This document shows, one piece after another, positions 1 through 64,000 of a stretch of 64,000 bases of DNA. The translations under genes were made by a program, and so were the position numbers. The notes under the pieces were generated by a model that worked only from the letters and a program-made list of their open reading frames with translations, was not told the DNA's origin and did not search any database. Origin of the DNA: Pegea sp. RAD2-039 (lineage: Eukaryota > Chordata > Thaliacea > Salpida > Salpidae); NCBI GenBank assembly GCA_034620365.1, contig JAQGEQ010000372.1:1-64000 (forward strand), read 5' to 3'. Numbering within the stretch: position 1 is the stretch's first letter; every line of letters starts with the position of its first letter.

Positions 1-1874
1 ATATAAATTTAATTACTTTTATTTATACTTGACACATTTAGTTTGATTTTGTTCTTGTGTGAAACAAACTATAAAAAATAGAAAAATAAGTTTTTATTTT
101 TGTTACATGAAATTCTGTATATAATTGAAATAGAAAACTTATTCAAGCTTTGAATTGATTTTATTTTGTTTTCAAAATATTCTTCATCTGGTTGTTTATT
201 TATATTTAGTTACATGCTTGTATCGTTTAGTGTTCAAAATCAAATGATTTAAATTTTTCATATTATCTAAAACTAATTTTCTTTATCATTAATTAAACTT
301 TTTTTTTTATATTAAAGGAAACTAAAAAAAAGATTTTGAGGAAAGAAGACAGAAGTGGTTGAAAGACTTCCAGCTAAATGTTAGATGCTGTCAGACTAGG
401 AAATACATCTTTTCACAACAACTTCTCCTAACGTTCAAGGAGTAATTGACTCTAAGGATTTGATGAATTGATGACTGTGATTAGTCCAGATAATGGAAGA
501 ACAACTCCATAATCGGCAGATGAAGTGATTTCGTTTAGTTAACATTTTTGATGTTTTTCAAAATAGTTGTTGTCATGGAAAAATTTTTGTAAACTTCTTA
601 AAGTTTAAATTTTATGATTTAAACATTGACACAAATTTCTTTACTTTCTTTCAATATTTACTACAGAATGTTCTACTTCTTCTGTGACATTCTGTTCAAG
701 TTCCTAATTTCGATCTGAATGTCAATTTCTCTGTCAGTTTGGTCTACAGTAACATGTTGAGTCATGTAAGCACAACTACTTTCAAATCATATGATTTCAT
801 TGTAGCTTTAAAATATAAAAGCCTTAAGTTTTCTTTTGTAGCTTTATGGACATCAACATTATTTTCAAAGTTTTCAACAGACCAAAAACTTAGATATTTT
901 GTTGAAGACTATGTCATCTTCTATTAATTGTAATCTCTTCTGCTTATGAAAAAATTTTTCTTATTCAAATCTTGAAGAATTTATTTTTAATCATGATGTT
1001 GAAGAAAGATGTTCATTATCACGATTTAAAGATTCAGTTTCATCTTCCGACCTAACTTCAATCTCTGATTAATCCTTTTTACAGATGTAGTTCTGTTAAA
1101 TAATGTTGAAAAATTTAACTGCTGAAATAAATAAGCAAATTCAAAATACATTAATCATCTTTAATATCTATTAGATTGTCGATAACTCTGTAAATATATA
1201 ATTTGATAAAAATTGTTTATGCACAGAATATAGAAACTTCCTATACAAACTTATATTCATAAGCAGCATTTTTAGAGATATTTACACACATTTTTAAGCA
1301 TGAGACAGAGAGCAATATGCTCATAAGGATCTATTCTTCTAAATTTCGGCCAAACAACTTGATATAAAGGAATAACAATTTGCAAATTTTTTATTTTATA
1401 AATAATTTTTAAAATAATTTTTTCCACTGAAGACTTATCCATAATAGCTTGAATTAAATACCATAAGTGACCTTTAAAATACAATCTTTAACTGACAGTA
1501 GAGGTATTAACATAGAGAATTCATTTTTGTATCTAACTTAACTGCTTTGTAAAAGTTAGTTAAAAACTAAACATGATTATTTCTGTAAAATCCAAAAACA
1601 TAAATCGTTTTAGAAAACGGATGTCTTAGTTTCTGTAAGTATAATTTGAACTGCATTATAAAAAAGAATATTTTTGGCAACGTAACTGGTTCTTGTTTAC
1701 TCTGTAATCAATTCAAACTTGTATCGTGATTTTAAAAAAATCAAATCTGCTCAGGCAACATTTACGAGATTGGTATGCAGGAAACTTAATCATAAATGCG
1801 ATAGTTATACTTCGTCTGAGCTTCTTGAATTTGAATAATTATGAAATTCGAAAGATGGACAAGGATTTAATTCT

Positions 1875-1925
1875 TATTTGGTGAGAGGTTCTCTCTTCAG
1901 ACATCCTGTTTAACTTTTATTTTGA
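1875..1925 (+). mobile_element. Weak SINE 3'-domain remnant
   Basis: GAGGTTCTCTCTTCAGACATCCT resembles the 3' domain of the tRNA-derived SINE family (GAGGTGCTCTCTTTAGGCACCCT pattern), followed by a T/A-rich tail. The head is missing. Copies lie at about 17474-17520 and 53115-53165 (inverted). Confidence 0.4.
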
Positions 1926-2503
1926 TAAAGAAAAAATGACACTTTCTCCTTTTTGAAAAGTAAATATCAAAACAAAAAACTTAACTTTTCTTAAACTTTC
2001 TTTGTTAAGTACTTCTATTTTTAGGTCCGAAGATGATGCTAAGAACGAAAGTAAATCATTGTAAAACATTAATCGAGAAATAGAGACAAGAGTGCAAGGT
2101 TTTTAATTACTATGTAGGAATGTTCATAACTAAGTAAAATAATGAATGGAAAAGCATCAGAAGAAAGATATTTTATATTGATTTAGTCAAAGTTAATTGT
2201 AACTGCGTACAACTATGACAAGCACAGTAGAATATTTGATGAAGTAATAATATTGGATGCCAAATTCAATTTGTGCCACTGAAGCAGAGTCAGTAACAAA
2301 ATTAAGTTTCCATTCATTAAAAAGTAATCGTTTTTAAATAATTTTAAAAAATAAAGTTAAATAAAAATAGTTTTTACAATAATTTAAATGAAAACATTTA
2401 AATAATAGAGTTTGTATAATAAATAGCAGAAATCTTAAGTTAAAGCTGTACCGAACATAGGCAACATCCCTTTCATCAAGGTTCAAGCTTTCATTTGCTT
2501 TTA

Positions 2504-2728
2504 TTAAACTAAAGAAACATAAAGAACATTTCTATTAAACGTTTGTGATGACAAAGCATTATTTGAATAAGTTTTTCGTGGTTGTGAATACTGAACATTT
2601 AATGTAACACTGTACATTACGCATAAAAACTCGTATAGAAAGTTCATTTTTGAAGGACATTCGTTGTATAAACTGACACAAGTTTGAGTAAATATAAAGT
2701 TTAAAAATCTATGAAAATAATAGAACAA
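2504..2728 (-). other. Open frame conserved in three block copies, uncertain
   Basis: Reads TQTCVSLYNECPSKMNFLYE within about 74 open codons, with no ATG start. It is also open at 18103-18327 and 52312-52536. Most differences between copies change the amino acid, so there is no sign of selection. It is followed downstream by KANESLNLDERDAAYVRYSF and NEWKLNFVTDSASVAQIEFG in other frames. These may be exons of an unrecognised gene or relic. Confidence 0.2.
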
Positions 2729-3360
2729 TGTTAATTAATATTATAATTATTATACTATTTTTGTAGTTTTAGGTTAATTTATAATTTCTTTATAGTGGAA
2801 ATTGATTTTAGCCCATCTAAAAGATGTAAGCTAATTTAATGAATCAATTTTTTGGTTAAGGTGATTTAACCTTAGTTACTCCTAATCTCGTAACAAAACT
2901 GTTGATGATCTTAAAAAACAAATGTAATTTTTAAATTTAAAATCAATGCAAATTTCATTATGTTAGTTTATAAGTTATTAAATAGTTATATACAGAATTA
3001 TTGATAGAAACTTAAAGTTTGATAAAAATTTTTTTTATTCATAAACTCAGATAAATATTTCAAATTATTCCTGAAATTTTTAGTTTTGTATAGCTCTTTT
3101 ATTTTAGCACTTTATTGCAGTCTTAATAGGGCTAGTAGAAACAAAATTATTAACGTTTAGAAATTCAAACTTATTTTTTAGTACTTTTAAATTTCATGAA
3201 TTGTTTAACTGGCTTCTAATATATTTAGTTAGCTTTGATTTTACATTTGTTGTTTAGTAAAATGGTATTTTAATACTTTATGTTTTGATAGTAACATATA
3301 TTATTATTAGTCTTAATAAAAAATAAATAAGAGAACACTTTAATATATTTAACAAATAGT

Positions 3361-3393
3361 TTTTCCAGAATTTTAGTGATTAATTATTTCAAT
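3361..3393 (+). promoter_or_regulatory. Acceptor-like site and short leader before the ATG8-like gene
   Basis: A pyrimidine-rich TTTTTCCAG ends at 3368 and leaves a 25-nt leader to the ATG at 3394. No obvious upstream coding exon is seen. The site could be the 3' end of a 5' UTR intron or a trans-splice acceptor. The same site is present in copies b and c. Confidence 0.4.
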
Positions 3394-3986
3394 ATGGGCA
3401 AATCGTTTAAAAAAAGTTGGACCTTTAGTAAGTAAATTTAGGATCTTATTATTTTAATTTTAAACTTTTTGAACTCAGTTTAAAATTTCTTTATTTTATT
3501 TAGAGCAAAGGTGCTTAAAAGCTGAGAAACTTCGGTTGCAACATCCTCTCAAAGTACCTGTAAGTAAAAAACTATTATTTTATTCATTTATGCTATAAAA
3601 TTAACTTTCTATAGGTGATTATTGAAAGGGACTATAAGGAAGACCTTTTGTCAAATTTAATAGATAATAAGGTTCTTATTTTTGAAAATAGTACAGGACT
3701 AGACGTTATGTCGTCTATTAGGTCAGTACTATGAAAATTTAACCTTATAAAGAATTTTCTTAATAACAAACATTGACAAGTTATATGATGAGGTGAGACT
3801 TCATTTAACTGATCTTCTATTGATAGACGGGACTTACGAATAAGCAAAAATTTTGTAATTGGTTTAAAAGTCAACAGGAAGACTGTTATTAATTCGTCTC
3901 AGCTAATATCCGAAGTATATGAGACCTACAAGGACAAAGATGGTTTTCTTTACCTGACATATTATCTGGAAGATAATCAAAGTTAA
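3394..3986 (+). CDS. ATG8/LC3-like ubiquitin-fold protein, copy a (4 exons)
   Basis: Exons 3394-3427, 3504-3559, 3615-3721 and 3827-3986 join through GT-AG introns of 76, 55 and 105 nt to give 118 residues. This is close to LC3 size. Seen: QHPLKVPVIIER (residues 24-35) matches the LC3 stretch HPTKIPVIIER, and ISEVYETYKDKDGFLYLTYY (93-112) matches the conserved ISEVYE-KDEDGFLY segment. The residue types fit LC3 better than GABARAP. Known of the family: ATG8 proteins are conjugated to phosphatidylethanolamine through a C-terminal glycine and drive autophagosome formation and cargo capture. Odd: the protein ends in LEDNQS with no glycine after the last strand, so canonical lipidation looks impossible. 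An acceptor-like TTTTCCAG ends at 3368, giving a 25-nt leader. It could be a diverged functional paralogue or an early pseudogene; the open frame favours the former. Confidence 0.85.
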
Positions 3987-4127
3987 AACAATTTTTTTGA
4001 TATCTAAAGTAAAATTAGTTTGAAAATTTGATAATTTTGTTTTTAGCAACAGTTTAAATGTAAGAATTAATAAATATCTAACCTATTTGTTCTTGCATAT
4101 ATTTTAGTCTTATCTTTACTATGTATA

Positions 4128-4256
4128 ATCTTAAATAGGGTTCAGCCAGGCTCTATGGATCCTGGCTGTTTTGTTCTTTGTCTACTTCCTCTTTGTAGCT
4201 ATGGTTTGGTTTCCACTGGATCTTGAAGAAGTTCTCTAGAAGAACAAAGAGATAAA
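4128..4256 (+). other. Possible exon with a membrane helix, containing a perfect inverted repeat
   Basis: GC-richer islet about 150 nt after the ATG8-like stop. Positions 4143-4150 and 4161-4168 form an 8-bp inverted repeat (CAGCCAGG / CCTGGCTG) with a 10-nt loop. One frame reads ILAVLFFVYFLFVAMVW followed by PLDLEEVL and a stop, which looks like a transmembrane helix with a short acidic tail. The islet is preserved in the other copies (around 19730-19855 and 50785-50917). There is no start codon or partner exon that I can support. It could be an exon of an unrecognised membrane protein, a structured RNA, or a relic. Confidence 0.3.
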
Positions 4257-4771
4257 GACTCAGAAAAGGTACAATTGACATCGTGTACTCATTTTGCAAA
4301 ACCTTTAACAAAACTTGTTTTATTTTTATTCATTACACGACATTAGTTTGACAACAAACTTACTTTATTGTTTTATAGTTAAAATGAAGCAACCAACTTT
4401 CTGTGTATATTTCTATCTACAATTGTTGATTTAAGTACTTAAGGCTGATGACATCATTGTGGATTTCAAATTTTCGTTCACTTACTATCATCTCATCTAT
4501 GATTTTTCTAATTTTTTCTTGTAACCTAAAGTGCTGTTGGTATTTTTAATGTATATTATTTTTTTCTTTGAAAATAATTAACGTATAATATACAATTTTG
4601 ATTGATAACAAATGATGTATATTCTTTTACATATATTTTAGTTGGTTATTTACTGTTTGAATTAAATGTATTTTATTGTTCTTTGTTAGAGACTACTAAA
4701 ATGTAAAGTTTTGGATATTTTTCTTTCTATATTTCCTACTTAAATATTTATGATATGTCTTAATTGTTAGA

Positions 4772-4835
4772 ATGTGCATAACTAAGCGGTGCTCTCTTCA
4801 GGCACCCTTCATCGTGTTTACTGTAATAAACTATC
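4772..4835 (+). mobile_element. SINE 3'-domain remnant
   Basis: The sequence from GAATGTGC through GGTGCTCTCTTCAGGCACCC to TGTAATAAAC matches the 3' domain of the SINE at 12444-12630 and lacks the tRNA head. GGTGC and GCACC can pair as a small hairpin. The open frame overlapping it on the plus strand (4789-5028) is not a gene. Confidence 0.65.
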
Positions 4836-5090
4836 TTCAATCAAAAATTGTTTTAAAGATGAAAACGTTCGTGATATTTACTGTGAAAGTATAACATTTG
4901 TAAGCTATAAAAATCATTTTTTAGAGAGTATTTATTCACAAAAAGCTGAGTACTACCCTTCAAAGTTTTTTTTCTTAAGTTTCAAAGGTTGTATTGGTGT
5001 AGTAAACGGTAATATTGGCTTTTTTTAACTGAAAAAAAAAAAAAACATATCTGTTTATAAAGTGTTAAAATTTTTTTAGAAAAATGTGTA

Positions 5091-5110
5091 CACAACAACA
5101 TCTTGTTGTG
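5091..5110. repeat. Short perfect inverted repeat
   Basis: CACAACAA and TTGTTGTG flank a 4-nt loop. It is conserved at 20691-20710 and 49931-49950. It lies about 80 nt downstream of the minus-strand tRNA-like sequence and may belong to the same element. Confidence 0.6.
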
Positions 5111-5188
5111 ATTTTTTTTAAGCTCATTTGCGTTAGCATGTAACATTTTAGGAGAATTTTGCCACCTGGTAAGGGTTAATACTGATAT

Positions 5189-5260
5189 TGCTCTACCCGG
5201 GAATTGAACCCGGCCTGTTTGCTTAATAGGCAGCGCTGTTTACCATTCAGCTATAGAGAC
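5189..5260 (-). tRNA. tRNA-like sequence, probably a tRNA pseudogene, copy a
   Basis: Read on the minus strand it has an A box (TAGCTGAATGG), a D-stem GCTG/CAGC and a B box (GGTTCAATTCC) inside a perfect T-stem CCGGG/CCCGG, with tRNA-like length of about 72 nt. The acceptor stem pairs poorly and the anticodon arm does not give a clean 5-bp stem with U33, so I cannot assign an anticodon. It is best seen as a decayed tRNA gene or the head of a tRNA-derived element. It has no CCA-like or conserved 3' domain of the SINE family described elsewhere in this window. Confidence 0.5.
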
Positions 5261-7158
5261 ATTTGCAAATCGTACAAAAGTTGTATAAATAGTTTATTTT
5301 CTCTTCTTTTTTAAACATCATACTCTACTGAAAACTAACACTAAATAAAATATAAATTTCAAATTTAAAGAATATATTTAATTACATTCCAAATATACAT
5401 TCACAAAGTTTTAAAAAATTTTTAATTTTTTTAAATTAAAAAAGTAAAAATAATTTCTAGGTTAATCAAAATTTTATGAATAACTTTAATGAAACTTATT
5501 AATTTTATTTTAATCAAATTGTTTCATTTATATCTTTTCACCAAAGTAGTACAATTATATAAGTACCTATATAACAAGTAAAAATAAGTTTTTGTAATTT
5601 CACTTTAAGTGTTTGTATTAACATAAATCATTTTCTGGATATACTAAGATGTAATTAATAAATACAAACAAGTTCAATTCATTTATACTAGAAAATTTGC
5701 AACCAAGAAATTTTAGTAAAAAAGTACTTTTCAAAAATTTCCTTTTGAGACATATGAAGCTAGCATTATTTAAACGAACCAAATATTTTACTCATACATT
5801 CACTTATAAATTCGTTATTCTTATACCTTTTCACTTATTTAACTCTCTAATAGAAAACTTTTATAATTTAAAATGATTTAATTTAATCTGTAAGCAATTT
5901 TATTTTTAAAAAAGCCTTACGTTTTGAGATACAACATTATGAGTGGCTATTTTTTCTGAACATATAGGCTATAAGAATTTTATGACTTTTACAATTTTTC
6001 ATCTTTAAGTCATCAATCATGTCATACTAAATACCCTTTATCTTATTGACGTGTTGCACTTACTTTCTTATCTAACTACATTTCCCTGAGTTTTGTTTTG
6101 ATACTATGTGTGGATGAGCCAGACTCGGTCAAAGTAAGACTTTACTACTTTTACTGTTACTCGTGTTATTTTAAGCTGTATTCAGATCTTTCTTTAACTT
6201 GCAATTTTTTGTTTCTTTTATTTGTTAACAGTTTTTTTTCCTGAAATATTACAGAAAATGCTTTTTGGAGTTAAGTAAATTGGTTCAAAAGACGTTTTCA
6301 AGGTATTCGACTTAATCTTTCTTGTGAACCTGAAAATTATAAGGAACCTTAAAGCTAAATATCATCCTATTACAATTATTAAAGTTTAATAAAATTGATC
6401 CTCAAACAATAATAACTCTATTACTGAATAAAGTCTATGAGACGAAATTTCAATCTAATAAAAGAGTTGCTACTAATAACGAAGTCTTAACATCATTATG
6501 AAAAAATAGATAAGTTCGAAATCTTTGAAACAGACTTAGCTAATAGAAGCTAGCTGGCTGGCATCAATACCATTGTAATTTTAAAAGACTTTTATTTCGA
6601 CATAATCAAAACTCTTTGATAAAAAAATTTGATTAAATTTCTGTATTAAAGAACGTACCAACAAATCAGTTGATGTCTTTAGTATGCATTTCATGACTAA
6701 TAGTAGAAGATTTAAAAAGATTTCAAAACAAAGTAAAACTTTTTAATGTAAATTATTATAAATTCGGTAAATTAAGATAAGTAAATTAGGATCTATTATT
6801 AAGAGCAGATGTTTCATTCTAAAAATTCATTCTATTTATAGTGATATGAAAGTAGTATCACACATAATTCAAAGTTTTGGTGAATAATTGTCATAACGAA
6901 AAAAAAGAGAGTTGAATTAACCCAACAAGAGTTCTGATGTTGATCTAAGGATTAGAAAGAATAGTTGCGTGGAGGCTCGGTGTTCTACCAGAATAGTTAA
7001 GGGTGTTCCTCCAGAGCACTGCAGATGCAAATAATTAATGTCGACTGTAATTGTAACACAATTACAGAACTGTGGTCAAGTCAGTTACAATACAATTTAT
7101 TGATTAAGGAGAATTTTTTACAGTTCAACTGTATTACAGAAGATTATATTACCACATA

Positions 7159-7242
7159 TCAATCGAAGGCAGTCCTACACTCAGAATCTGCATAAGATGG
7201 TTTCCAATCATCTTGTATAGAATCATCAATGATTTTTTCCAT
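7159..7242 (-). other. Coding-looking 27-codon reading frame, unrecognised
   Basis: Preceded by an acceptor-like GCTGTGTAG directly before the ATG. It reads MEKIIDDSIQDDWKPSYADS and ends in RTAFD plus stop. It is preserved at 47798-47881 in the inverted copy. The amino-acid texture is unlike the AT-rich background, but there is no family match and no partner exon. Confidence 0.2.
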
Positions 7243-7694
7243 CTACACAGCATGAAAATAAATCATTTATTTATTTGCATCTGAATGATTTCATAGAACA
7301 CCGTCGCTGATAATTAGAAATATTGTTAAATAACATTTATGATAATTTATTAGATATCAAATGTTAAAACTAAACATCATTTTTTTTCATAAATTACTTT
7401 GACTTAATCTTCATACAGTATTCTAGAAAATTTTCTTTTACTTTTTTTTTTCCATAACACTTCTGTTAAGTAGACTTACCTGTAAATAACATTTATTTAA
7501 TTTTTACTATAAACATAAACAAGGTTGTCTGAATAATTAATTTAGAAATGTAAAAAGGAAGAGATTTAACACGTCGCATTTCAGTAGTCTCATTTCAGTC
7601 AACTTTAAAATAATGCTGTTGATTTTATAATTTTGTACTAGAGTTGCCTGGTAGAGAACCAAACGCAATAGCAAATTTAAGATTTATCATTTCA

Positions 7695-7990
7695 CAACGA
7701 GTATTAGTCTTATAATGGGCTGCTAGCTCAATGAAAAACAAGAGTGTTGAGTCAGGGAAGATCTCTGTTACACAAAGGTGTGCTGGACATCTGAATTTAC
7801 GTGATGCTCTATCAAATGACTGTTAATATGGTTGTGAATGATATCAGTTCTTCAGTTCTGCAGATAAGCAAAGTATGTGAAACGGATCTGTATTTAAGTG
7901 CAGTGTTTCTGGGACCCTTTCTATGAACAGCAGTAATGATAGATCTTTTCCAAATTTGTGTAACTCTTACTTGCCTCAGAGTGATGTTAA
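7695..7990 (-). mobile_element. LINE RT fragment in block R2
   Basis: On the minus strand: QIWKRSITAVHRKGPRNTAL then SVSHTLLICRTEELI, matching the same RT region as the fragment at 22290-22450 with extra decay. It belongs to the same or a sister LINE family. Confidence 0.65.
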
Positions 7991-8379
7991 AATGTATCCA
8001 AATAAGTAGTGATAAACAAGAATATGTGTGATAAATTATTAAAATTTTTCAAAATCATTTTCTACTAACTGGAAGGAAAGTCAACAATAATCAGACACTT
8101 GAGATTAAAACATAAAAATTTTAAAGTTAAATATAGTTTAAAATTAAATGTGATCAATAAATTAAAAGGATAAATCAGATTGGCTAATAGTAGTATGACT
8201 ATTGATTAAAAAAGCTTATTAATCAACTTAAGAACTATAGTTGTGTCCTTAAATGTCTTACAAGCTATACACATGGACAGAATTTAAATAATATTTAGAT
8301 ATAAACTAATGAAAATATCAATATCTTTGCTAAGTTAAAGAAAATGAAACTAAGAACTCACTTCTTTTTTGAAGAAAAT

Positions 8380-8511
8380 TTATTTCAGATTGATGGAAGC
8401 AGTTCTATGATAGTTTATACCTTCAGTAGTTTCAACTTTATATAAGGTATTACCAGCAGCTTCACAACTGTATACAGAAAAAGATACATTTGTTAATTCA
8501 CTTTCTAAATC
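8380..8511 (-). pseudogene. Recurring terminal exon family, member 1
   Basis: Minus-strand frame SELTNVSFSVYSCEAAGNTL, then YKVETTEGINYH and a stop. It is homologous to the exons at 12018-12172, 26418-26571, 46530-46660 and 58704-58858. The protein is not recognised. The shared pattern is NVSF-V-SCE--GN-L--VET-EGI. Confidence 0.5.
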
Positions 8512-9262
8512 TTTACAAAATTAACAATAGTTTAGAGATATCTATTTCATGAAGCTCTACTTCAGAAAAAAATCGATATCAGAACACTCAAGTAGGTCTT
8601 TTTAAAGATATTTTCAGAACAACTAATAAATAATGCTATGTAGTAATACAGTTAGAGAATATATTTTAAAAATTTAATATTTTATTACAAAAGTTAATTG
8701 TTCACTAAGTGTTATTAAAGCTGTTATACAAGGAAAATATTAAAGACAAAAAAATAGATTAGTTTTTGAAAGTGAAAAGAGATTAACGATCTTGTTATAC
8801 TACACAAGAAATGAAAGAAATTGTTTAAAGTTTCAAGAATTGCTTTTACTAAGTATCAAACAAAAATATTTTTAAAACTTAACATGCATTTGAAGATATT
8901 AAGAAATTAAAATGAAGTGTTGTCAACACCTAATATTTTAAGTTCTAAATGTAAATATCTCTTAGATGAAATCTTAAAGATATAATAAAAACTTGAAAAA
9001 TTTTAGAACCTAGGCCATCAGTCAATTTAATATTATATAAAATTCTTTATAAACTTTTATTTAGAGAATTTTTTTTATCTTTTTGAAATCAGTTATTAGA
9101 AAATAGAATCTATAAAAATGTTATTGGGAGAATGAAACAAAAATAGTTTTAATAAAAGTTTCAATAATAAAATCAAATAGCTAATGTAAATAAATGACCA
9201 TTATCCAATTAGTTTAATTAATTTCATAAATAGCTATCATATATTATATTATAATAATATTC

Positions 9263-9945
9263 CGTCGATAGGTGTCTTAAAAAGATTGGAGTTTGTCGAT
9301 GATGACATCCGAAAGGGTTTTATCGACCTCATTTTCATATTCATCGAAACACTCACAGATTTGACGCATCAATTGAACAGCCTGCAAAGAACAGATGACG
9401 TCATAATCGTACACACGTGAGGACGTCACACCTGATACATCTGGAAGCAATCTTTCAAACTCGCAATCTTCTGCTGAAACTTCTTTGCTAATCTGAAATA
9501 GTTATGTGATAAGGAGAAAATGAAATGAAAAAAAAAGAATAAATTACCTGTTGAATTCTGGAAACCGATTCAAGGAACTTTTAATCAGCTTATGACGTAG
9601 TTGTGATGACGTCAATAACACGTCAACAACATTCAAGCGCTCGTTTATCTTATTGATGTCGATCAGAGGTTGATTGATTCATTGAGAAAGGAGTCTGCTC
9701 CCCTACAAGAGGAAGAAGAATCACATATGGATCTTAAACTTCCATTTTAAGTTTTTCCATTATTCATTGATGAATACAGCGAATCACATGGCTGAAACGT
9801 GATGACGTCTTTAGCTGGAAAGTGATGTAAGGGAAAAATAATTTGGGTAAAAATGACTCGTTTACAAACAACTAACCAGTACCATGATATCCTATTATCG
9901 ACATCATGACATGGTTTCTTCTGAAATTTATTCATCTTGATACTC
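9263..9945 (-). pseudogene. MSH2: MSH2 (MutS homologue) exon fragment, copy a
   Basis: Minus strand. It carries the lever/connector part of MSH2, including QWINQPLIDINKINERLNVV-like sequence, LRHKLIKSSLNRFPEFN and FQ-KIASLKDCFQMY, separated by short introns. A TAA interrupts the next exon (near 9278) and the gene is cut at the R2 junction (9262). The splice donor after the first exon is also lost. Family knowledge: MSH2 pairs with MSH6 or MSH3 to bind mismatches. This copy cannot make a functional protein. Confidence 0.82.
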
Positions 9946-11818
9946 AATGCTCCTCAACCTTTTAAAAGTATTGGTTTATCACAGATTGAAATAACAAAAC
10001 CACATAGCAATTTTTGAATAAATTTATCATTGTAATAAACATGTTGTAGAAGAAAGAATATATTAAAATAAAACCAAATTCTACAAACTGAGTATAAACA
10101 TATTTAGAATAAATAAATTTTAATATAAAAATATTATATAGCGCTAATTTCCTAATAAATTTTTTTTTAATTAAACTACATTTTCTTATATTATCATTTA
10201 AAGATTTTTAACTATTTAGCTTTTAATCAAGAGTAAACTTATTTTAGATAGTAGGGTTGTTTTCAATATTAAACTTTCTTAAATAAAGCGAAATTCCGTA
10301 AAATACAGCTTTTTTCAAGATATGGATAAAGAAAAATATTTAATGAGTGAAAAAGCTGTTTTGATTTAACAGCAATAAATCATTATGAGAGATCTTGTGC
10401 AACAAAAAGTAATTTTAATTATTTTCTCAAAGAAATTTTTGTTTTGGTAATATTTATTGATAATTAAACAGCCAAAATTAATTAATAATTTTAAAAATTT
10501 CATACCATAAATATAAATAAATTTACAACTAAAAATGAACAGGCAAACTCACTTGTTCTTGAATGTGACTCAATCACAAGTGACCTGAAAGTCAATGCAG
10601 CTCTTCATGGAAACTTCTCAAGCAAATGGTATTATAAAAAAATCCTAAAAAAATTATATTGTAGAAATTAACAACTCATTACATCATAATAATGGTTTAA
10701 TAGAATAAACTTTAGATAAAACTGTTTAAGTAACTTACTCATTAATTACACATGAAATGATTGGAAAAACTGAATTGAAGTACAAATGTTTAAATAAATT
10801 TAAGTTTGTCAACTTTTAATTATTACTATTCCTATAAGAAACCTAATTAATTTTTGTTACACTTCAACACCTTATAAAATAATTTTACAAGATTTAACAG
10901 TTTTTAGCATCCAATAACAAATATTTGGTTGTTTGTTTTCTAAACAAAACATATTTATTAAATCAAAACTGATTTTTTACCCTCAAAATTGACAAAATTT
11001 AAATAAAAATGAAAAGAAAACTATTAGTGGTTGATGAACTTAATTTAAGACATACCCATATTTTAGACAATGTTTTTAAGAATTAATTTTTTATTGAACA
11101 TTATTGTAAAATATGTAAGCCCTTTAAAAATTTTAACCAAAATCAGAAACTATTGTTTCCATTAGAATAAAATAATTCTTTTATGAAATCAACTATATTT
11201 TATCAAAAGTTATGAGAAATTTAAGCACAAAAAAAAAACAAAACAAATAAGTATTGTGATATATTGGCTTAATATTTACAAAAGTTTGATGGAAAATATG
11301 GCACCATAAGAAAATTCACGAAAAGAAAAGATTATTAAAATATTAAAAACTTCACTTCATTTTTAAAATAACTACTAATTTTTGAAACTGACTAAAACAT
11401 AAATTGAAATAAAATATAATCCACTATTTATTAGAAGTTTCATTACAAATATATTATTAATCAGCTGTTTAATAAAAAAATAAGAATTTTTTAAGCTTCA
11501 GCACAAATCTAAAATTAATTATATATTAAAATATTGAATGTTTAATAATTAAATAAGAAGTAAACTAATGTTTGTATCTAAATAATTAACGTAGGTTTAC
11601 ATGTAGTTTACGCACTATTTGTAAAAATGTTTAATCTGCAACATATGAGGTCCCAAACCGTTTTTACAATTTTTAAGTTTTTAAGATTTTATTTCAAGTT
11701 TTTTCCGTTGAAAGAAAGATTTCTTTTCTGACAAACAATCTTAGAAATTCACTTGGAAACTCTTTGAATAAAACCTGATTACTTTTGAGTCAGCGTTTAG
11801 TGTTCAGATCTAATTTGT

Positions 11819-11892
11819 GAGAATGTGTGCTAGCAAGAGGTGCTCTCTTTAGACACCCTACTTCACATTTATTGTAATAAATAAATAAATAA
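11819..11892 (+). mobile_element. 5'-truncated SINE (3' domain and ATAA-type tail)
   Basis: GAGAATGTGTGCTAGCAAGAGGTGCTCTCTTTAGACACCC, then an AATAAATAAATAAATAA tail. The diverged R3 copy is uninterrupted at the matching place (about 26285-26300), so this is an insertion younger than that split. No clear target-site duplication is visible. Confidence 0.75.
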
Positions 11893-12017
11893 TGATAACG
11901 TAGATTATGAGTAATTGTATTTCAAGTTAGTAAAATTTATAACTTTTTAAATTTTTTGTAAATCAATTAGTTTATCAGCAAAAAATATTTCCAGGAAAAA
12001 AAACTCAAACTTTATCT

Positions 12018-12172
12018 TTAGTTAAAAGAGATTTCCAGTTGCTTTTTTGAACCCTTTAAAAATCTTCTTTGATATTCTATTCTTTCAATTGTTTCAACTC
12101 TTATTAAGTTAATGCCAAAAGCTTCACAACTGTCTACATAAAGAGACACATTTCTTAATTCACATTCTATAC
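12018..12172 (-). pseudogene. Recurring terminal exon family, member 2
   Basis: The exon after an AAAG acceptor reads IECELRNVSLYVDSCEAFGI then NLIRVETIERIEYQRRFLKG and ends SFN plus stop: 51 codons open. The acceptor has changed from CAG (still seen in the inverted copy) to AAG, so this copy may be unspliceable. Confidence 0.5.
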
Positions 12173-12443
12173 CTTTAAAAAAATAAACAATAGTCTAGAG
12201 ATATATATTTCATGGAGCTCTACTGCAGAAAAAATTGTTAATTCTATACAACATGTAATAATAGTAATCAAACATTAGTTGTAAGACAATATACTTTGTA
12301 ATAAAGTTTATATAAGTCTAAGATTAATAAGATGAATAAGATTAGTATAAAGTAATATTCTTACAATGAATAAACCTAAAAAGTGGTATTAAAAAATAGT
12401 TTGTCGAATTTGGAATAATTGAAATATATATAGAATTAAAATT

Positions 12444-12630
12444 CGTCCTGCTTAGTGGCGAAGCGGTTACTACACCTACCTTCTAGCTAGGAAGTACCGG
12501 GTTCGATCCCAGGTGGAGACATATAAAACTCCTGAAAAAACCATAAAAAACTCGTGAGAATGTGTGTTAGAGAGATGTGCTCTCTTTAGGCACCCTCCTT
12601 CGCATTTATATATATAAATAAATAAATAAA
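12444..12630 (+). mobile_element. tRNA-derived SINE, full length
   Basis: The tRNA-like head has box A TGGCGAAGCGG (12456-12466) and box B GGTTCGATCCC (12500-12510), as in an RNA polymerase III promoter. A linker follows, then the 3' domain GAGAATGTGTGTTAG...GTGCTCTCTTTAGGCACCC, and a TATATAAATAAATAAATAAA tail. The diverged paralogue at about 27597 lacks it and gives an empty site. SINEs depend on a partner LINE for movement; whether the LINE fragments in this window are that partner is unknown. Confidence 0.85.
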
Positions 12631-13416
12631 AAATTAGAAACGCCATTTTAGTGCAAGTTTAATTATTCAGTAATAATCTAAATAATTCTCAAGTACATTT
12701 CACGTTGACAGATGTTAAATATTATTTTGTTTTAAGTTATTTTTGTTTTTATAAAATATATAATCATTTTAAACCATTTTGCTACAAATTCAAATTTAAA
12801 TATTATCTATTTCTATAGGAATTATTAAGATTTATGAAAAGTAACTCCATATAATTTGAGATTCTAATAGTTTATTTGGAAGTAAATTTATTTGTTAAAC
12901 TACAATTGAATTTGGATGACCCAATTCTTTTATATGTTTAGTTACAAAATAATATTTTTTAGGTGTACATAGATTGTTGGTTTAATTAAACAAGGGTTTT
13001 GTTTAAAATTCATTTATTAATTACAAATTTAAATGAATAATTAGATCTTCCTCTACGTGTTGTTACTACTGAAAGTTTGTGTTGTGCTTGTGTTTGTCAA
13101 TGAGAAATGTGTTACATGGTCCTGCTGTTTATTATATTATTTTATATTATTATTATTACATAGCATTCCCTGTCATTTCTTTATAGATTTTGTAAAGAAC
13201 AAATATTGATTGTTGATCGTTTAGGTCTCCATAAAAGCCACTTATTAAAACTCAACTTAATAATAGAGAGTGACAGACTTAAAAAGCATAATTAGTTGTT
13301 AAATAAATTTCAATTTACTCATTTTGAATATTTTTAATTTTATAAATAAACTTTTTTGTTAGTTTTTTTGAAACTCTAGCCTTTTGTTGGTTCATTGTGG
13401 TTGTATAAATCTTCAT

Positions 13417-13438
13417 CAAGTCAACTTTCGTTGACTTG
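13417..13438. repeat. Short perfect inverted repeat
   Basis: CAAGTCAAC and GTTGACTTG around a TTTC loop, 9-bp stem. The inverted copy near 57210-57232 has one mismatch. Confidence 0.6.
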
Positions 13439-16400
13439 TAATCTCAGTAAGAATCATAGTGTTTGCCCCAATAGAAATTCTTTCGGTTTGGTTTAATAAT
13501 CATTTTAAATTTGTTAATATGTGAAGAATTATAATCATTATTTATGAGATCATAAAGTAATCAATTCAAAAATATAAGTATCATTCAATTCTTCTATAGT
13601 AAAAAGAAACCAGATTTTTTGAAGAAAAGTTTTGTTGAAAATCTCAATGGTGATTTATTAAAGTACTATTTTTTATAAAAATCTTTATTAGCCCAACTGA
13701 AATATAAACTTTGTTCTTTCTATTGAATTTCTGTTGGGAGTTCAATTTTTTTTTCAGTGCACTTATTACATTTTATTTGTCCCGTCTTTTATTAATCATA
13801 AACTTTAACAACTTTTAATCACAGGTGATGACAATCTACTAATAGAAACCTCCAGCAGTTAGTTGGAAATATTGGAGTTGCTACCGAGAGAATGACCTCT
13901 TGGTTAATATTAGAAATAGTGTGCTACAAGGTCAATGTCAAAAGATGATTAAGATTCAGAGATCTGTGAGAAAAAGATAATGTCCAAAAGGAGGTTAAGT
14001 TGATCACAAAGTGCTCCAAGACTTTGTTCTCTTCCAAGGTATTCTGAGACCTCTGGCTGATCTGAATTTATCATCACAAGAATTTCTTCATTTAAATTTT
14101 TGCAGAAGTTTGCAGTTGCTGAAATATTTCAAAGGATCAATTTTATTGAAAATCTACTTCCAAATTAATTCCCATCAACAATATAATAAACAAGTGATTG
14201 AATATGATGACGTCAGCAGATGTTTGCATCATTGAATGGGACAGATTGGAGATCTTAATATTTTCCTTTAGCTGTTACATCATCATCAGTTATCACCTGT
14301 GATTTCATCACAAGTTTTTGATTTAATCTTTTAATTTGTCATCATTTTACTGATTCAGGTTTGGATCCCATTTGTAAATTATTTTTTAAATTTTGTGTCT
14401 TGACTTATTTACTAAAAGATTTATATATAATTTTATATAATAATGAAAAATTAATTTCTTATAGATTTATAAACTTTTCTTATATTTTCACAAATATATT
14501 TATTAAAATTTGAATGATTATAAACTTTTTCTGATTTAACTATTATTTTAATCTTCAAATGTTTAAAATTTTAAATTATTTTATAATTTTTTATAAATTT
14601 TTTTATTGTTTATTTAATGTTTCATGAATTTTTATTAACAACTTTTGTATAGGAATAATTTTTTTTTCAAATAATCCAAAGAATTTCAATTAAGATTTTA
14701 TATTTTATAAGTGTTAATTATAAGAATAATAAATTTTAATAAATCATCAGATTCAATTTAGGATTAGATATTTGTTTACAAAATTCCTGTAGCTCTAGCT
14801 AGCGGTTGAAAAATAAAAAGTTTAAACCATCTAGTAATAAGATTTCTATTTTCAATTTATAAAATTTGTTAAATAATTTTTAAGTTTTATATTTTGATAA
14901 TCATTTCTAATCCTTGAAATTTGTATGATCTACGTTTTTTAAGTAAATTTCAATTTAGAAATTTGTAAATTCATTTCAAATCTTTAAATATCAAATAAAA
15001 CTCAATTTATGATTTAATTGAATTTAAAGAAAACTTTCAATTAACTGAATTTTTGTTAGGATGGAGATTAAAGAAGTGTTCTATGATGACATCATCTGGC
15101 GGCATCATTGATAAAGATGCTTATTTTAAGTGTTGAAGATCAGATGAACTAACTCAGTTTTTTAGGAGTTAATGAACATGGAAGATTTGGTATGATTGAA
15201 TTTTTAGGTAATTTTTTTTAATTTCAAAAAATTTTCTAAATGATTATCTTCCAAGTTTATCATATTTTAAATAAATCAATTTTTATATAAAATTACCTTT
15301 ATATTTCAAAACAGCATTAAATCAAAACTTAGCTATAATAAACAACTAACTTATAAGTATAAAATGTTTATGAGAATAAGTTATTTATTTTGAAATATAA
15401 TATGAATTTATAGACAAAATATTTTCATGAATTATATAAATTATTCAATTTGACAATTTTATGATATTTATAAAGTATATAATACTTTCTTTTAGATCCT
15501 TATATCTTTCAATTTGAATTGTTTTCTGATAGGATAATATTTGGTGGTTTTTATCTTGTTTTTTGAAACAATATTTACAAATTTATTAAATGAAGCAAAA
15601 ATATAAATTTAATTACTTTTATTTATACTTGACACATTTAATTTGATTTTGTTCTTTTGTGAAACAAACTATAAAAAATAGAAAAATAAGTTTTTATTTT
15701 TGTTTCATGAAATTCTGTATATAATTGAAATAGAAAACTTATTCAAGCTTTGCATTAATTTTATTTTGTTTTCAAATTATTCTTCATCTGGTTGTTTATT
15801 TATATTTAGTTACATGCTTGTATCGTTTAGTGTTCAAAATCAAATGATTTAAATTTTTCATATTATCTAAAACTAATTTTCTTTATCATTAATTTAAAAT
15901 TTTTTTTTATATTACAGGAAACTAAAAAAAAGATTTTGAGGAAAGAAGACAGAAGTGGTTGAAAGACTTCCAGCTAAATGACAGATGCTGTCAGACTAGG
16001 AAATACATCTTTTCACAACAACTTCTCCTAACGTTCAAGGAGTAATTGACTCTAAGGATTTGATGAATTGATGACTGTGATTAGTACAGATAATGGAAGA
16101 ACAACTCCATAATCGGCAGATGAAGTGATTTCGTTTAGTTAACATTTTTGATGTTTTTCAAAATAGTTGTTGTCATGGAAAAATTTTTGTAAGCTTCTTA
16201 AAGTTTAAATTTTATGATTTAAACATTGACACAAATTTCTTTACTTTCTTTCAATATTTACTACAGAATGTTCTACTTCTTCTGTGACATTCTGTTCAAG
16301 TTCCTAATTTCGATCTGAATGTCAATTTATCTGTCAGTTTGGTCTACAGTAACATGTTGAGTCATTTAAGCACAACTACTTTCAAATCATATGATTTCAA

Positions 16401-18992
16401 TGTAGCTTTAAAATATAAAAGCGTTAAGTTTTCTTTTGTAGCTTTATGGACATCAACATTATTTTCAAAGTTTTCAACAGACCAAAAACTTAGATAATTT
16501 GTTGAAGACTGTTTCATCTTCTATTAATTGTAATCTCTTCTGCTTATGAAAACATTTTTCTTATTCAAATCTTGAAGAATTTTTTTTTAATCATGAGGTT
16601 GAAGAAAGATGTTCATTATCACGATTTAAAGATTCAGTTTCATCTTCCGACCTGACTTCAATCTCTGATTAATCCTTTTTACAGATGTAGTTCTGTTAAA
16701 TAATGTTGAAAAATTTAACTGCTGAAATAAATAAGCAAATTCAAAATACATTAATCATCTTTAATATCTATTAGATTGTCGATAACTCAGTAAATATATA
16801 ATTTGATAAAAATTGTTTATGCACAGAATATAAAAACTTCCTATACAAGTTTATATTCATAAGCAGCGTTTTTAGAGATACTTACACACATTTTTAAGCA
16901 TGAGACAGAAAGTAATAAGCTCATAAGGATCTATTCTTCTAAATTTCGGCCAAACAACTTGATATAAAGGAATAACAATTTGCAAATTTTTTATTTTATA
17001 AATAATTTTTAAAATAATTTTTTCCGATGAAGATTTATCCATAATAGCTTGAATTAATTACCATAAGTGACCTTTAAAATACAATCTTTAACTGACAGTA
17101 GAGGTATTAAAATAGAGAATTCATTTTTGTATCTAACTTAACTGCTTTGTAAAAGTTATTTAAAAACTAAACATGATTATTTCTGTAACATCCAAAAACA
17201 TAAATCGTTTTAGAAAACGGATGTCTTAGTTTCTGTAAGTATAATTTGAACTGCATTATAAAAAAGAATATTTTTGGCAACGTAACTGGTTCTTGTTTAC
17301 TCTGTAATCAATTCAAACTTGTATCGTGATTTAAAAAAAATCAAATCTGCTCAGGCAACATTTACGAGATTGGTATGCAGGAAACTTAATCATAAATGCG
17401 ATAGTTATACTTCGTCTGAGCTTCTTGAATTTGAATAATTATGAAATTCGAAAGATGGACAAGGATTTAATTATTTTTTGGTGAGAGGTTCTCTCTTCAG
17501 ACATCCTGTTTAACTTTTATTTTGATAAAGAAAAAATGACACTTTCTCCTTTTTGAAAAGTAAATATCAAAACAAAAAACTTAACTTTTCTTAAACTTTC
17601 TTTGTTAAGTACTTCTATTTTAGGTCCGAAGATGATGCTAAGAACGAAAGTAAATCATTCTAAAACATTAATCGAGAAATAGAGACAAGAGTGCAAGGTT
17701 TTTTATTACTATGTAGGAATGTTCATGACTAAGTAAAATAATGAACCGAAAAGCATCAGAAGAAAGATATTTTATATTGATTTAGTCAAAGTTAACTGTA
17801 ACTGCGTACAACTATGACAAGCACAGTAGAATGTTTGATGAAGTAATAATATTGGATGCCAAATTCAATTTGTGCCACTGAAGCAGAGTCAGTAACAAAA
17901 TTAAGTTTCCATTCATTAAATAGTAATCGTTTTGAAATATTTTTCAAAAATAAATTTAAATAAAAATAGTTTTTACAATAATTTAAATGAAAACATTTAA
18001 ATAATAGAGTTTGTATAATAAGTAGCAGAAATCTTAAGCTAAAGCTGTACCGAACATAGGCAGCATCCCTTTCATCAAGGTTCAAGCTTTCATTTGCTTT
18101 TATTAAACTAAAGAAACATAAAGAACATTTCTATTAAACATTTGTGATGACAAAGCATTATTTGTATAAGTTTTTCGTGCTTGTGAATACTGAACATTTA
18201 ATGTAACACTGTACATTACGCATAAAAACTCGTATAGAAAGTTTATTTTTGAAGGACATTCTTTGTATAAACTGACACAAGTTTGAGTAAATATAAAGTT
18301 TAAAAAACTATGAAAATAATAGAACAATGTTAATTAATATTATAATTATTATACTATTTTTGTAGTTTTAGGTTAATTTATAATTTCTTTATAGTGGAAA
18401 TTGATTTTAGCCCATCTAAAAGATATAAGCTAATTTAATGAATCAATTTTTTGGTTAAGGTGATTTAACCTTAGTTACTCCTAATCTCGTAACAAAACTG
18501 TTTATGATCTTAAAAAACAAATGTAATTTTCAAATTTAAAATCAATGCAAATTTCGTTATGTTAGTTTATAAGTTATTAAATAGTTATATACAGAATTAT
18601 TGATAGAAACTTAAAGTTTGATAAAATTTTTTATTATGCATAATTTCAGATAAATATTTCAAATTGTTCCTGAAATTTTTAGTTTTTTATAGCTCTTTTA
18701 TTCTAGCACTTTATTGCAGTCTTAATAGGGCTAGTAGAAACAAAATTATTAACGTTTAGAAATTCAAACTTATTTTTTAGTACTTTTAAATTTCATGAAT
18801 TGTTTAACTGGCTTCTAATATATTTAGTTAGCTTTGATTTTACATTTTTTGTTTAGTAAAATGGCATTTTAATACTTTATGTTTTGATAGTAACATATAT
18901 TATTATTAGTCTTCATAAAAAATAAATAAGAGAACACTTTAATATATTTAACAAATAGTTTTTCCAGAATTTTAGTGATTAATTATTTCAAT

Positions 18993-19585
18993 ATGGGCAA
19001 ATCGTTTAAAAAAAGTTGGACCTTTAGTAAGTAAATTTAGGATCTTATTATTTTAATTTTAAACTTTTTGAACTCAGTTTAAAATTTCTTTATTTTATTT
19101 AGAGCAAAGGTGCTTAAAGGCTGAGAAACTTCGGTTGCAACATCCTCTCAAAGTACCTGTAAGTAAAAAACTATTATTTTATTCATTTATGCTATAAAAT
19201 TAACTTTCTATAGGTGATTATTGAAAGGGACTATAAGGAAGACCTTTTGTCAAATTTAATAGATAATAAGGTTCTTATTTTTGGAAATAGTACAGGACTA
19301 GACGTTATGTCGTCTATTAGGTCAGTACTATGAAAATTTAACCTTATAAAGAATTTTCTTAATAATAAACATTAACAAGTTATATGATGAGGTGAGACTT
19401 CATTTAACTGATCTTCTATTGATAGACGGGACTTACGAATAAGCAAAAATTTTGTAATTGGCTTAAAAGTCAACAGGAAGACTGTTATTAATTCGTCTCA
19501 ACTAATATCCGAAGTATATGAGACCTACAAGGACAAAGATGGTTTTCTTTACCTGACATATTATCTGGAAGATAATCAAAGTTAA
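18993..19585 (+). CDS. ATG8/LC3-like ubiquitin-fold protein, copy b (4 exons)
   Basis: Exons 18993-19026, 19103-19158, 19214-19320 and 19426-19585 have the same splice sites as copy a and also give 118 residues. The frame is intact, and the main protein difference from copy a is Glu54 to Gly. It keeps the LC3-like core and also lacks the C-terminal lipidation glycine, so the loss predates the duplication. Copy a sits 15.6 kb upstream in the same orientation. An open, correctly spliced frame in two copies suggests that function is or was recently retained, but near identity of the blocks means recent duplication could explain it equally well. Confidence 0.83.
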
Positions 19586-20367
19586 AACAATTTTTTTGAT
19601 ATCTAAAGTAAAATTAGTTTGAAAATTTGATAATTTTGTTTTTAGCAACAGTTTAAATGTAAGAATTAATAAATATCTAACCTATTTGTTCTTGCATATA
19701 TTTTAGTCTTATCTTTACTATGTATAATCTTAAATAGGGTTCAGCCAGGCTCTATGGATCCTGGCTGTTTTGTTCTTTGTCTACTTCCTCTTTGTAGCTA
19801 TGGTTTGGTTTCCACTGGATCTTGAAGAAGTTCTCTAGAAGAACAAAGAGATAAAGACTCAGAAAAGGTACAATTGACATCGTGTACTCATTTTGCAAAA
19901 CCTTTAACAAAACTTGTTTTATTTTTATTCATTACACGACATTAGTTTGACAACAAACTTACTTTATTGTTTTATAGTTAAAATGAAGCAACCAACTTTC
20001 TGTGTATATTTCTATCTACAATTGTTGATTTAAGTACTTAAGGCTGATGACATCATTGTGGATTTCAAATTTTCGTTCACTTACTATCATCTCATCTATG
20101 ATTTTTCTAATTTTTTCTTGTAATCTAAAGTGCTGTTGGTATTTTTACTGTATATTATTTTTTTCTTTGAAAATAATTAAGGTATAATATACAATTTTGA
20201 TTGATAACAAATGATGTATATTCTTTTACATATATTTTAGTTGGTTATTTACTGTTTGAATTAAATGTATTTTATTGTTTTTTGTTAGAGACTACTAAAA
20301 TGTAAAGTTTTGGATATTTTTCTTTCTATATTTCCTACTTAAATATTTATAATATGTCTTAATTGTA

Positions 20368-20431
20368 AGAATGTGCGTTACTAAGCAGTGCTCTCTTCAG
20401 GCACCCTTCATCGTGTTTACTGTAATAAACT
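20368..20431 (+). mobile_element. SINE 3'-domain remnant, block R1 copy b
   Basis: Same remnant as at 4772-4835, carried by the duplicated block, with the GGTGC/GCACC-type core slightly changed (CAGTGCTCTCTTCAGGCACC). Confidence 0.65.
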
Positions 20432-20789
20432 ATCTTCAATCAAAAATTGTTTTAAAGATGAAAAAGTTCTTGATATTTACTGTGAAAGTATAACATTTGT
20501 AAGCTATAAAAATCATTTTGTAATGAGTATTTATTCACAAAAAGCTGAGTACTACCCTTCAAAGTTTTTTTCTTAAGTTTCAAAGGTTGTATTGGTGTAG
20601 TAAACGGTAATATTGACTTTTTTAACTGAAAAATATTAACAAAAACATATCTGTTTATAAAGTGTTAAACATTTTTTATAAAAATGTGTACACAACAACA
20701 TCTTGTTGTGATTTTTTTTTAAGCTCATTTGCGTTAGCATGTAACAATTTAGGAGTATTTTGCCACCTGGTAAGGGTTAATACTGATAT

Positions 20790-20861
20790 TGCTCTACCCG
20801 GGAATTGAACCCGGCCTGTTTGCTTAATAGGCAGCGCTGTTTACCATTCAGCTATAGAGAC
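20790..20861 (-). tRNA. tRNA-like sequence, copy b
   Basis: Identical in its box A, box B and T-stem to the sequence at 5189-5260. It is part of duplicated block R1 and has the same weak acceptor and anticodon stems. Confidence 0.5.
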
Positions 20862-21686
20862 ATTTGCAAATCGTACAAAAGTTGTATAAATAGTTTATTT
20901 TCTCTTCTTTTTTAAACATCATACTCTACTGAAAACTAACACCAAACAAAATATAAATTTCAAATTTAAAGAATACATTTAATTACATTCCAAATATACA
21001 TTCACAAAGTTTTACAAAATTTTTAATTTTTTTTAATTAAAAAAGTAGAAATAATTTCTAGGTTATTCAAAATTTTATTAATAACTTTAATGAAATTTAT
21101 CAATTTTATTTTAATCAAAATATTTCATTTATATCTTTTCACCAAAATAGTACAATTATATAAGTACCTATATAACAAGTAAAAATAAGTTTTTGTAATT
21201 TCACTTTTTAGTGTTTGTATTAACATAAATCATTTTCTGGATATACTAAGATGTAATTAATAAATACCCACCAAGTTCGATTCATTTATACCAGAAAATT
21301 TGCAACCAAGAAATTTTAGTAAAAAAGTACTTTTCAAAAATTTCCTTTTGAGACATATAAAGCTAGCATTATTTAAACGAACCAAATATTTTACTCATAC
21401 ATTCACTTATGAATTCCTTATTCTTATACCTTTTCACTTATTCTAACTCTCTACTAAAAAACTTTTATAATTTAAAATGATTTAATTTAATCTGTAAGCA
21501 ATTTTATTATTAAAAAAGCCTTACGTTTTGAGATACAACATTATGAGTGACTATTTTTTCTGAACATATAGGCTATAAGAATTTTATGACTTTTACAATT
21601 TTTCATCTTTAAGTCATCAATCATGTCATACTAAATACCCTTTATCTTATTGACGTGTTGCACTTACTTTCTTAAAAACTTATTTT

Positions 21687-22605
21687 TATTAAAAACATAA
21701 GAAAAAGATTTTTAATGAAATGTTTTGTTTCCAACATAAATAGTCAAGAATTATTTTTATCTGAAGATCTTTTAACATAACTCTTCGCCACATTTTAATA
21801 TCGAAACATTTTAGGAGACTTTTAAAGATTTTCTAGCTTTAATTATAAACTTTACAATGTATTGTGTTAAACTATGGTCGAGAAAAAAATGATTATTTTT
21901 ATTTGTTTAGTTATTTTTATTGCAGAAAGAGACATGGCTACAATTAACAAATGATATAGCAAACAAAATCCAGTATAACCGCAGAGAACAGAAAAAGAGA
22001 ATGTTTGAATTCCACAACTCAAAAGATTTAAAGATGATAACAGAATTTGATATTGATTTATTAAATAGTTGCTTATTAAAGTATTTAATCAGAATAATTT
22101 TAGCAACTTAACTCTGAGAACAAAAATTGTGGTCGATAAGGAAATCATTTAAGTTGAGTAAAGAAGAACTAGTAACTATTGAATACACTAATACTAGATT
22201 TGACACAGAATCGATCTCTGAATGTTTGTCAAGTTTTAAGATTAAGGTTTGATACATAATCCACTCTCTAACCACACTCCGAGAGGAAGAAAAGTCCCCA
22301 AGTTTGTGAGAAATCTATCATTACTCCTATTCATGAAAAGAGACCTAGAAACACAAAACTTAGCTACAAACCAATTTCGTTGACTTCAGTTGTCTGCAGA
22401 ACTGAAGATCATATCATTCAAAATCATATGAACAGTCATTTGTTGGAGCACCATCTACTATCTGATGTCCAGCTAGCTTTGTGAAGCGGAGATCTTCACT
22501 GATTAAACATCTCATTTTTCATAATGAGCTTACAGTCTATTAATACTAATCTAGTAAAGTAATACTCCTTGTGACATATATCTCTTTTTTGCTAAAGTAT
22601 TTTAT
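21687..22605 (+). repeat. Partial copy of block R4 (LINE part)
   Basis: Direct paralogue of 29821-30712. It diverges near 22605, where the reverse-transcriptase frame is cut. The following 22.6-23.03 kb is AT-rich and shows no gene. Confidence 0.88.
21905..22605 (+). mobile_element. Degraded non-LTR retrotransposon fragment (reverse transcriptase N-terminal part)
   Basis: The translation includes KSIITPIHEKRPRNTKLSYK followed by PISLTSVVCRTEDHIIQNHM and LLSDVQLAL. These match the non-LTR reverse-transcriptase signature (SxIxPIxKxG, YRPISLTSVxCK, LLSDxQxGF). Stops and a cut end near 22605 show it is dead. Upstream (21920-22108) an open stretch with a Lys/Arg-rich KKRMFEF may be the region between endonuclease and RT. 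Clade not assigned; Jockey/CR1-like by eye. Confidence 0.75.
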
Positions 22606-23032
22606 TTTTAGAAACACAACACTTAGCTACTACGATACAATTTGATTTTCACAATTCGAATTTATAAATTCTAATAAATAATTAGTAAGCCGTACTACAA
22701 ATTTCTTTGTTTGATAAGCACTCTATAAATTAGATCTAGAGCCTTAGAAAATACAATTACTTTAATTAGAATCTAGAACTGAAATATATTTGCCATAGAT
22801 GGAGTTAATTTTTTCTTTTTATTAGATTGTTGAGATTTTATTCTCAGCTTTCTGTTCCATCAAATCTAATATTTGCTTCAATCATATGATTTTGACTTCT
22901 ATTGTAAAAACATAGAAGATTATAAAAGGGATGACACGGAAGAAATAGAACATTGAAAATATGATAAATAGTTTCAGTTGTTGCTTGACTAACTACAACA
23001 CATGAAACTACTGAACAAAGTCAAGTTTTGAA

Positions 23033-24342
23033 TTAGAAGTTGAAATTATTCTGACTTGAACTTTGTTTCCCCTCTTCTGACGTCACAGTCTTCCATTTGA
23101 ACAATAAAACGTCATCAATAATTCTCTTCATCAATTTAACACTATTCTGCAAATTTTCAATTAAAAAATAAAAAATAAAAAATAAGAAATCAACTGACAG
23201 ATTTGGTGACATTATCACCGCCAAAGGTCATCGCAAAATGCTCCAAATTGTTGTTTTTTGGAAGAGCATAATCAATAATCTTCTTTAGAAATCCAACTGA
23301 TCTTGCCACATTGATCCCAAAGCTTCGATCACATGATCCTGTGACGTCACAACATGCATAATTCTAACTTATGGGGTCAGCATAGTCACAAACCTAGCTG
23401 CACCTCGTGAAAGTCTTGTGAAAGTTTCTTCCATCTTTTCCTCGATTTGTCTTCGAACCTTATTAATACGTTTGCAGATTTTTGTTAACTCTTCATTAAA
23501 GTCACATTTCACCACAAACTTCTGCGACTTCTAGATCTGCAATCAATCGACGTTTAGCGTGCTGACGTCACACTTTAATGACGTCATACCTGCTCAAAAT
23601 CGAAAGTGATTCTGCCATTTCCACAAACTTCTCTAAATTGGTCGATAGGTGTCGTAAAGGAGATTGGAATTTGTCGATGATGTCATCCAAAAGTTTTCCA
23701 TCGACTTCATTTGCATATTCATCGAAAAACTTACAGATTTGAGACATCAATTGAACAGCCTGCAAAGAACAGATGACATCATATTCACGTGTATGTGATG
23801 ACGTCACACTTGATACATCTGGAAGCAATCTTTCAAACTTGCGATCGTCTGCTGAAACTTCTTTGCTAATCTGAAATAATTACGTGACGTCATCGCCTGA
23901 TGAGGAGAAGATGAGTTGAAAAAAAGGATTAATTACCTGTTGATCTCTGGAAACCGATTCAAGAAACTTTCAATCAGCTTATGACGTAGTTGTGATGACG
24001 TCAATAACACGTCAACAACATTCAAGCGCTTGTTGATCTTATTGATGTCGATCAGAGGTTGATTGATCCATTGAGAAAGGAGTCTGCTCCCCTAGAAGAT
24101 GAGGAATCAGATGTGGATCTTAAACTTCATTAACTCACCTCTGAAGTTTTCCAATAATTCAGTGATGAATACAGCGAATGACATGACTGGTTCCTTATGA
24201 CGTCTTTAGCTGGAAAGTGATGTAAGGGAAAAATAATTTGGGTAAAAATGACTCGTTTACAAACAACTAACCAGTACCATGATATCCTATTATCGACATC
24301 ACGACATGGTTTCTTCTGAAATTTATTCATCTTGATACTCAA
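23033..24342 (-). pseudogene. MSH2: MSH2 pseudogene with internal deletion, copy b
   Basis: Exons, minus strand: 24139-24342 (ends NYWKTSE), 24091-23937 (GSRLLSQWINQPLIDINK and on to RFPEINR), 23870-23810 (LAKKFQQTIASLKDCFQMYQ), 23759-23574 (AVQLMSQICKFFDEY and on), and 23536 onward (KFVVKCDFNEELTKICKRIN). The code then jumps to the C-terminal end, 23345-23199 (CDRSFGINVARSVGFLKKII) and 23146-23033. These align in order to MSH2 (human [46 protein letters not shown]). The whole ATPase core between them is missing, and the exon at 23536 opens with an in-frame TAG. Introns are 37-66 nt. Confidence 0.88.
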
Positions 24343-24349
24343 TGCTCCT

Positions 24350-26400
24350 CAACCTTTTAAAAGTATTGGTTTATCACAAATTGAAATAACAAAACCAGGT
24401 AGCAATTTTTGAATAAATTTATCATTGTAATAAACATGTAATTGTAGAAAAAACCTTATGAGAAAATTGTTTTGATGAATAATTAAAGTCTTAAGCAAAT
24501 GCATGCTAGCAACAAGCATTTAATAAGTTAACGTTTGTCAAATTTGTTGTAGAAGAAAGAATATATTAAAACAAAACCAAATTCTACAAACTGAGTATAA
24601 ACATAATTAGAATAAATAAATTTTAATATAAAAATATTATATAGCGCTAATATCTTATTAAATTTTTTTTAATTAAACTACACTTTCTTTTATTATCATT
24701 TAAAGATTTTTAACTAATTAGCTTTTAATCAAGAGTAAACTTATTTTAGATAGTAGGTTTGTTTTTACTATTAAACTTTCATAAATAAAGCAAAATTTCG
24801 TAAAATACCGTTTTTTTCTAGCTATGGATAAAGAATAATATTTAAAGAGTAAAAAGCTGTTTTGATCTAACAGTAATAAATCATTATGAGAGATCTTGTG
24901 CAACAAAAAGTAATTATAAATATTTTTTCATTGAATTTCTTGTTTTGGTAATATTTATTGATGATTGAACAGACATTATTAAATAATAATTGTATATTTT
25001 ATATACCATTTATGTGCTTGAAATTGCAACTATTAATGAACAGGCAAACTTACTTGTTATTAATTATGACACAATCACAACAGATAACCTGAAAGTCAAT
25101 GCAGTGCTTCATGGAAATTTCTCAAGCAATTGGTATTAAAAAAAATTCCTAAAAAATTTATATTTTTGATATTAACAACTCATTACATCATAATAATGGT
25201 TTAATAGAATATACTTTAGATGATATTGTTAAAGTAGCTTACTCATTAATTACACATGAAATGATTGGAAAAACTGAATTGAAGTATAAATGTTTAAATA
25301 AATTTAAGTGTGTCAACTGTTAATTATAACTATTCCTATAAAAAATATAATGAATTTTTGTTACACTTCAACAGTTTATGCAATAGTTTCACAAGATTTA
25401 ATAGTTTTAGCAACCCATAACAATTACTTGGTTTTTTTTTATAACACAACACATTTATCAAATTACAAATGATTTCCTAACCTCAAAAACGACAAAATTT
25501 AAATAAATTTTAAAAGAAAACTATTAGTGGTTGATGAACTTAATTTAAGACATACATATACTTTAGACAATGCTTTTAAGAATTAATTTTTTATTGAACA
25601 TTATTGTAAAATATGTAAGCCCTTTAAAAATTTTAACCAAAATCAGAAACTATTGTTTCCATTAGAATAAAATAATTCTTTTATGAACTCAACTATATTT
25701 TATTAAAAGTTATGAGAAATTTCTAAAAAAAACAAAAACATAACAAATAGGTATTGTGATATATTGGTTTAATATTTACAAAAGTTTGATTGACAATATG
25801 GCACCATAAAAAAAGTCACGAAAGGAAAAGCGCTTATTATAATATCAAAGACTTTAGTTCAATTTTAAAATAACTACTAATTTTTGAAACTGATTAAAAC
25901 ATAATTTTAAATAAATTATAATCCACCATTTATCACAAGAAGTTTCTTTACAAATATAATATTAATCAGCTGTTTAATCAAAAGGTAAGCATTTTTTAAG
26001 CTTCAGCACAAATCTAAAATTAAGTATATACAAAAATTTTGAATGTTTAATAATTAAAAGGGAAGTAAAATGAAGTTTGTATCTAAATAATTAACCGTAA
26101 GTTTACATGTAGTTTACGCACTATTTGTAAAAATGTTTAATCTGCAACATATGAGGTCCCAAACCATTTTTACAATTTTTAAGTTTTTAAGTTTTTTCCG
26201 TTGAAGGAAAGAATTCTTTTCTGATAAATAATCTTAGAAATTCACTTTGAAACTCTTTGAACAAAACCTGATTACTTTTGAGTCAGCGTTTAATGATAGA
26301 GTAGATTTTGAGTAATTGTATTTCAAGTTATAAAAATTTTAGCTTTTTAAATTTTTTGTAACTCAACTAGTTTATCAGCAAAAAATATTTCCAGTAAAAC
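24350..26400. other. AT-rich sequence without a recognisable gene
   Basis: Part of the diverged R3 copy. I see only short open frames, for example 24718-24906, with no coding texture. Confidence 0.5.
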
Positions 26401-26417
26401 AACTCAAACTGTATCTT

Positions 26418-26571
26418 TGGTTAAAGGAGATTTTCGGTTGCATTTTAAAACCTTTTAGAAATATTCTATGATATTTTATTCCTTCAATAGTTTCAACACT
26501 TATCAAGTTATTACCAGAATCTTCACAACTGTTTGCATTAAAAGACACATTTCCTTATGCTCATTCTATAG
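26418..26571 (-). pseudogene. Recurring terminal exon family, member 3, with stops
   Basis: Same exon in the diverged R3 copy. The frame is broken near its start by TGA and TAA, and the usual terminal TAA is lost (AACCAA). A coding-looking stretch just upstream on the minus strand (around 26585-26660) reads YLSVLMLIFPEVELHEIDVS and may be the preceding exon. This is clearly a relic. Confidence 0.5.
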
Positions 26572-27769
26572 CTTTAAAAAAATTAACAATAGTCTAGACA
26601 CATCTATTTCATGGAGCTCTACTTCAGGAAAAATCAACATCAGAACACTCAGATAGGTCTCTATAAAGATCTTTTCAATACAACTAATAAATAATGCTAT
26701 GTAGTAATACAGTTAGAAATATGTTTTATACATTTATTATTTTCTTGAAAAAGATAATCTTTCACTGAGTGTTATTAAAGCTGTTATATACGTAAAATAA
26801 TAGAGACAAGAAAATATATTATCTGTGAAAAGTGCAAGGAGGTGAATCAATAGAGATCAAATTTTTTATTTATCAAGCAAAATCTTTTTCGAAATATAAA
26901 ATGCTGCATTTTTAAGTTATATTTCTAGCTTGACTAAAAACATCACTTTACTTGAAAGCTGCTTATTCCTGAGCATTTACTTTTCACGATAATAATATCT
27001 CTTAAACAGTACTATTATTATCTTTTAATTATGTTGCATAGACAAGATATTGTTTGGATATATTAAACAAAATTTATGTGCTTACTAATAGTAGAATAAG
27101 ATAAATAAGAAATTTTAAAAACTGTGAATGAAGTCAAAGCATTTTATGCTTTATTTTTACAAGATATTTTCTTAATTTTGTACAACAAAATAGTTTGGAA
27201 TATCACTTTTTCAAAAGTTTACTACATAACTTAAAAACGCGATCTGTAGTTTATTTGTAGTTTCTTTTTTAAAATGAATAAAAAATACAAAATTCTAAGA
27301 CGAACATTTTTACTACAAGGTAACTATTGCAACTTTCTCAGTCTTACAAACATGAATAATAACGATATGTAGAATTATAGTTATAACAGTAATCAATTTT
27401 ATGATAACAAAAAAAACAACATGTAATAATAGTAATCAAACATCATTTGTAAGACAATATACGTTGTACAAAATTGATATGAGTCGCAAACATGAAGAAA
27501 ATTAGTAAAAATAAATATTCTTACTAAGTATAAACCTACAAAATGGTATTAAAAAATAATTTGTCCAATTTGGAACAATTGAAATAAATATAAAAATTAA
27601 ACGTTAGAAACGCCATTTTAGTGCAAGTTTAATTATTTAACAATAATATAAATAATTCTCTAGTACATTTCAGGTTGTCAGATGTTAAATATTCTTTTAT
27701 TTTAACTATTTATGTTTTTATAAATCAGATAGTCATTTTAAAACATTTTTGCTAAAATTTAAAATGTTT

Positions 27770-28019
27770 AAAAGTTTTATTTGCTTACAATCGCTTAGCC
27801 TAAAAAAAGAGTTTATTTTTTCTCTTGGTTTACCCAAACACAAAAATATTATTTTAACAAAATCTTTATACTACAATAAGTTAAATAGCATAAATTCTGT
27901 TACTTTTTTATAAAGAATACTTTACTTATTTGTTCTTCTATTTTCAGACTTTAAGAGCCGTACAAAGTTATTATAATTTTTTGACTGTCTCTTTTTTGTT
28001 TGAGTTTCAAGCTTTAGAT
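27770..28019 (+). promoter_or_regulatory. 5' flank, acceptor and leader of zinc-finger gene 1
   Basis: The acceptor TTCTATTTTCAG ends at 27947 and leaves a 72-nt leader to the ATG. The flank from about 27770 is homologous to 39040-39295 upstream of zinc-finger gene 3, so promoter or intron sequence was duplicated along with the gene. Confidence 0.5.
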
Positions 28020-29252
28020 ATGGCAGAACCTGAAGATGAAACCGCTAATCATGAAATGGTGAATAATCAACGGAATTTTTCCTCAAATGCTGTTAATCAT
28101 TCTAATCAACCTCCAAAAACTGATGCTACAACTCATCAACCTGTGTCATTTGAGGATAATAATAGTATAATAGATATACTTAGATACCAACAAGCTTTAG
28201 AAAGCCTAAAAAATGGGTATCATTCAGTAGCTGCGACCAGCTTTGAAAATCCATTTGGTTTACTAAGTTACTCTTCTGCTTACCCAGCAACAAATAGTAG
28301 TTATGCAGCTTCTTATGCTGGCCTCCAATATCCAGCTTATACAAGTTTTCAAACAAGTAACCCCAATCAACTCTCGCCTCATAATCATTTGTACGGTCAA
28401 GAGAACATTTTGGGGTCTTATATTGATCAATCGTTTCAGCAAACTAAAAACAAGTTGGAACACATGAGAGAAGATTCAAGACTGGTTAGCCAAGTTCAAG
28501 ATGCTAAACTTAATCAACTTCACAATCAAGTTCTGAATAATCAACAAAATACTTCTACACCTTTTGTAGAACAACCTCAACTGAACCACCCTTTTAAAGC
28601 TATTCAAGATCAATATTCCAACTTGCAATCAGTAGCTGCTACACCTGGCAGTAATATCACATCTACACCGAATCATCATCAATCTGAGATTAATCATAGC
28701 AACCAGATGTCTTCGACAACTTCAGCAAGCTGCTCAACACCTCAGCAGGGTCATGGGCAAATTGAATTGTCTGGAATTCCTAATAATCTAGCTTTTAAGC
28801 ATTTCCAAGCAAGCCGTTACCGACACCATTTTCGTCCATATCCAATTTATAGTCCAAGAAAAGAGTTTCTTAAAAACTTAAGTCGTGATCAATTAGAAAG
28901 CATGGTTGAGGAATTGCATGATCAAAACCAGTTCCTAGCTGCTACTTCAAATCATGGCTTTCAACTTCATCAATACCTAATGACGGAAACTTTCGATAAG
29001 ATGCAGGATTCTGAGCAGTTTCTTGATTTTAGAAGGTACATAGGACCTCCAAGACAAGATGGTAAGGTTGAATGTGTCCCTTGTAAGAAGCTGTTCTCCT
29101 GTAAAGCCTCTGCCTTGGTTCACATTAAATCAATCCATATGGGATTTGTCTACAGCTGTCCAGTATGTGGCGAGACATTCAACAGGAAGCCCACGAGAGA
29201 TCGACATCTCAATAATCCAAATATTCATCCTTGCAACCTTCCAACAAACTAA
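28020..29252 (+). CDS. Asn/Gln/Ser-rich protein with two C-terminal C2H2 zinc fingers (gene 1)
   Basis: Single coding exon, 410 residues from the ATG of MAEPEDE; upstream in-frame sequence crosses the splice acceptor and is not coding. Residues 1-270 are low complexity, rich in N, Q, S, H, T and P. A conserved charged segment near 275-325 contains YPIYSPRKEFLKNLSRDQLE. Finger 1 has C352, C355, H368 and H373 (C-X2-C-X12-H-X4-H). Finger 2 has C380, C383, H396 and H403 (C-X2-C-X12-H-X6-H). Two C2H2 fingers with a Q/N-rich arm suggest a nuclear nucleic-acid-binding regulator, though the targets are unknown. Paralogues lie at 31.75, 34.6 and 39.3 kb. AATAAA at 29385 may be its poly(A) signal. I do not recognise an orthologue in other animals. 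Confidence 0.9.
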   Translation: MAEPEDETANHEMVNNQRNFSSNAVNHSNQPPKTDATTHQPVSFEDNNSIIDILRYQQALESLKNGYHSVAATSFENPFGLLSYSSAYPATNSSYAASYAGLQYPAYTSFQTSNPNQLSPHNHLYGQENILGSYIDQSFQQTKNKLEHMREDSRLVSQVQDAKLNQLHNQVLNNQQNTSTPFVEQPQLNHPFKAIQDQYSNLQSVAATPGSNITSTPNHHQSEINHSNQMSSTTSASCSTPQQGHGQIELSGIPNNLAFKHFQASRYRHHFRPYPIYSPRKEFLKNLSRDQLESMVEELHDQNQFLAATSNHGFQLHQYLMTETFDKMQDSEQFLDFRRYIGPPRQDGKVECVPCKKLFSCKASALVHIKSIHMGFVYSCPVCGETFNRKPTRDRHLNNPNIHPCNLPTN

Positions 29253-29384
29253 GACTCAATTAGAAAAAGGTTTGCTCTTCTGAGATTATAATTAAGACGA
29301 TCTTTTTCAGATGATATTTAAGTCTTGTGAAATGATTAGTTCTTTTGAGTTCGTTTTTCTAAATGAAAACATTCTCAAAATTTT

Positions 29385-29390
29385 AATAAA
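29385..29390 (+). terminator. Candidate poly(A) signal of zinc-finger gene 1
   Basis: AATAAA lies 133 nt after the stop, at a position matching AATAAA after gene 3. Confidence 0.5.
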
Positions 29391-30019
29391 AGATAGATGT
29401 TGTTTAGTATGTTTTATCTTTGCATAGTACTGAATAATTTTTAAATTGAGATATTATAGCAGCGCCTTGTTAAACATAATTTTTTATAAATAAAATAATT
29501 AGTTAAATGCAAGTTCAAGTTAACTAAAACTAAATATTTGTCAATTTCTCATCATTTTTTAGAATGTAACAAAAAAACAGTTAACCTGACATAAAACTCA
29601 AATTAATTCTTGTCTAAAAGTGGTCAAGCTAAATTTGTACACTTTAAAACAGTACTTTAAGTTATAAAGTTTTGTTTGCTTATACATTTTTAAGTGATAT
29701 GTTTAAAATGTGATATCTTTAATCATTAAATACAAACAAACAATTTATTTATATATATTAAATACATTTTTCAAATGTTTGTTGTAAACTTAAAAGTAAA
29801 CATAAGTAAACTGAATAATAATGAAATGTTTTGTTTCCAACATCAATAGTTAATAAATTTTTTATCTGAAGATCACTTAACACAACTCTTTGTCACATTG
29901 TATTATCAAAGTATTTTAGGAGACTATTAAAGATTTTCTAGCTTTAATTATATAATTTACAATGTATTGTGTTAACACTATGGTCGAGAAATAAATGATT
30001 ATTTTTATTTGTTTAGTTA

Positions 30020-30920
30020 TTTTTATTGCCGAAAGAGACATGGCTACAATTAACAAATGATATAGCAAACATAATCCAGTATAACTGCAGAGAACAGAAA
30101 AAGAGAATGTTTGAATTCCACAACTCAAAAGATTTAAAGATGATAACAGAATTTGATATTGATTTATTAAATAGTTGCTTATTAAAGTATTTAATCAGAA
30201 TAATTTTAGCAACTAAACTCTGAGAACAAAAATTGTGGTCGATAAGGAAATCGTTAGAGTTGAGTAAAGAAGAACTAGTAACTATTGAATACACTAATAC
30301 TAGATTTGACACAGAATCGATCTCTGAATGTTTGTCAAGTTTTAAGATTAAGGTTTGATACATAATCCACTCTCTAACCACACTCCGAGGGGAAGAAAAG
30401 TCCCCAAGTTTGTGAGAAATCTATCATTACTCCTATTCATGAAAAAAGACCTAGAAACACAACACTTAGCTACAAACCAATTTCGTTGACTTCAGTTGTC
30501 TGCAGAACTGAAGATCATATCATTCAGAATCATATGAGCAGTCATTTGATGGAGCACCATCTACTATCTGATGTCCAGCTAGCTTTGTGAAGCGGAGATC
30601 TTCACTGATTAAACATCTCATTTTTCATAATGAGCCTACAGTCTATTAATACTAATCCAGTAAAGTAATACTCCTGGTGACATATATATCTTTTTTGCTA
30701 AAGTATTTTATTCTGTATCCCACAACAAGTTCATTATTGCTTTATAAAAAATAAAAATCAGCATATTTATCTTAAAATGGATTAGAGATTACTTATAACA
30801 AAGATTCCAGCAATTTTGTGTTAAAAGATCCTTGTCTACTCTTATTCAAATCACCAGTGGTGCTCCTTGGGGCTCTGTTCTAGGTACCCCTCTCTTTTTA
30901 ACTTTCATTGAAGAACTTTT
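30020..30920 (+). mobile_element. Degraded non-LTR retrotransposon fragment (RT, longer)
   Basis: Same element as at 21905, but it runs further into the RT palm: KVFYSVSHNKF (for the usual DF-KAFDSVxH), LKWIRDYL, and SGAPWGSVLGTPLFLTFIEEL (family SGVPQGSVLGPLLFLIFINDL). Internal stops and the Asp-to-Tyr change at the first metal-binding position show it is inactive. It abuts MSH2 exons in opposite orientation at about 30920. Confidence 0.8.
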
Positions 30921-31415
30921 CAGAAGACTAGTCGCAGTCGACTTTTCCACCATTTCGCCCATAAAAGTCGAACTTCCTTTCGCCTGTGACGTCACAAAGT
31001 AATACTGACGTCATCACCGCGCTTATCATCTCACCTGATTAACAAAAATCTTGGCCATTAGGACAATGACGCCAATCTGTCGGATATAGGTCAACTTTCC
31101 GCCCATATTTGATCTAGTAGCAACACGTTGTTGGGGATATATGACATGTGATGATGACGTTCGATACAAGGATGTCGGCTCTGCTTCAATCGGATCCACT
31201 TATCCTCGATTTTATGCAAATCAGGTCTGTTGCAAAGAAGAGGGTGACGTTACAGCAGTTGCGGTGAACAAAAAAAGAACATCAAGCTGCAAGATGATCT
31301 CATTGAAGAGGAGAGAAAGTTGGAAGCTATTTGATCAGATCTCCTTGCTTTCAGACACAAACGACTATTGCTGGATGTTGAAGAGATCTTTTGCGGTTGA
31401 AAGTTCTTCACAAGG
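30918..31415 (-). pseudogene. MSH2: MSH2 ATPase-domain fragment, copy d
   Basis: Minus strand. Exon 31113-31035 reads SNMGGKLTYIRQIGVIVLMA, the Walker A region (family [21 protein letters not shown]). After a 51-nt intron comes 30983 onward, KGSSTFMGEMVEK (family LKGVSTFMAEMLET). The Walker A Ser is replaced by Leu and the preceding Gly-Pro is gone. The frame stops at a junction with a LINE near 30918. The open frame on the plus strand at 31141-31446 is antisense and not a gene. Confidence 0.82.
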
Positions 31416-31449
31416 TTTCCTGAGATCTACATCAGAAATAAAATAAATA

Positions 31450-31735
31450 TTTCTATTTCTTTACTTACGATCAATTTTTGCTACAAAATGTTTTGCTTCC
31501 TTAGTGACATTCTGTTCAAACTTCAAATTTGGATCTGAATGTCGATTTCTATGTCAGTTTGGTCTACAGTAACATATGGAGACATTCAAGCACAACTACT
31601 TTAAAATCATACGATTTCATTGTAGCTTTAAAATATGAAAGCCTGAAGTTGTTTTGTTGTAGCTCCTTTATCGACATCAACATAATCTTCGTAGTTATCA
31701 TCATATCAAAAATTAGTATATAGTCAAATATATTT
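31450..31735 (+). repeat. Detached fragment of block R1
   Basis: Diverged copy of about 655-890, sandwiched between block R4 and the truncated zinc-finger gene. Its minus strand reads VDQTDIEIDIQIQI, matching VDQTDREIDIQIEIRNLNRM in block R1. This may be a relic of an unrecognised coiled-coil-like exon. Confidence 0.7.
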
Positions 31736-31751
31736 AATCATATATTTAATT

Positions 31752-32258
31752 GATAGTCATGGGCAAATTGAATCATCTAAAAATCCTGGTTATAATATTC
31801 CAGCTTATGCTCATTTACAAGTAAGTCATTACCATTCAAGTTCATATCCAATTTATAGTCCAAGAAAAGAGTTTCTTACAAACTTAAGTCGTGATCAACT
31901 AGAAAGCATGGTTGCAGAATTACATGATCGAAACCAGTTCCTAGCTGCTACTTCAAATAATGGCTTTCAACTTCATCAATACCTAATGAATAAAGATTTC
32001 GATAAGATGCAGGATTCTGAGCAATTTCTTGATTTTAGAACCTACATAGAACCTCCTAGACAAGATGGCAAAGTTAAATGTGTCCCTTGTAAAAAGCTTT
32101 TCTTCTGTAAAAATACTACTTTGGTTCACATTAAATCAATTCATATGGGATTTGTCTACAGCTGTCCAGTATGTGGCGAGACATTAAACAGGAAGGTCAC
32201 AAGAGATCGACATCTCTATAATTCAAAGATTCATCTTTGTTACCTTCCAATGAACTGA
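31752..32258 (+). pseudogene. 5'-truncated two-finger C2H2 paralogue
   Basis: Similarity to gene 1 begins abruptly at SHGQIE (about residue 240 of gene 1) and runs open to the stop. It keeps SYPIYSPRKEFLTNLSRDQL and both fingers (KCVPCKKLFFCKNTTLVHIK..., SCPVCGETLNRKVTRDRHL). All eight metal-binding positions are retained. The N-terminal arm, leader and acceptor are replaced by an R1 fragment. The first in-frame ATG in the homologous part is at 31908, which would give a 116-residue finger-only protein. Its 3' flank still matches that of genes 1 and 3. It could be expressed as a short protein, but truncation makes pseudogene the safer call. Confidence 0.75.
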
Positions 32259-32479
32259 AATGATCGCTAGAATAAAGAAGAATGTTTTGTTTGATTGAGA
32301 ACATAAATAGACGATCTTTTAGTAATCCGTTATACATGCGTTATGATATAATTAGTTTTCTTGAGTTAGTTTTCCTAAATGAAAATACTCTACAAATAGT
32401 GATAAAGGCTAACTGATGTTCAGTTTATTTTATCTTTACGAATTTGTTGTCTGTAAAAATGAGATTCTTATAATGACGC

Positions 32480-34000
32480 TTTTTCAAACATTTTTTTTAC
32501 AATTTAAGCTTCTTTCTTATTGCAGCTTTAGTTAATTGTAAGTTCTGTTCAAGCAATACTAACTATTTGCAGAGTATTTTAATTAATAGAACTTAACAGA
32601 AATGGAAAAGCCTTGTGTTAAGTTTTTTACCTTAACTTCAAGTTAGCAAAATGTCAACATACTACTAATGATATACGATAACGGCTACATAATAATTTGC
32701 CGAGTAATTTTTACTGTAGAATAAGTTGTTGGGACCTTTCTTAAGATTGTTTTTACAATACTAGTGTTTATTTTATTAAAAAATTACAGGTTAACAATTA
32801 AAACCATCTTAACTACCTCTATGTCAACTGTTTGACTAAACATTTAATTTTAAAACTTATAAATTACATCTTTATTATCATCATTAAATTATATCAGATT
32901 ATCAAGTAGAAATAAAAGTATTTAGTATTTTGACTAAAAATATTAAGAAGTTATTTTGATAAATCATATTCTACATGTATATTAGTTTCTTTGTGGAAAT
33001 ATTATTTGATTAACAAATAGTGATGCAATACTACATATTTTGTTTATGTATATTGAATTACTTAATCCCAAGCCTCATTTTACTAAAAAAATATTATCTC
33101 TGCAATATACGCTCAAAATTCAAGAAATCAAACTAACAAATTTTTATTGTTTTAACTAAATTGTTATTGGATAGTATTTTACAAATGTCCTTTCAATTTA
33201 CTTATATAACGAATATACTTGTTGTACAAAGTCTTTTTAACAGTTTTTCAACAGTTAGGATAAGATAAATATTTTGAGCCTAATGTGAAAAGCTGAACGT
33301 CTTATTAGCAACAATCCACACAAAAATTTAGCTTGATTTATTAAACTATTTTTTACTTGTAAACATATAAGGAACTTTAGTTTTTTTTTCTATTTTACTT
33401 TATAAAAAAATGTTTTATATAAAAAAAGGTTTTAGTTTCTATACCAATGAGAAACTGTTGCGGCTGTACTTAGATTATGATTATCATTATAACTATTCGA
33501 GAGAGCTACAATTAAAGCATTTTTTGAGTTGTAAGTAATTCTTAAAGGAGATTTTATCATTAGATTACAAACATATTTCAAGTATTTTAAAACATTGCAG
33601 TATATGCAAAATCATTCTACTTCCTTCATAGATATTTTAATGCAAGGAATATTATGCAATGATAAAATTTGCAATCTGATTTGATAATTTTTTATATCAG
33701 GGTTTGGAATAATTTTTTAATTATTTAAATTATTTAAGAAAAAATCAAAATAAATAATTCTAAGAGCTCTTTAACTTAATAATAAAGAAAGTATAACACA
33801 AATATGGCTACAAATTGTTTATTTAGTCAGTTAAACGTTTCCGAACTTTATTAAAGATCAAGTATTATCTGAAAAACACTTCAGTAGACGTCTTCTGCAA
33901 GCACCATTGCTATTTTTTACTATTTTAAAATACTTTGTATATTCCATTGAAGATAACGAGTGTGGTTGATGAACAACAGAATAAAAGGTAAAAATAGCTT
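32480..34000. other. AT-rich intergenic sequence
   Basis: Many short A/T runs, no open frame with coding texture, and no match to the duplicated blocks that I can see. Confidence 0.5.
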
Positions 34001-34009
34001 GTTTACGCC

Positions 34010-34265
34010 AAAACCTCCCTCCATCTCTACGCCAGCAAGGTTATGAACCGGAAGAGACGAACTGATGCAGGATCTGTCACAACGCAGTGAATATAGCGAC
34101 CAACTGCAAACGAGGTTGGAAAACTGGTTTTAATTTCGTAAGTTTGTGTCTTAGAAGTGTCAACTAGTATAACAAGGCTCTTCTGCTCGGAGTTTTTATA
34201 GACGCTTCTTTGTCACCAAAAATATCTACCTGGGTTCGATACCGAGACCTACGGATTTACGTGGT
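34010..34265. other. GC-richer island with a box B-like motif
   Basis: This stretch stands out in base composition from its neighbours. It contains GGGTTCGATACC (around 34234-34245), which resembles a pol III box B, with no clear box A at the right distance. It could be a decayed SINE of another family or a single-copy non-coding element. Confidence 0.3.
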
Positions 34266-34597
34266 AATTATAACTTATACATGACTGACGAATCGTACAA
34301 TGTAATTAGAGATAAGAAGTTATACTAAAAAGCTTTTAAAAGCATGCTACAGAAATAGTAGACTTAGAGAGATAGCAGAATTACAATCTAACATTGATGA
34401 CATAGGGGAAATTTATCTGAGAAAACTTTTACAAAATTATTGAAGTCATAAGTATTTGAAATCTAAATAACATACTAACATTAAAACAACTACCGAAGTA
34501 TCTTCAAATAATGTCAAAAGAAATAAATGCTCCTGAATACATTAAATTTACTGAAACTAATTTGTTCCAAAAATTTTTTTTGCCCACTATTATTCGA

Positions 34598-35422
34598 TCA
34601 CTGTTCATAATTCCAACTATGTCCATTCATTTGTCTTGGACTGTTTTGAGGATATGGATATATAGGGTATTCCAAATGATGTGTTTGAAAACATGGTTGG
34701 AGTAAATGTCGAGTACCAAAAGAATGGTGACTTAAAGCTCCATAGTTTTCTCTTATTGGGTTATGAGACGGATTACCCATTGCAAGGTGTTGATAGTTGC
34801 TCGCTAGTTGGTTGTTAGTTACTGGTTGAAAGGTTGCAAGTTCGCCTTGATAAGAGTAGTTGTTTCTATCTTGACCTGCAAATGTAACAAAACTATTTTG
34901 TCGATTTGAATCCTGTGAAATCTGTCTTGCATGCGCTATCATTGGTTCCACTAGATGTTCGTGAACACTTCGACTTTCAGTGAACCCTATATCTGGTCCT
35001 TGACTGTAATTCGCATTCAGATGTAAGTTTCGTGGCAGACTGCTACCTTGGTAACCTGAAGAGCTTGGATAAACGAAACCCCTATAATCTAGTCCTGATG
35101 GTTGGACTTGCGCAAGATCTAGTTCGTGTTGAAAACTAGCTGAAGAATCGGCTAGATCAACTAGATGGCATAAATTATGAACGGTGCTACCTCCAAATGG
35201 ACCAGTAGTACACTGGTTACTGATATTATTTCCGACCTCTACAGCTGGACTATCTACCACTTGAAAGTTTGTAGATTGGTTTTGGAGATACCTATCCCAG
35301 TTATTACTTTGAGGTTGTTGAATATCTAAACTATTATCAGAAAGGATAATTTCAACTGTAATTCGTTGATCATTCAGCACTTGGTCACCATTACTGATAT
35401 TTGAATTGTTACTTTCTGACAT
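34598..35422 (-). CDS. Ser/Asn/Gln-rich protein related to the zinc-finger family but without fingers
   Basis: Single coding exon of 274 residues starting MSESNNSNISNGDQ. The composition is rich in S, N, Q and H, like the arms of the two-finger proteins. Near the end, HLEYPIYPYPQNSPRQ resembles the YPIYSPRKE segment that comes just before the conserved helix in the zinc-finger paralogues. It then stops at NYEQ, and no finger codons follow in any frame in the next few hundred bases. An acceptor-like TTTATTTCAG (ends at 35485) leaves a 62-nt leader. Opposite orientation to its relatives. It may be a finger-less family member that acts through the arm, or a truncated copy whose arm has diverged. 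Function unknown. Confidence 0.7.
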   Translation of the reverse strand: MSESNNSNISNGDQVLNDQRITVEIILSDNSLDIQQPQSNNWDRYLQNQSTNFQVVDSPAVEVGNNISNQCTTGPFGGSTVHNLCHLVDLADSSASFQHELDLAQVQPSGLDYRGFVYPSSSGYQGSSLPRNLHLNANYSQGPDIGFTESRSVHEHLVEPMIAHARQISQDSNRQNSFVTFAGQDRNNYSYQGELATFQPVTNNQLASNYQHLAMGNPSHNPIRENYGALSHHSFGTRHLLQPCFQTHHLEYPIYPYPQNSPRQMNGHSWNYEQ

Positions 35423-35489
35423 TTTAATGATTGAAATTTAATGCAATCAAAAATTGTCTAATGACTTTAATCAGCGTCAAAACTCTGAA

Positions 35490-38400
35490 ATAAATAAATA
35501 AAAATATAATTATATAATATAATATGTAAAAAGGTTGAGTTGAAGCCTTAAATTGTTTGATTTCTTTCTAAGCTTTTTGATTACTTGCAATAACATAAAA
35601 TGCTTTTTAATCTAAAACTATTCTAACCATTCAGTTGAAAATTATTTAATTGAAAACTTATTTAACAAAAAAATTGCAATCCATATAATTTAAGCTAACA
35701 GTTTTAATTTAATAAAAGCAATTAATTCTAAATGTAAATATTTCGAGACTAATTGTATTTAATAATGTATTGTCTTGCACAATTAATGTAAAGTTATATA
35801 TTGAAACAGAGATTACTGATATTACATTTGATTATTATCAGTAATAAATTTTCATATAAATTTAGTGACTGACACAAAACTTGAAAGCTATTTTAACGCC
35901 TAAAACCAAAATCTTTAATTTTTACTTGAAAGTTTCAATAGCTTTATGAACACAGCAGAAAATCGGTTAAGAAATACGTAATTGTTTTTAAATTAAAACA
36001 AATCAATTTATATAATTAAGAATTTTCATTTTATAACTTACAACATATATGTCCATCTAAAGCCAGATTGGAATTTCAGTTGGATCAAAGTTACAAAAAA
36101 GACAATCACTAGGTTTTTAAATTTTCTACTCAGAATAGCTATAGTATGTCTGATACATTAAATACACTAAGAAACTTATAAACTAAACTTCAGTTGAATT
36201 GAAAATTCAGTTAAATAAAACAACATTTAGTTATTTACAGTTTGACAAATGTACTAAAGTTCAAGAAATACTAAACAAAACCATAAAAGGTTAGTGATAA
36301 AAAGAAATTAGCATCCTTAGTCAACTATTTTCCTGATGAGATTTAAATGACTGAAATACAAGTTTAAATGCTTTATAAGCAGATAAAAAATAAAATCTTA
36401 GTTTTCAATTTCAACAATTACAAATGTTAAACTCTCAGTCAATTTACACTACAAAATATAATTTTGCTTGAAACAAATTAATTTCAGTAAATTAACAATT
36501 CTCATTTTAGAACTCAGCCTAAAAACTCTACCTAACAGCCAATTAGGTGTTTAGATTATTCAAAAATTTAAAAACGACAATTAACAGTATTCAAATTAAT
36601 CATAGTTTTCCTCTTGCATCAATAACCGTTTATAACAAAATATTTTCATTTTGAGTAAACTTATTAATTTATAAACTAATTTATAAAAAGTATAAATAAA
36701 AGAAAATGTTTAGTAAGAAATAAACTATGTAACCTTTAGCTACTTTTTCACTGAATACAAAATCTTATACGAATATAAAATACTTTCACTGACACAAAAT
36801 AAGGGAATTAAGCAGTTAAGCTATCACGAATTAAAAGAATTAAAAAGTTTCGCAATTAGAAAAAATGCTAAGGAGACAAAGTGGTGCTGAAAAAAATTGG
36901 TTTTTCAACAAAATAAATTATAAGTGATTAATTAATACAAAAACAAAAAGATTCTAATTATAATGTTTAATGATTTCTTTTTATATTTTGTTTATAATTT
37001 ATATATAGTTTAAAATTAACTTCATCAGATATTTAAAAATTACCTATAAAAACCTTAAAATGCAGACAACATTTTGAAATTAATTAAGATACTTGTAAAT
37101 CTTCAACTGTACGCAACATTATAAAAATTGTAAAAATAAATTTTTGATAATTTTACACAAAGCTGAAATTCACAAAGATGAAATTTTACACAAAGCATGA
37201 AAGTCAACAGAATTATTTTATAAACTACTATTTTGCTAAAGGAAAACATTTGCAAAATATTTTTTATCAATTTCAGAATTTAGAAACTAATTATAAAAAT
37301 TAAAAAATATATTTAACAAAAACTTGCTTTTGTGAAATCTAACTATTTTCATTTTGTTTATAATTTTTAAAAACTTATGTAGCTTAACTGGTAATTCTTT
37401 ATTCTATATTTCGAGAATTGCTTTGTACAGAAATATGTTTTATTAAAAATAAAACAACTAATTTGTTAAGTAAATAGATAATTATTGCTGTATCAGGAAA
37501 ATCGTTGAAATATTTCATAGATTTGATAGTTTGCTATTACTTCTTCGAAAATTATTAACATTTGCCAAAATAATTAAAAAATAAGATACTTAATATTCAG
37601 CCTAAATTAAAACAAACTTAAAGACTAAATTTCATCTTTTTGCCTTTCTATTTAGCATAAAAGCTTTTGTAAAGTCTTATTTCTTGTTATAATGTTCTTC
37701 TAATTTAAGCAAACATTTGAAAACAATCTTTTCTTGAATCAGTCTCTCATTACAATTTTATAAATTCTTCGCACAAGCATAAGTTTCCTATGAAGTCGAA
37801 ATTGTTACTGTTTAAAACATATAATTTTGAATATGTCATCGTTTTTGAAAACTTGGTTTTCAAGAATTTTTAGAAAATATTCAAAACTTCTTACTGATTT
37901 TACAATCTAAAAGTTAACTAATAACTTTAGGATTTAAAAAAATTATCAGATAATACTCATCATAAAAGTTTTAGTATTTCATTTAAAATATAGTTCAATT
38001 GTTTTAAATATTCTGATTCAGTCAAATTATTTATAAATTCAAGTTTGTTAGACTCAACTCTTTTTTTTTGCTTCTAATAGTTTCAATTGATGTTTTGTTA
38101 TTTTGTCAATATTTTGTTTTAAACTTTATTTTTCTCATTTCTCTCGTAAATTGCTCCATTGTATATATATAAAAAACGACAATTATATAGCAAAAAATTT
38201 CTTTCTTTACAATTTAAAACTGTTTAAGCAGTGTTAAGAAATGTTATAAGCTATTGATAGCCAAGTTCTTTTAACTTAATTCTTTTTAATGAAAAGACTT
38301 TTTTCTTAGCTTTTGCTATTCATTTATCAATCAGGTAACTTGCTAGAAGTCAAAATTATTTATCAAAAAAAATTTGCTGGTTTATTAGTTAATTTTGTAA

Positions 38401-38990
38401 AAAGTTTTAGTATTTCATTATATTTTTTTCCTACTTATTTTCAAAAAAATCTTTGGTTAGTTTATTCGTGTAGTTTTGTTTTAGAAAATAGTTTGTTAAT
38501 AATTTTGTCAGATATAAGCAAAGCAAAGTTGTTAAATTCAAAGTCTTGTTTTAATTACTTGGCTTGTGAGAATGTATACCATGTAAATGAGTTAACTTAA
38601 TATAGATATTGATAGTTTGAAAAGTTTAACTTCATTCATATTTGGAAAAAAACGCCTTTAAAAAGTCAGAATTCGTTTACTCAATTTGTGTAAAATAAGC
38701 AATCTAAATGGCAATAAGGCAAACAAATGAAATAAGTGCAGAAGAGGTAATCTAAATGGCTTAATGTTTCTGAATAAACGACGAAATATTTTATTGTATT
38801 AAAATTTAGATAAAAAATATATAGCTACGTTTTCAATATTTAAATAAATATTTGTATTTTTCATTGACTACAGTTTTTCTTTCAGTAAAAAGTTTGGTTA
38901 AATTAGATTTGTTGTTATTATTTTTACTTATTATGAAAACAATCTCTTCTGGTTTCAACATCTAAAACCTAAATTTATTTATTCAATACT
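35490..38990. other. AT-rich intergenic sequence
   Basis: Long AT-rich stretch. A 95-codon open frame at 38313-38600 starts at a non-ATG codon and has no recognisable domain, so I do not call it. No repeat relationship to other blocks seen. Confidence 0.5.
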
Positions 38991-39039
38991 TTAAACATTA
39001 TTCAAAGTTATGTTTTATTTCCAAATAACAAAAGTTAAA

Positions 39040-39295
39040 ATGTTAAAATGTTTTATTTGCTTACAAACGCATAGCATAAGCAAGGAGCTTATTATTGTTT
39101 TTAAAAGATTACTCAAAAACAACAAAATTATTTAAACAAACTTTTTTTACTACAAGTTAAATAGAATAAAATCTGTTAATTTGTTTTTAAAGACTGCTTT
39201 ACGTATTTTATATTTAATTTTCAGACTTAACAGCCTTTCAAACTTATCTTAAGGTTTTGACTGTCTCTTTTTTGTTTAAGTTTCAATCTTTAGAT
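39040..39295 (+). promoter_or_regulatory. 5' flank, acceptor and leader of zinc-finger gene 3
   Basis: The acceptor TTTAATTTTCAG ends at 39224, with a 71-nt leader to the ATG, closely matching the leader of gene 1 (GACTGTCTCTTTTTTGTTT is shared). Upstream similarity to 27770-27947 indicates that a common 5' segment was duplicated. Confidence 0.5.
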
Positions 39296-40540
39296 ATGGC
39301 AGAACTTGAAGATAAAAGCATTAATCATGAAATGGTGGAGTATCAACGGAATCTTTCCTCAAATGCTGCTAATCATTCTAATCAACCTCCAAAAACTGAT
39401 GCTACAACTCATCAACCTGTGTCATTCGAGAATGATACTAGTATAAGAGATACACTTAGATACCAACAAGTTTTAAAAAGCCTAAATAATGGGTATCATT
39501 CATTAGCTGCGACCAGCTTTAAAAATCCATTTGGTCTGCTAAGTTACTCTTCTGCTTACCCATTAACAAATAGTTATACAGCTATTCAACCTTCTTATGC
39601 TGGCTTCCACTATCCAGCTTATACAAGTTTCCTAACCAGTAACCTCAATCAAGTCTCGCCTCAAAATCATTTGTACAGTCAAGAGAACATTTTGGGGTCT
39701 TATAGAAGTCAATGGTTTCACAAAACTCAAAACATGTTTGAACTCATGAGAGAAGATTCAACACAGGTTAGCCAAGTTGAAGATGGCAGACTCAAGCATC
39801 TTCACAATCAAGTTCTGAATAATCAACGAAATATTTCTACACCTGTTGTAGAACAACCTCAGCAGAACCGCCCTTATCAATCTCTTCAAGATCAATATTC
39901 CAACTTGCAATCAGTAACTGCTAAACCTGGTACTAATATCACATCTACACCGAATCACCATCAATCTGAGAGTAATCATAGCAATCAGATATCTTTGAAA
40001 ACTTCAGCAAGCAGCTCAAGACCTCAGCAGAGTCATGGGCAAATTAAATTTTCTAAAAGTCTGGGTTGTAATAATCCAGTTGATGCTCATTTCAAAGCAA
40101 GCAATTACCCTCAACATTTTCATCCATATCCAATATATAGTCCAAGAAAAGAGCTTCTTAGAAACTTAAGTCGTGATCAATTAGAAAGCATGGTTGAGGA
40201 ATTGCATGATCGAAACCAGTTCCTAGCAGCTACTTCAAATCATGAATTTCAACTTCATCAATACCTAATGCGTGGAGCTTTCGATAAGATGCAAGTTTCT
40301 AAGCAACCTCCTGATTTAAGAAACTACATTGGACCTCCAAGACAAGATGGTAAAGTTGAATGTGTCCCTTGTAAGAAGCTGTTCTCTTGTAGAAAAACTG
40401 CCTTGGTTCACATCAAATCAATCCATATGAGATTTGTTTACAGCTGTCCAGTATGTGGCGAGACATTTAACAGGAAGTTTACAAGAGATCGACATCTCAA
40501 TAATTCAAATATTCATCCTCGTCACCCTCCAATGAATTAA
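39296..40540 (+). CDS. Asn/Gln/Ser-rich protein with two C-terminal C2H2 zinc fingers (gene 3)
   Basis: 414 residues in one coding exon, starting MAELEDKSINHEM. Same layout as gene 1: N/Q/S/H-rich arm, YPIYSPRKELLRNLSRDQLE helix segment, then finger 1 (C356, C359, H372, H377) and finger 2 (C384, C387, H400, H407). The arm differs from gene 1 at many positions with small indels (an extra YTAIQ-like insertion near residue 95), while the fingers are nearly unchanged. This suggests constraint on the fingers. The 3' flank (about 220 nt) is also homologous to gene 1. Likely a nucleic-acid-binding regulator; specificity unknown. Confidence 0.9.
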   Translation: MAELEDKSINHEMVEYQRNLSSNAANHSNQPPKTDATTHQPVSFENDTSIRDTLRYQQVLKSLNNGYHSLAATSFKNPFGLLSYSSAYPLTNSYTAIQPSYAGFHYPAYTSFLTSNLNQVSPQNHLYSQENILGSYRSQWFHKTQNMFELMREDSTQVSQVEDGRLKHLHNQVLNNQRNISTPVVEQPQQNRPYQSLQDQYSNLQSVTAKPGTNITSTPNHHQSESNHSNQISLKTSASSSRPQQSHGQIKFSKSLGCNNPVDAHFKASNYPQHFHPYPIYSPRKELLRNLSRDQLESMVEELHDRNQFLAATSNHEFQLHQYLMRGAFDKMQVSKQPPDLRNYIGPPRQDGKVECVPCKKLFSCRKTALVHIKSIHMRFVYSCPVCGETFNRKFTRDRHLNNSNIHPRHPPMN

Positions 40541-40674
40541 GACTCAATCAAGAAAAAAGTTTCGCTCTGCTGCGATTTTAATTAGACGATCTTTTTCTGA
40601 GAAGTTTTTTATCTTGTGAAAAGATTAGTTCTTTTTGAGTTCGTTTTTCTAAAAGGAAATATTCTGAAAATTTC

Positions 40675-40680
40675 AATAAA
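40675..40680 (+). terminator. Candidate poly(A) signal of zinc-finger gene 3
   Basis: AATAAA lies 135 nt after the stop, in the homologous position to the signal after gene 1. Confidence 0.5.
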
Positions 40681-40759
40681 GGATAAATGTTGTTTGGTAT
40701 GTTTAATCCTTGCGTAGTATTCAATCATTTTTTAATTGAGATTCATAACAACGCCTATT

Positions 40760-42450
40760 AAGACTAAAAAAGAAGAAGGAATCCAGAAAGCTTGAATCTG
40801 TTTTCTTTCACTTGTTGTTTTATTGTGTAATTAGTCTGTCAAATTATTATTTATATTTAAATATAGTTAATTACTGTTGAGTATTATATACTCTAACTTA
40901 GTATATTTTATTTTTACAAAACATTTTCAATCTTTTTTTAGTTGACAGATATATAATGACCAAATTCATACAAATTCGCATAAAAATATTTAATAAAAAA
41001 ATTTATTCTGATAACCTAATAAATTAGTTAAAATAAGATTTAGTTAAACGGTTGAAAGTTAAAACTTAGCTATTAGTTTTGGTTAAGAGATTAAAGTTTT
41101 GAATTAGAAATTATTGGAATCTTTTTTAACAGTGCTGTTACAAAAGTAAACAGTTATATGAAAGATTTCTTGTAAGAATAAAATGTTGACGATGGCTTAT
41201 CAAATTTTAATAGCCTAACGTGTAAATTCGGGAAACTTAAACGATAAAATGTATGTATACATTTAATTGTTGCAATTTTTGTACTTTTACCACGCTAGTT
41301 CTATTTATGTAGTTTTAACTGTTTTTCTTTCTTTGTAATGCTATTTTTAAAACAATCCAATTATTTGCAGAAACAGTAACATAAAATTTCAAGATAGCTG
41401 GTTGATTTTTCTAAATGGGTTAACAGACATTGAAACAAATTAAAACTCATCCTTATGCTAAATTATTTTTTTTAAAAAGTTTCAAATCAGTCAATATACT
41501 TTTTTTTAATATTTAGTAACACACATCTCATTGAACATTCTTTGCCAGAAGATTTGTAGGACTAGTAACTACTCTTGAAGAATTTCACTCACAATACTTT
41601 CTTAATGACATTATTTTAAACTGAAAAGTTTACTAAAAGAAATATTAATTAAAGCGCTTTCTGGTATAAGACAGTACAAAATTGCATGATGAAGACCCAG
41701 ACAACTTAAGTATAAAAAAATAGTCAATAAATAAGCAAGAGTGTGAATGCACTCTAATTAGATGAAAAATTACTTTTTTAATTACTTTTTCAATTTGGAG
41801 GTTTTTTTACAGTTAAAGTTTTTATTAGATTTTTATCAGTGATTAAATCAAGATTAAAATCTTGATGTCTTTGAATAGATCGGACGTGTAGGCTTTTATT
41901 AAAGCAAAACAGAACATAGAAAAGCATTAAACTTAAAATAGTAAACACCAAATATCTTTTAACAAAACTAATCTGTTAGTTTAATTCCAAAATAACATTG
42001 ACTGCTTGTAACACAATAAAAAAGGATTTTCCTATCTTTTAATTCCTCCTTATTCAAACATTCTTCTTTTGTTAATTGCTGATTATATCCAGCTGGACTT
42101 ACAGTCAATTTAATAGTATTATTAGCGCTGAACTCACCAAAAATTATTAATCACAACAATGTTTAATTGGTATTTGTATTTTTAAATACAATAGTTTTAA
42201 CAAAACTAGTAATAAGATTATATAAATATACGCTATTTCAACCAAGAAAGTAATTAAAACATATAAATATAAATAAAACTGATCCTGTTGTACATGATAA
42301 GTAATAATTTTTTTAAATACTAAGAGAAAATGAATGAATAATTAAAGAAAATAAACAAGCATAACATTTTCTACCTAAATAAAAATTAATGCTATTATTA
42401 AAATGTTTTGACTGTATATGCTTTAATTATTTGATCTGAAAAAAACCTGG
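40760..42450. other. AT-rich intergenic sequence
   Basis: No open frame with coding texture and no repeat relationship seen. Confidence 0.5.
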
Positions 42451-42468
42451 CTGGAATTTGATCTACTC

Positions 42469-43713
42469 CTACTGATTTCCATCCTTTAGAAATATGTGAT
42501 TAAGCAATTGATTGGCAGTAGGTCTTTTCTTTTCTTCTATGTTCCAGCTTGATGTAATCAGATTTCTTAAAAGTGGATTCTTGATTTTTTGCAGACGAGA
42601 TTGTAGATCATTTTGGGTCCATGATCTATTCTTAAGCTTTTCTTTAAAGTCTTCAGAGCGATAAAGAGCTTCAAATGGATGGACTTTATACAGGATGAAG
42701 TAAAATGTGGCACCAACAGCAAACACATCAGTCGATTTTTTATATGAAATTGGCAATTTCCACATAATCGATCGAACAACTTCAGGCGGTTGGTATGGTA
42801 GAGTTCCATGAGCTTTTAAGATGTATGGGTCATTTGACACCATACATACTGATCCAAAATCAGAAAGTTTAAAACTATAATCTTTTCCATCATAAAAAAC
42901 CAGAATATTTGAAGGTTTTATATCTCGATGTAATAGTTCGCTGTTGTGGAGATAGATCACTCCTGTTAAAATATGTTTAAACATCGTGTTTAACAAATCC
43001 GGAGTGATAATATTCATACGAGCAAATTGGTTAGCGTTTCCTTTATCTGCTAATTCAAGACACAAACTGAAGTCGGAGATGTTGCTCTCTTCCTTAAAGA
43101 CATGAACAATATTTGGATGTTTGATGCTCATCAAATATGTCTTCTCGTTTTTCAAAGCTATTTCTCTACCGTACCACTTATTAATACCTGAACAGAATTC
43201 AATTGTTTTCACTGCAATCAGCTTTTTTCTATCCACTGAATAAGCAGAATACACTTTTCCAAAGCTTCCTCTACCAATATTTTCTATTGCCAACATCTTT
43301 TCACCAACATAAAGTGGTAAGCTTATACTGTTATCAAAAACGATGATTTGAAGCGTGTAATCTTCGAAACAAAATTTGTTTGAAGTTTTATCAAGAATTA
43401 TGGTTCCCGGATGTAGTTTACAGTGTTCCTTTAATTTTGGATCAGCTTGTTTCCTGGTTATGAACGACACCTTATAAAAGTTCTCAACCAGTTCTCGATG
43501 CAAATAAAACGATGGGATGTCTGAAGATAGTTCCATACATCGATTACCACGCCAATTTGTGATTTTTTTTATTGATAAGCTTCCATTCAATTCTGTTTGG
43601 ATTTTATAAAAGGCTTCATTCTCCTCAAATGTATGAATCAACTGTTTTGTTTGTTGGTTCCATATGATGCCCCATGTTGTAGGTTTTTTACCCGAGTAAT
43701 ATCTTCTATCCAT
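42469..43713 (-). CDS. Serine/threonine protein kinase, single coding exon
   Basis: 414 residues from the ATG of MDRRYYSG at 43713; an acceptor-like CTATTTTTAG ends at 43741, leaving a 27-nt leader. The N-terminal 140 residues match nothing I recognise. The kinase domain, numbered from this Met, has glycine loop IGRGSFGKV (146-154), lysine in AVK (169), alpha-C Glu in NEKTYL (190), catalytic HRDIKPSN (262-269), DFG (285-287), PPE in place of APE (309-311), DVFAVG (329 onward) and the Arg of KKRPTA (397). All catalytic residues are present, so an active enzyme is expected. An insert after the catalytic loop (FYDGKDYSFKLSDFG) recalls TBK1/IKK-like kinases, but the C-terminal domains of that family are absent. 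The lack of introns could mean a retrogene. Substrate unknown. Confidence 0.88.
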   Translation of the reverse strand: MDRRYYSGKKPTTWGIIWNQQTKQLIHTFEENEAFYKIQTELNGSLSIKKITNWRGNRCMELSSDIPSFYLHRELVENFYKVSFITRKQADPKLKEHCKLHPGTIILDKTSNKFCFEDYTLQIIVFDNSISLPLYVGEKMLAIENIGRGSFGKVYSAYSVDRKKLIAVKTIEFCSGINKWYGREIALKNEKTYLMSIKHPNIVHVFKEESNISDFSLCLELADKGNANQFARMNIITPDLLNTMFKHILTGVIYLHNSELLHRDIKPSNILVFYDGKDYSFKLSDFGSVCMVSNDPYILKAHGTLPYQPPEVVRSIMWKLPISYKKSTDVFAVGATFYFILYKVHPFEALYRSEDFKEKLKNRSWTQNDLQSRLQKIKNPLLRNLITSSWNIEEKKRPTANQLLNHIFLKDGNQ

Positions 43714-43750
43714 TCTTAAACAACTTTTATAAATCAAAATCTAAAAATAG
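43714..43750 (-). promoter_or_regulatory. Acceptor-like site and leader before the kinase
   Basis: CTATTTTTAG on the minus strand ends at 43741, followed by 27 nt to the ATG in AGAATGG. Confidence 0.4.
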
Positions 43751-43759
43751 AGTTGTTTA

Positions 43760-45778
43760 TTAGCAGTTTCTAAAGACTGTCAAAATCCTTAAGCGTAATA
43801 TTTCATGAGAAGTTACATTAAATGAGTCAAAGAATCTCTCATTTTATAGTTATATTCATTAAAAACATGATTTATTACTTTTAACAAAATACAATCTTCA
43901 CTTGAAAAACAAGTTAACAAGCTAAAGCTTAAGCAATAATTCACTTTTATAAAATAAAACAGCAACTAAACTAGAATTTCAGAACAAAAAGCTACATAAG
44001 AAATATGTATGACTCTACTACATAGCAATATATATACACCAACAAATGAAACATAACTTATCTTGAACTTGTACTACTTTTACTACTTAAGTTAGTGGAA
44101 AACTTTTTAAATAAATACTTTTGCTTGTAAGTACACATTTCTTAAGTTTTCTTCTTACATAAAACAACTTTTTTAGAATTTTGTAAAGACTACTAGTTTA
44201 TTATAAATTAAATTCTACTAGTTTGAAGCTCAATTTAGAAATAAATTGAATATTCTTTGTGCTACTAACAAAAAAATATGCTTCGTCACACTTCATTAGT
44301 TTGATAAGATCTAATCAACTGTCTAAATTTAAAATTTTCAAATTTATTTAACTTTCAGAATTTTATTTTAATCAGAATAACAAAGTTTCAACTGTTAACT
44401 GAAAAAAGTTCAAGAAGTTTATTTGTGGTTTGATTTCTTTAAAACATATCATTGGGTTCTAATTGATTGGGTTTGAATATTTTTTAGTTTTTTATAAATT
44501 TTATCTCATTTAAAAGTTACTTTAATTCAAATAATACAGAAGAAATGATCTTAAGTATTTACAACTTGACTAGAAACTTGAACTTTCTCCAATTCTGATT
44601 CTGATATATTGCTAATTATTTGAATTAACTTGTTTCTTGTATTCTTCTAAATGCTAAACTGTTAATTAAAAAAATGTCAAGTGCAATTTCTGACAATAAT
44701 CATCGACTAAACATATAATAAAAAATATTTATTGCTCATCACTACTTATTTGAAGTTACATCTAACGTAATGTGGTACATGGTGGATTTCTGCTAAAGTC
44801 ACATTTAATTTAAACAAGTTAGTTTAAACAAATTACAAATTAAGTCTCCCTAAAAAGTAAACATTCGGGATATTTTTTTAAAACTGTTAAATTATGTTTA
44901 CACTAAGTTTAAGTTTATTCGATTATTAATAAAACACCCAAGGGCAAAAAGCAGAAATGTACTTCAAATATACTTACTAGTTTTTCTTGATCAAACTAAA
45001 GATATATCAAATGGTGAAATATATGAAAAAATTTAAATACATGTAATCGTTGGTTCACAGAGTATGCTAAAAAGGATTTCTATTATAAATTGAAATAAAA
45101 CTAATTGTACTTTCTTTTCTATTTGTGACTTTTTCACAAACTATTCAAAGACAGATTTTTAATTTATTAAAAAAAAATACAACTGCACAAAATAAATATT
45201 TTATAAATTAATAAATATCATTATTAAGTAAAAAGAGCTAGGTATTTAGAAAAGTTTAATAGTAGTAGATTATTGACAAACGATTACTCACCAAAGTAAT
45301 AACAGTTGCTTGAGTTGGTAAACCCATAAAGAAAAAATAGATTGAATAAAATTTAGTGTAATCGAATTTAATTTTCTTATTTAAGTAAAAGTGTTTTTTA
45401 TACCATAATTGAATCATTAAAACATGAGGTATAAGTAAACTTCGTGTAATGTACTCCTTGAAAATATTCTAATTTGAAGTGCAAAAGTTCCTCGAACGAA
45501 AATTTGAAATAATATTTATGATTAATTTAAAAAAATCTCAAAATTATTGCTAAGAGAATATCTATAAAGTTTTGAAATAAAACGACATAATTGTAAATTC
45601 AGTTCAGTTAAACGCCATTTTCGGTGCATTAACTTAAATTATTTTGATCACAAATTACTCAAGTTTGAAGATAATACTGTGATTTATAAACATATAATTG
45701 AGAACTGTTTTTTTTTCTGTCATACATACCTAAAAATTTTTAGTTTTTGGTGTTATTAGCAATAATTATATACAATAG
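43760..45778. other. AT-rich intergenic sequence up to the inverted arm
   Basis: No supportable gene. The inverted duplication starts near 45779. Confidence 0.5.
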
Positions 45779-46529
45779 AATATTATTATAATATAATATA
45801 TGATAGCTATTTATGAAATTAATTAAACTAATTGGATAATGGTCATTTATTTACATTAGCTATTTGATTTTATTATTGAAACTTTTATTAAAACTATTTT
45901 TGTTTCATTCTCCCAATAACATTTTTATAGATTCTATTTTCTAATAACTGATTTCAAAAAGATAAAAAAAACTCTCTAAATAAAAGTTTATAAAGAATTT
46001 TATATAATATTAAATTGACTGATGGCCTAGGTTCTAAAATTTTTCAAGTTTTTATTATATCTTTAAGATTTCATCTAAGAGATATTTACATTTAGAACTT
46101 AAAATATTAGGTGTTGACAACACTTCATTTTAATTTCTTAATATCTTCAAATGCATGATAAGTTTTAAAAATATTTTTGTTTGATACTTAGTAAAAGCAA
46201 TTCTTGAAACTTTAAACAATTTCTTTCATTTCTTGTGTAGTATAACAAGATCGTTAATCTCTTTTCACTTTCAAAAACTAATCTATTTTTTTGTCTTTAA
46301 TATTTTCCTTGTATAACAGCTTTAATAACACTTAGTGAACAATTAACTTTTGTAATAAAATATTAAATTTTTAAAATATATTCTCTAACTGTATTACTAC
46401 ATAGCATTATTTATTAGTTGTTCTGAAAATATCTTTAAAAAGACCTACTTGAGTGTTCTGATATCGATTTTTTTCTGAAGTAGAGCTTCATGAAATAGAT
46501 ATCTCTAAACTATTGTTAATTTTGTAAAG

Positions 46530-46660
46530 ATTCAGAAAGTGAATTAACAAATGTATCTTTTTCTGTATACAGTTGTGAAGCTGCTGGTAATACCTTATAT
46601 AAAGTTGAAACTACTGAAGGTATAAACTATCATAGAACTGCTTCCATCAATCTGAAATAA
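46530..46660 (+). pseudogene. Recurring terminal exon family, member 4
   Basis: Plus-strand counterpart of 8380-8511 in the inverted block, 43 codons open to the stop (ESELTNVSFSVYSCEAAGN). An AAAG replaces the expected CAG acceptor. Confidence 0.5.
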
Positions 46661-47054
46661 ATTTTCTTCAAAAAAGAAGTGAGTTCTTAGTTTCATTTTC
46701 TTTAACTTAGCAAAGATATTGATATTTTCATTAGTTTATATCTAAATATTATTTAAATTCTGTCCATGTGTATAGCTTGTAAGACATTTAAGGACACAAC
46801 TATAGTTCTTAAGTTGATTAATAAGCTTTTTTAATCAATAGTCATACTACTATTAGCCAATCTGATTTATCCTTCTAATTTATTGATCACATTTAATTTT
46901 AAACTATATTTAACTTTAAAATTTTTATGTTTTAATCTCAAGTGTCTGATTATTGTTGACTTTCCTTCCAGTTAGTAGAAAATGATTTTGAAAAATTTTA
47001 ATAATTTATCACACATATTCTTGTTTATCACTACTTATTTGGATACATTTTAAC

Positions 47055-47330
47055 ATCACTCTGAGGCAAGTAAGAGTTACACAAATTTGGAAAAGATCTA
47101 TCATTACTGCTGTTCATAGAAAGGGTCCCAGAAACACTGCACTTAAATACAGATCCGTTTCACATACTTTGCTTATCTGCAGAACTGAAGAACTGATATC
47201 ATTCACAACCATATTAACAGTCATTTGATAGAGCATCACGTAAATTCAGATGTCCAGCACACCTTTGTGTAACAGAGATCTTCCCTGACTCAACACCCTT
47301 GTTTTTCATTGAGCTAGCATCCTATTATAA
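47055..47330 (+). mobile_element. LINE RT fragment in inverted block R2
   Basis: Plus-strand counterpart of 7695-7990, with motifs RSITAVHRKGPRNTALKY and LLICRTEELI. Short and full of stops downstream. Confidence 0.65.
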
Positions 47331-49780
47331 GACTAATACTCGTTGTGAAATGATAAATCTTAAATTTGCTATTGCGTTTGGTTCTCTACCAGGCAACTCT
47401 AGTACAAAATTATAAAATCAACAGCATTATTTTAAAGTTGACTGAAATGAGACTACTGAAATGCGACGTGTTAAATCTCTTCCTTTTTACATTTCTAAAT
47501 TAATTATTCAGACAACCTTGTTTATGTTTATTGTAAAAATTAAATAAATGTTATTTACAGGTAAGTCTACTTAACTGAAGTGTTATGGAAAAAAAAAAGT
47601 AAAAGGAAATTTTCTAGAATACTGTATGAAGATTAAGTCAAAGTAATTTATGAAAAAAAATGATGTTTAGTTTTAACATTTGATATCTAATAAATTATCA
47701 TAAATGTTATTTAACAATATTTCTAATTATCAGCGACGGTGTTCTATGAAATCATTCAGATGCAAATAAATAAATGATTTATTTTCATGCTGTGTAGATG
47801 GAAAAAATCATTGATGATTCTATACAAGATGATTGGAAACCATCTTATGCAGATTCTGAGTGTAGGACTGCCTTCGATTGATATGTGGTAATATAATCTT
47901 CTGTAATACAGTTGAACTGTAAAAAATTCTCCTTAATCAATAAATTGTATTGTAACTGACTTGACCACAGTTTTGTAATTGTGTTACAATTACAGTCGAC
48001 ATTAATTATTTGCATCTGCAGTGCTCTGGAGGAACACCCTTAACTATTCTGGTAGAACACCGAGCCTCCACGCAACTATTCTTTCTAATCCTTGGATCAA
48101 CATCAGAACTCTTGTTGGGTTAATTCAACTCTCTTTTTTTTCGTTATGACAATTATTCACCAAAACTTTGAATTATGTGTGATACTACTTTCATATCACT
48201 ATAAATAGAATGAATTTTTAGAATGAAACATCTGCTCTTAATAATAGATCCTAATTTACTTATCTTAATTTACCGAATTTATAATAATTTACATTAAAAA
48301 GTTTTACTTTGTTTTGAAATCTTTTGAAATCTTCTACTATTAGTCATGAAATGCATACTAAAGACATCAACTGATTTGTTGATACGTTCTTTAATACAGA
48401 AATTTAATCAAATTTTTTTATCAAAGAGTTTTGATTATGTCGAAATAAAAGTCTTTTAAAATTACAATGGTATTGATGCCAGCCAGCTAGCTTCTATTAG
48501 CTAAGTCTGTTTCAAAGATTTCTAACTTATCTATTTTTTCATAATGATGTTAAGACTTCGTTATTAGTAGCAACTCTTTTATTAGATTGAAATTTCGTCT
48601 CATAGACTTTATTCAGTAATAGAGTTATTATTGTTTGAGGATCAATTTTATTAAACTTTAATAATTGTAATAGGATGATATTTAGCTTTAAGGTTCCTTA
48701 TAATTTTCAGGTTCACAAGAAAGATTAAGTCGAATACCTTGAAAACGTCTTTTGAACCAATTTACTTAACTCCAAAAAGCATTTTCTGTAATATTTCAGG
48801 AAAAAAAACTGTTAACAAATAAAAGAAACAAAAAATTGCAAGTTAAAGAAAGATCTGAATACAGCTTAAAATAACACGAGTAACAGTAAAAGTAGTAAAG
48901 TCTTACTTTGACCGAGTCTGGCTCATCCACACATAGTATCAAAACAAAACTCAGGGAAATGTAGTTAGATAAGAAAGTAAGTGCAACACGTCAATAAGAT
49001 AAAGGGTATTTAGTATGACATGATTGATGACTTAAAGATGAAAAATTGTAAAAGTCATAAAATTCTTATAGCCTATATGTTCAGAAAAAATAGCCACTCA
49101 TAATGTTGTATCTCAAAACGTAAGGCTTTTTTAAGAATAAAATTGCTTACAGATTAAATTAAATCATTTTAAATTATAGAAGTTTTCTATTAGAGAGTTA
49201 AAATAAGTGAAAAGGTATAAGAATAACGAATTTATAAGTGAATGTATGAGTAAAATATTTGGTTCGTTTAAATAATGCTAGCTTCATATGTCTCAAAAGG
49301 AAATTTTTGAAAAGTACTTTTTTACTAAAATTTCTTGGTTGCAAATTTTCTAGTATAAATGAATTGAACTTGTTTGTATTTATTAATTACATCTTAGTAT
49401 ATCCAGAAAATGATTTATGTTAATACAAACACTTAAAGTGAAATTACAAAAACTTATTTTTACTTGTTATATAGGTACTTATATAATTGTACTACTTTGG
49501 TGAAAAGATATAAATGAAACAATTTGATTAAAATAAAATTAATAAGTTTCATTAAAGTTATTAATAAAATTTTGAATAACCTAGAAATTATTTTTACTTT
49601 TTTAATTTAAAAAAACTAAAAATTTTTTAAAACTTTGTGAATGTATATTTGGAATGTAATTAAATATATTCTTTAAATTTGAAATTTATATTTTATTTAG
49701 TGTTAGTTTTCAGTAGAGTATGATGTTTAAAAAAGAAGAGAAAGTAAACTATTTATACAACTTTTGTACGATTTGCAAAT

Positions 49781-49852
49781 GTCTCTATAGCTGAATGGTA
49801 AACAGCGCTGCCTATTAAGCAAACAGGCCGGGTTCAATTCCCGGGTAGAGCA
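49781..49852 (+). tRNA. tRNA-like sequence, copy c
   Basis: Plus-strand copy in the inverted block, from GTCTCTATAG at 49781 to the T-stem and GAGCA end. It has the same internal promoter boxes and the same imperfect stems as the other two copies. Confidence 0.5.
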
Positions 49853-50212
49853 ATATCAGTATTAACCCTTACCAGGTGGCAAAATTCTCCTAAAATGTTA
49901 CATGCTAACGCAAATGAGCTTAAAAAAAATCACAACAAGATGTTGTTGTGTACACATTTTTCTAAAAAAATTTTAACACTTTATAAACAGATATGTTTTT
50001 GTTAAATTTTTCAGTTAAAAAAAGTCAATATTACCGTTTACTACACCAATACAACCTTTGAAACTTAAGAAAAAAACTTTGAAGGGTAGTACTCAGCTTT
50101 TTGTGAATAAATACTCATTAAAAAATGATTTTTATAGCTTACAAATGTTATACTTTCACAGTAAATATCAAGAACTTTTTCATCTTTAAAACAATTTTTG
50201 ATTGAAGATAGT

Positions 50213-50277
50213 TTATTACAGTAAACACGATGAAGGGTGCCTGAAGAGAGCACCGCTTAGTAACGCACATTCTTACA
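50213..50277 (-). mobile_element. SINE 3'-domain remnant, block R1 copy c
   Basis: Inverted copy of the remnant at 4772-4835. Confidence 0.65.
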
Positions 50278-51055
50278 ATTAAGACATATTATAAATATTT
50301 AAGTAGGAAATATAGAAAGAAAAATATCCAAAACTTTACATTTTAGTAGTCTCTAACAAAGAACAATAAAATACATTTAATTCAAACAGTAAATAACCAA
50401 CTAAAATATATGTAAAAGAATATACATCATTTGTTATCAATCAAAATTGTATATTATACGTTAATTATTTTCAAAGAAAAAAATAATATACAGTAAAAAT
50501 ACCAACAGCACTTTAGGTTACAAGAAAAAATTAGAAAAATCATAGATGAGATGATAGTAAGTGAACGAAAATTTGAAATCCACAATGATGTCATCAGCCT
50601 TAAGTACTTAAATCAACAATTGTAGATAGAAATATACACAGAAAGTTGGTTGCTTCATTTTAACTATAAAACAATAAAGTAAGTTTGTTGTCAAACTAAT
50701 GTCGTGTAATGAATAAAAATAAAACAAGTTTTGTTAAAGGTTTTGCAAAATGAGTACACGATGTCAATTGTACCTTTTCTGAGTCTTTGTCTCTTTGTTC
50801 TTCTAGAGAACTTCTTCAAGATCCAGTGGAAACCAAACCATAGCTACAAAGAGGAAGTAGACAAAGAACAAAACAGCCAGGATCCATAGAGCCTGGCTGA
50901 ACCCTATTTAAGATTATACATAGTAAAGATAAGACTAAAATATATGCAAGAACAAATAGGTTAGATATTTATTAATTCTTACATTTAAACTGTTGCTAAA
51001 AACAAAATTATCAAATTTTCAAACTAATTTTACTTTAGATATCAAAAAAATTGTT

Positions 51056-51647
51056 TTAACTTTGATTATCTTCCAGATAATATGTCAGGTAAAGAAAACC
51101 ATCTTTGTCCTTGTAGGTCTCATATACTTCGGATATTAGCTGAGACGAATTAATAACAGTCTTCCTGTTGACTTTTAAGCCAATTACAAAATTTTTGCTT
51201 ATTCGTAAGTCCCGTCTATCAATAGAAGATCAGTTAAATGAAGTCTCACCTCATCATATAACTTGTTAATGTTTGTTATTAAGAAAATTCTTTATAAGGT
51301 TAAATTTTCATAGTACTGACCTAATAGACGACATAACGTCTAGTCCTGTACTATTTCCAAAAATAAGAACCTTATTATCTATTAAATTTGACAAAAGTCT
51401 TCCTTATAGTCCCTTTCAATAATCACCTATAGAAAGTTAATTTTATAGCATAAATGAATAAAATAATAGTTTTTTACTTACAGGTACTTTGAGAGGATGT
51501 TGCAACCGAAGTTTCTCAGCTTTTAAGCACCTTTGCTCTAAATAAAATAAAGAAATTTTAAACTGAGTTCAAAAAGTTTAAAATTAAAATAATAAGATCC
51601 TAAATTTACTTACTAAAGGTCCAACTTTTTTTAAACGATTTGCCCAT
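51056..51647 (-). pseudogene. ATG8/LC3-like gene, copy c, frameshifted
   Basis: Inverted copy of the same four-exon gene. ATG is at 51647 and the ancestral stop at 51056-51058. In exon 3 (around 51395-51400) one C is missing relative to copies a and b in the run encoding Asp-Leu-Leu-Ser. This shifts the frame and brings a TAA three codons later. Splice sites and the other exons are preserved. It carries Gly at residue 54, as copy b does. A sequencing or assembly error cannot be excluded, because the difference is a single base in a short run. Confidence 0.8.
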
Positions 51648-53555
51648 ATTGAAATAATTAATCACTAAAATTCTGAAAAAACTATTTGTTAAATATATTA
51701 AAGTGTTCTCTTATTTATTTTTTATTAAGACTAATAATAATATATGTTACTATCAAAACATAAAGTATTAAAATGTCCATTTTACTAAACAACAAATGTA
51801 AAATCAAAGCTAACTAAATATATTAGAAGCGGTTAAACAATTCATGAAATTTAAAAGTACTAAAAAATAAATTTTAATTTCTAAACGTTAATAATTTTTT
51901 TTCTACTAGCCCTATTAAGACTGCAATAAAGTGCTAAAATAAAAGAGCTATAAAAAACTAAAAATTTCAGGAACAATTTGAAATATTTATCTGAGTTTAT
52001 GCATAAAAAAAATTTTATCAAACTTTAAGTTTCTATCAATAATTCTGTATATAACTATTTAATAACTTATAAACTAACATAATGAAATTTGCATTGATTT
52101 TAAATTTAAAAATTACATTTGTTTTTTAAGATCATAAACAGTTTTGTTACGAGATTAGGAGTAACTAAGGTTAAATCACCTTAACCAAAAAATTGATTCA
52201 TTAAATTAGCTTATATCTTTTAGATGGGCTAAAATCAATTTCCACTATAAAGAAATTATAAATTAACCTAAAACTACAAAAATAGTATAATAATTATAAT
52301 ATTAATTAACATTGTTCTATTATTTTCATAGATTTTTAAACTTTATATTTACTCAAACTTGTGTCAGTTTATACAACGAATGTCCTTCAAAAATGAACTT
52401 TCTATACGAGTTTTTATGCGTAATGTACAGTGTTACATTAAATGTTCAGTATTCACAACCACGAAAAACTTATTCAAATAATGCTTTGTCATCACAAACG
52501 TTTAATAGAAATGTTCTTTATGTTTCTTTAGTTTAATAAAAGCAAATGAAAGCTTGAACCTTGATGAAAGGGATGCTGCCTATGTTCGGTACAGCTTTAA
52601 CTTAAGATTTCTGCTATTTATTATACAAACTCTATTATTTAAATGTTTTCATTTAAATTATTGTAAAAACTATTTTTATTTAACTTTATTTTTTAAAATT
52701 ATTTAAAAACGATTACTATTTAATGAATGGAAACTTAATTTTGTTACTGACTCTGCTTCAGTGGCACAAATTGAATTTGGCATCCAATATTATTACTTCA
52801 TCAAATATTCTACTGTGCTTGTCATAGTTGTACGCAGTTACAATTAACTTTGACTAAATCAATATAAAATATCTTTCTTCTGATGCTTTTCCGTTCATTA
52901 TTTTACTTAGTTATGAACATTCCTACATAGTAATTAAAAACCTTGCACTCTTGTCTCTATTTCTCGATTAATGTTTTACAATGATTTACTTTCGTTCTTA
53001 GCATCATCTTCGGACCTAAAAATAGAAGTACTTAACAAAGAAAGTTTAAGAAAAGTTAAGTTTTTTGTTTTGATATTTACTTTTCAAAAAGGAGAAAGTG
53101 TCATTTTTTCTTTATCAAAATAAAAGTTAAACAGGATGTCTGAAGAGAGAACCTCTCACCAAATAAGAATTAAATCCTTGTCCATCTTTCGAATTTCATA
53201 ATTATTCAAATTCAAGAAGCTCAGACGAAGTATAACTATCGCATTTATGATTAAGTTTCCTGCATACCAATCTCGTAAATGTTGCCTGAGCAGATTTGAT
53301 TTTTTTAAAATCACGATACAAGTTTGAATTGATTACAGAGTAAACAAGAACCAGTTACGTTGCCAAAAATATTCTTTTTTATAATGCAGTTCAAATTATA
53401 CTTACAGAAACTAAGACATCCGTTTTCTAAAACGATTTATGTTTTTGGATTTTACAGAAATAATCATGTTTAGTTTTTAACTAACTTTTACAAAGCAGTT
53501 AAGTTAGATACAAAAATGAATTCTCTATGTTAATACCTCTACTGTCAGTTAAAGA

Positions 53556-53768
53556 TTGTATTTTAAAGGTCACTTATGGTATTTAATTCAAGCTATTATG
53601 GATAAGTCTTCAGTGGAAAAAATTATTTTAAAAATTATTTATAAAATAAAAAATTTGCAAATTGTTATTCCTTTATATCAAGTTGTTTGGCCGAAATTTA
53701 GAAGAATAGATCCTTATGAGCATATTGCTCTCTGTCTCATGCTTAAAAATGTGTGTAAATATCTCTAA
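53556..53768 (+). other. Coding-looking frame, uncertain
   Basis: GHLWYLIQAIMDKSSVEKII and IVIPLYQVVWPKFRRIDPYE are open for 70 codons after an acceptor-like TTTTAAAG. They are also open at 1272-1484 (minus). The b copy (about 16870-17085) has a stop at the third codon after GHL. No family recognised. Confidence 0.2.
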
Positions 53769-56700
53769 AAATGCTGCTTATGAATATAAGTTTGTATAGG
53801 AAGTTTCTATATTCTGTGCATAAACAATTTTTATCAAATTATATATTTACAGAGTTATCGACAATCTAATAGATATTAAAGATGATTAATGTATTTTGAA
53901 TTTGCTTATTTATTTCAGCAGTTAAATTTTTCAACATTATTTAACAGAACTACATCTGTAAAAAGGATTAATCAGAGATTGAAGTTAGGTCGGAAGATGA
54001 AACTGAATCTTTAAATCGTGATAATGAACATCTTTCTTCAACATCATGATTAAAAATAAATTCTTCAAGATTTGAATAAGAAAAATTTTTTCATAAGCAG
54101 AAGAGATTACAATTAATAGAAGATGACATAGTCTTCAACAAAATATCTAAGTTTTTGGTCTGTTGAAAACTTTGAAAATAATGTTGATGTCCATAAAGCT
54201 ACAAAAGAAAACTTAAGGCTTTTATATTTTAAAGCTACAATGAAATCATATGATTTGAAAGTAGTTGTGCTTACATGACTCAACATGTTACTGTAGACCA
54301 AACTGACAGAGAAATTGACATTCAGATCGAAATTAGGAACTTGAACAGAATGTCACAGAAGAAGTAGAACATTCTGTAGTAAATATTGAAAGAAAGTAAA
54401 GAAATTTGTGTCAATGTTTAAATCATAAAATTTAAACTTTAAGAAGTTTACAAAAATTTTTCCATGACAACAACTATTTTGAAAAACATCAAAAATGTTA
54501 ACTAAACGAAATCACTTCATCTGCCGATTATGGAGTTGTTCTTCCATTATCTGGACTAATCACAGTCATCAATTCATCAAATCCTTAGAGTCAATTACTC
54601 CTTGAACGTTAGGAGAAGTTGTTGTGAAAAGATGTATTTCCTAGTCTGACAGCATCTAACATTTAGCTGGAAGTCTTTCAACCACTTCTGTCTTCTTTCC
54701 TCAAAATCTTTTTTTTAGTTTCCTTTAATATAAAAAAAAAAGTTTAATTAATGATAAAGAAAATTAGTTTTAGATAATATGAAAAATTTAAATCATTTGA
54801 TTTTGAACACTAAACGATACAAGCATGTAACTAAATATAAATAAACAACCAGATGAAGAATATTTTGAAAACAAAATAAAATCAATTCAAAGCTTGAATA
54901 AGTTTTCTATTTCAATTATATACAGAATTTCATGTAACAAAAATAAAAACTTATTTTTCTATTTTTTATAGTTTGTTTCACACAAGAACAAAATCAAACT
55001 AAATGTGTCAAGTATAAATAAAAGTAATTAAATTTATATTTTTGCTTCATTTAATAAATTTGTAAATATTGTTTCAAAAAACAAGATAAAAACCACCAAA
55101 TATTATCCTATCAGAAAACAATTCAAATTGAAAGATATAAGGATCTAAAAGAAAGTATTATATATTTTATAAATATCAAATAATTGTCAAATTGAATAAT
55201 TTATATAATTCATGAAAATATTTTGTCTATAAATTCATATTATATTTCAAAATAAATAACTTATTCTCATAAACTTTTTATACTTATAAGTTAGTTGTTT
55301 ATTATAGTTAAGTTTTGATTTAATGCTGATTTGAAATATAAAGGTAATTTTATATAAAAATTAATTTATTTAAAATATGATAAACTTGGAAGATAATCAT
55401 CTAGAAAATTTTTTGAAATTAAAAAAAAATTACCTAAAAATTCAATCATACCAAATCTTCCATGTTCATTAACTCCTAAAAAACTGAGTTAGTTCATCTA
55501 ATCTTCAACACTTAAAATAAGCATCTTTATCAATGATGCTGCCAGATGATGTCATCATAGAACACTTCTTTAATCTCCATCCTAACAAAAATTCAGTTAA
55601 TTGAAAGTTTTCTTTAAATTCAATTAAATCATAAATTGAGTTTTATTTGATATTTAAAGATTTGAAATGAATTTACAAATTTCTAAATTGAAATTTACTT
55701 AAAAAACGTAGATCATACAAATTTCAAGGATTAGAAATGATTATCAAAATATAAAACTTAAAAATTATTTAACAAATTTTATAAGTTGAAAATAGAAATC
55801 TTATTACTAGATGGTTTAAACTCTTTATTTTTCAACCGCTAGCTAGAGCTACAGGAATTTTGTAAACAAATATCTAATCCTAAATTGAATCTGATGATTG
55901 ATTAAAATTTATTATTCTTATAATTAACACTTATAAAATATAAAATCTTAATTGAAATTCTTTGGATTATTTGACAAAAAATTATTCCTATACAAAAGTT
56001 GTTAATAAAAATTCATGAAACATTAAATAAACAATAAAAAAATTTATAAAAAATTAAAAAATAATTTAAAATTTTAAACATTTGAAGATTAAAATAATAG
56101 TTAAATCAGAAAAAGTTTATAATCATTCAAATTTTAATAAATATATTTGTGAAAATATAACAAAAGTTTATAAATCTATAAGAAATTAATTTTTCATTAT
56201 TATATAAAATTATATATAAATCTTTTAGTAAATAAGTCAAGACAAAAAATAAAAAAAATAATTTACAAATGGGATCCAAACCTGAATCAGTAAAATGATG
56301 ACAAATTAAAAGATTAAATCAAAAACTTGTGATGAAATCACAGGTGATAACTGATGATGATGTAACAGCTAAAGGAAAATATTAAGATCTCCAATCTGTC
56401 CCATTCAATGATGCAAACATCTGCTGACGTCATCATATTCAATCACTTGTTTATTATATTGTTGATGGGAATTAATTTGGAAGTAGATTTTCAATAAAAT
56501 TGATCCTTTGAAATATTTCAGCAACTGCAAACTTCTGCAAAATTTAAATAAAGAAAATCTTGTGATGATAAATTCAGATCAGCCAGAGGTCTCAGAATAC
56601 CTTGAAAAAGAACAAAGTCTTGGAGCACTTTATGATTAACTTAACCTCCTTTTGGACATTATCTTTTTCTCACAGATCTCTGAATCTTAATCATCTTTTG

Positions 56701-58018
56701 ACATTGACCTTGACCTTGTAGCACACTATTTCTAATATTAACCAAGAGGTCATTGTCTCGGTAGCAACTCCAATATTTCCAACTAACTGCTGGAGGTTTC
56801 TATTAGTAGATTGTCATCACCTGTGATTAAAAGTTGTTGAAGTTTATGATTAATAAAAGACGGGACAAATAAAATGTAATAAGTTCACTGAAAAAAAAAT
56901 TGAACTCCCAACAGAAATTTAATAGGAAGAACAAAGTTTATATTTCAGGTGGGCTAATAAAGATTTTTATTAAAAAATATTACTTTAATAAATCACCATT
57001 GAGATTTTCAACAAAACTTTTCTTCAAAAAATCTGGTTTCTTTTTACTATAGAAGAATTCAATGATACTTATATTTTTGAATTGATTACTTTATGATCTC
57101 ATAAATAATGATTATAATTCTTCACATATTAACAAATTTAAAATGATTATTAAACCAAATTGAAAGAATTTCTATTGGGGCAAACACTATGATTCTTACT
57201 GAGATTACAAGTCAACGAAAGTTGGCTTGATGAAGATTTATACAACCACAATGAACCAACAAAAGGCTAGAGCTTCAAAAAAACTAACAAAAAAGGTTAT
57301 TTATAAAATTAAAAATATTCAAAATGAGTAAATTGAAATTTATTTAACAACTAATTATACTTTTTAAGTCTGTCACTCTCTATTATTAAGTTGAGTTTTA
57401 ATAAGTGGCTTTTATGGAGATCTAAGCGATCAACAATCAATATTTGTTCTTTACAAAATCTATAAAGAAATGACAGGGAATGCTATATAATAATAATAAT
57501 ATAAAATAATATAATAAACAGCAGGACCATGTAACACATTTCTCATTGACAAACACAACAAGCACAACACAAACTTTCAGTAGTAACAACACGTAGAGGA
57601 AGATCTAATTATTCATTTAAATTTGTAATTAATAAATGAATTTTAAACAAAACCCTTGTTTAATTAAACCAACAATCTATGTACACCTAAAAAATATTAT
57701 TTTGTAACTAAACATATAAAAGAATTGGGTCATCCAAATTCAATTGTAGCTTAACAAATAAATTTACTTCCAAATAAACTATTAGAATCTCAAATTATAT
57801 GGAGTTACTCTTCATAAATCTTAATAATTCCTATAGAAATAGATAAAGTTTAAATTTGAATTTGTAGCAAAATGGTTTAAAATGATTATTTATTTTATAA
57901 AAACAAAAATAACTTAAAACAAAATAATATTTAACATCTGTCAACGTGAAATGTACTTGAGAATTATTTAGATTATTACTGAATAATTAAACTTGCACTA
58001 AAATGGCGTTTCTAATTT

Positions 58019-58205
58019 TTTATTTATTTATTTATATATATAAATGCGAAGGAGGGTGCCTAAAGAGAGCACATCTCTCTAACACACATTCTCACGAGTT
58101 TTTTATGGTTTTTTCAGCAGTTTTATATGTCTCCACCTGGGGTCAAACCCGGTACTTCCTAGCTAGAAGGTAGGTGTAGTAACCGCTTCGCCACTAAGCA
58201 GGACG
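58019..58205 (-). mobile_element. tRNA-derived SINE, full length, inverted copy
   Basis: Counterpart of the SINE at 12444-12630 in the inverted block. Its box B has drifted to GGTTTGACCCC, which probably weakens pol III promotion. Confidence 0.85.
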
Positions 58206-58703
58206 AATTTTAATTTTATATATATTTCAATTATTCCAAATTCGACAAATTATTTTTTAATACCACTTTTAAGATTTATTCATAGTAAGAATATTACTTT
58301 ATACTAATCTTATTCATGTCTGCGACTTATATAAACTTTATTACAAAGTATATTGTCTTACAACTAATGTTTGATTACTATTATTACATGTTGTTTTTTT
58401 TTGTTTTCGGATATTGATTACTGTTATAACTATAATTTTACGTATCCCTTAACATCCATGTTCTTAAGACTCAGAAAGGTAGTTGGTTACCTTGTAGTAA
58501 AAATGTTCACTTTAGACTTATGTCTTATTTATTTACTTTAAAAAAGAAACTAGAAATAAACAAAAGATTGCTTTTTCATGTTTTCTTCAAAACTTTTTAG
58601 ATAGTGATATTCGAAACTATTTTGTTGTATAGAATTAACAATTTTTTCTGCAGTAGAGCTCCATGAAATATATATCTCTAGACTATTGTTTATTTTTTTA
58701 CAG

Positions 58704-58858
58704 GTATAGAATGTGAATTAAGAAATGTGTCTTTTAATGTAAACAGCTGTGAAGATTCTGGTAATAACTTGATAAGAGTTGAAACAATTGAAGGAATAAA
58801 ATATCAAAGAAGATTTTTAAAAGGTTCAAAAAAGCAACTGGAAATCTCTTTTAACTAA
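58704..58858 (+). CDS. Recurring terminal exon family, member 5 (best preserved)
   Basis: A good acceptor TTTTTTTACAG ends at 58703. It is followed by 51 open codons: IECELRNVSFNVNSCEDSGN, then NLIRVETIEGIKYQRRFLKG, SKKQLEISFN and a stop. The residue pattern is conserved in five places in the window while the DNA around it varies, which suggests a real protein family. I do not recognise it and cannot find confident upstream exons, so this is a partial gene or a relic. Confidence 0.4.
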
Positions 58859-58983
58859 AGATAAAGTTTGAGTTTTTTTTCCTGGAAATATTATTTGCTG
58901 ATAAACAAATTGATTTACAAAAAATCTAAAAAGTTATAAATTTTACTAACTTAAAATACAATTACTCATAATCTACGTTATCA

Positions 58984-59058
58984 TTATTTATTTATTTATT
59001 ACAATAAATGTGAAGGAGGGTGCCTAAAGAGAGCACCTCTTGCTAGCACACATTCTCA
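58984..59058 (-). mobile_element. 5'-truncated SINE, inverted copy
   Basis: Counterpart of the insertion at 11819-11892 in the inverted block, with the same truncation point and a TTTATTTATT tail on the plus strand. Confidence 0.75.
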
Positions 59059-60931
59059 CAAATTAGATCTGAACACTAAACGCTAACTCAAAAGTAATCA
59101 GGTTTTATTCAAAGAGTTTCCAAGTGAATTTCTAAGATTGTTTGTCAGAAAAGAAATCTTTCTTTCAACGGAAAAAACTTAACATAAAATCTTAAAAACT
59201 TAAAAATTGTAAAAACGGTTTGGGACCTCATATGTTGCAGATTAAACATTTTTACAAACAGTGCGTAAACTACATGTAAACCTACGTTAATTATTTAGAT
59301 ACAAACATTATTTTACTTCTTTTTTAATTGTTAAACATTCAATATTTTAGTATATAATTAATTTTAGATTTGTGCTGAAGCTTAAAAAATTCTTATTTTT
59401 TGATTAAACAGCTGATTAATAATATATTTGTAATGAAACTTCCAATAAATGGTGGATTATATTTTATTTCAATTTATGTTTTAGTCAGTTTCAAAAATTA
59501 GTAGTTATTTTAAAAATGAAGTGAAGTTTTTAATATTTTAATAAGCGCTTTTCTTTTCGTGACTTTTCTTATGGTGCCATATTGTCAATCAAACTTTTGT
59601 AAATATTAAACCAATATATCACAATACTTATTTGTTTTTTTTTTGCGCTTAAATTTCTCATAACTTTTGATAAAATATAGTTGATTTCATAAAAGAATTA
59701 TTTTATTCTAATGGAAACAATAGTTTCTGATTTTGGTTAATATTTCTAAAGGGCTTACATATTTTACAATAATGTTCAATAAAAAATTAATTCTTAAAAG
59801 CATTGTCTAAAATATGGGTATGTCTTAAATTAAGTTCATCAACCACTAATAGTTTTCTTTTCATATTTATTTAAATTTTGTCAATTTTGAGGGTAAAAAA
59901 TCAGTTTTAATTTAATAAAAATGTTTTGTTTAGAAAACAAACAACCAAATAATTGTTATTGGTTGCTAAAAACTGTTAAATCTTGTGAAATTATTTTATA
60001 AGGTGTTGAAGTGTAACAAAAATTCATTATGTTTCTTATAGGAATAGTAATAATTAAAAGTTGACTTACTTAAATTTATTTAAACATCTAAACTTCAATT
60101 CAGTTTTTTCAATAATTTTATGTGTAATTAATGAGTAAGTTACTTAAACAGTTTTATCTAAAGTTTATTCTATTAAACCATTATTAGGTTTTAATTAGTT
60201 GTTAATTTCTACAATATAATTTTTATAGGAATTTTTTATAAAATCATTTGCTTGAAAAAATTTCCATGAAGCACTGCATCGACTTTCAGGTTATCTGTTG
60301 TGATTGTGTCATAATTAAGAACAAGTGAGTTTGCCTGTTCATTATTAGTTGTAAATTTATTTATATTTATGGTATAAAAATTTTACAATTATTAATTAAT
60401 AATGGTTGTTTAATTATCAATAAATATTACCAAAACAAGAATTTCTATGAGAAAATAATTAAAATTACTTTTTGTTGCAAAAGATTTTTCATAATGATTT
60501 ATTGCTGTTAAATCAAAACAGCTTTTTCACTCATTAAAAAATTTTTCTTTATCCATAGCTTGAAAAAAAACGGTATTTTACAAAATTTTGCTTTATTTAT
60601 GAAAGTTTAATAGTAAAAACAAACCTACTATCTAAAATAAGTTTACTCTTGATTAAAAGCTAATTAGTTAAAAATCTTTAAATGATAATATAAGAAAATG
60701 TAGTTTAATTTAAAAAATATTTATTAGGAAATTAGCGCTATATAATATTTTTATATTAAAATTTATTTATTCTAAATATGCTTATACTCAGTTTGTAGAA
60801 TTTGGTTTTATTTTAATGTATTCTTACTTCTTCAACATGTTTATTACAATGATAAATTTATTCAAAAATTGCTATGTGGTTTTGTTATTTCAATCTGTGA
60901 TAAACCAATACTTTTAAAAGGTTGAGGAGCA

Positions 60932-62412
60932 TTGAGTATCAAGATGAATAAATTTCAGAAGAAACCATGTCGTGATGTCTATAATAGGATATCATGGTAC
61001 TGGTTAGTTGTTTGTAAACGAGTCATTTTTACCCAAATTATTTTTCCCTTACATCACTTTCCAGCTAAAGACGTCATCAGGAACCAGTCATGTGATTCGC
61101 TGTATTCATCACTGGATTATTGGAAAACTTCCGAGGTGAGTTAATGAAGTTTAAGATCCACATCTGATTCTTCATCGTCTTTTAGGGGAGCAGACTCCTT
61201 TCTCAATGGATCAATCAACCTCTGATCGACATCAATAAGATCAACGAGCGCTTGAATGTTGTTGACGTGTTATTGACGTCATCACAACTACGTCATAAGC
61301 TGATTAAAAGTTCCTTGAATCGGTTTCCAGAATTCAACAGGTAATTTATTCTTTTTTTTTTCATTTCATTTTCTCCTTATCACATAACTATTTCAGATTA
61401 GCAAAGAAGTTTCAGCAGAAGATTGCGAGTTTGAAAGATTGCTTCCAGATGTATCAGGTGTGACGTCCTCACGTGTGTACGATTATGACGTCATCTGTTC
61501 TTTGCAGGCTGTTCAATTGATGTCTCAAATCTGTAAGTTTTTCGATGAATATGCAAATGAGGTCGATAAAACCCTTTCGGATGTCATCATCGACAAACTC
61601 CAATCTTTTTAAGACACCTATCGACGGATTTGGAGAAGTTTGTGGATTTAGTCGAATCACTTTCGATTTTGAGCAGGTATGACGTCATTAAAGTGTGACG
61701 TCAGCACGCTAAACGTCGATTGATTGCAGATCAACAAGTCGCAGAAGCTTGTGTTGAAATGTGACTTTAATGAAAGTTATCAAAAATCTTTAAACTTATT
61801 GACAAGGTTCGAAGACAAATTGAGGAAAAGATGGAAGAAACGGCGGAGATTTTGGACGTGGAAGTCGGCAAAGCTCAGATTAAATGAAAATTAGATTTAC
61901 TGATGCAGATCACAGGGAACCTAGTGAAGAACTTTCAACCGCAAAAGATCTCTTCAACATCCAGCAATAGTCGTTTGTGTCTGAAAGCAAGGAGATCTGA
62001 TCAAATAGCTTCCAACTTTCTCTTCTCTTCAATGAGATCATCTTGCAGCTTGATGTTCTTTTTTTGTTCACCGCAACTGCTGTAACGTCACCCTCTTCTT
62101 TGCGACAGACCTGATTTGCATAAAATCGAGGATAAGTGGATCCGATTGAAGCAGAACCGACATCCTTGTATCGAACGTCATCATCACATGTCATATATCC
62201 CCAACAACGTGTTGCTACTAGATCAAATATGGGCGGAAAGTTGACCTATATCCGACAAATTGGCGTCATTGTCCTAATGGCCAAGATTTTTGTTAATCAG
62301 GTGAGATGATAAGCGCGATGATGACGTCAGTATTACTTTGTGACATCACAGGCGAAAGGAAGTTCGACTTTTATGGGCGAAATGGTGGAAAAGTCGACTG
62401 CGACTAGTCTTC
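60932..62412 (+). pseudogene. MSH2: MSH2 pseudogene, copy c (most complete)
   Basis: Exons to 61135 (DYWKTSE), 61186-61340 (GSRLLSQWINQPL through RFPEFNR), 61397-61457 (LAKKFQQKIASLKDCFQMYQ), 61508 onward (AVQLMSQICKFF), 61730 onward (KLVLKCDFNE), 62222-62300 (NMGGKLTYIRQIGVIVLMA) and 62352-62412 (KGSSTFMGEMVEK). There is an in-frame TAA at 61610-61612, also present in copy a, so inactivation came before that duplication. Walker A has Leu where Ser is expected, and the remaining ATPase part is replaced by a LINE. RHPCIE and MSYIPNNV just upstream of Walker A match MSH2 RHACVE and AFIPNDV. The region 61.9-62.1 kb is not placed with confidence. Confidence 0.88.
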
Positions 62413-63312
62413 TGAAAAGTTCTTCAATGAAAGTTAAAAAGAGAGGGGTACCTAGAACAGAGCCCCAAGGAGCACCACTGGTGATTTGAATAAGAGTAGA
62501 CAAGGATCTTTTAACACAAAATTGCTGGAATCTTTGTTATAAGTAATCTCTAATCCATTTTAAGATAAATATGCTGATTTTTATTTTTTATAAAGCAATA
62601 ATGAACTTGTTGTGGGATACAGAATAAAATACTTTAGCAAAAAAGAGATATATGTCACAAGGAGTATTACTTTACTGGATTAGTATTAATAGACTGTAAG
62701 CTCATTATGAAAAATGAGATGTTTAATCAGTGAAGATCTCCGCTTCACAAAGCTAGCTGGACATCAGATAGTAGATGGTGCTCCATCAAATGACTGCTCA
62801 TATGATTCTGAATGATATGATCTTCAGTTCTGCAGACAACTGAAGTCAACGAAATTGGTTTGTAGCTAAGTGTTGTGTTTCTAGGTCTCTTTTCATGAAT
62901 AGGAGTAATGATAGATTTCTCACAAACTTGGGGACTTTTCTTCCCCTCGGAGTGTTGTTAGAGAGTGGATTATGTATCAAACCTTAATCTTAAAACTTGA
63001 CAAACATTCAGAGATCGATTCTGTGTCAAATCTAGTATTAGTGTATTCAATAATTACTAGTTCTTCTTTACTCAACTTAAATGATTTCCTTATCGACCAC
63101 AATTTTTGTTCTCAGAGTTTAGTTGCTAAAATTATTCTGATTAGATACTTTAATAAGCAACTATTTAATAAATCAATATCAAATTCTGTTATCATCTTTA
63201 AATCTTTTGAGTTGTGGAATTCAAACATTCTCTTTTTCTGTTCTCTGCGGTTATACTGGATTATGTTTGCTATATCATTTGTTAATTGTAGCCATGTCTC
63301 TTTCGGCAATAA
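62412..63312 (-). mobile_element. Degraded non-LTR retrotransposon fragment, inverted copy
   Basis: Reverse-complement copy of 30020-30920 with the same RT motifs and the same junction with MSH2. The 5' side is interrupted by the SINE at 63335. Open frames overlapping it on the plus strand (62972-63464) are antisense shadows. Confidence 0.8.
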
Positions 63313-63334
63313 AAATAACTAAACAAATAAAATA

Positions 63335-63530
63335 CGTCCTGCTTGATGGCGAAGCGGTTACTACACCTAGCTACAAGGAACATATAGATTGGAAGTACCG
63401 GGTTCGACCCCAGGTGGAGACATATAAAACTCCTGAGAAAAAAAAAACCATAAAAAACTCCTGAGAATGTGTGTTAGTGAGATGTGCTTTCTTTAGGCAC
63501 CCTCCTTCGCATTTATATATATAAAAAAAA
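63335..63530 (+). mobile_element. tRNA-derived SINE, variant head, inserted in a LINE remnant
   Basis: Box A TGGCGAAGCGG and box B GGTTCGACCCC are present, but the stretch between them is longer than in the SINE at 12444 (an extra ACAAGGAACATATAGATT-like segment). This suggests a different subfamily or tRNA-arm change. It interrupts the LINE segment that is intact at 21.9 and 30.0 kb, so both paralogues give the empty site. It ends in TATATATAAAAAAAA. Confidence 0.85.
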
Positions 63531-64000
63531 ATAATCAATTATTTCTCGACCATAGTTTTAACACAATACATTCTAAATTATATAATTAAAGCTAGAAAAT
63601 CTTTAATAGTCTCCTAAAATACTTTGATAATAAAATGTGACAAAGAGTTGTGTTAAGTGATCTTCAGATAAAAAAGTTATTAACTATTGATGTTGGAAAC
63701 AAAACATTTCATTATTATTCAGTTTACTTATGTTTACTTTTAAGTTTACAACAAACATTTGAAAAATGTATTTAATATATATAAATAAATTGTTTGTATT
63801 TAATGATTAAAGATATCACATTTTAAACATATCACTTAAAAATGTATAAGCAAACAGAACATTATAACTTAAAGTACTGTTTTAAAGTGTACAAATTTAG
63901 CTTGACCACTTTTAGACAAGAATTAATTTGAGTTTTATGTCAGGTTAACGGTTTTTTTGTTACATTCTAAAAAATGATGAGAAATTGACAAATATTTAGT

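Follow-up and report, generated by a model that had tools for sequence, protein, structure and literature searches.

A multicopy, diverged LC3 paralog lacking its conjugation glycine in a salp genome

A gene that carries the landmarks of LC3 and ends without the glycine used for lipid attachment raises the question of whether its product may still have a duty or whether the gene is on its way to being lost. In ATG8 proteins, the terminal glycine is needed for charging by ATG7 and ATG3 and for attachment to phosphatidylethanolamine (PE). Passages of a review describe this chemistry in terms of a thioester with ATG7 and ATG3 and a bond to PE (PMC7615515). What ATG8 proteins do without lipidation is difficult to tell apart from their part in autophagy, since one protein is responsible for both. 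A paralog in which the glycine is gone for good and the frame is kept would provide a natural separation of the two duties; should the gene simply be decaying, it would illustrate the way in which a spare LC3 disappears. In this study, we have analyzed such a gene in the window, that is, the whole stretch of 64,000 nucleotides from Pegea sp. RAD2-039, which belongs to a contig of 159,497 bases (C65).

The gene (copy A) lies on the plus strand at 3394–3986. In our spliced model it comprises four exons of 34, 56, 107, and 160 nt (3394–3427, 3504–3559, 3615–3721, and 3827–3986, the last including the stop codon), separated by GT-AG introns of 76, 55, and 105 nt in phases 1, 0, and 2. Exon 1 encodes MGKSFKKSWTF and the first base of the codon for K12, while exon 4 ends in LEDNQS, with serine in the column of the terminal glycine, and overlaps a match to the Pfam ATG8 family (PF02991) at 3819–3971. 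The 118-residue product scores 63.5 bits against PF02991 over residues 13–114 (cut-off 27), which makes it an ATG8-domain protein, and its best match among solved structures is human LC3B (E = 1.4e-20). The four-exon LC3/ATG8-like gene of 118 residues ending in LEDNQS, as described in the original prediction, is thus borne out. A hexamer resembling a polyadenylation signal (AATAAA or ATTAAA) is present at 4069–4074 (+), about 83 nt past the stop, and a motif scan found one at the matching place in all four copies of the gene described below; it is a motif only and no proof of use. As all three introns are present, a retrogene origin was rejected.

An alignment with human LC3B and with LC3a, LC3b, and LC3c, the further LC3 genes that this genome contains, supports the loss of the conjugation glycine. 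Ser118 falls in the column of Gly120 and Gln117 in that of Phe119, and the serine is found in each of the three intact copies. The three other LC3 genes all keep FG, with the stop directly after the glycine in LC3a and LC3c and an FGLK end in LC3b, so that a glycine-bearing LC3, which was to be looked for elsewhere in the genome, does exist. Among the remaining ATG8-type genes, one of GATE-16 type on C125 ends in FGN and a related gene on C1 in FGSD. FG is therefore kept in five of the five other ATG8-type genes whose ends were read, a count that leaves out two GABARAP-like loci, on C262 and C30 (the latter with a stop within the match). Genome matches to ATG4 (C249 and C3), ATG7 (C1), and the ATG3/ATG10 family (C46) make conjugation of these other ATG8 proteins likely, and the idea of a genome without conjugation machinery was discarded on the same grounds. 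Judged by its sequence, the window gene is LC3 by descent and not a conjugatable ATG8.

Its descent can be placed more closely. The introns of the three FG-keeping LC3 genes lie at matching places and in the same phases, and in a tree of eight rows the window gene is the sister of LC3b, a gene at 1769 kb of contig C6, with support of 99/99 (97/98 under a second model). The same tree separates the LC3 rows from the GATE-16-type rows at 98/97, grouping the window gene with LC3 and not with GABARAP/GATE-16. The two sisters are very unequal, with branch lengths of 1.39 for the window gene and 0.07 for LC3b, and their proteins are 42.7% identical over 117 columns. Phe55, Val63, and Lys82 (human numbering) are common to both and not found in LC3a, and the departure from ordinary LC3 therefore seems to predate the loss of the glycine. 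In other respects LC3b is unlike its relative: it keeps Phe119-Gly120 and was found as one copy in the genome search. Two diverged, FG-keeping LC3 paralogs, at 1769 and 1962 kb of C6, share their contig with the ordinary LC3. With a branch of 1.85, the longest of all rows, a very diverged GATE-16-like open frame at C1:3207243–3207551 still retains ENTFG.

A whole-genome DNA search with a 1201-base query returned four full-length matches, all of them on C65, and one further match of 40 bases elsewhere. Copy B (18993–19585, +) is intact and has the exon structure of copy A, with Gly54 in place of Glu; copy C (51056–51647, −) is put out of frame by the loss of one base in exon 3, which may be an assembly error; copy D, outside the window at contig positions 74580–75172 (−), is intact. 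The original prediction of two intact copies holds for A and B and is now extended by a frameshifted third copy in the window and an intact fourth beyond it. With frame and splice sites preserved in A, B, and D, whose proteins differ only by E or G at residue 54, copy C is the only one with a disabled frame. Self-comparison places the copies in large repeats. The arm with copy A (1–9262, +) is 99.4% identical to an inverted arm with copy C (45778–55039), the highest identity among the inverted arms, over 9.3 kb, and the arm with copy B (12248–21674, +) is 97.9% identical to the inverted stretch 48970–58394. The two inverted arms overlap, forming a block at 45778–58394 (−). Self-repeats that are 1 kb or longer and 90% identical or more make up 82% of the window; for the contig the share is 76%. 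Each of the three LC3-bearing units of the window also holds a tRNA-Asn-like gene with anticodon att, at 5189–5259 (−), 20790–20860 (−), and 49782–49852 (+).

What such a protein might still do depends in part on its binding surface. As in human LC3B, the ATG8 ubiquitin-like domain takes up almost the entire protein. Among 13 positions that we take to line the LIR groove (19, 23, 32, 34, 51–55, 63, 66, 67, and 108), with residue roles likewise assumed, six are identical to human LC3B (Pro32, Ile34, Lys51, Leu53, Ile67, and Phe108), three are similar (23, 54, and 63), and four are changed in kind (19, 52, 55, and 66). The groove and charge residues that differ are Asp19 (Lys in the window protein), Lys49 (Asp), Phe52 (Val), Pro55 (Phe), Ile66 (Ser), and Arg70 (Asp), because of which LIR binding may be lost. 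Besides Phe119-Gly120, the human protein differs by Arg10, Arg11, Lys49, and Arg70, all four gone from the window protein, and by Phe80 and Leu82, which are replaced as well. A soluble decoy or cargo-binding ATG8, as had been suggested for this gene, is compatible with the partial retention of LIR-docking residues.

The gene is real, and it is an LC3 duplicate that has diverged, exists in several copies, and lacks the conjugation glycine. Its model, the loss of the glycine, its descent, its copies, the FG-bearing paralogs, and the matches to conjugation enzymes are shown by the analysis. The explanation that we favor, with a probability of roughly 0.53, is that of a fast-evolving LC3 duplicate that has given up lipid conjugation and that, if expressed, would be a soluble protein with altered partners. 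On this proposal, a DNA-level duplicate related to the FG-bearing LC3b would have kept its introns and multiplied, within repeats of both inverted and direct orientation, on a small contig rich in repeats, with Phe119, Gly120, and several contact residues lost on its own branch. From the known chemistry of ATG8 proteins, the product would be neither charged by ATG7 and ATG3 nor attached to PE. With the ubiquitin-like core retained and the LIR groove preserved in part, what is left would be a soluble protein resembling LC3-I, with LIR-type or altered partners and no membrane anchor, which would modulate or compete with the conjugatable LC3s or act outside autophagy. That the protein is expressed, folded, unlipidated, and functional is what we infer from these features.

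The main rival, which we regard as possible and clearly the less probable of the two, is that of a relaxed duplicate in decay, which would have lost the glycine because conjugation was no longer under selection; the intact copies would then be pseudogenes of recent origin within a repeat block undergoing duplication. Possible decay had been considered from the outset, and the codon comparisons then asked for bear on it in both directions. Using our own codon-model script, in which all pairwise fits except that to LC3b were saturated, the pairwise omega between the window gene and LC3b is 0.49 (2dlnL of 5.5 against omega = 1). In a four-gene tree the branch of the window gene has an omega of 0.495 versus 0.029 on the other branches, and a fit with this branch fixed at 1 differs by only about 0.7 log units (lnL −1513.86 vs −1514.56), so that the value is not distinguishable from 1; several branches are saturated. 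This relaxation, together with the frameshift in one of the four copies, agrees with decay. Against neutral decay over the whole history stands the open frame itself, as under neutral substitution a frame of 118 codons would stay free of stops with a probability of 0.0015 given 0.47 changes per site, which is about the observed divergence from LC3b, taking all divergence as neutral and leaving indels uncounted. Differences from LC3b are also reduced at second codon positions (54/28/49 by position, of 118 each; p = 0.001), with the LC3b branch contributing to them. Where LC3a and human LC3B agree (86 sites), the window protein keeps 39 residues and LC3b 45; a site test (30/45 vs 21/73, p 1e-4) is biased, since LC3b may itself have changed at other sites. 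Both the open frame and the codon-position pattern speak of the past, and we conclude from these comparisons that the window gene was probably under constraint then. For recent constraint there is a hint: of the five coding differences among A, B, and D, four are synonymous, the fifth being E/G at residue 54, and with an expected synonymous share of 0.22–0.29 at least four of five has a probability of 0.010–0.026 for kappa of 1–4, in a sample of five differences only. Across a 5.4-kb stretch of the four copies, variable columns number 5 of 356 in exons, 2 of 236 in introns, and 170 of 4845 in flanks (exons vs the rest, 5/356 vs 172/5081, p = 0.043). As the introns show just as little variation, we do not take the low exon variation as proof of selection; it may reflect gene conversion or chance, and that the introns share it can be read in favor of decay. 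The synonymous excess and the survival of the frame over a long divergence nevertheless argue for a maintained protein.

Other explanations carry less weight. An annotation artefact, in which a glycine end is concealed by alternative splicing at the 3′ end or by misassembly, would gain from the fact that the gene model derives from DNA alone and that the DNA alignment with LC3b is gapped beyond LTYY, a gap because of which a tail change by substitution alone cannot be claimed. Nevertheless, exon 4 matches through its last residue in the four copies, and the stop of the window gene shares its column with the end of LC3a. A scan of copy A from 3951 to 5300 in three frames (about 1.3 kb downstream), restricted to FG-type ends, found no FG separated from a stop by eight residues or fewer. 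The further 3′ glycine exon named in the original prediction was rejected for this stretch on that basis, and we consider an artefact very improbable. The fast-evolving duplicate that we favor has a special case, in which it would belong to an ampliconic region, perhaps one that is sex-linked or biased toward the germ line, and would serve reproduction independently of lipidation. The extensive repeats with their near-identical inverted arms, further multicopy genes on the same contig, and the fly gene Atg8b, described in passages of the literature as lipidation-independent in male fertility (PMC7615515), would be in keeping with it. Amplification by itself, however, implies no sex linkage, and we hold this version to be improbable, a sex-linked or germline region being a possible setting judged by the repeat structure. 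Somewhat less doubtful, and still unlikely, is a dedicated non-conjugatable animal LC3, fixed and amplified beside its conjugatable paralogs, whose work, perhaps in the germ line, would be that of a natural soluble antagonist or of an LC3 independent of lipidation.

Known systems offer partial parallels. Like the window gene, Drosophila Atg8b is a duplicate ATG8, and its role in male fertility is independent of lipidation according to the passages available (PMC7615515); unlike the window gene, which keeps its introns and is known from its letters alone, it is a probable intronless retrogene whose role was shown experimentally. The same review, in the parts consulted, gives yeast Atg8 as a further precedent for unlipidated roles and calls LC3 metazoan-specific (PMC7615515). 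The presence of LC3 alongside a GATE-16-type gene accordingly points to an animal genome; a search of the assembly for COX1 gave no match. The ATG12 of apicomplexans is likewise a ubiquitin-like autophagy protein that has lost its conjugation glycine, and excerpts of three papers indicate that it possibly interacts with ATG5 non-covalently (PMC10104450, PMC3416769, PMC2408969). It differs in being ATG12 rather than ATG8, in belonging to protists, and in not being a duplicate alongside conjugatable paralogs. Among the passages retrieved from one open full-text library, none described a natural animal LC3 without the glycine; those found dealt with lipidation-independent roles, an exposed glycine, a glycine-less transgene, or ATG12.

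The remainder of the window is also rich in multicopy genes, and a database search found, as expected, no match to phage records. A single-ORF protein kinase lies at 42469–43737 (−), with 99% identical copies at C65:158044, on C106, and on C260, and at least 99 matches in the genome. These three close copies have a TAG within the matched stretch, and the copy at C65:158068–159312 nevertheless reads without a stop for 414 aa, counted from the first ATG. The idea that this neighbor is a TBK1-like kinase acting on LC3 was dropped: among solved structures it matches DCLK1, CaMK-type, and Aurora kinases best, and the best 60 of 2382 matches do not include TBK1. Two further multicopy proteins, encoded at 27930–29252 (+) and 39257–40540 (+), carry a C-terminal tail resembling a zinc finger (matches below the Pfam cut-offs), with 28 genome matches listed for proteins of this kind, the strong ones on C65, C106, C148, C79, and C260.
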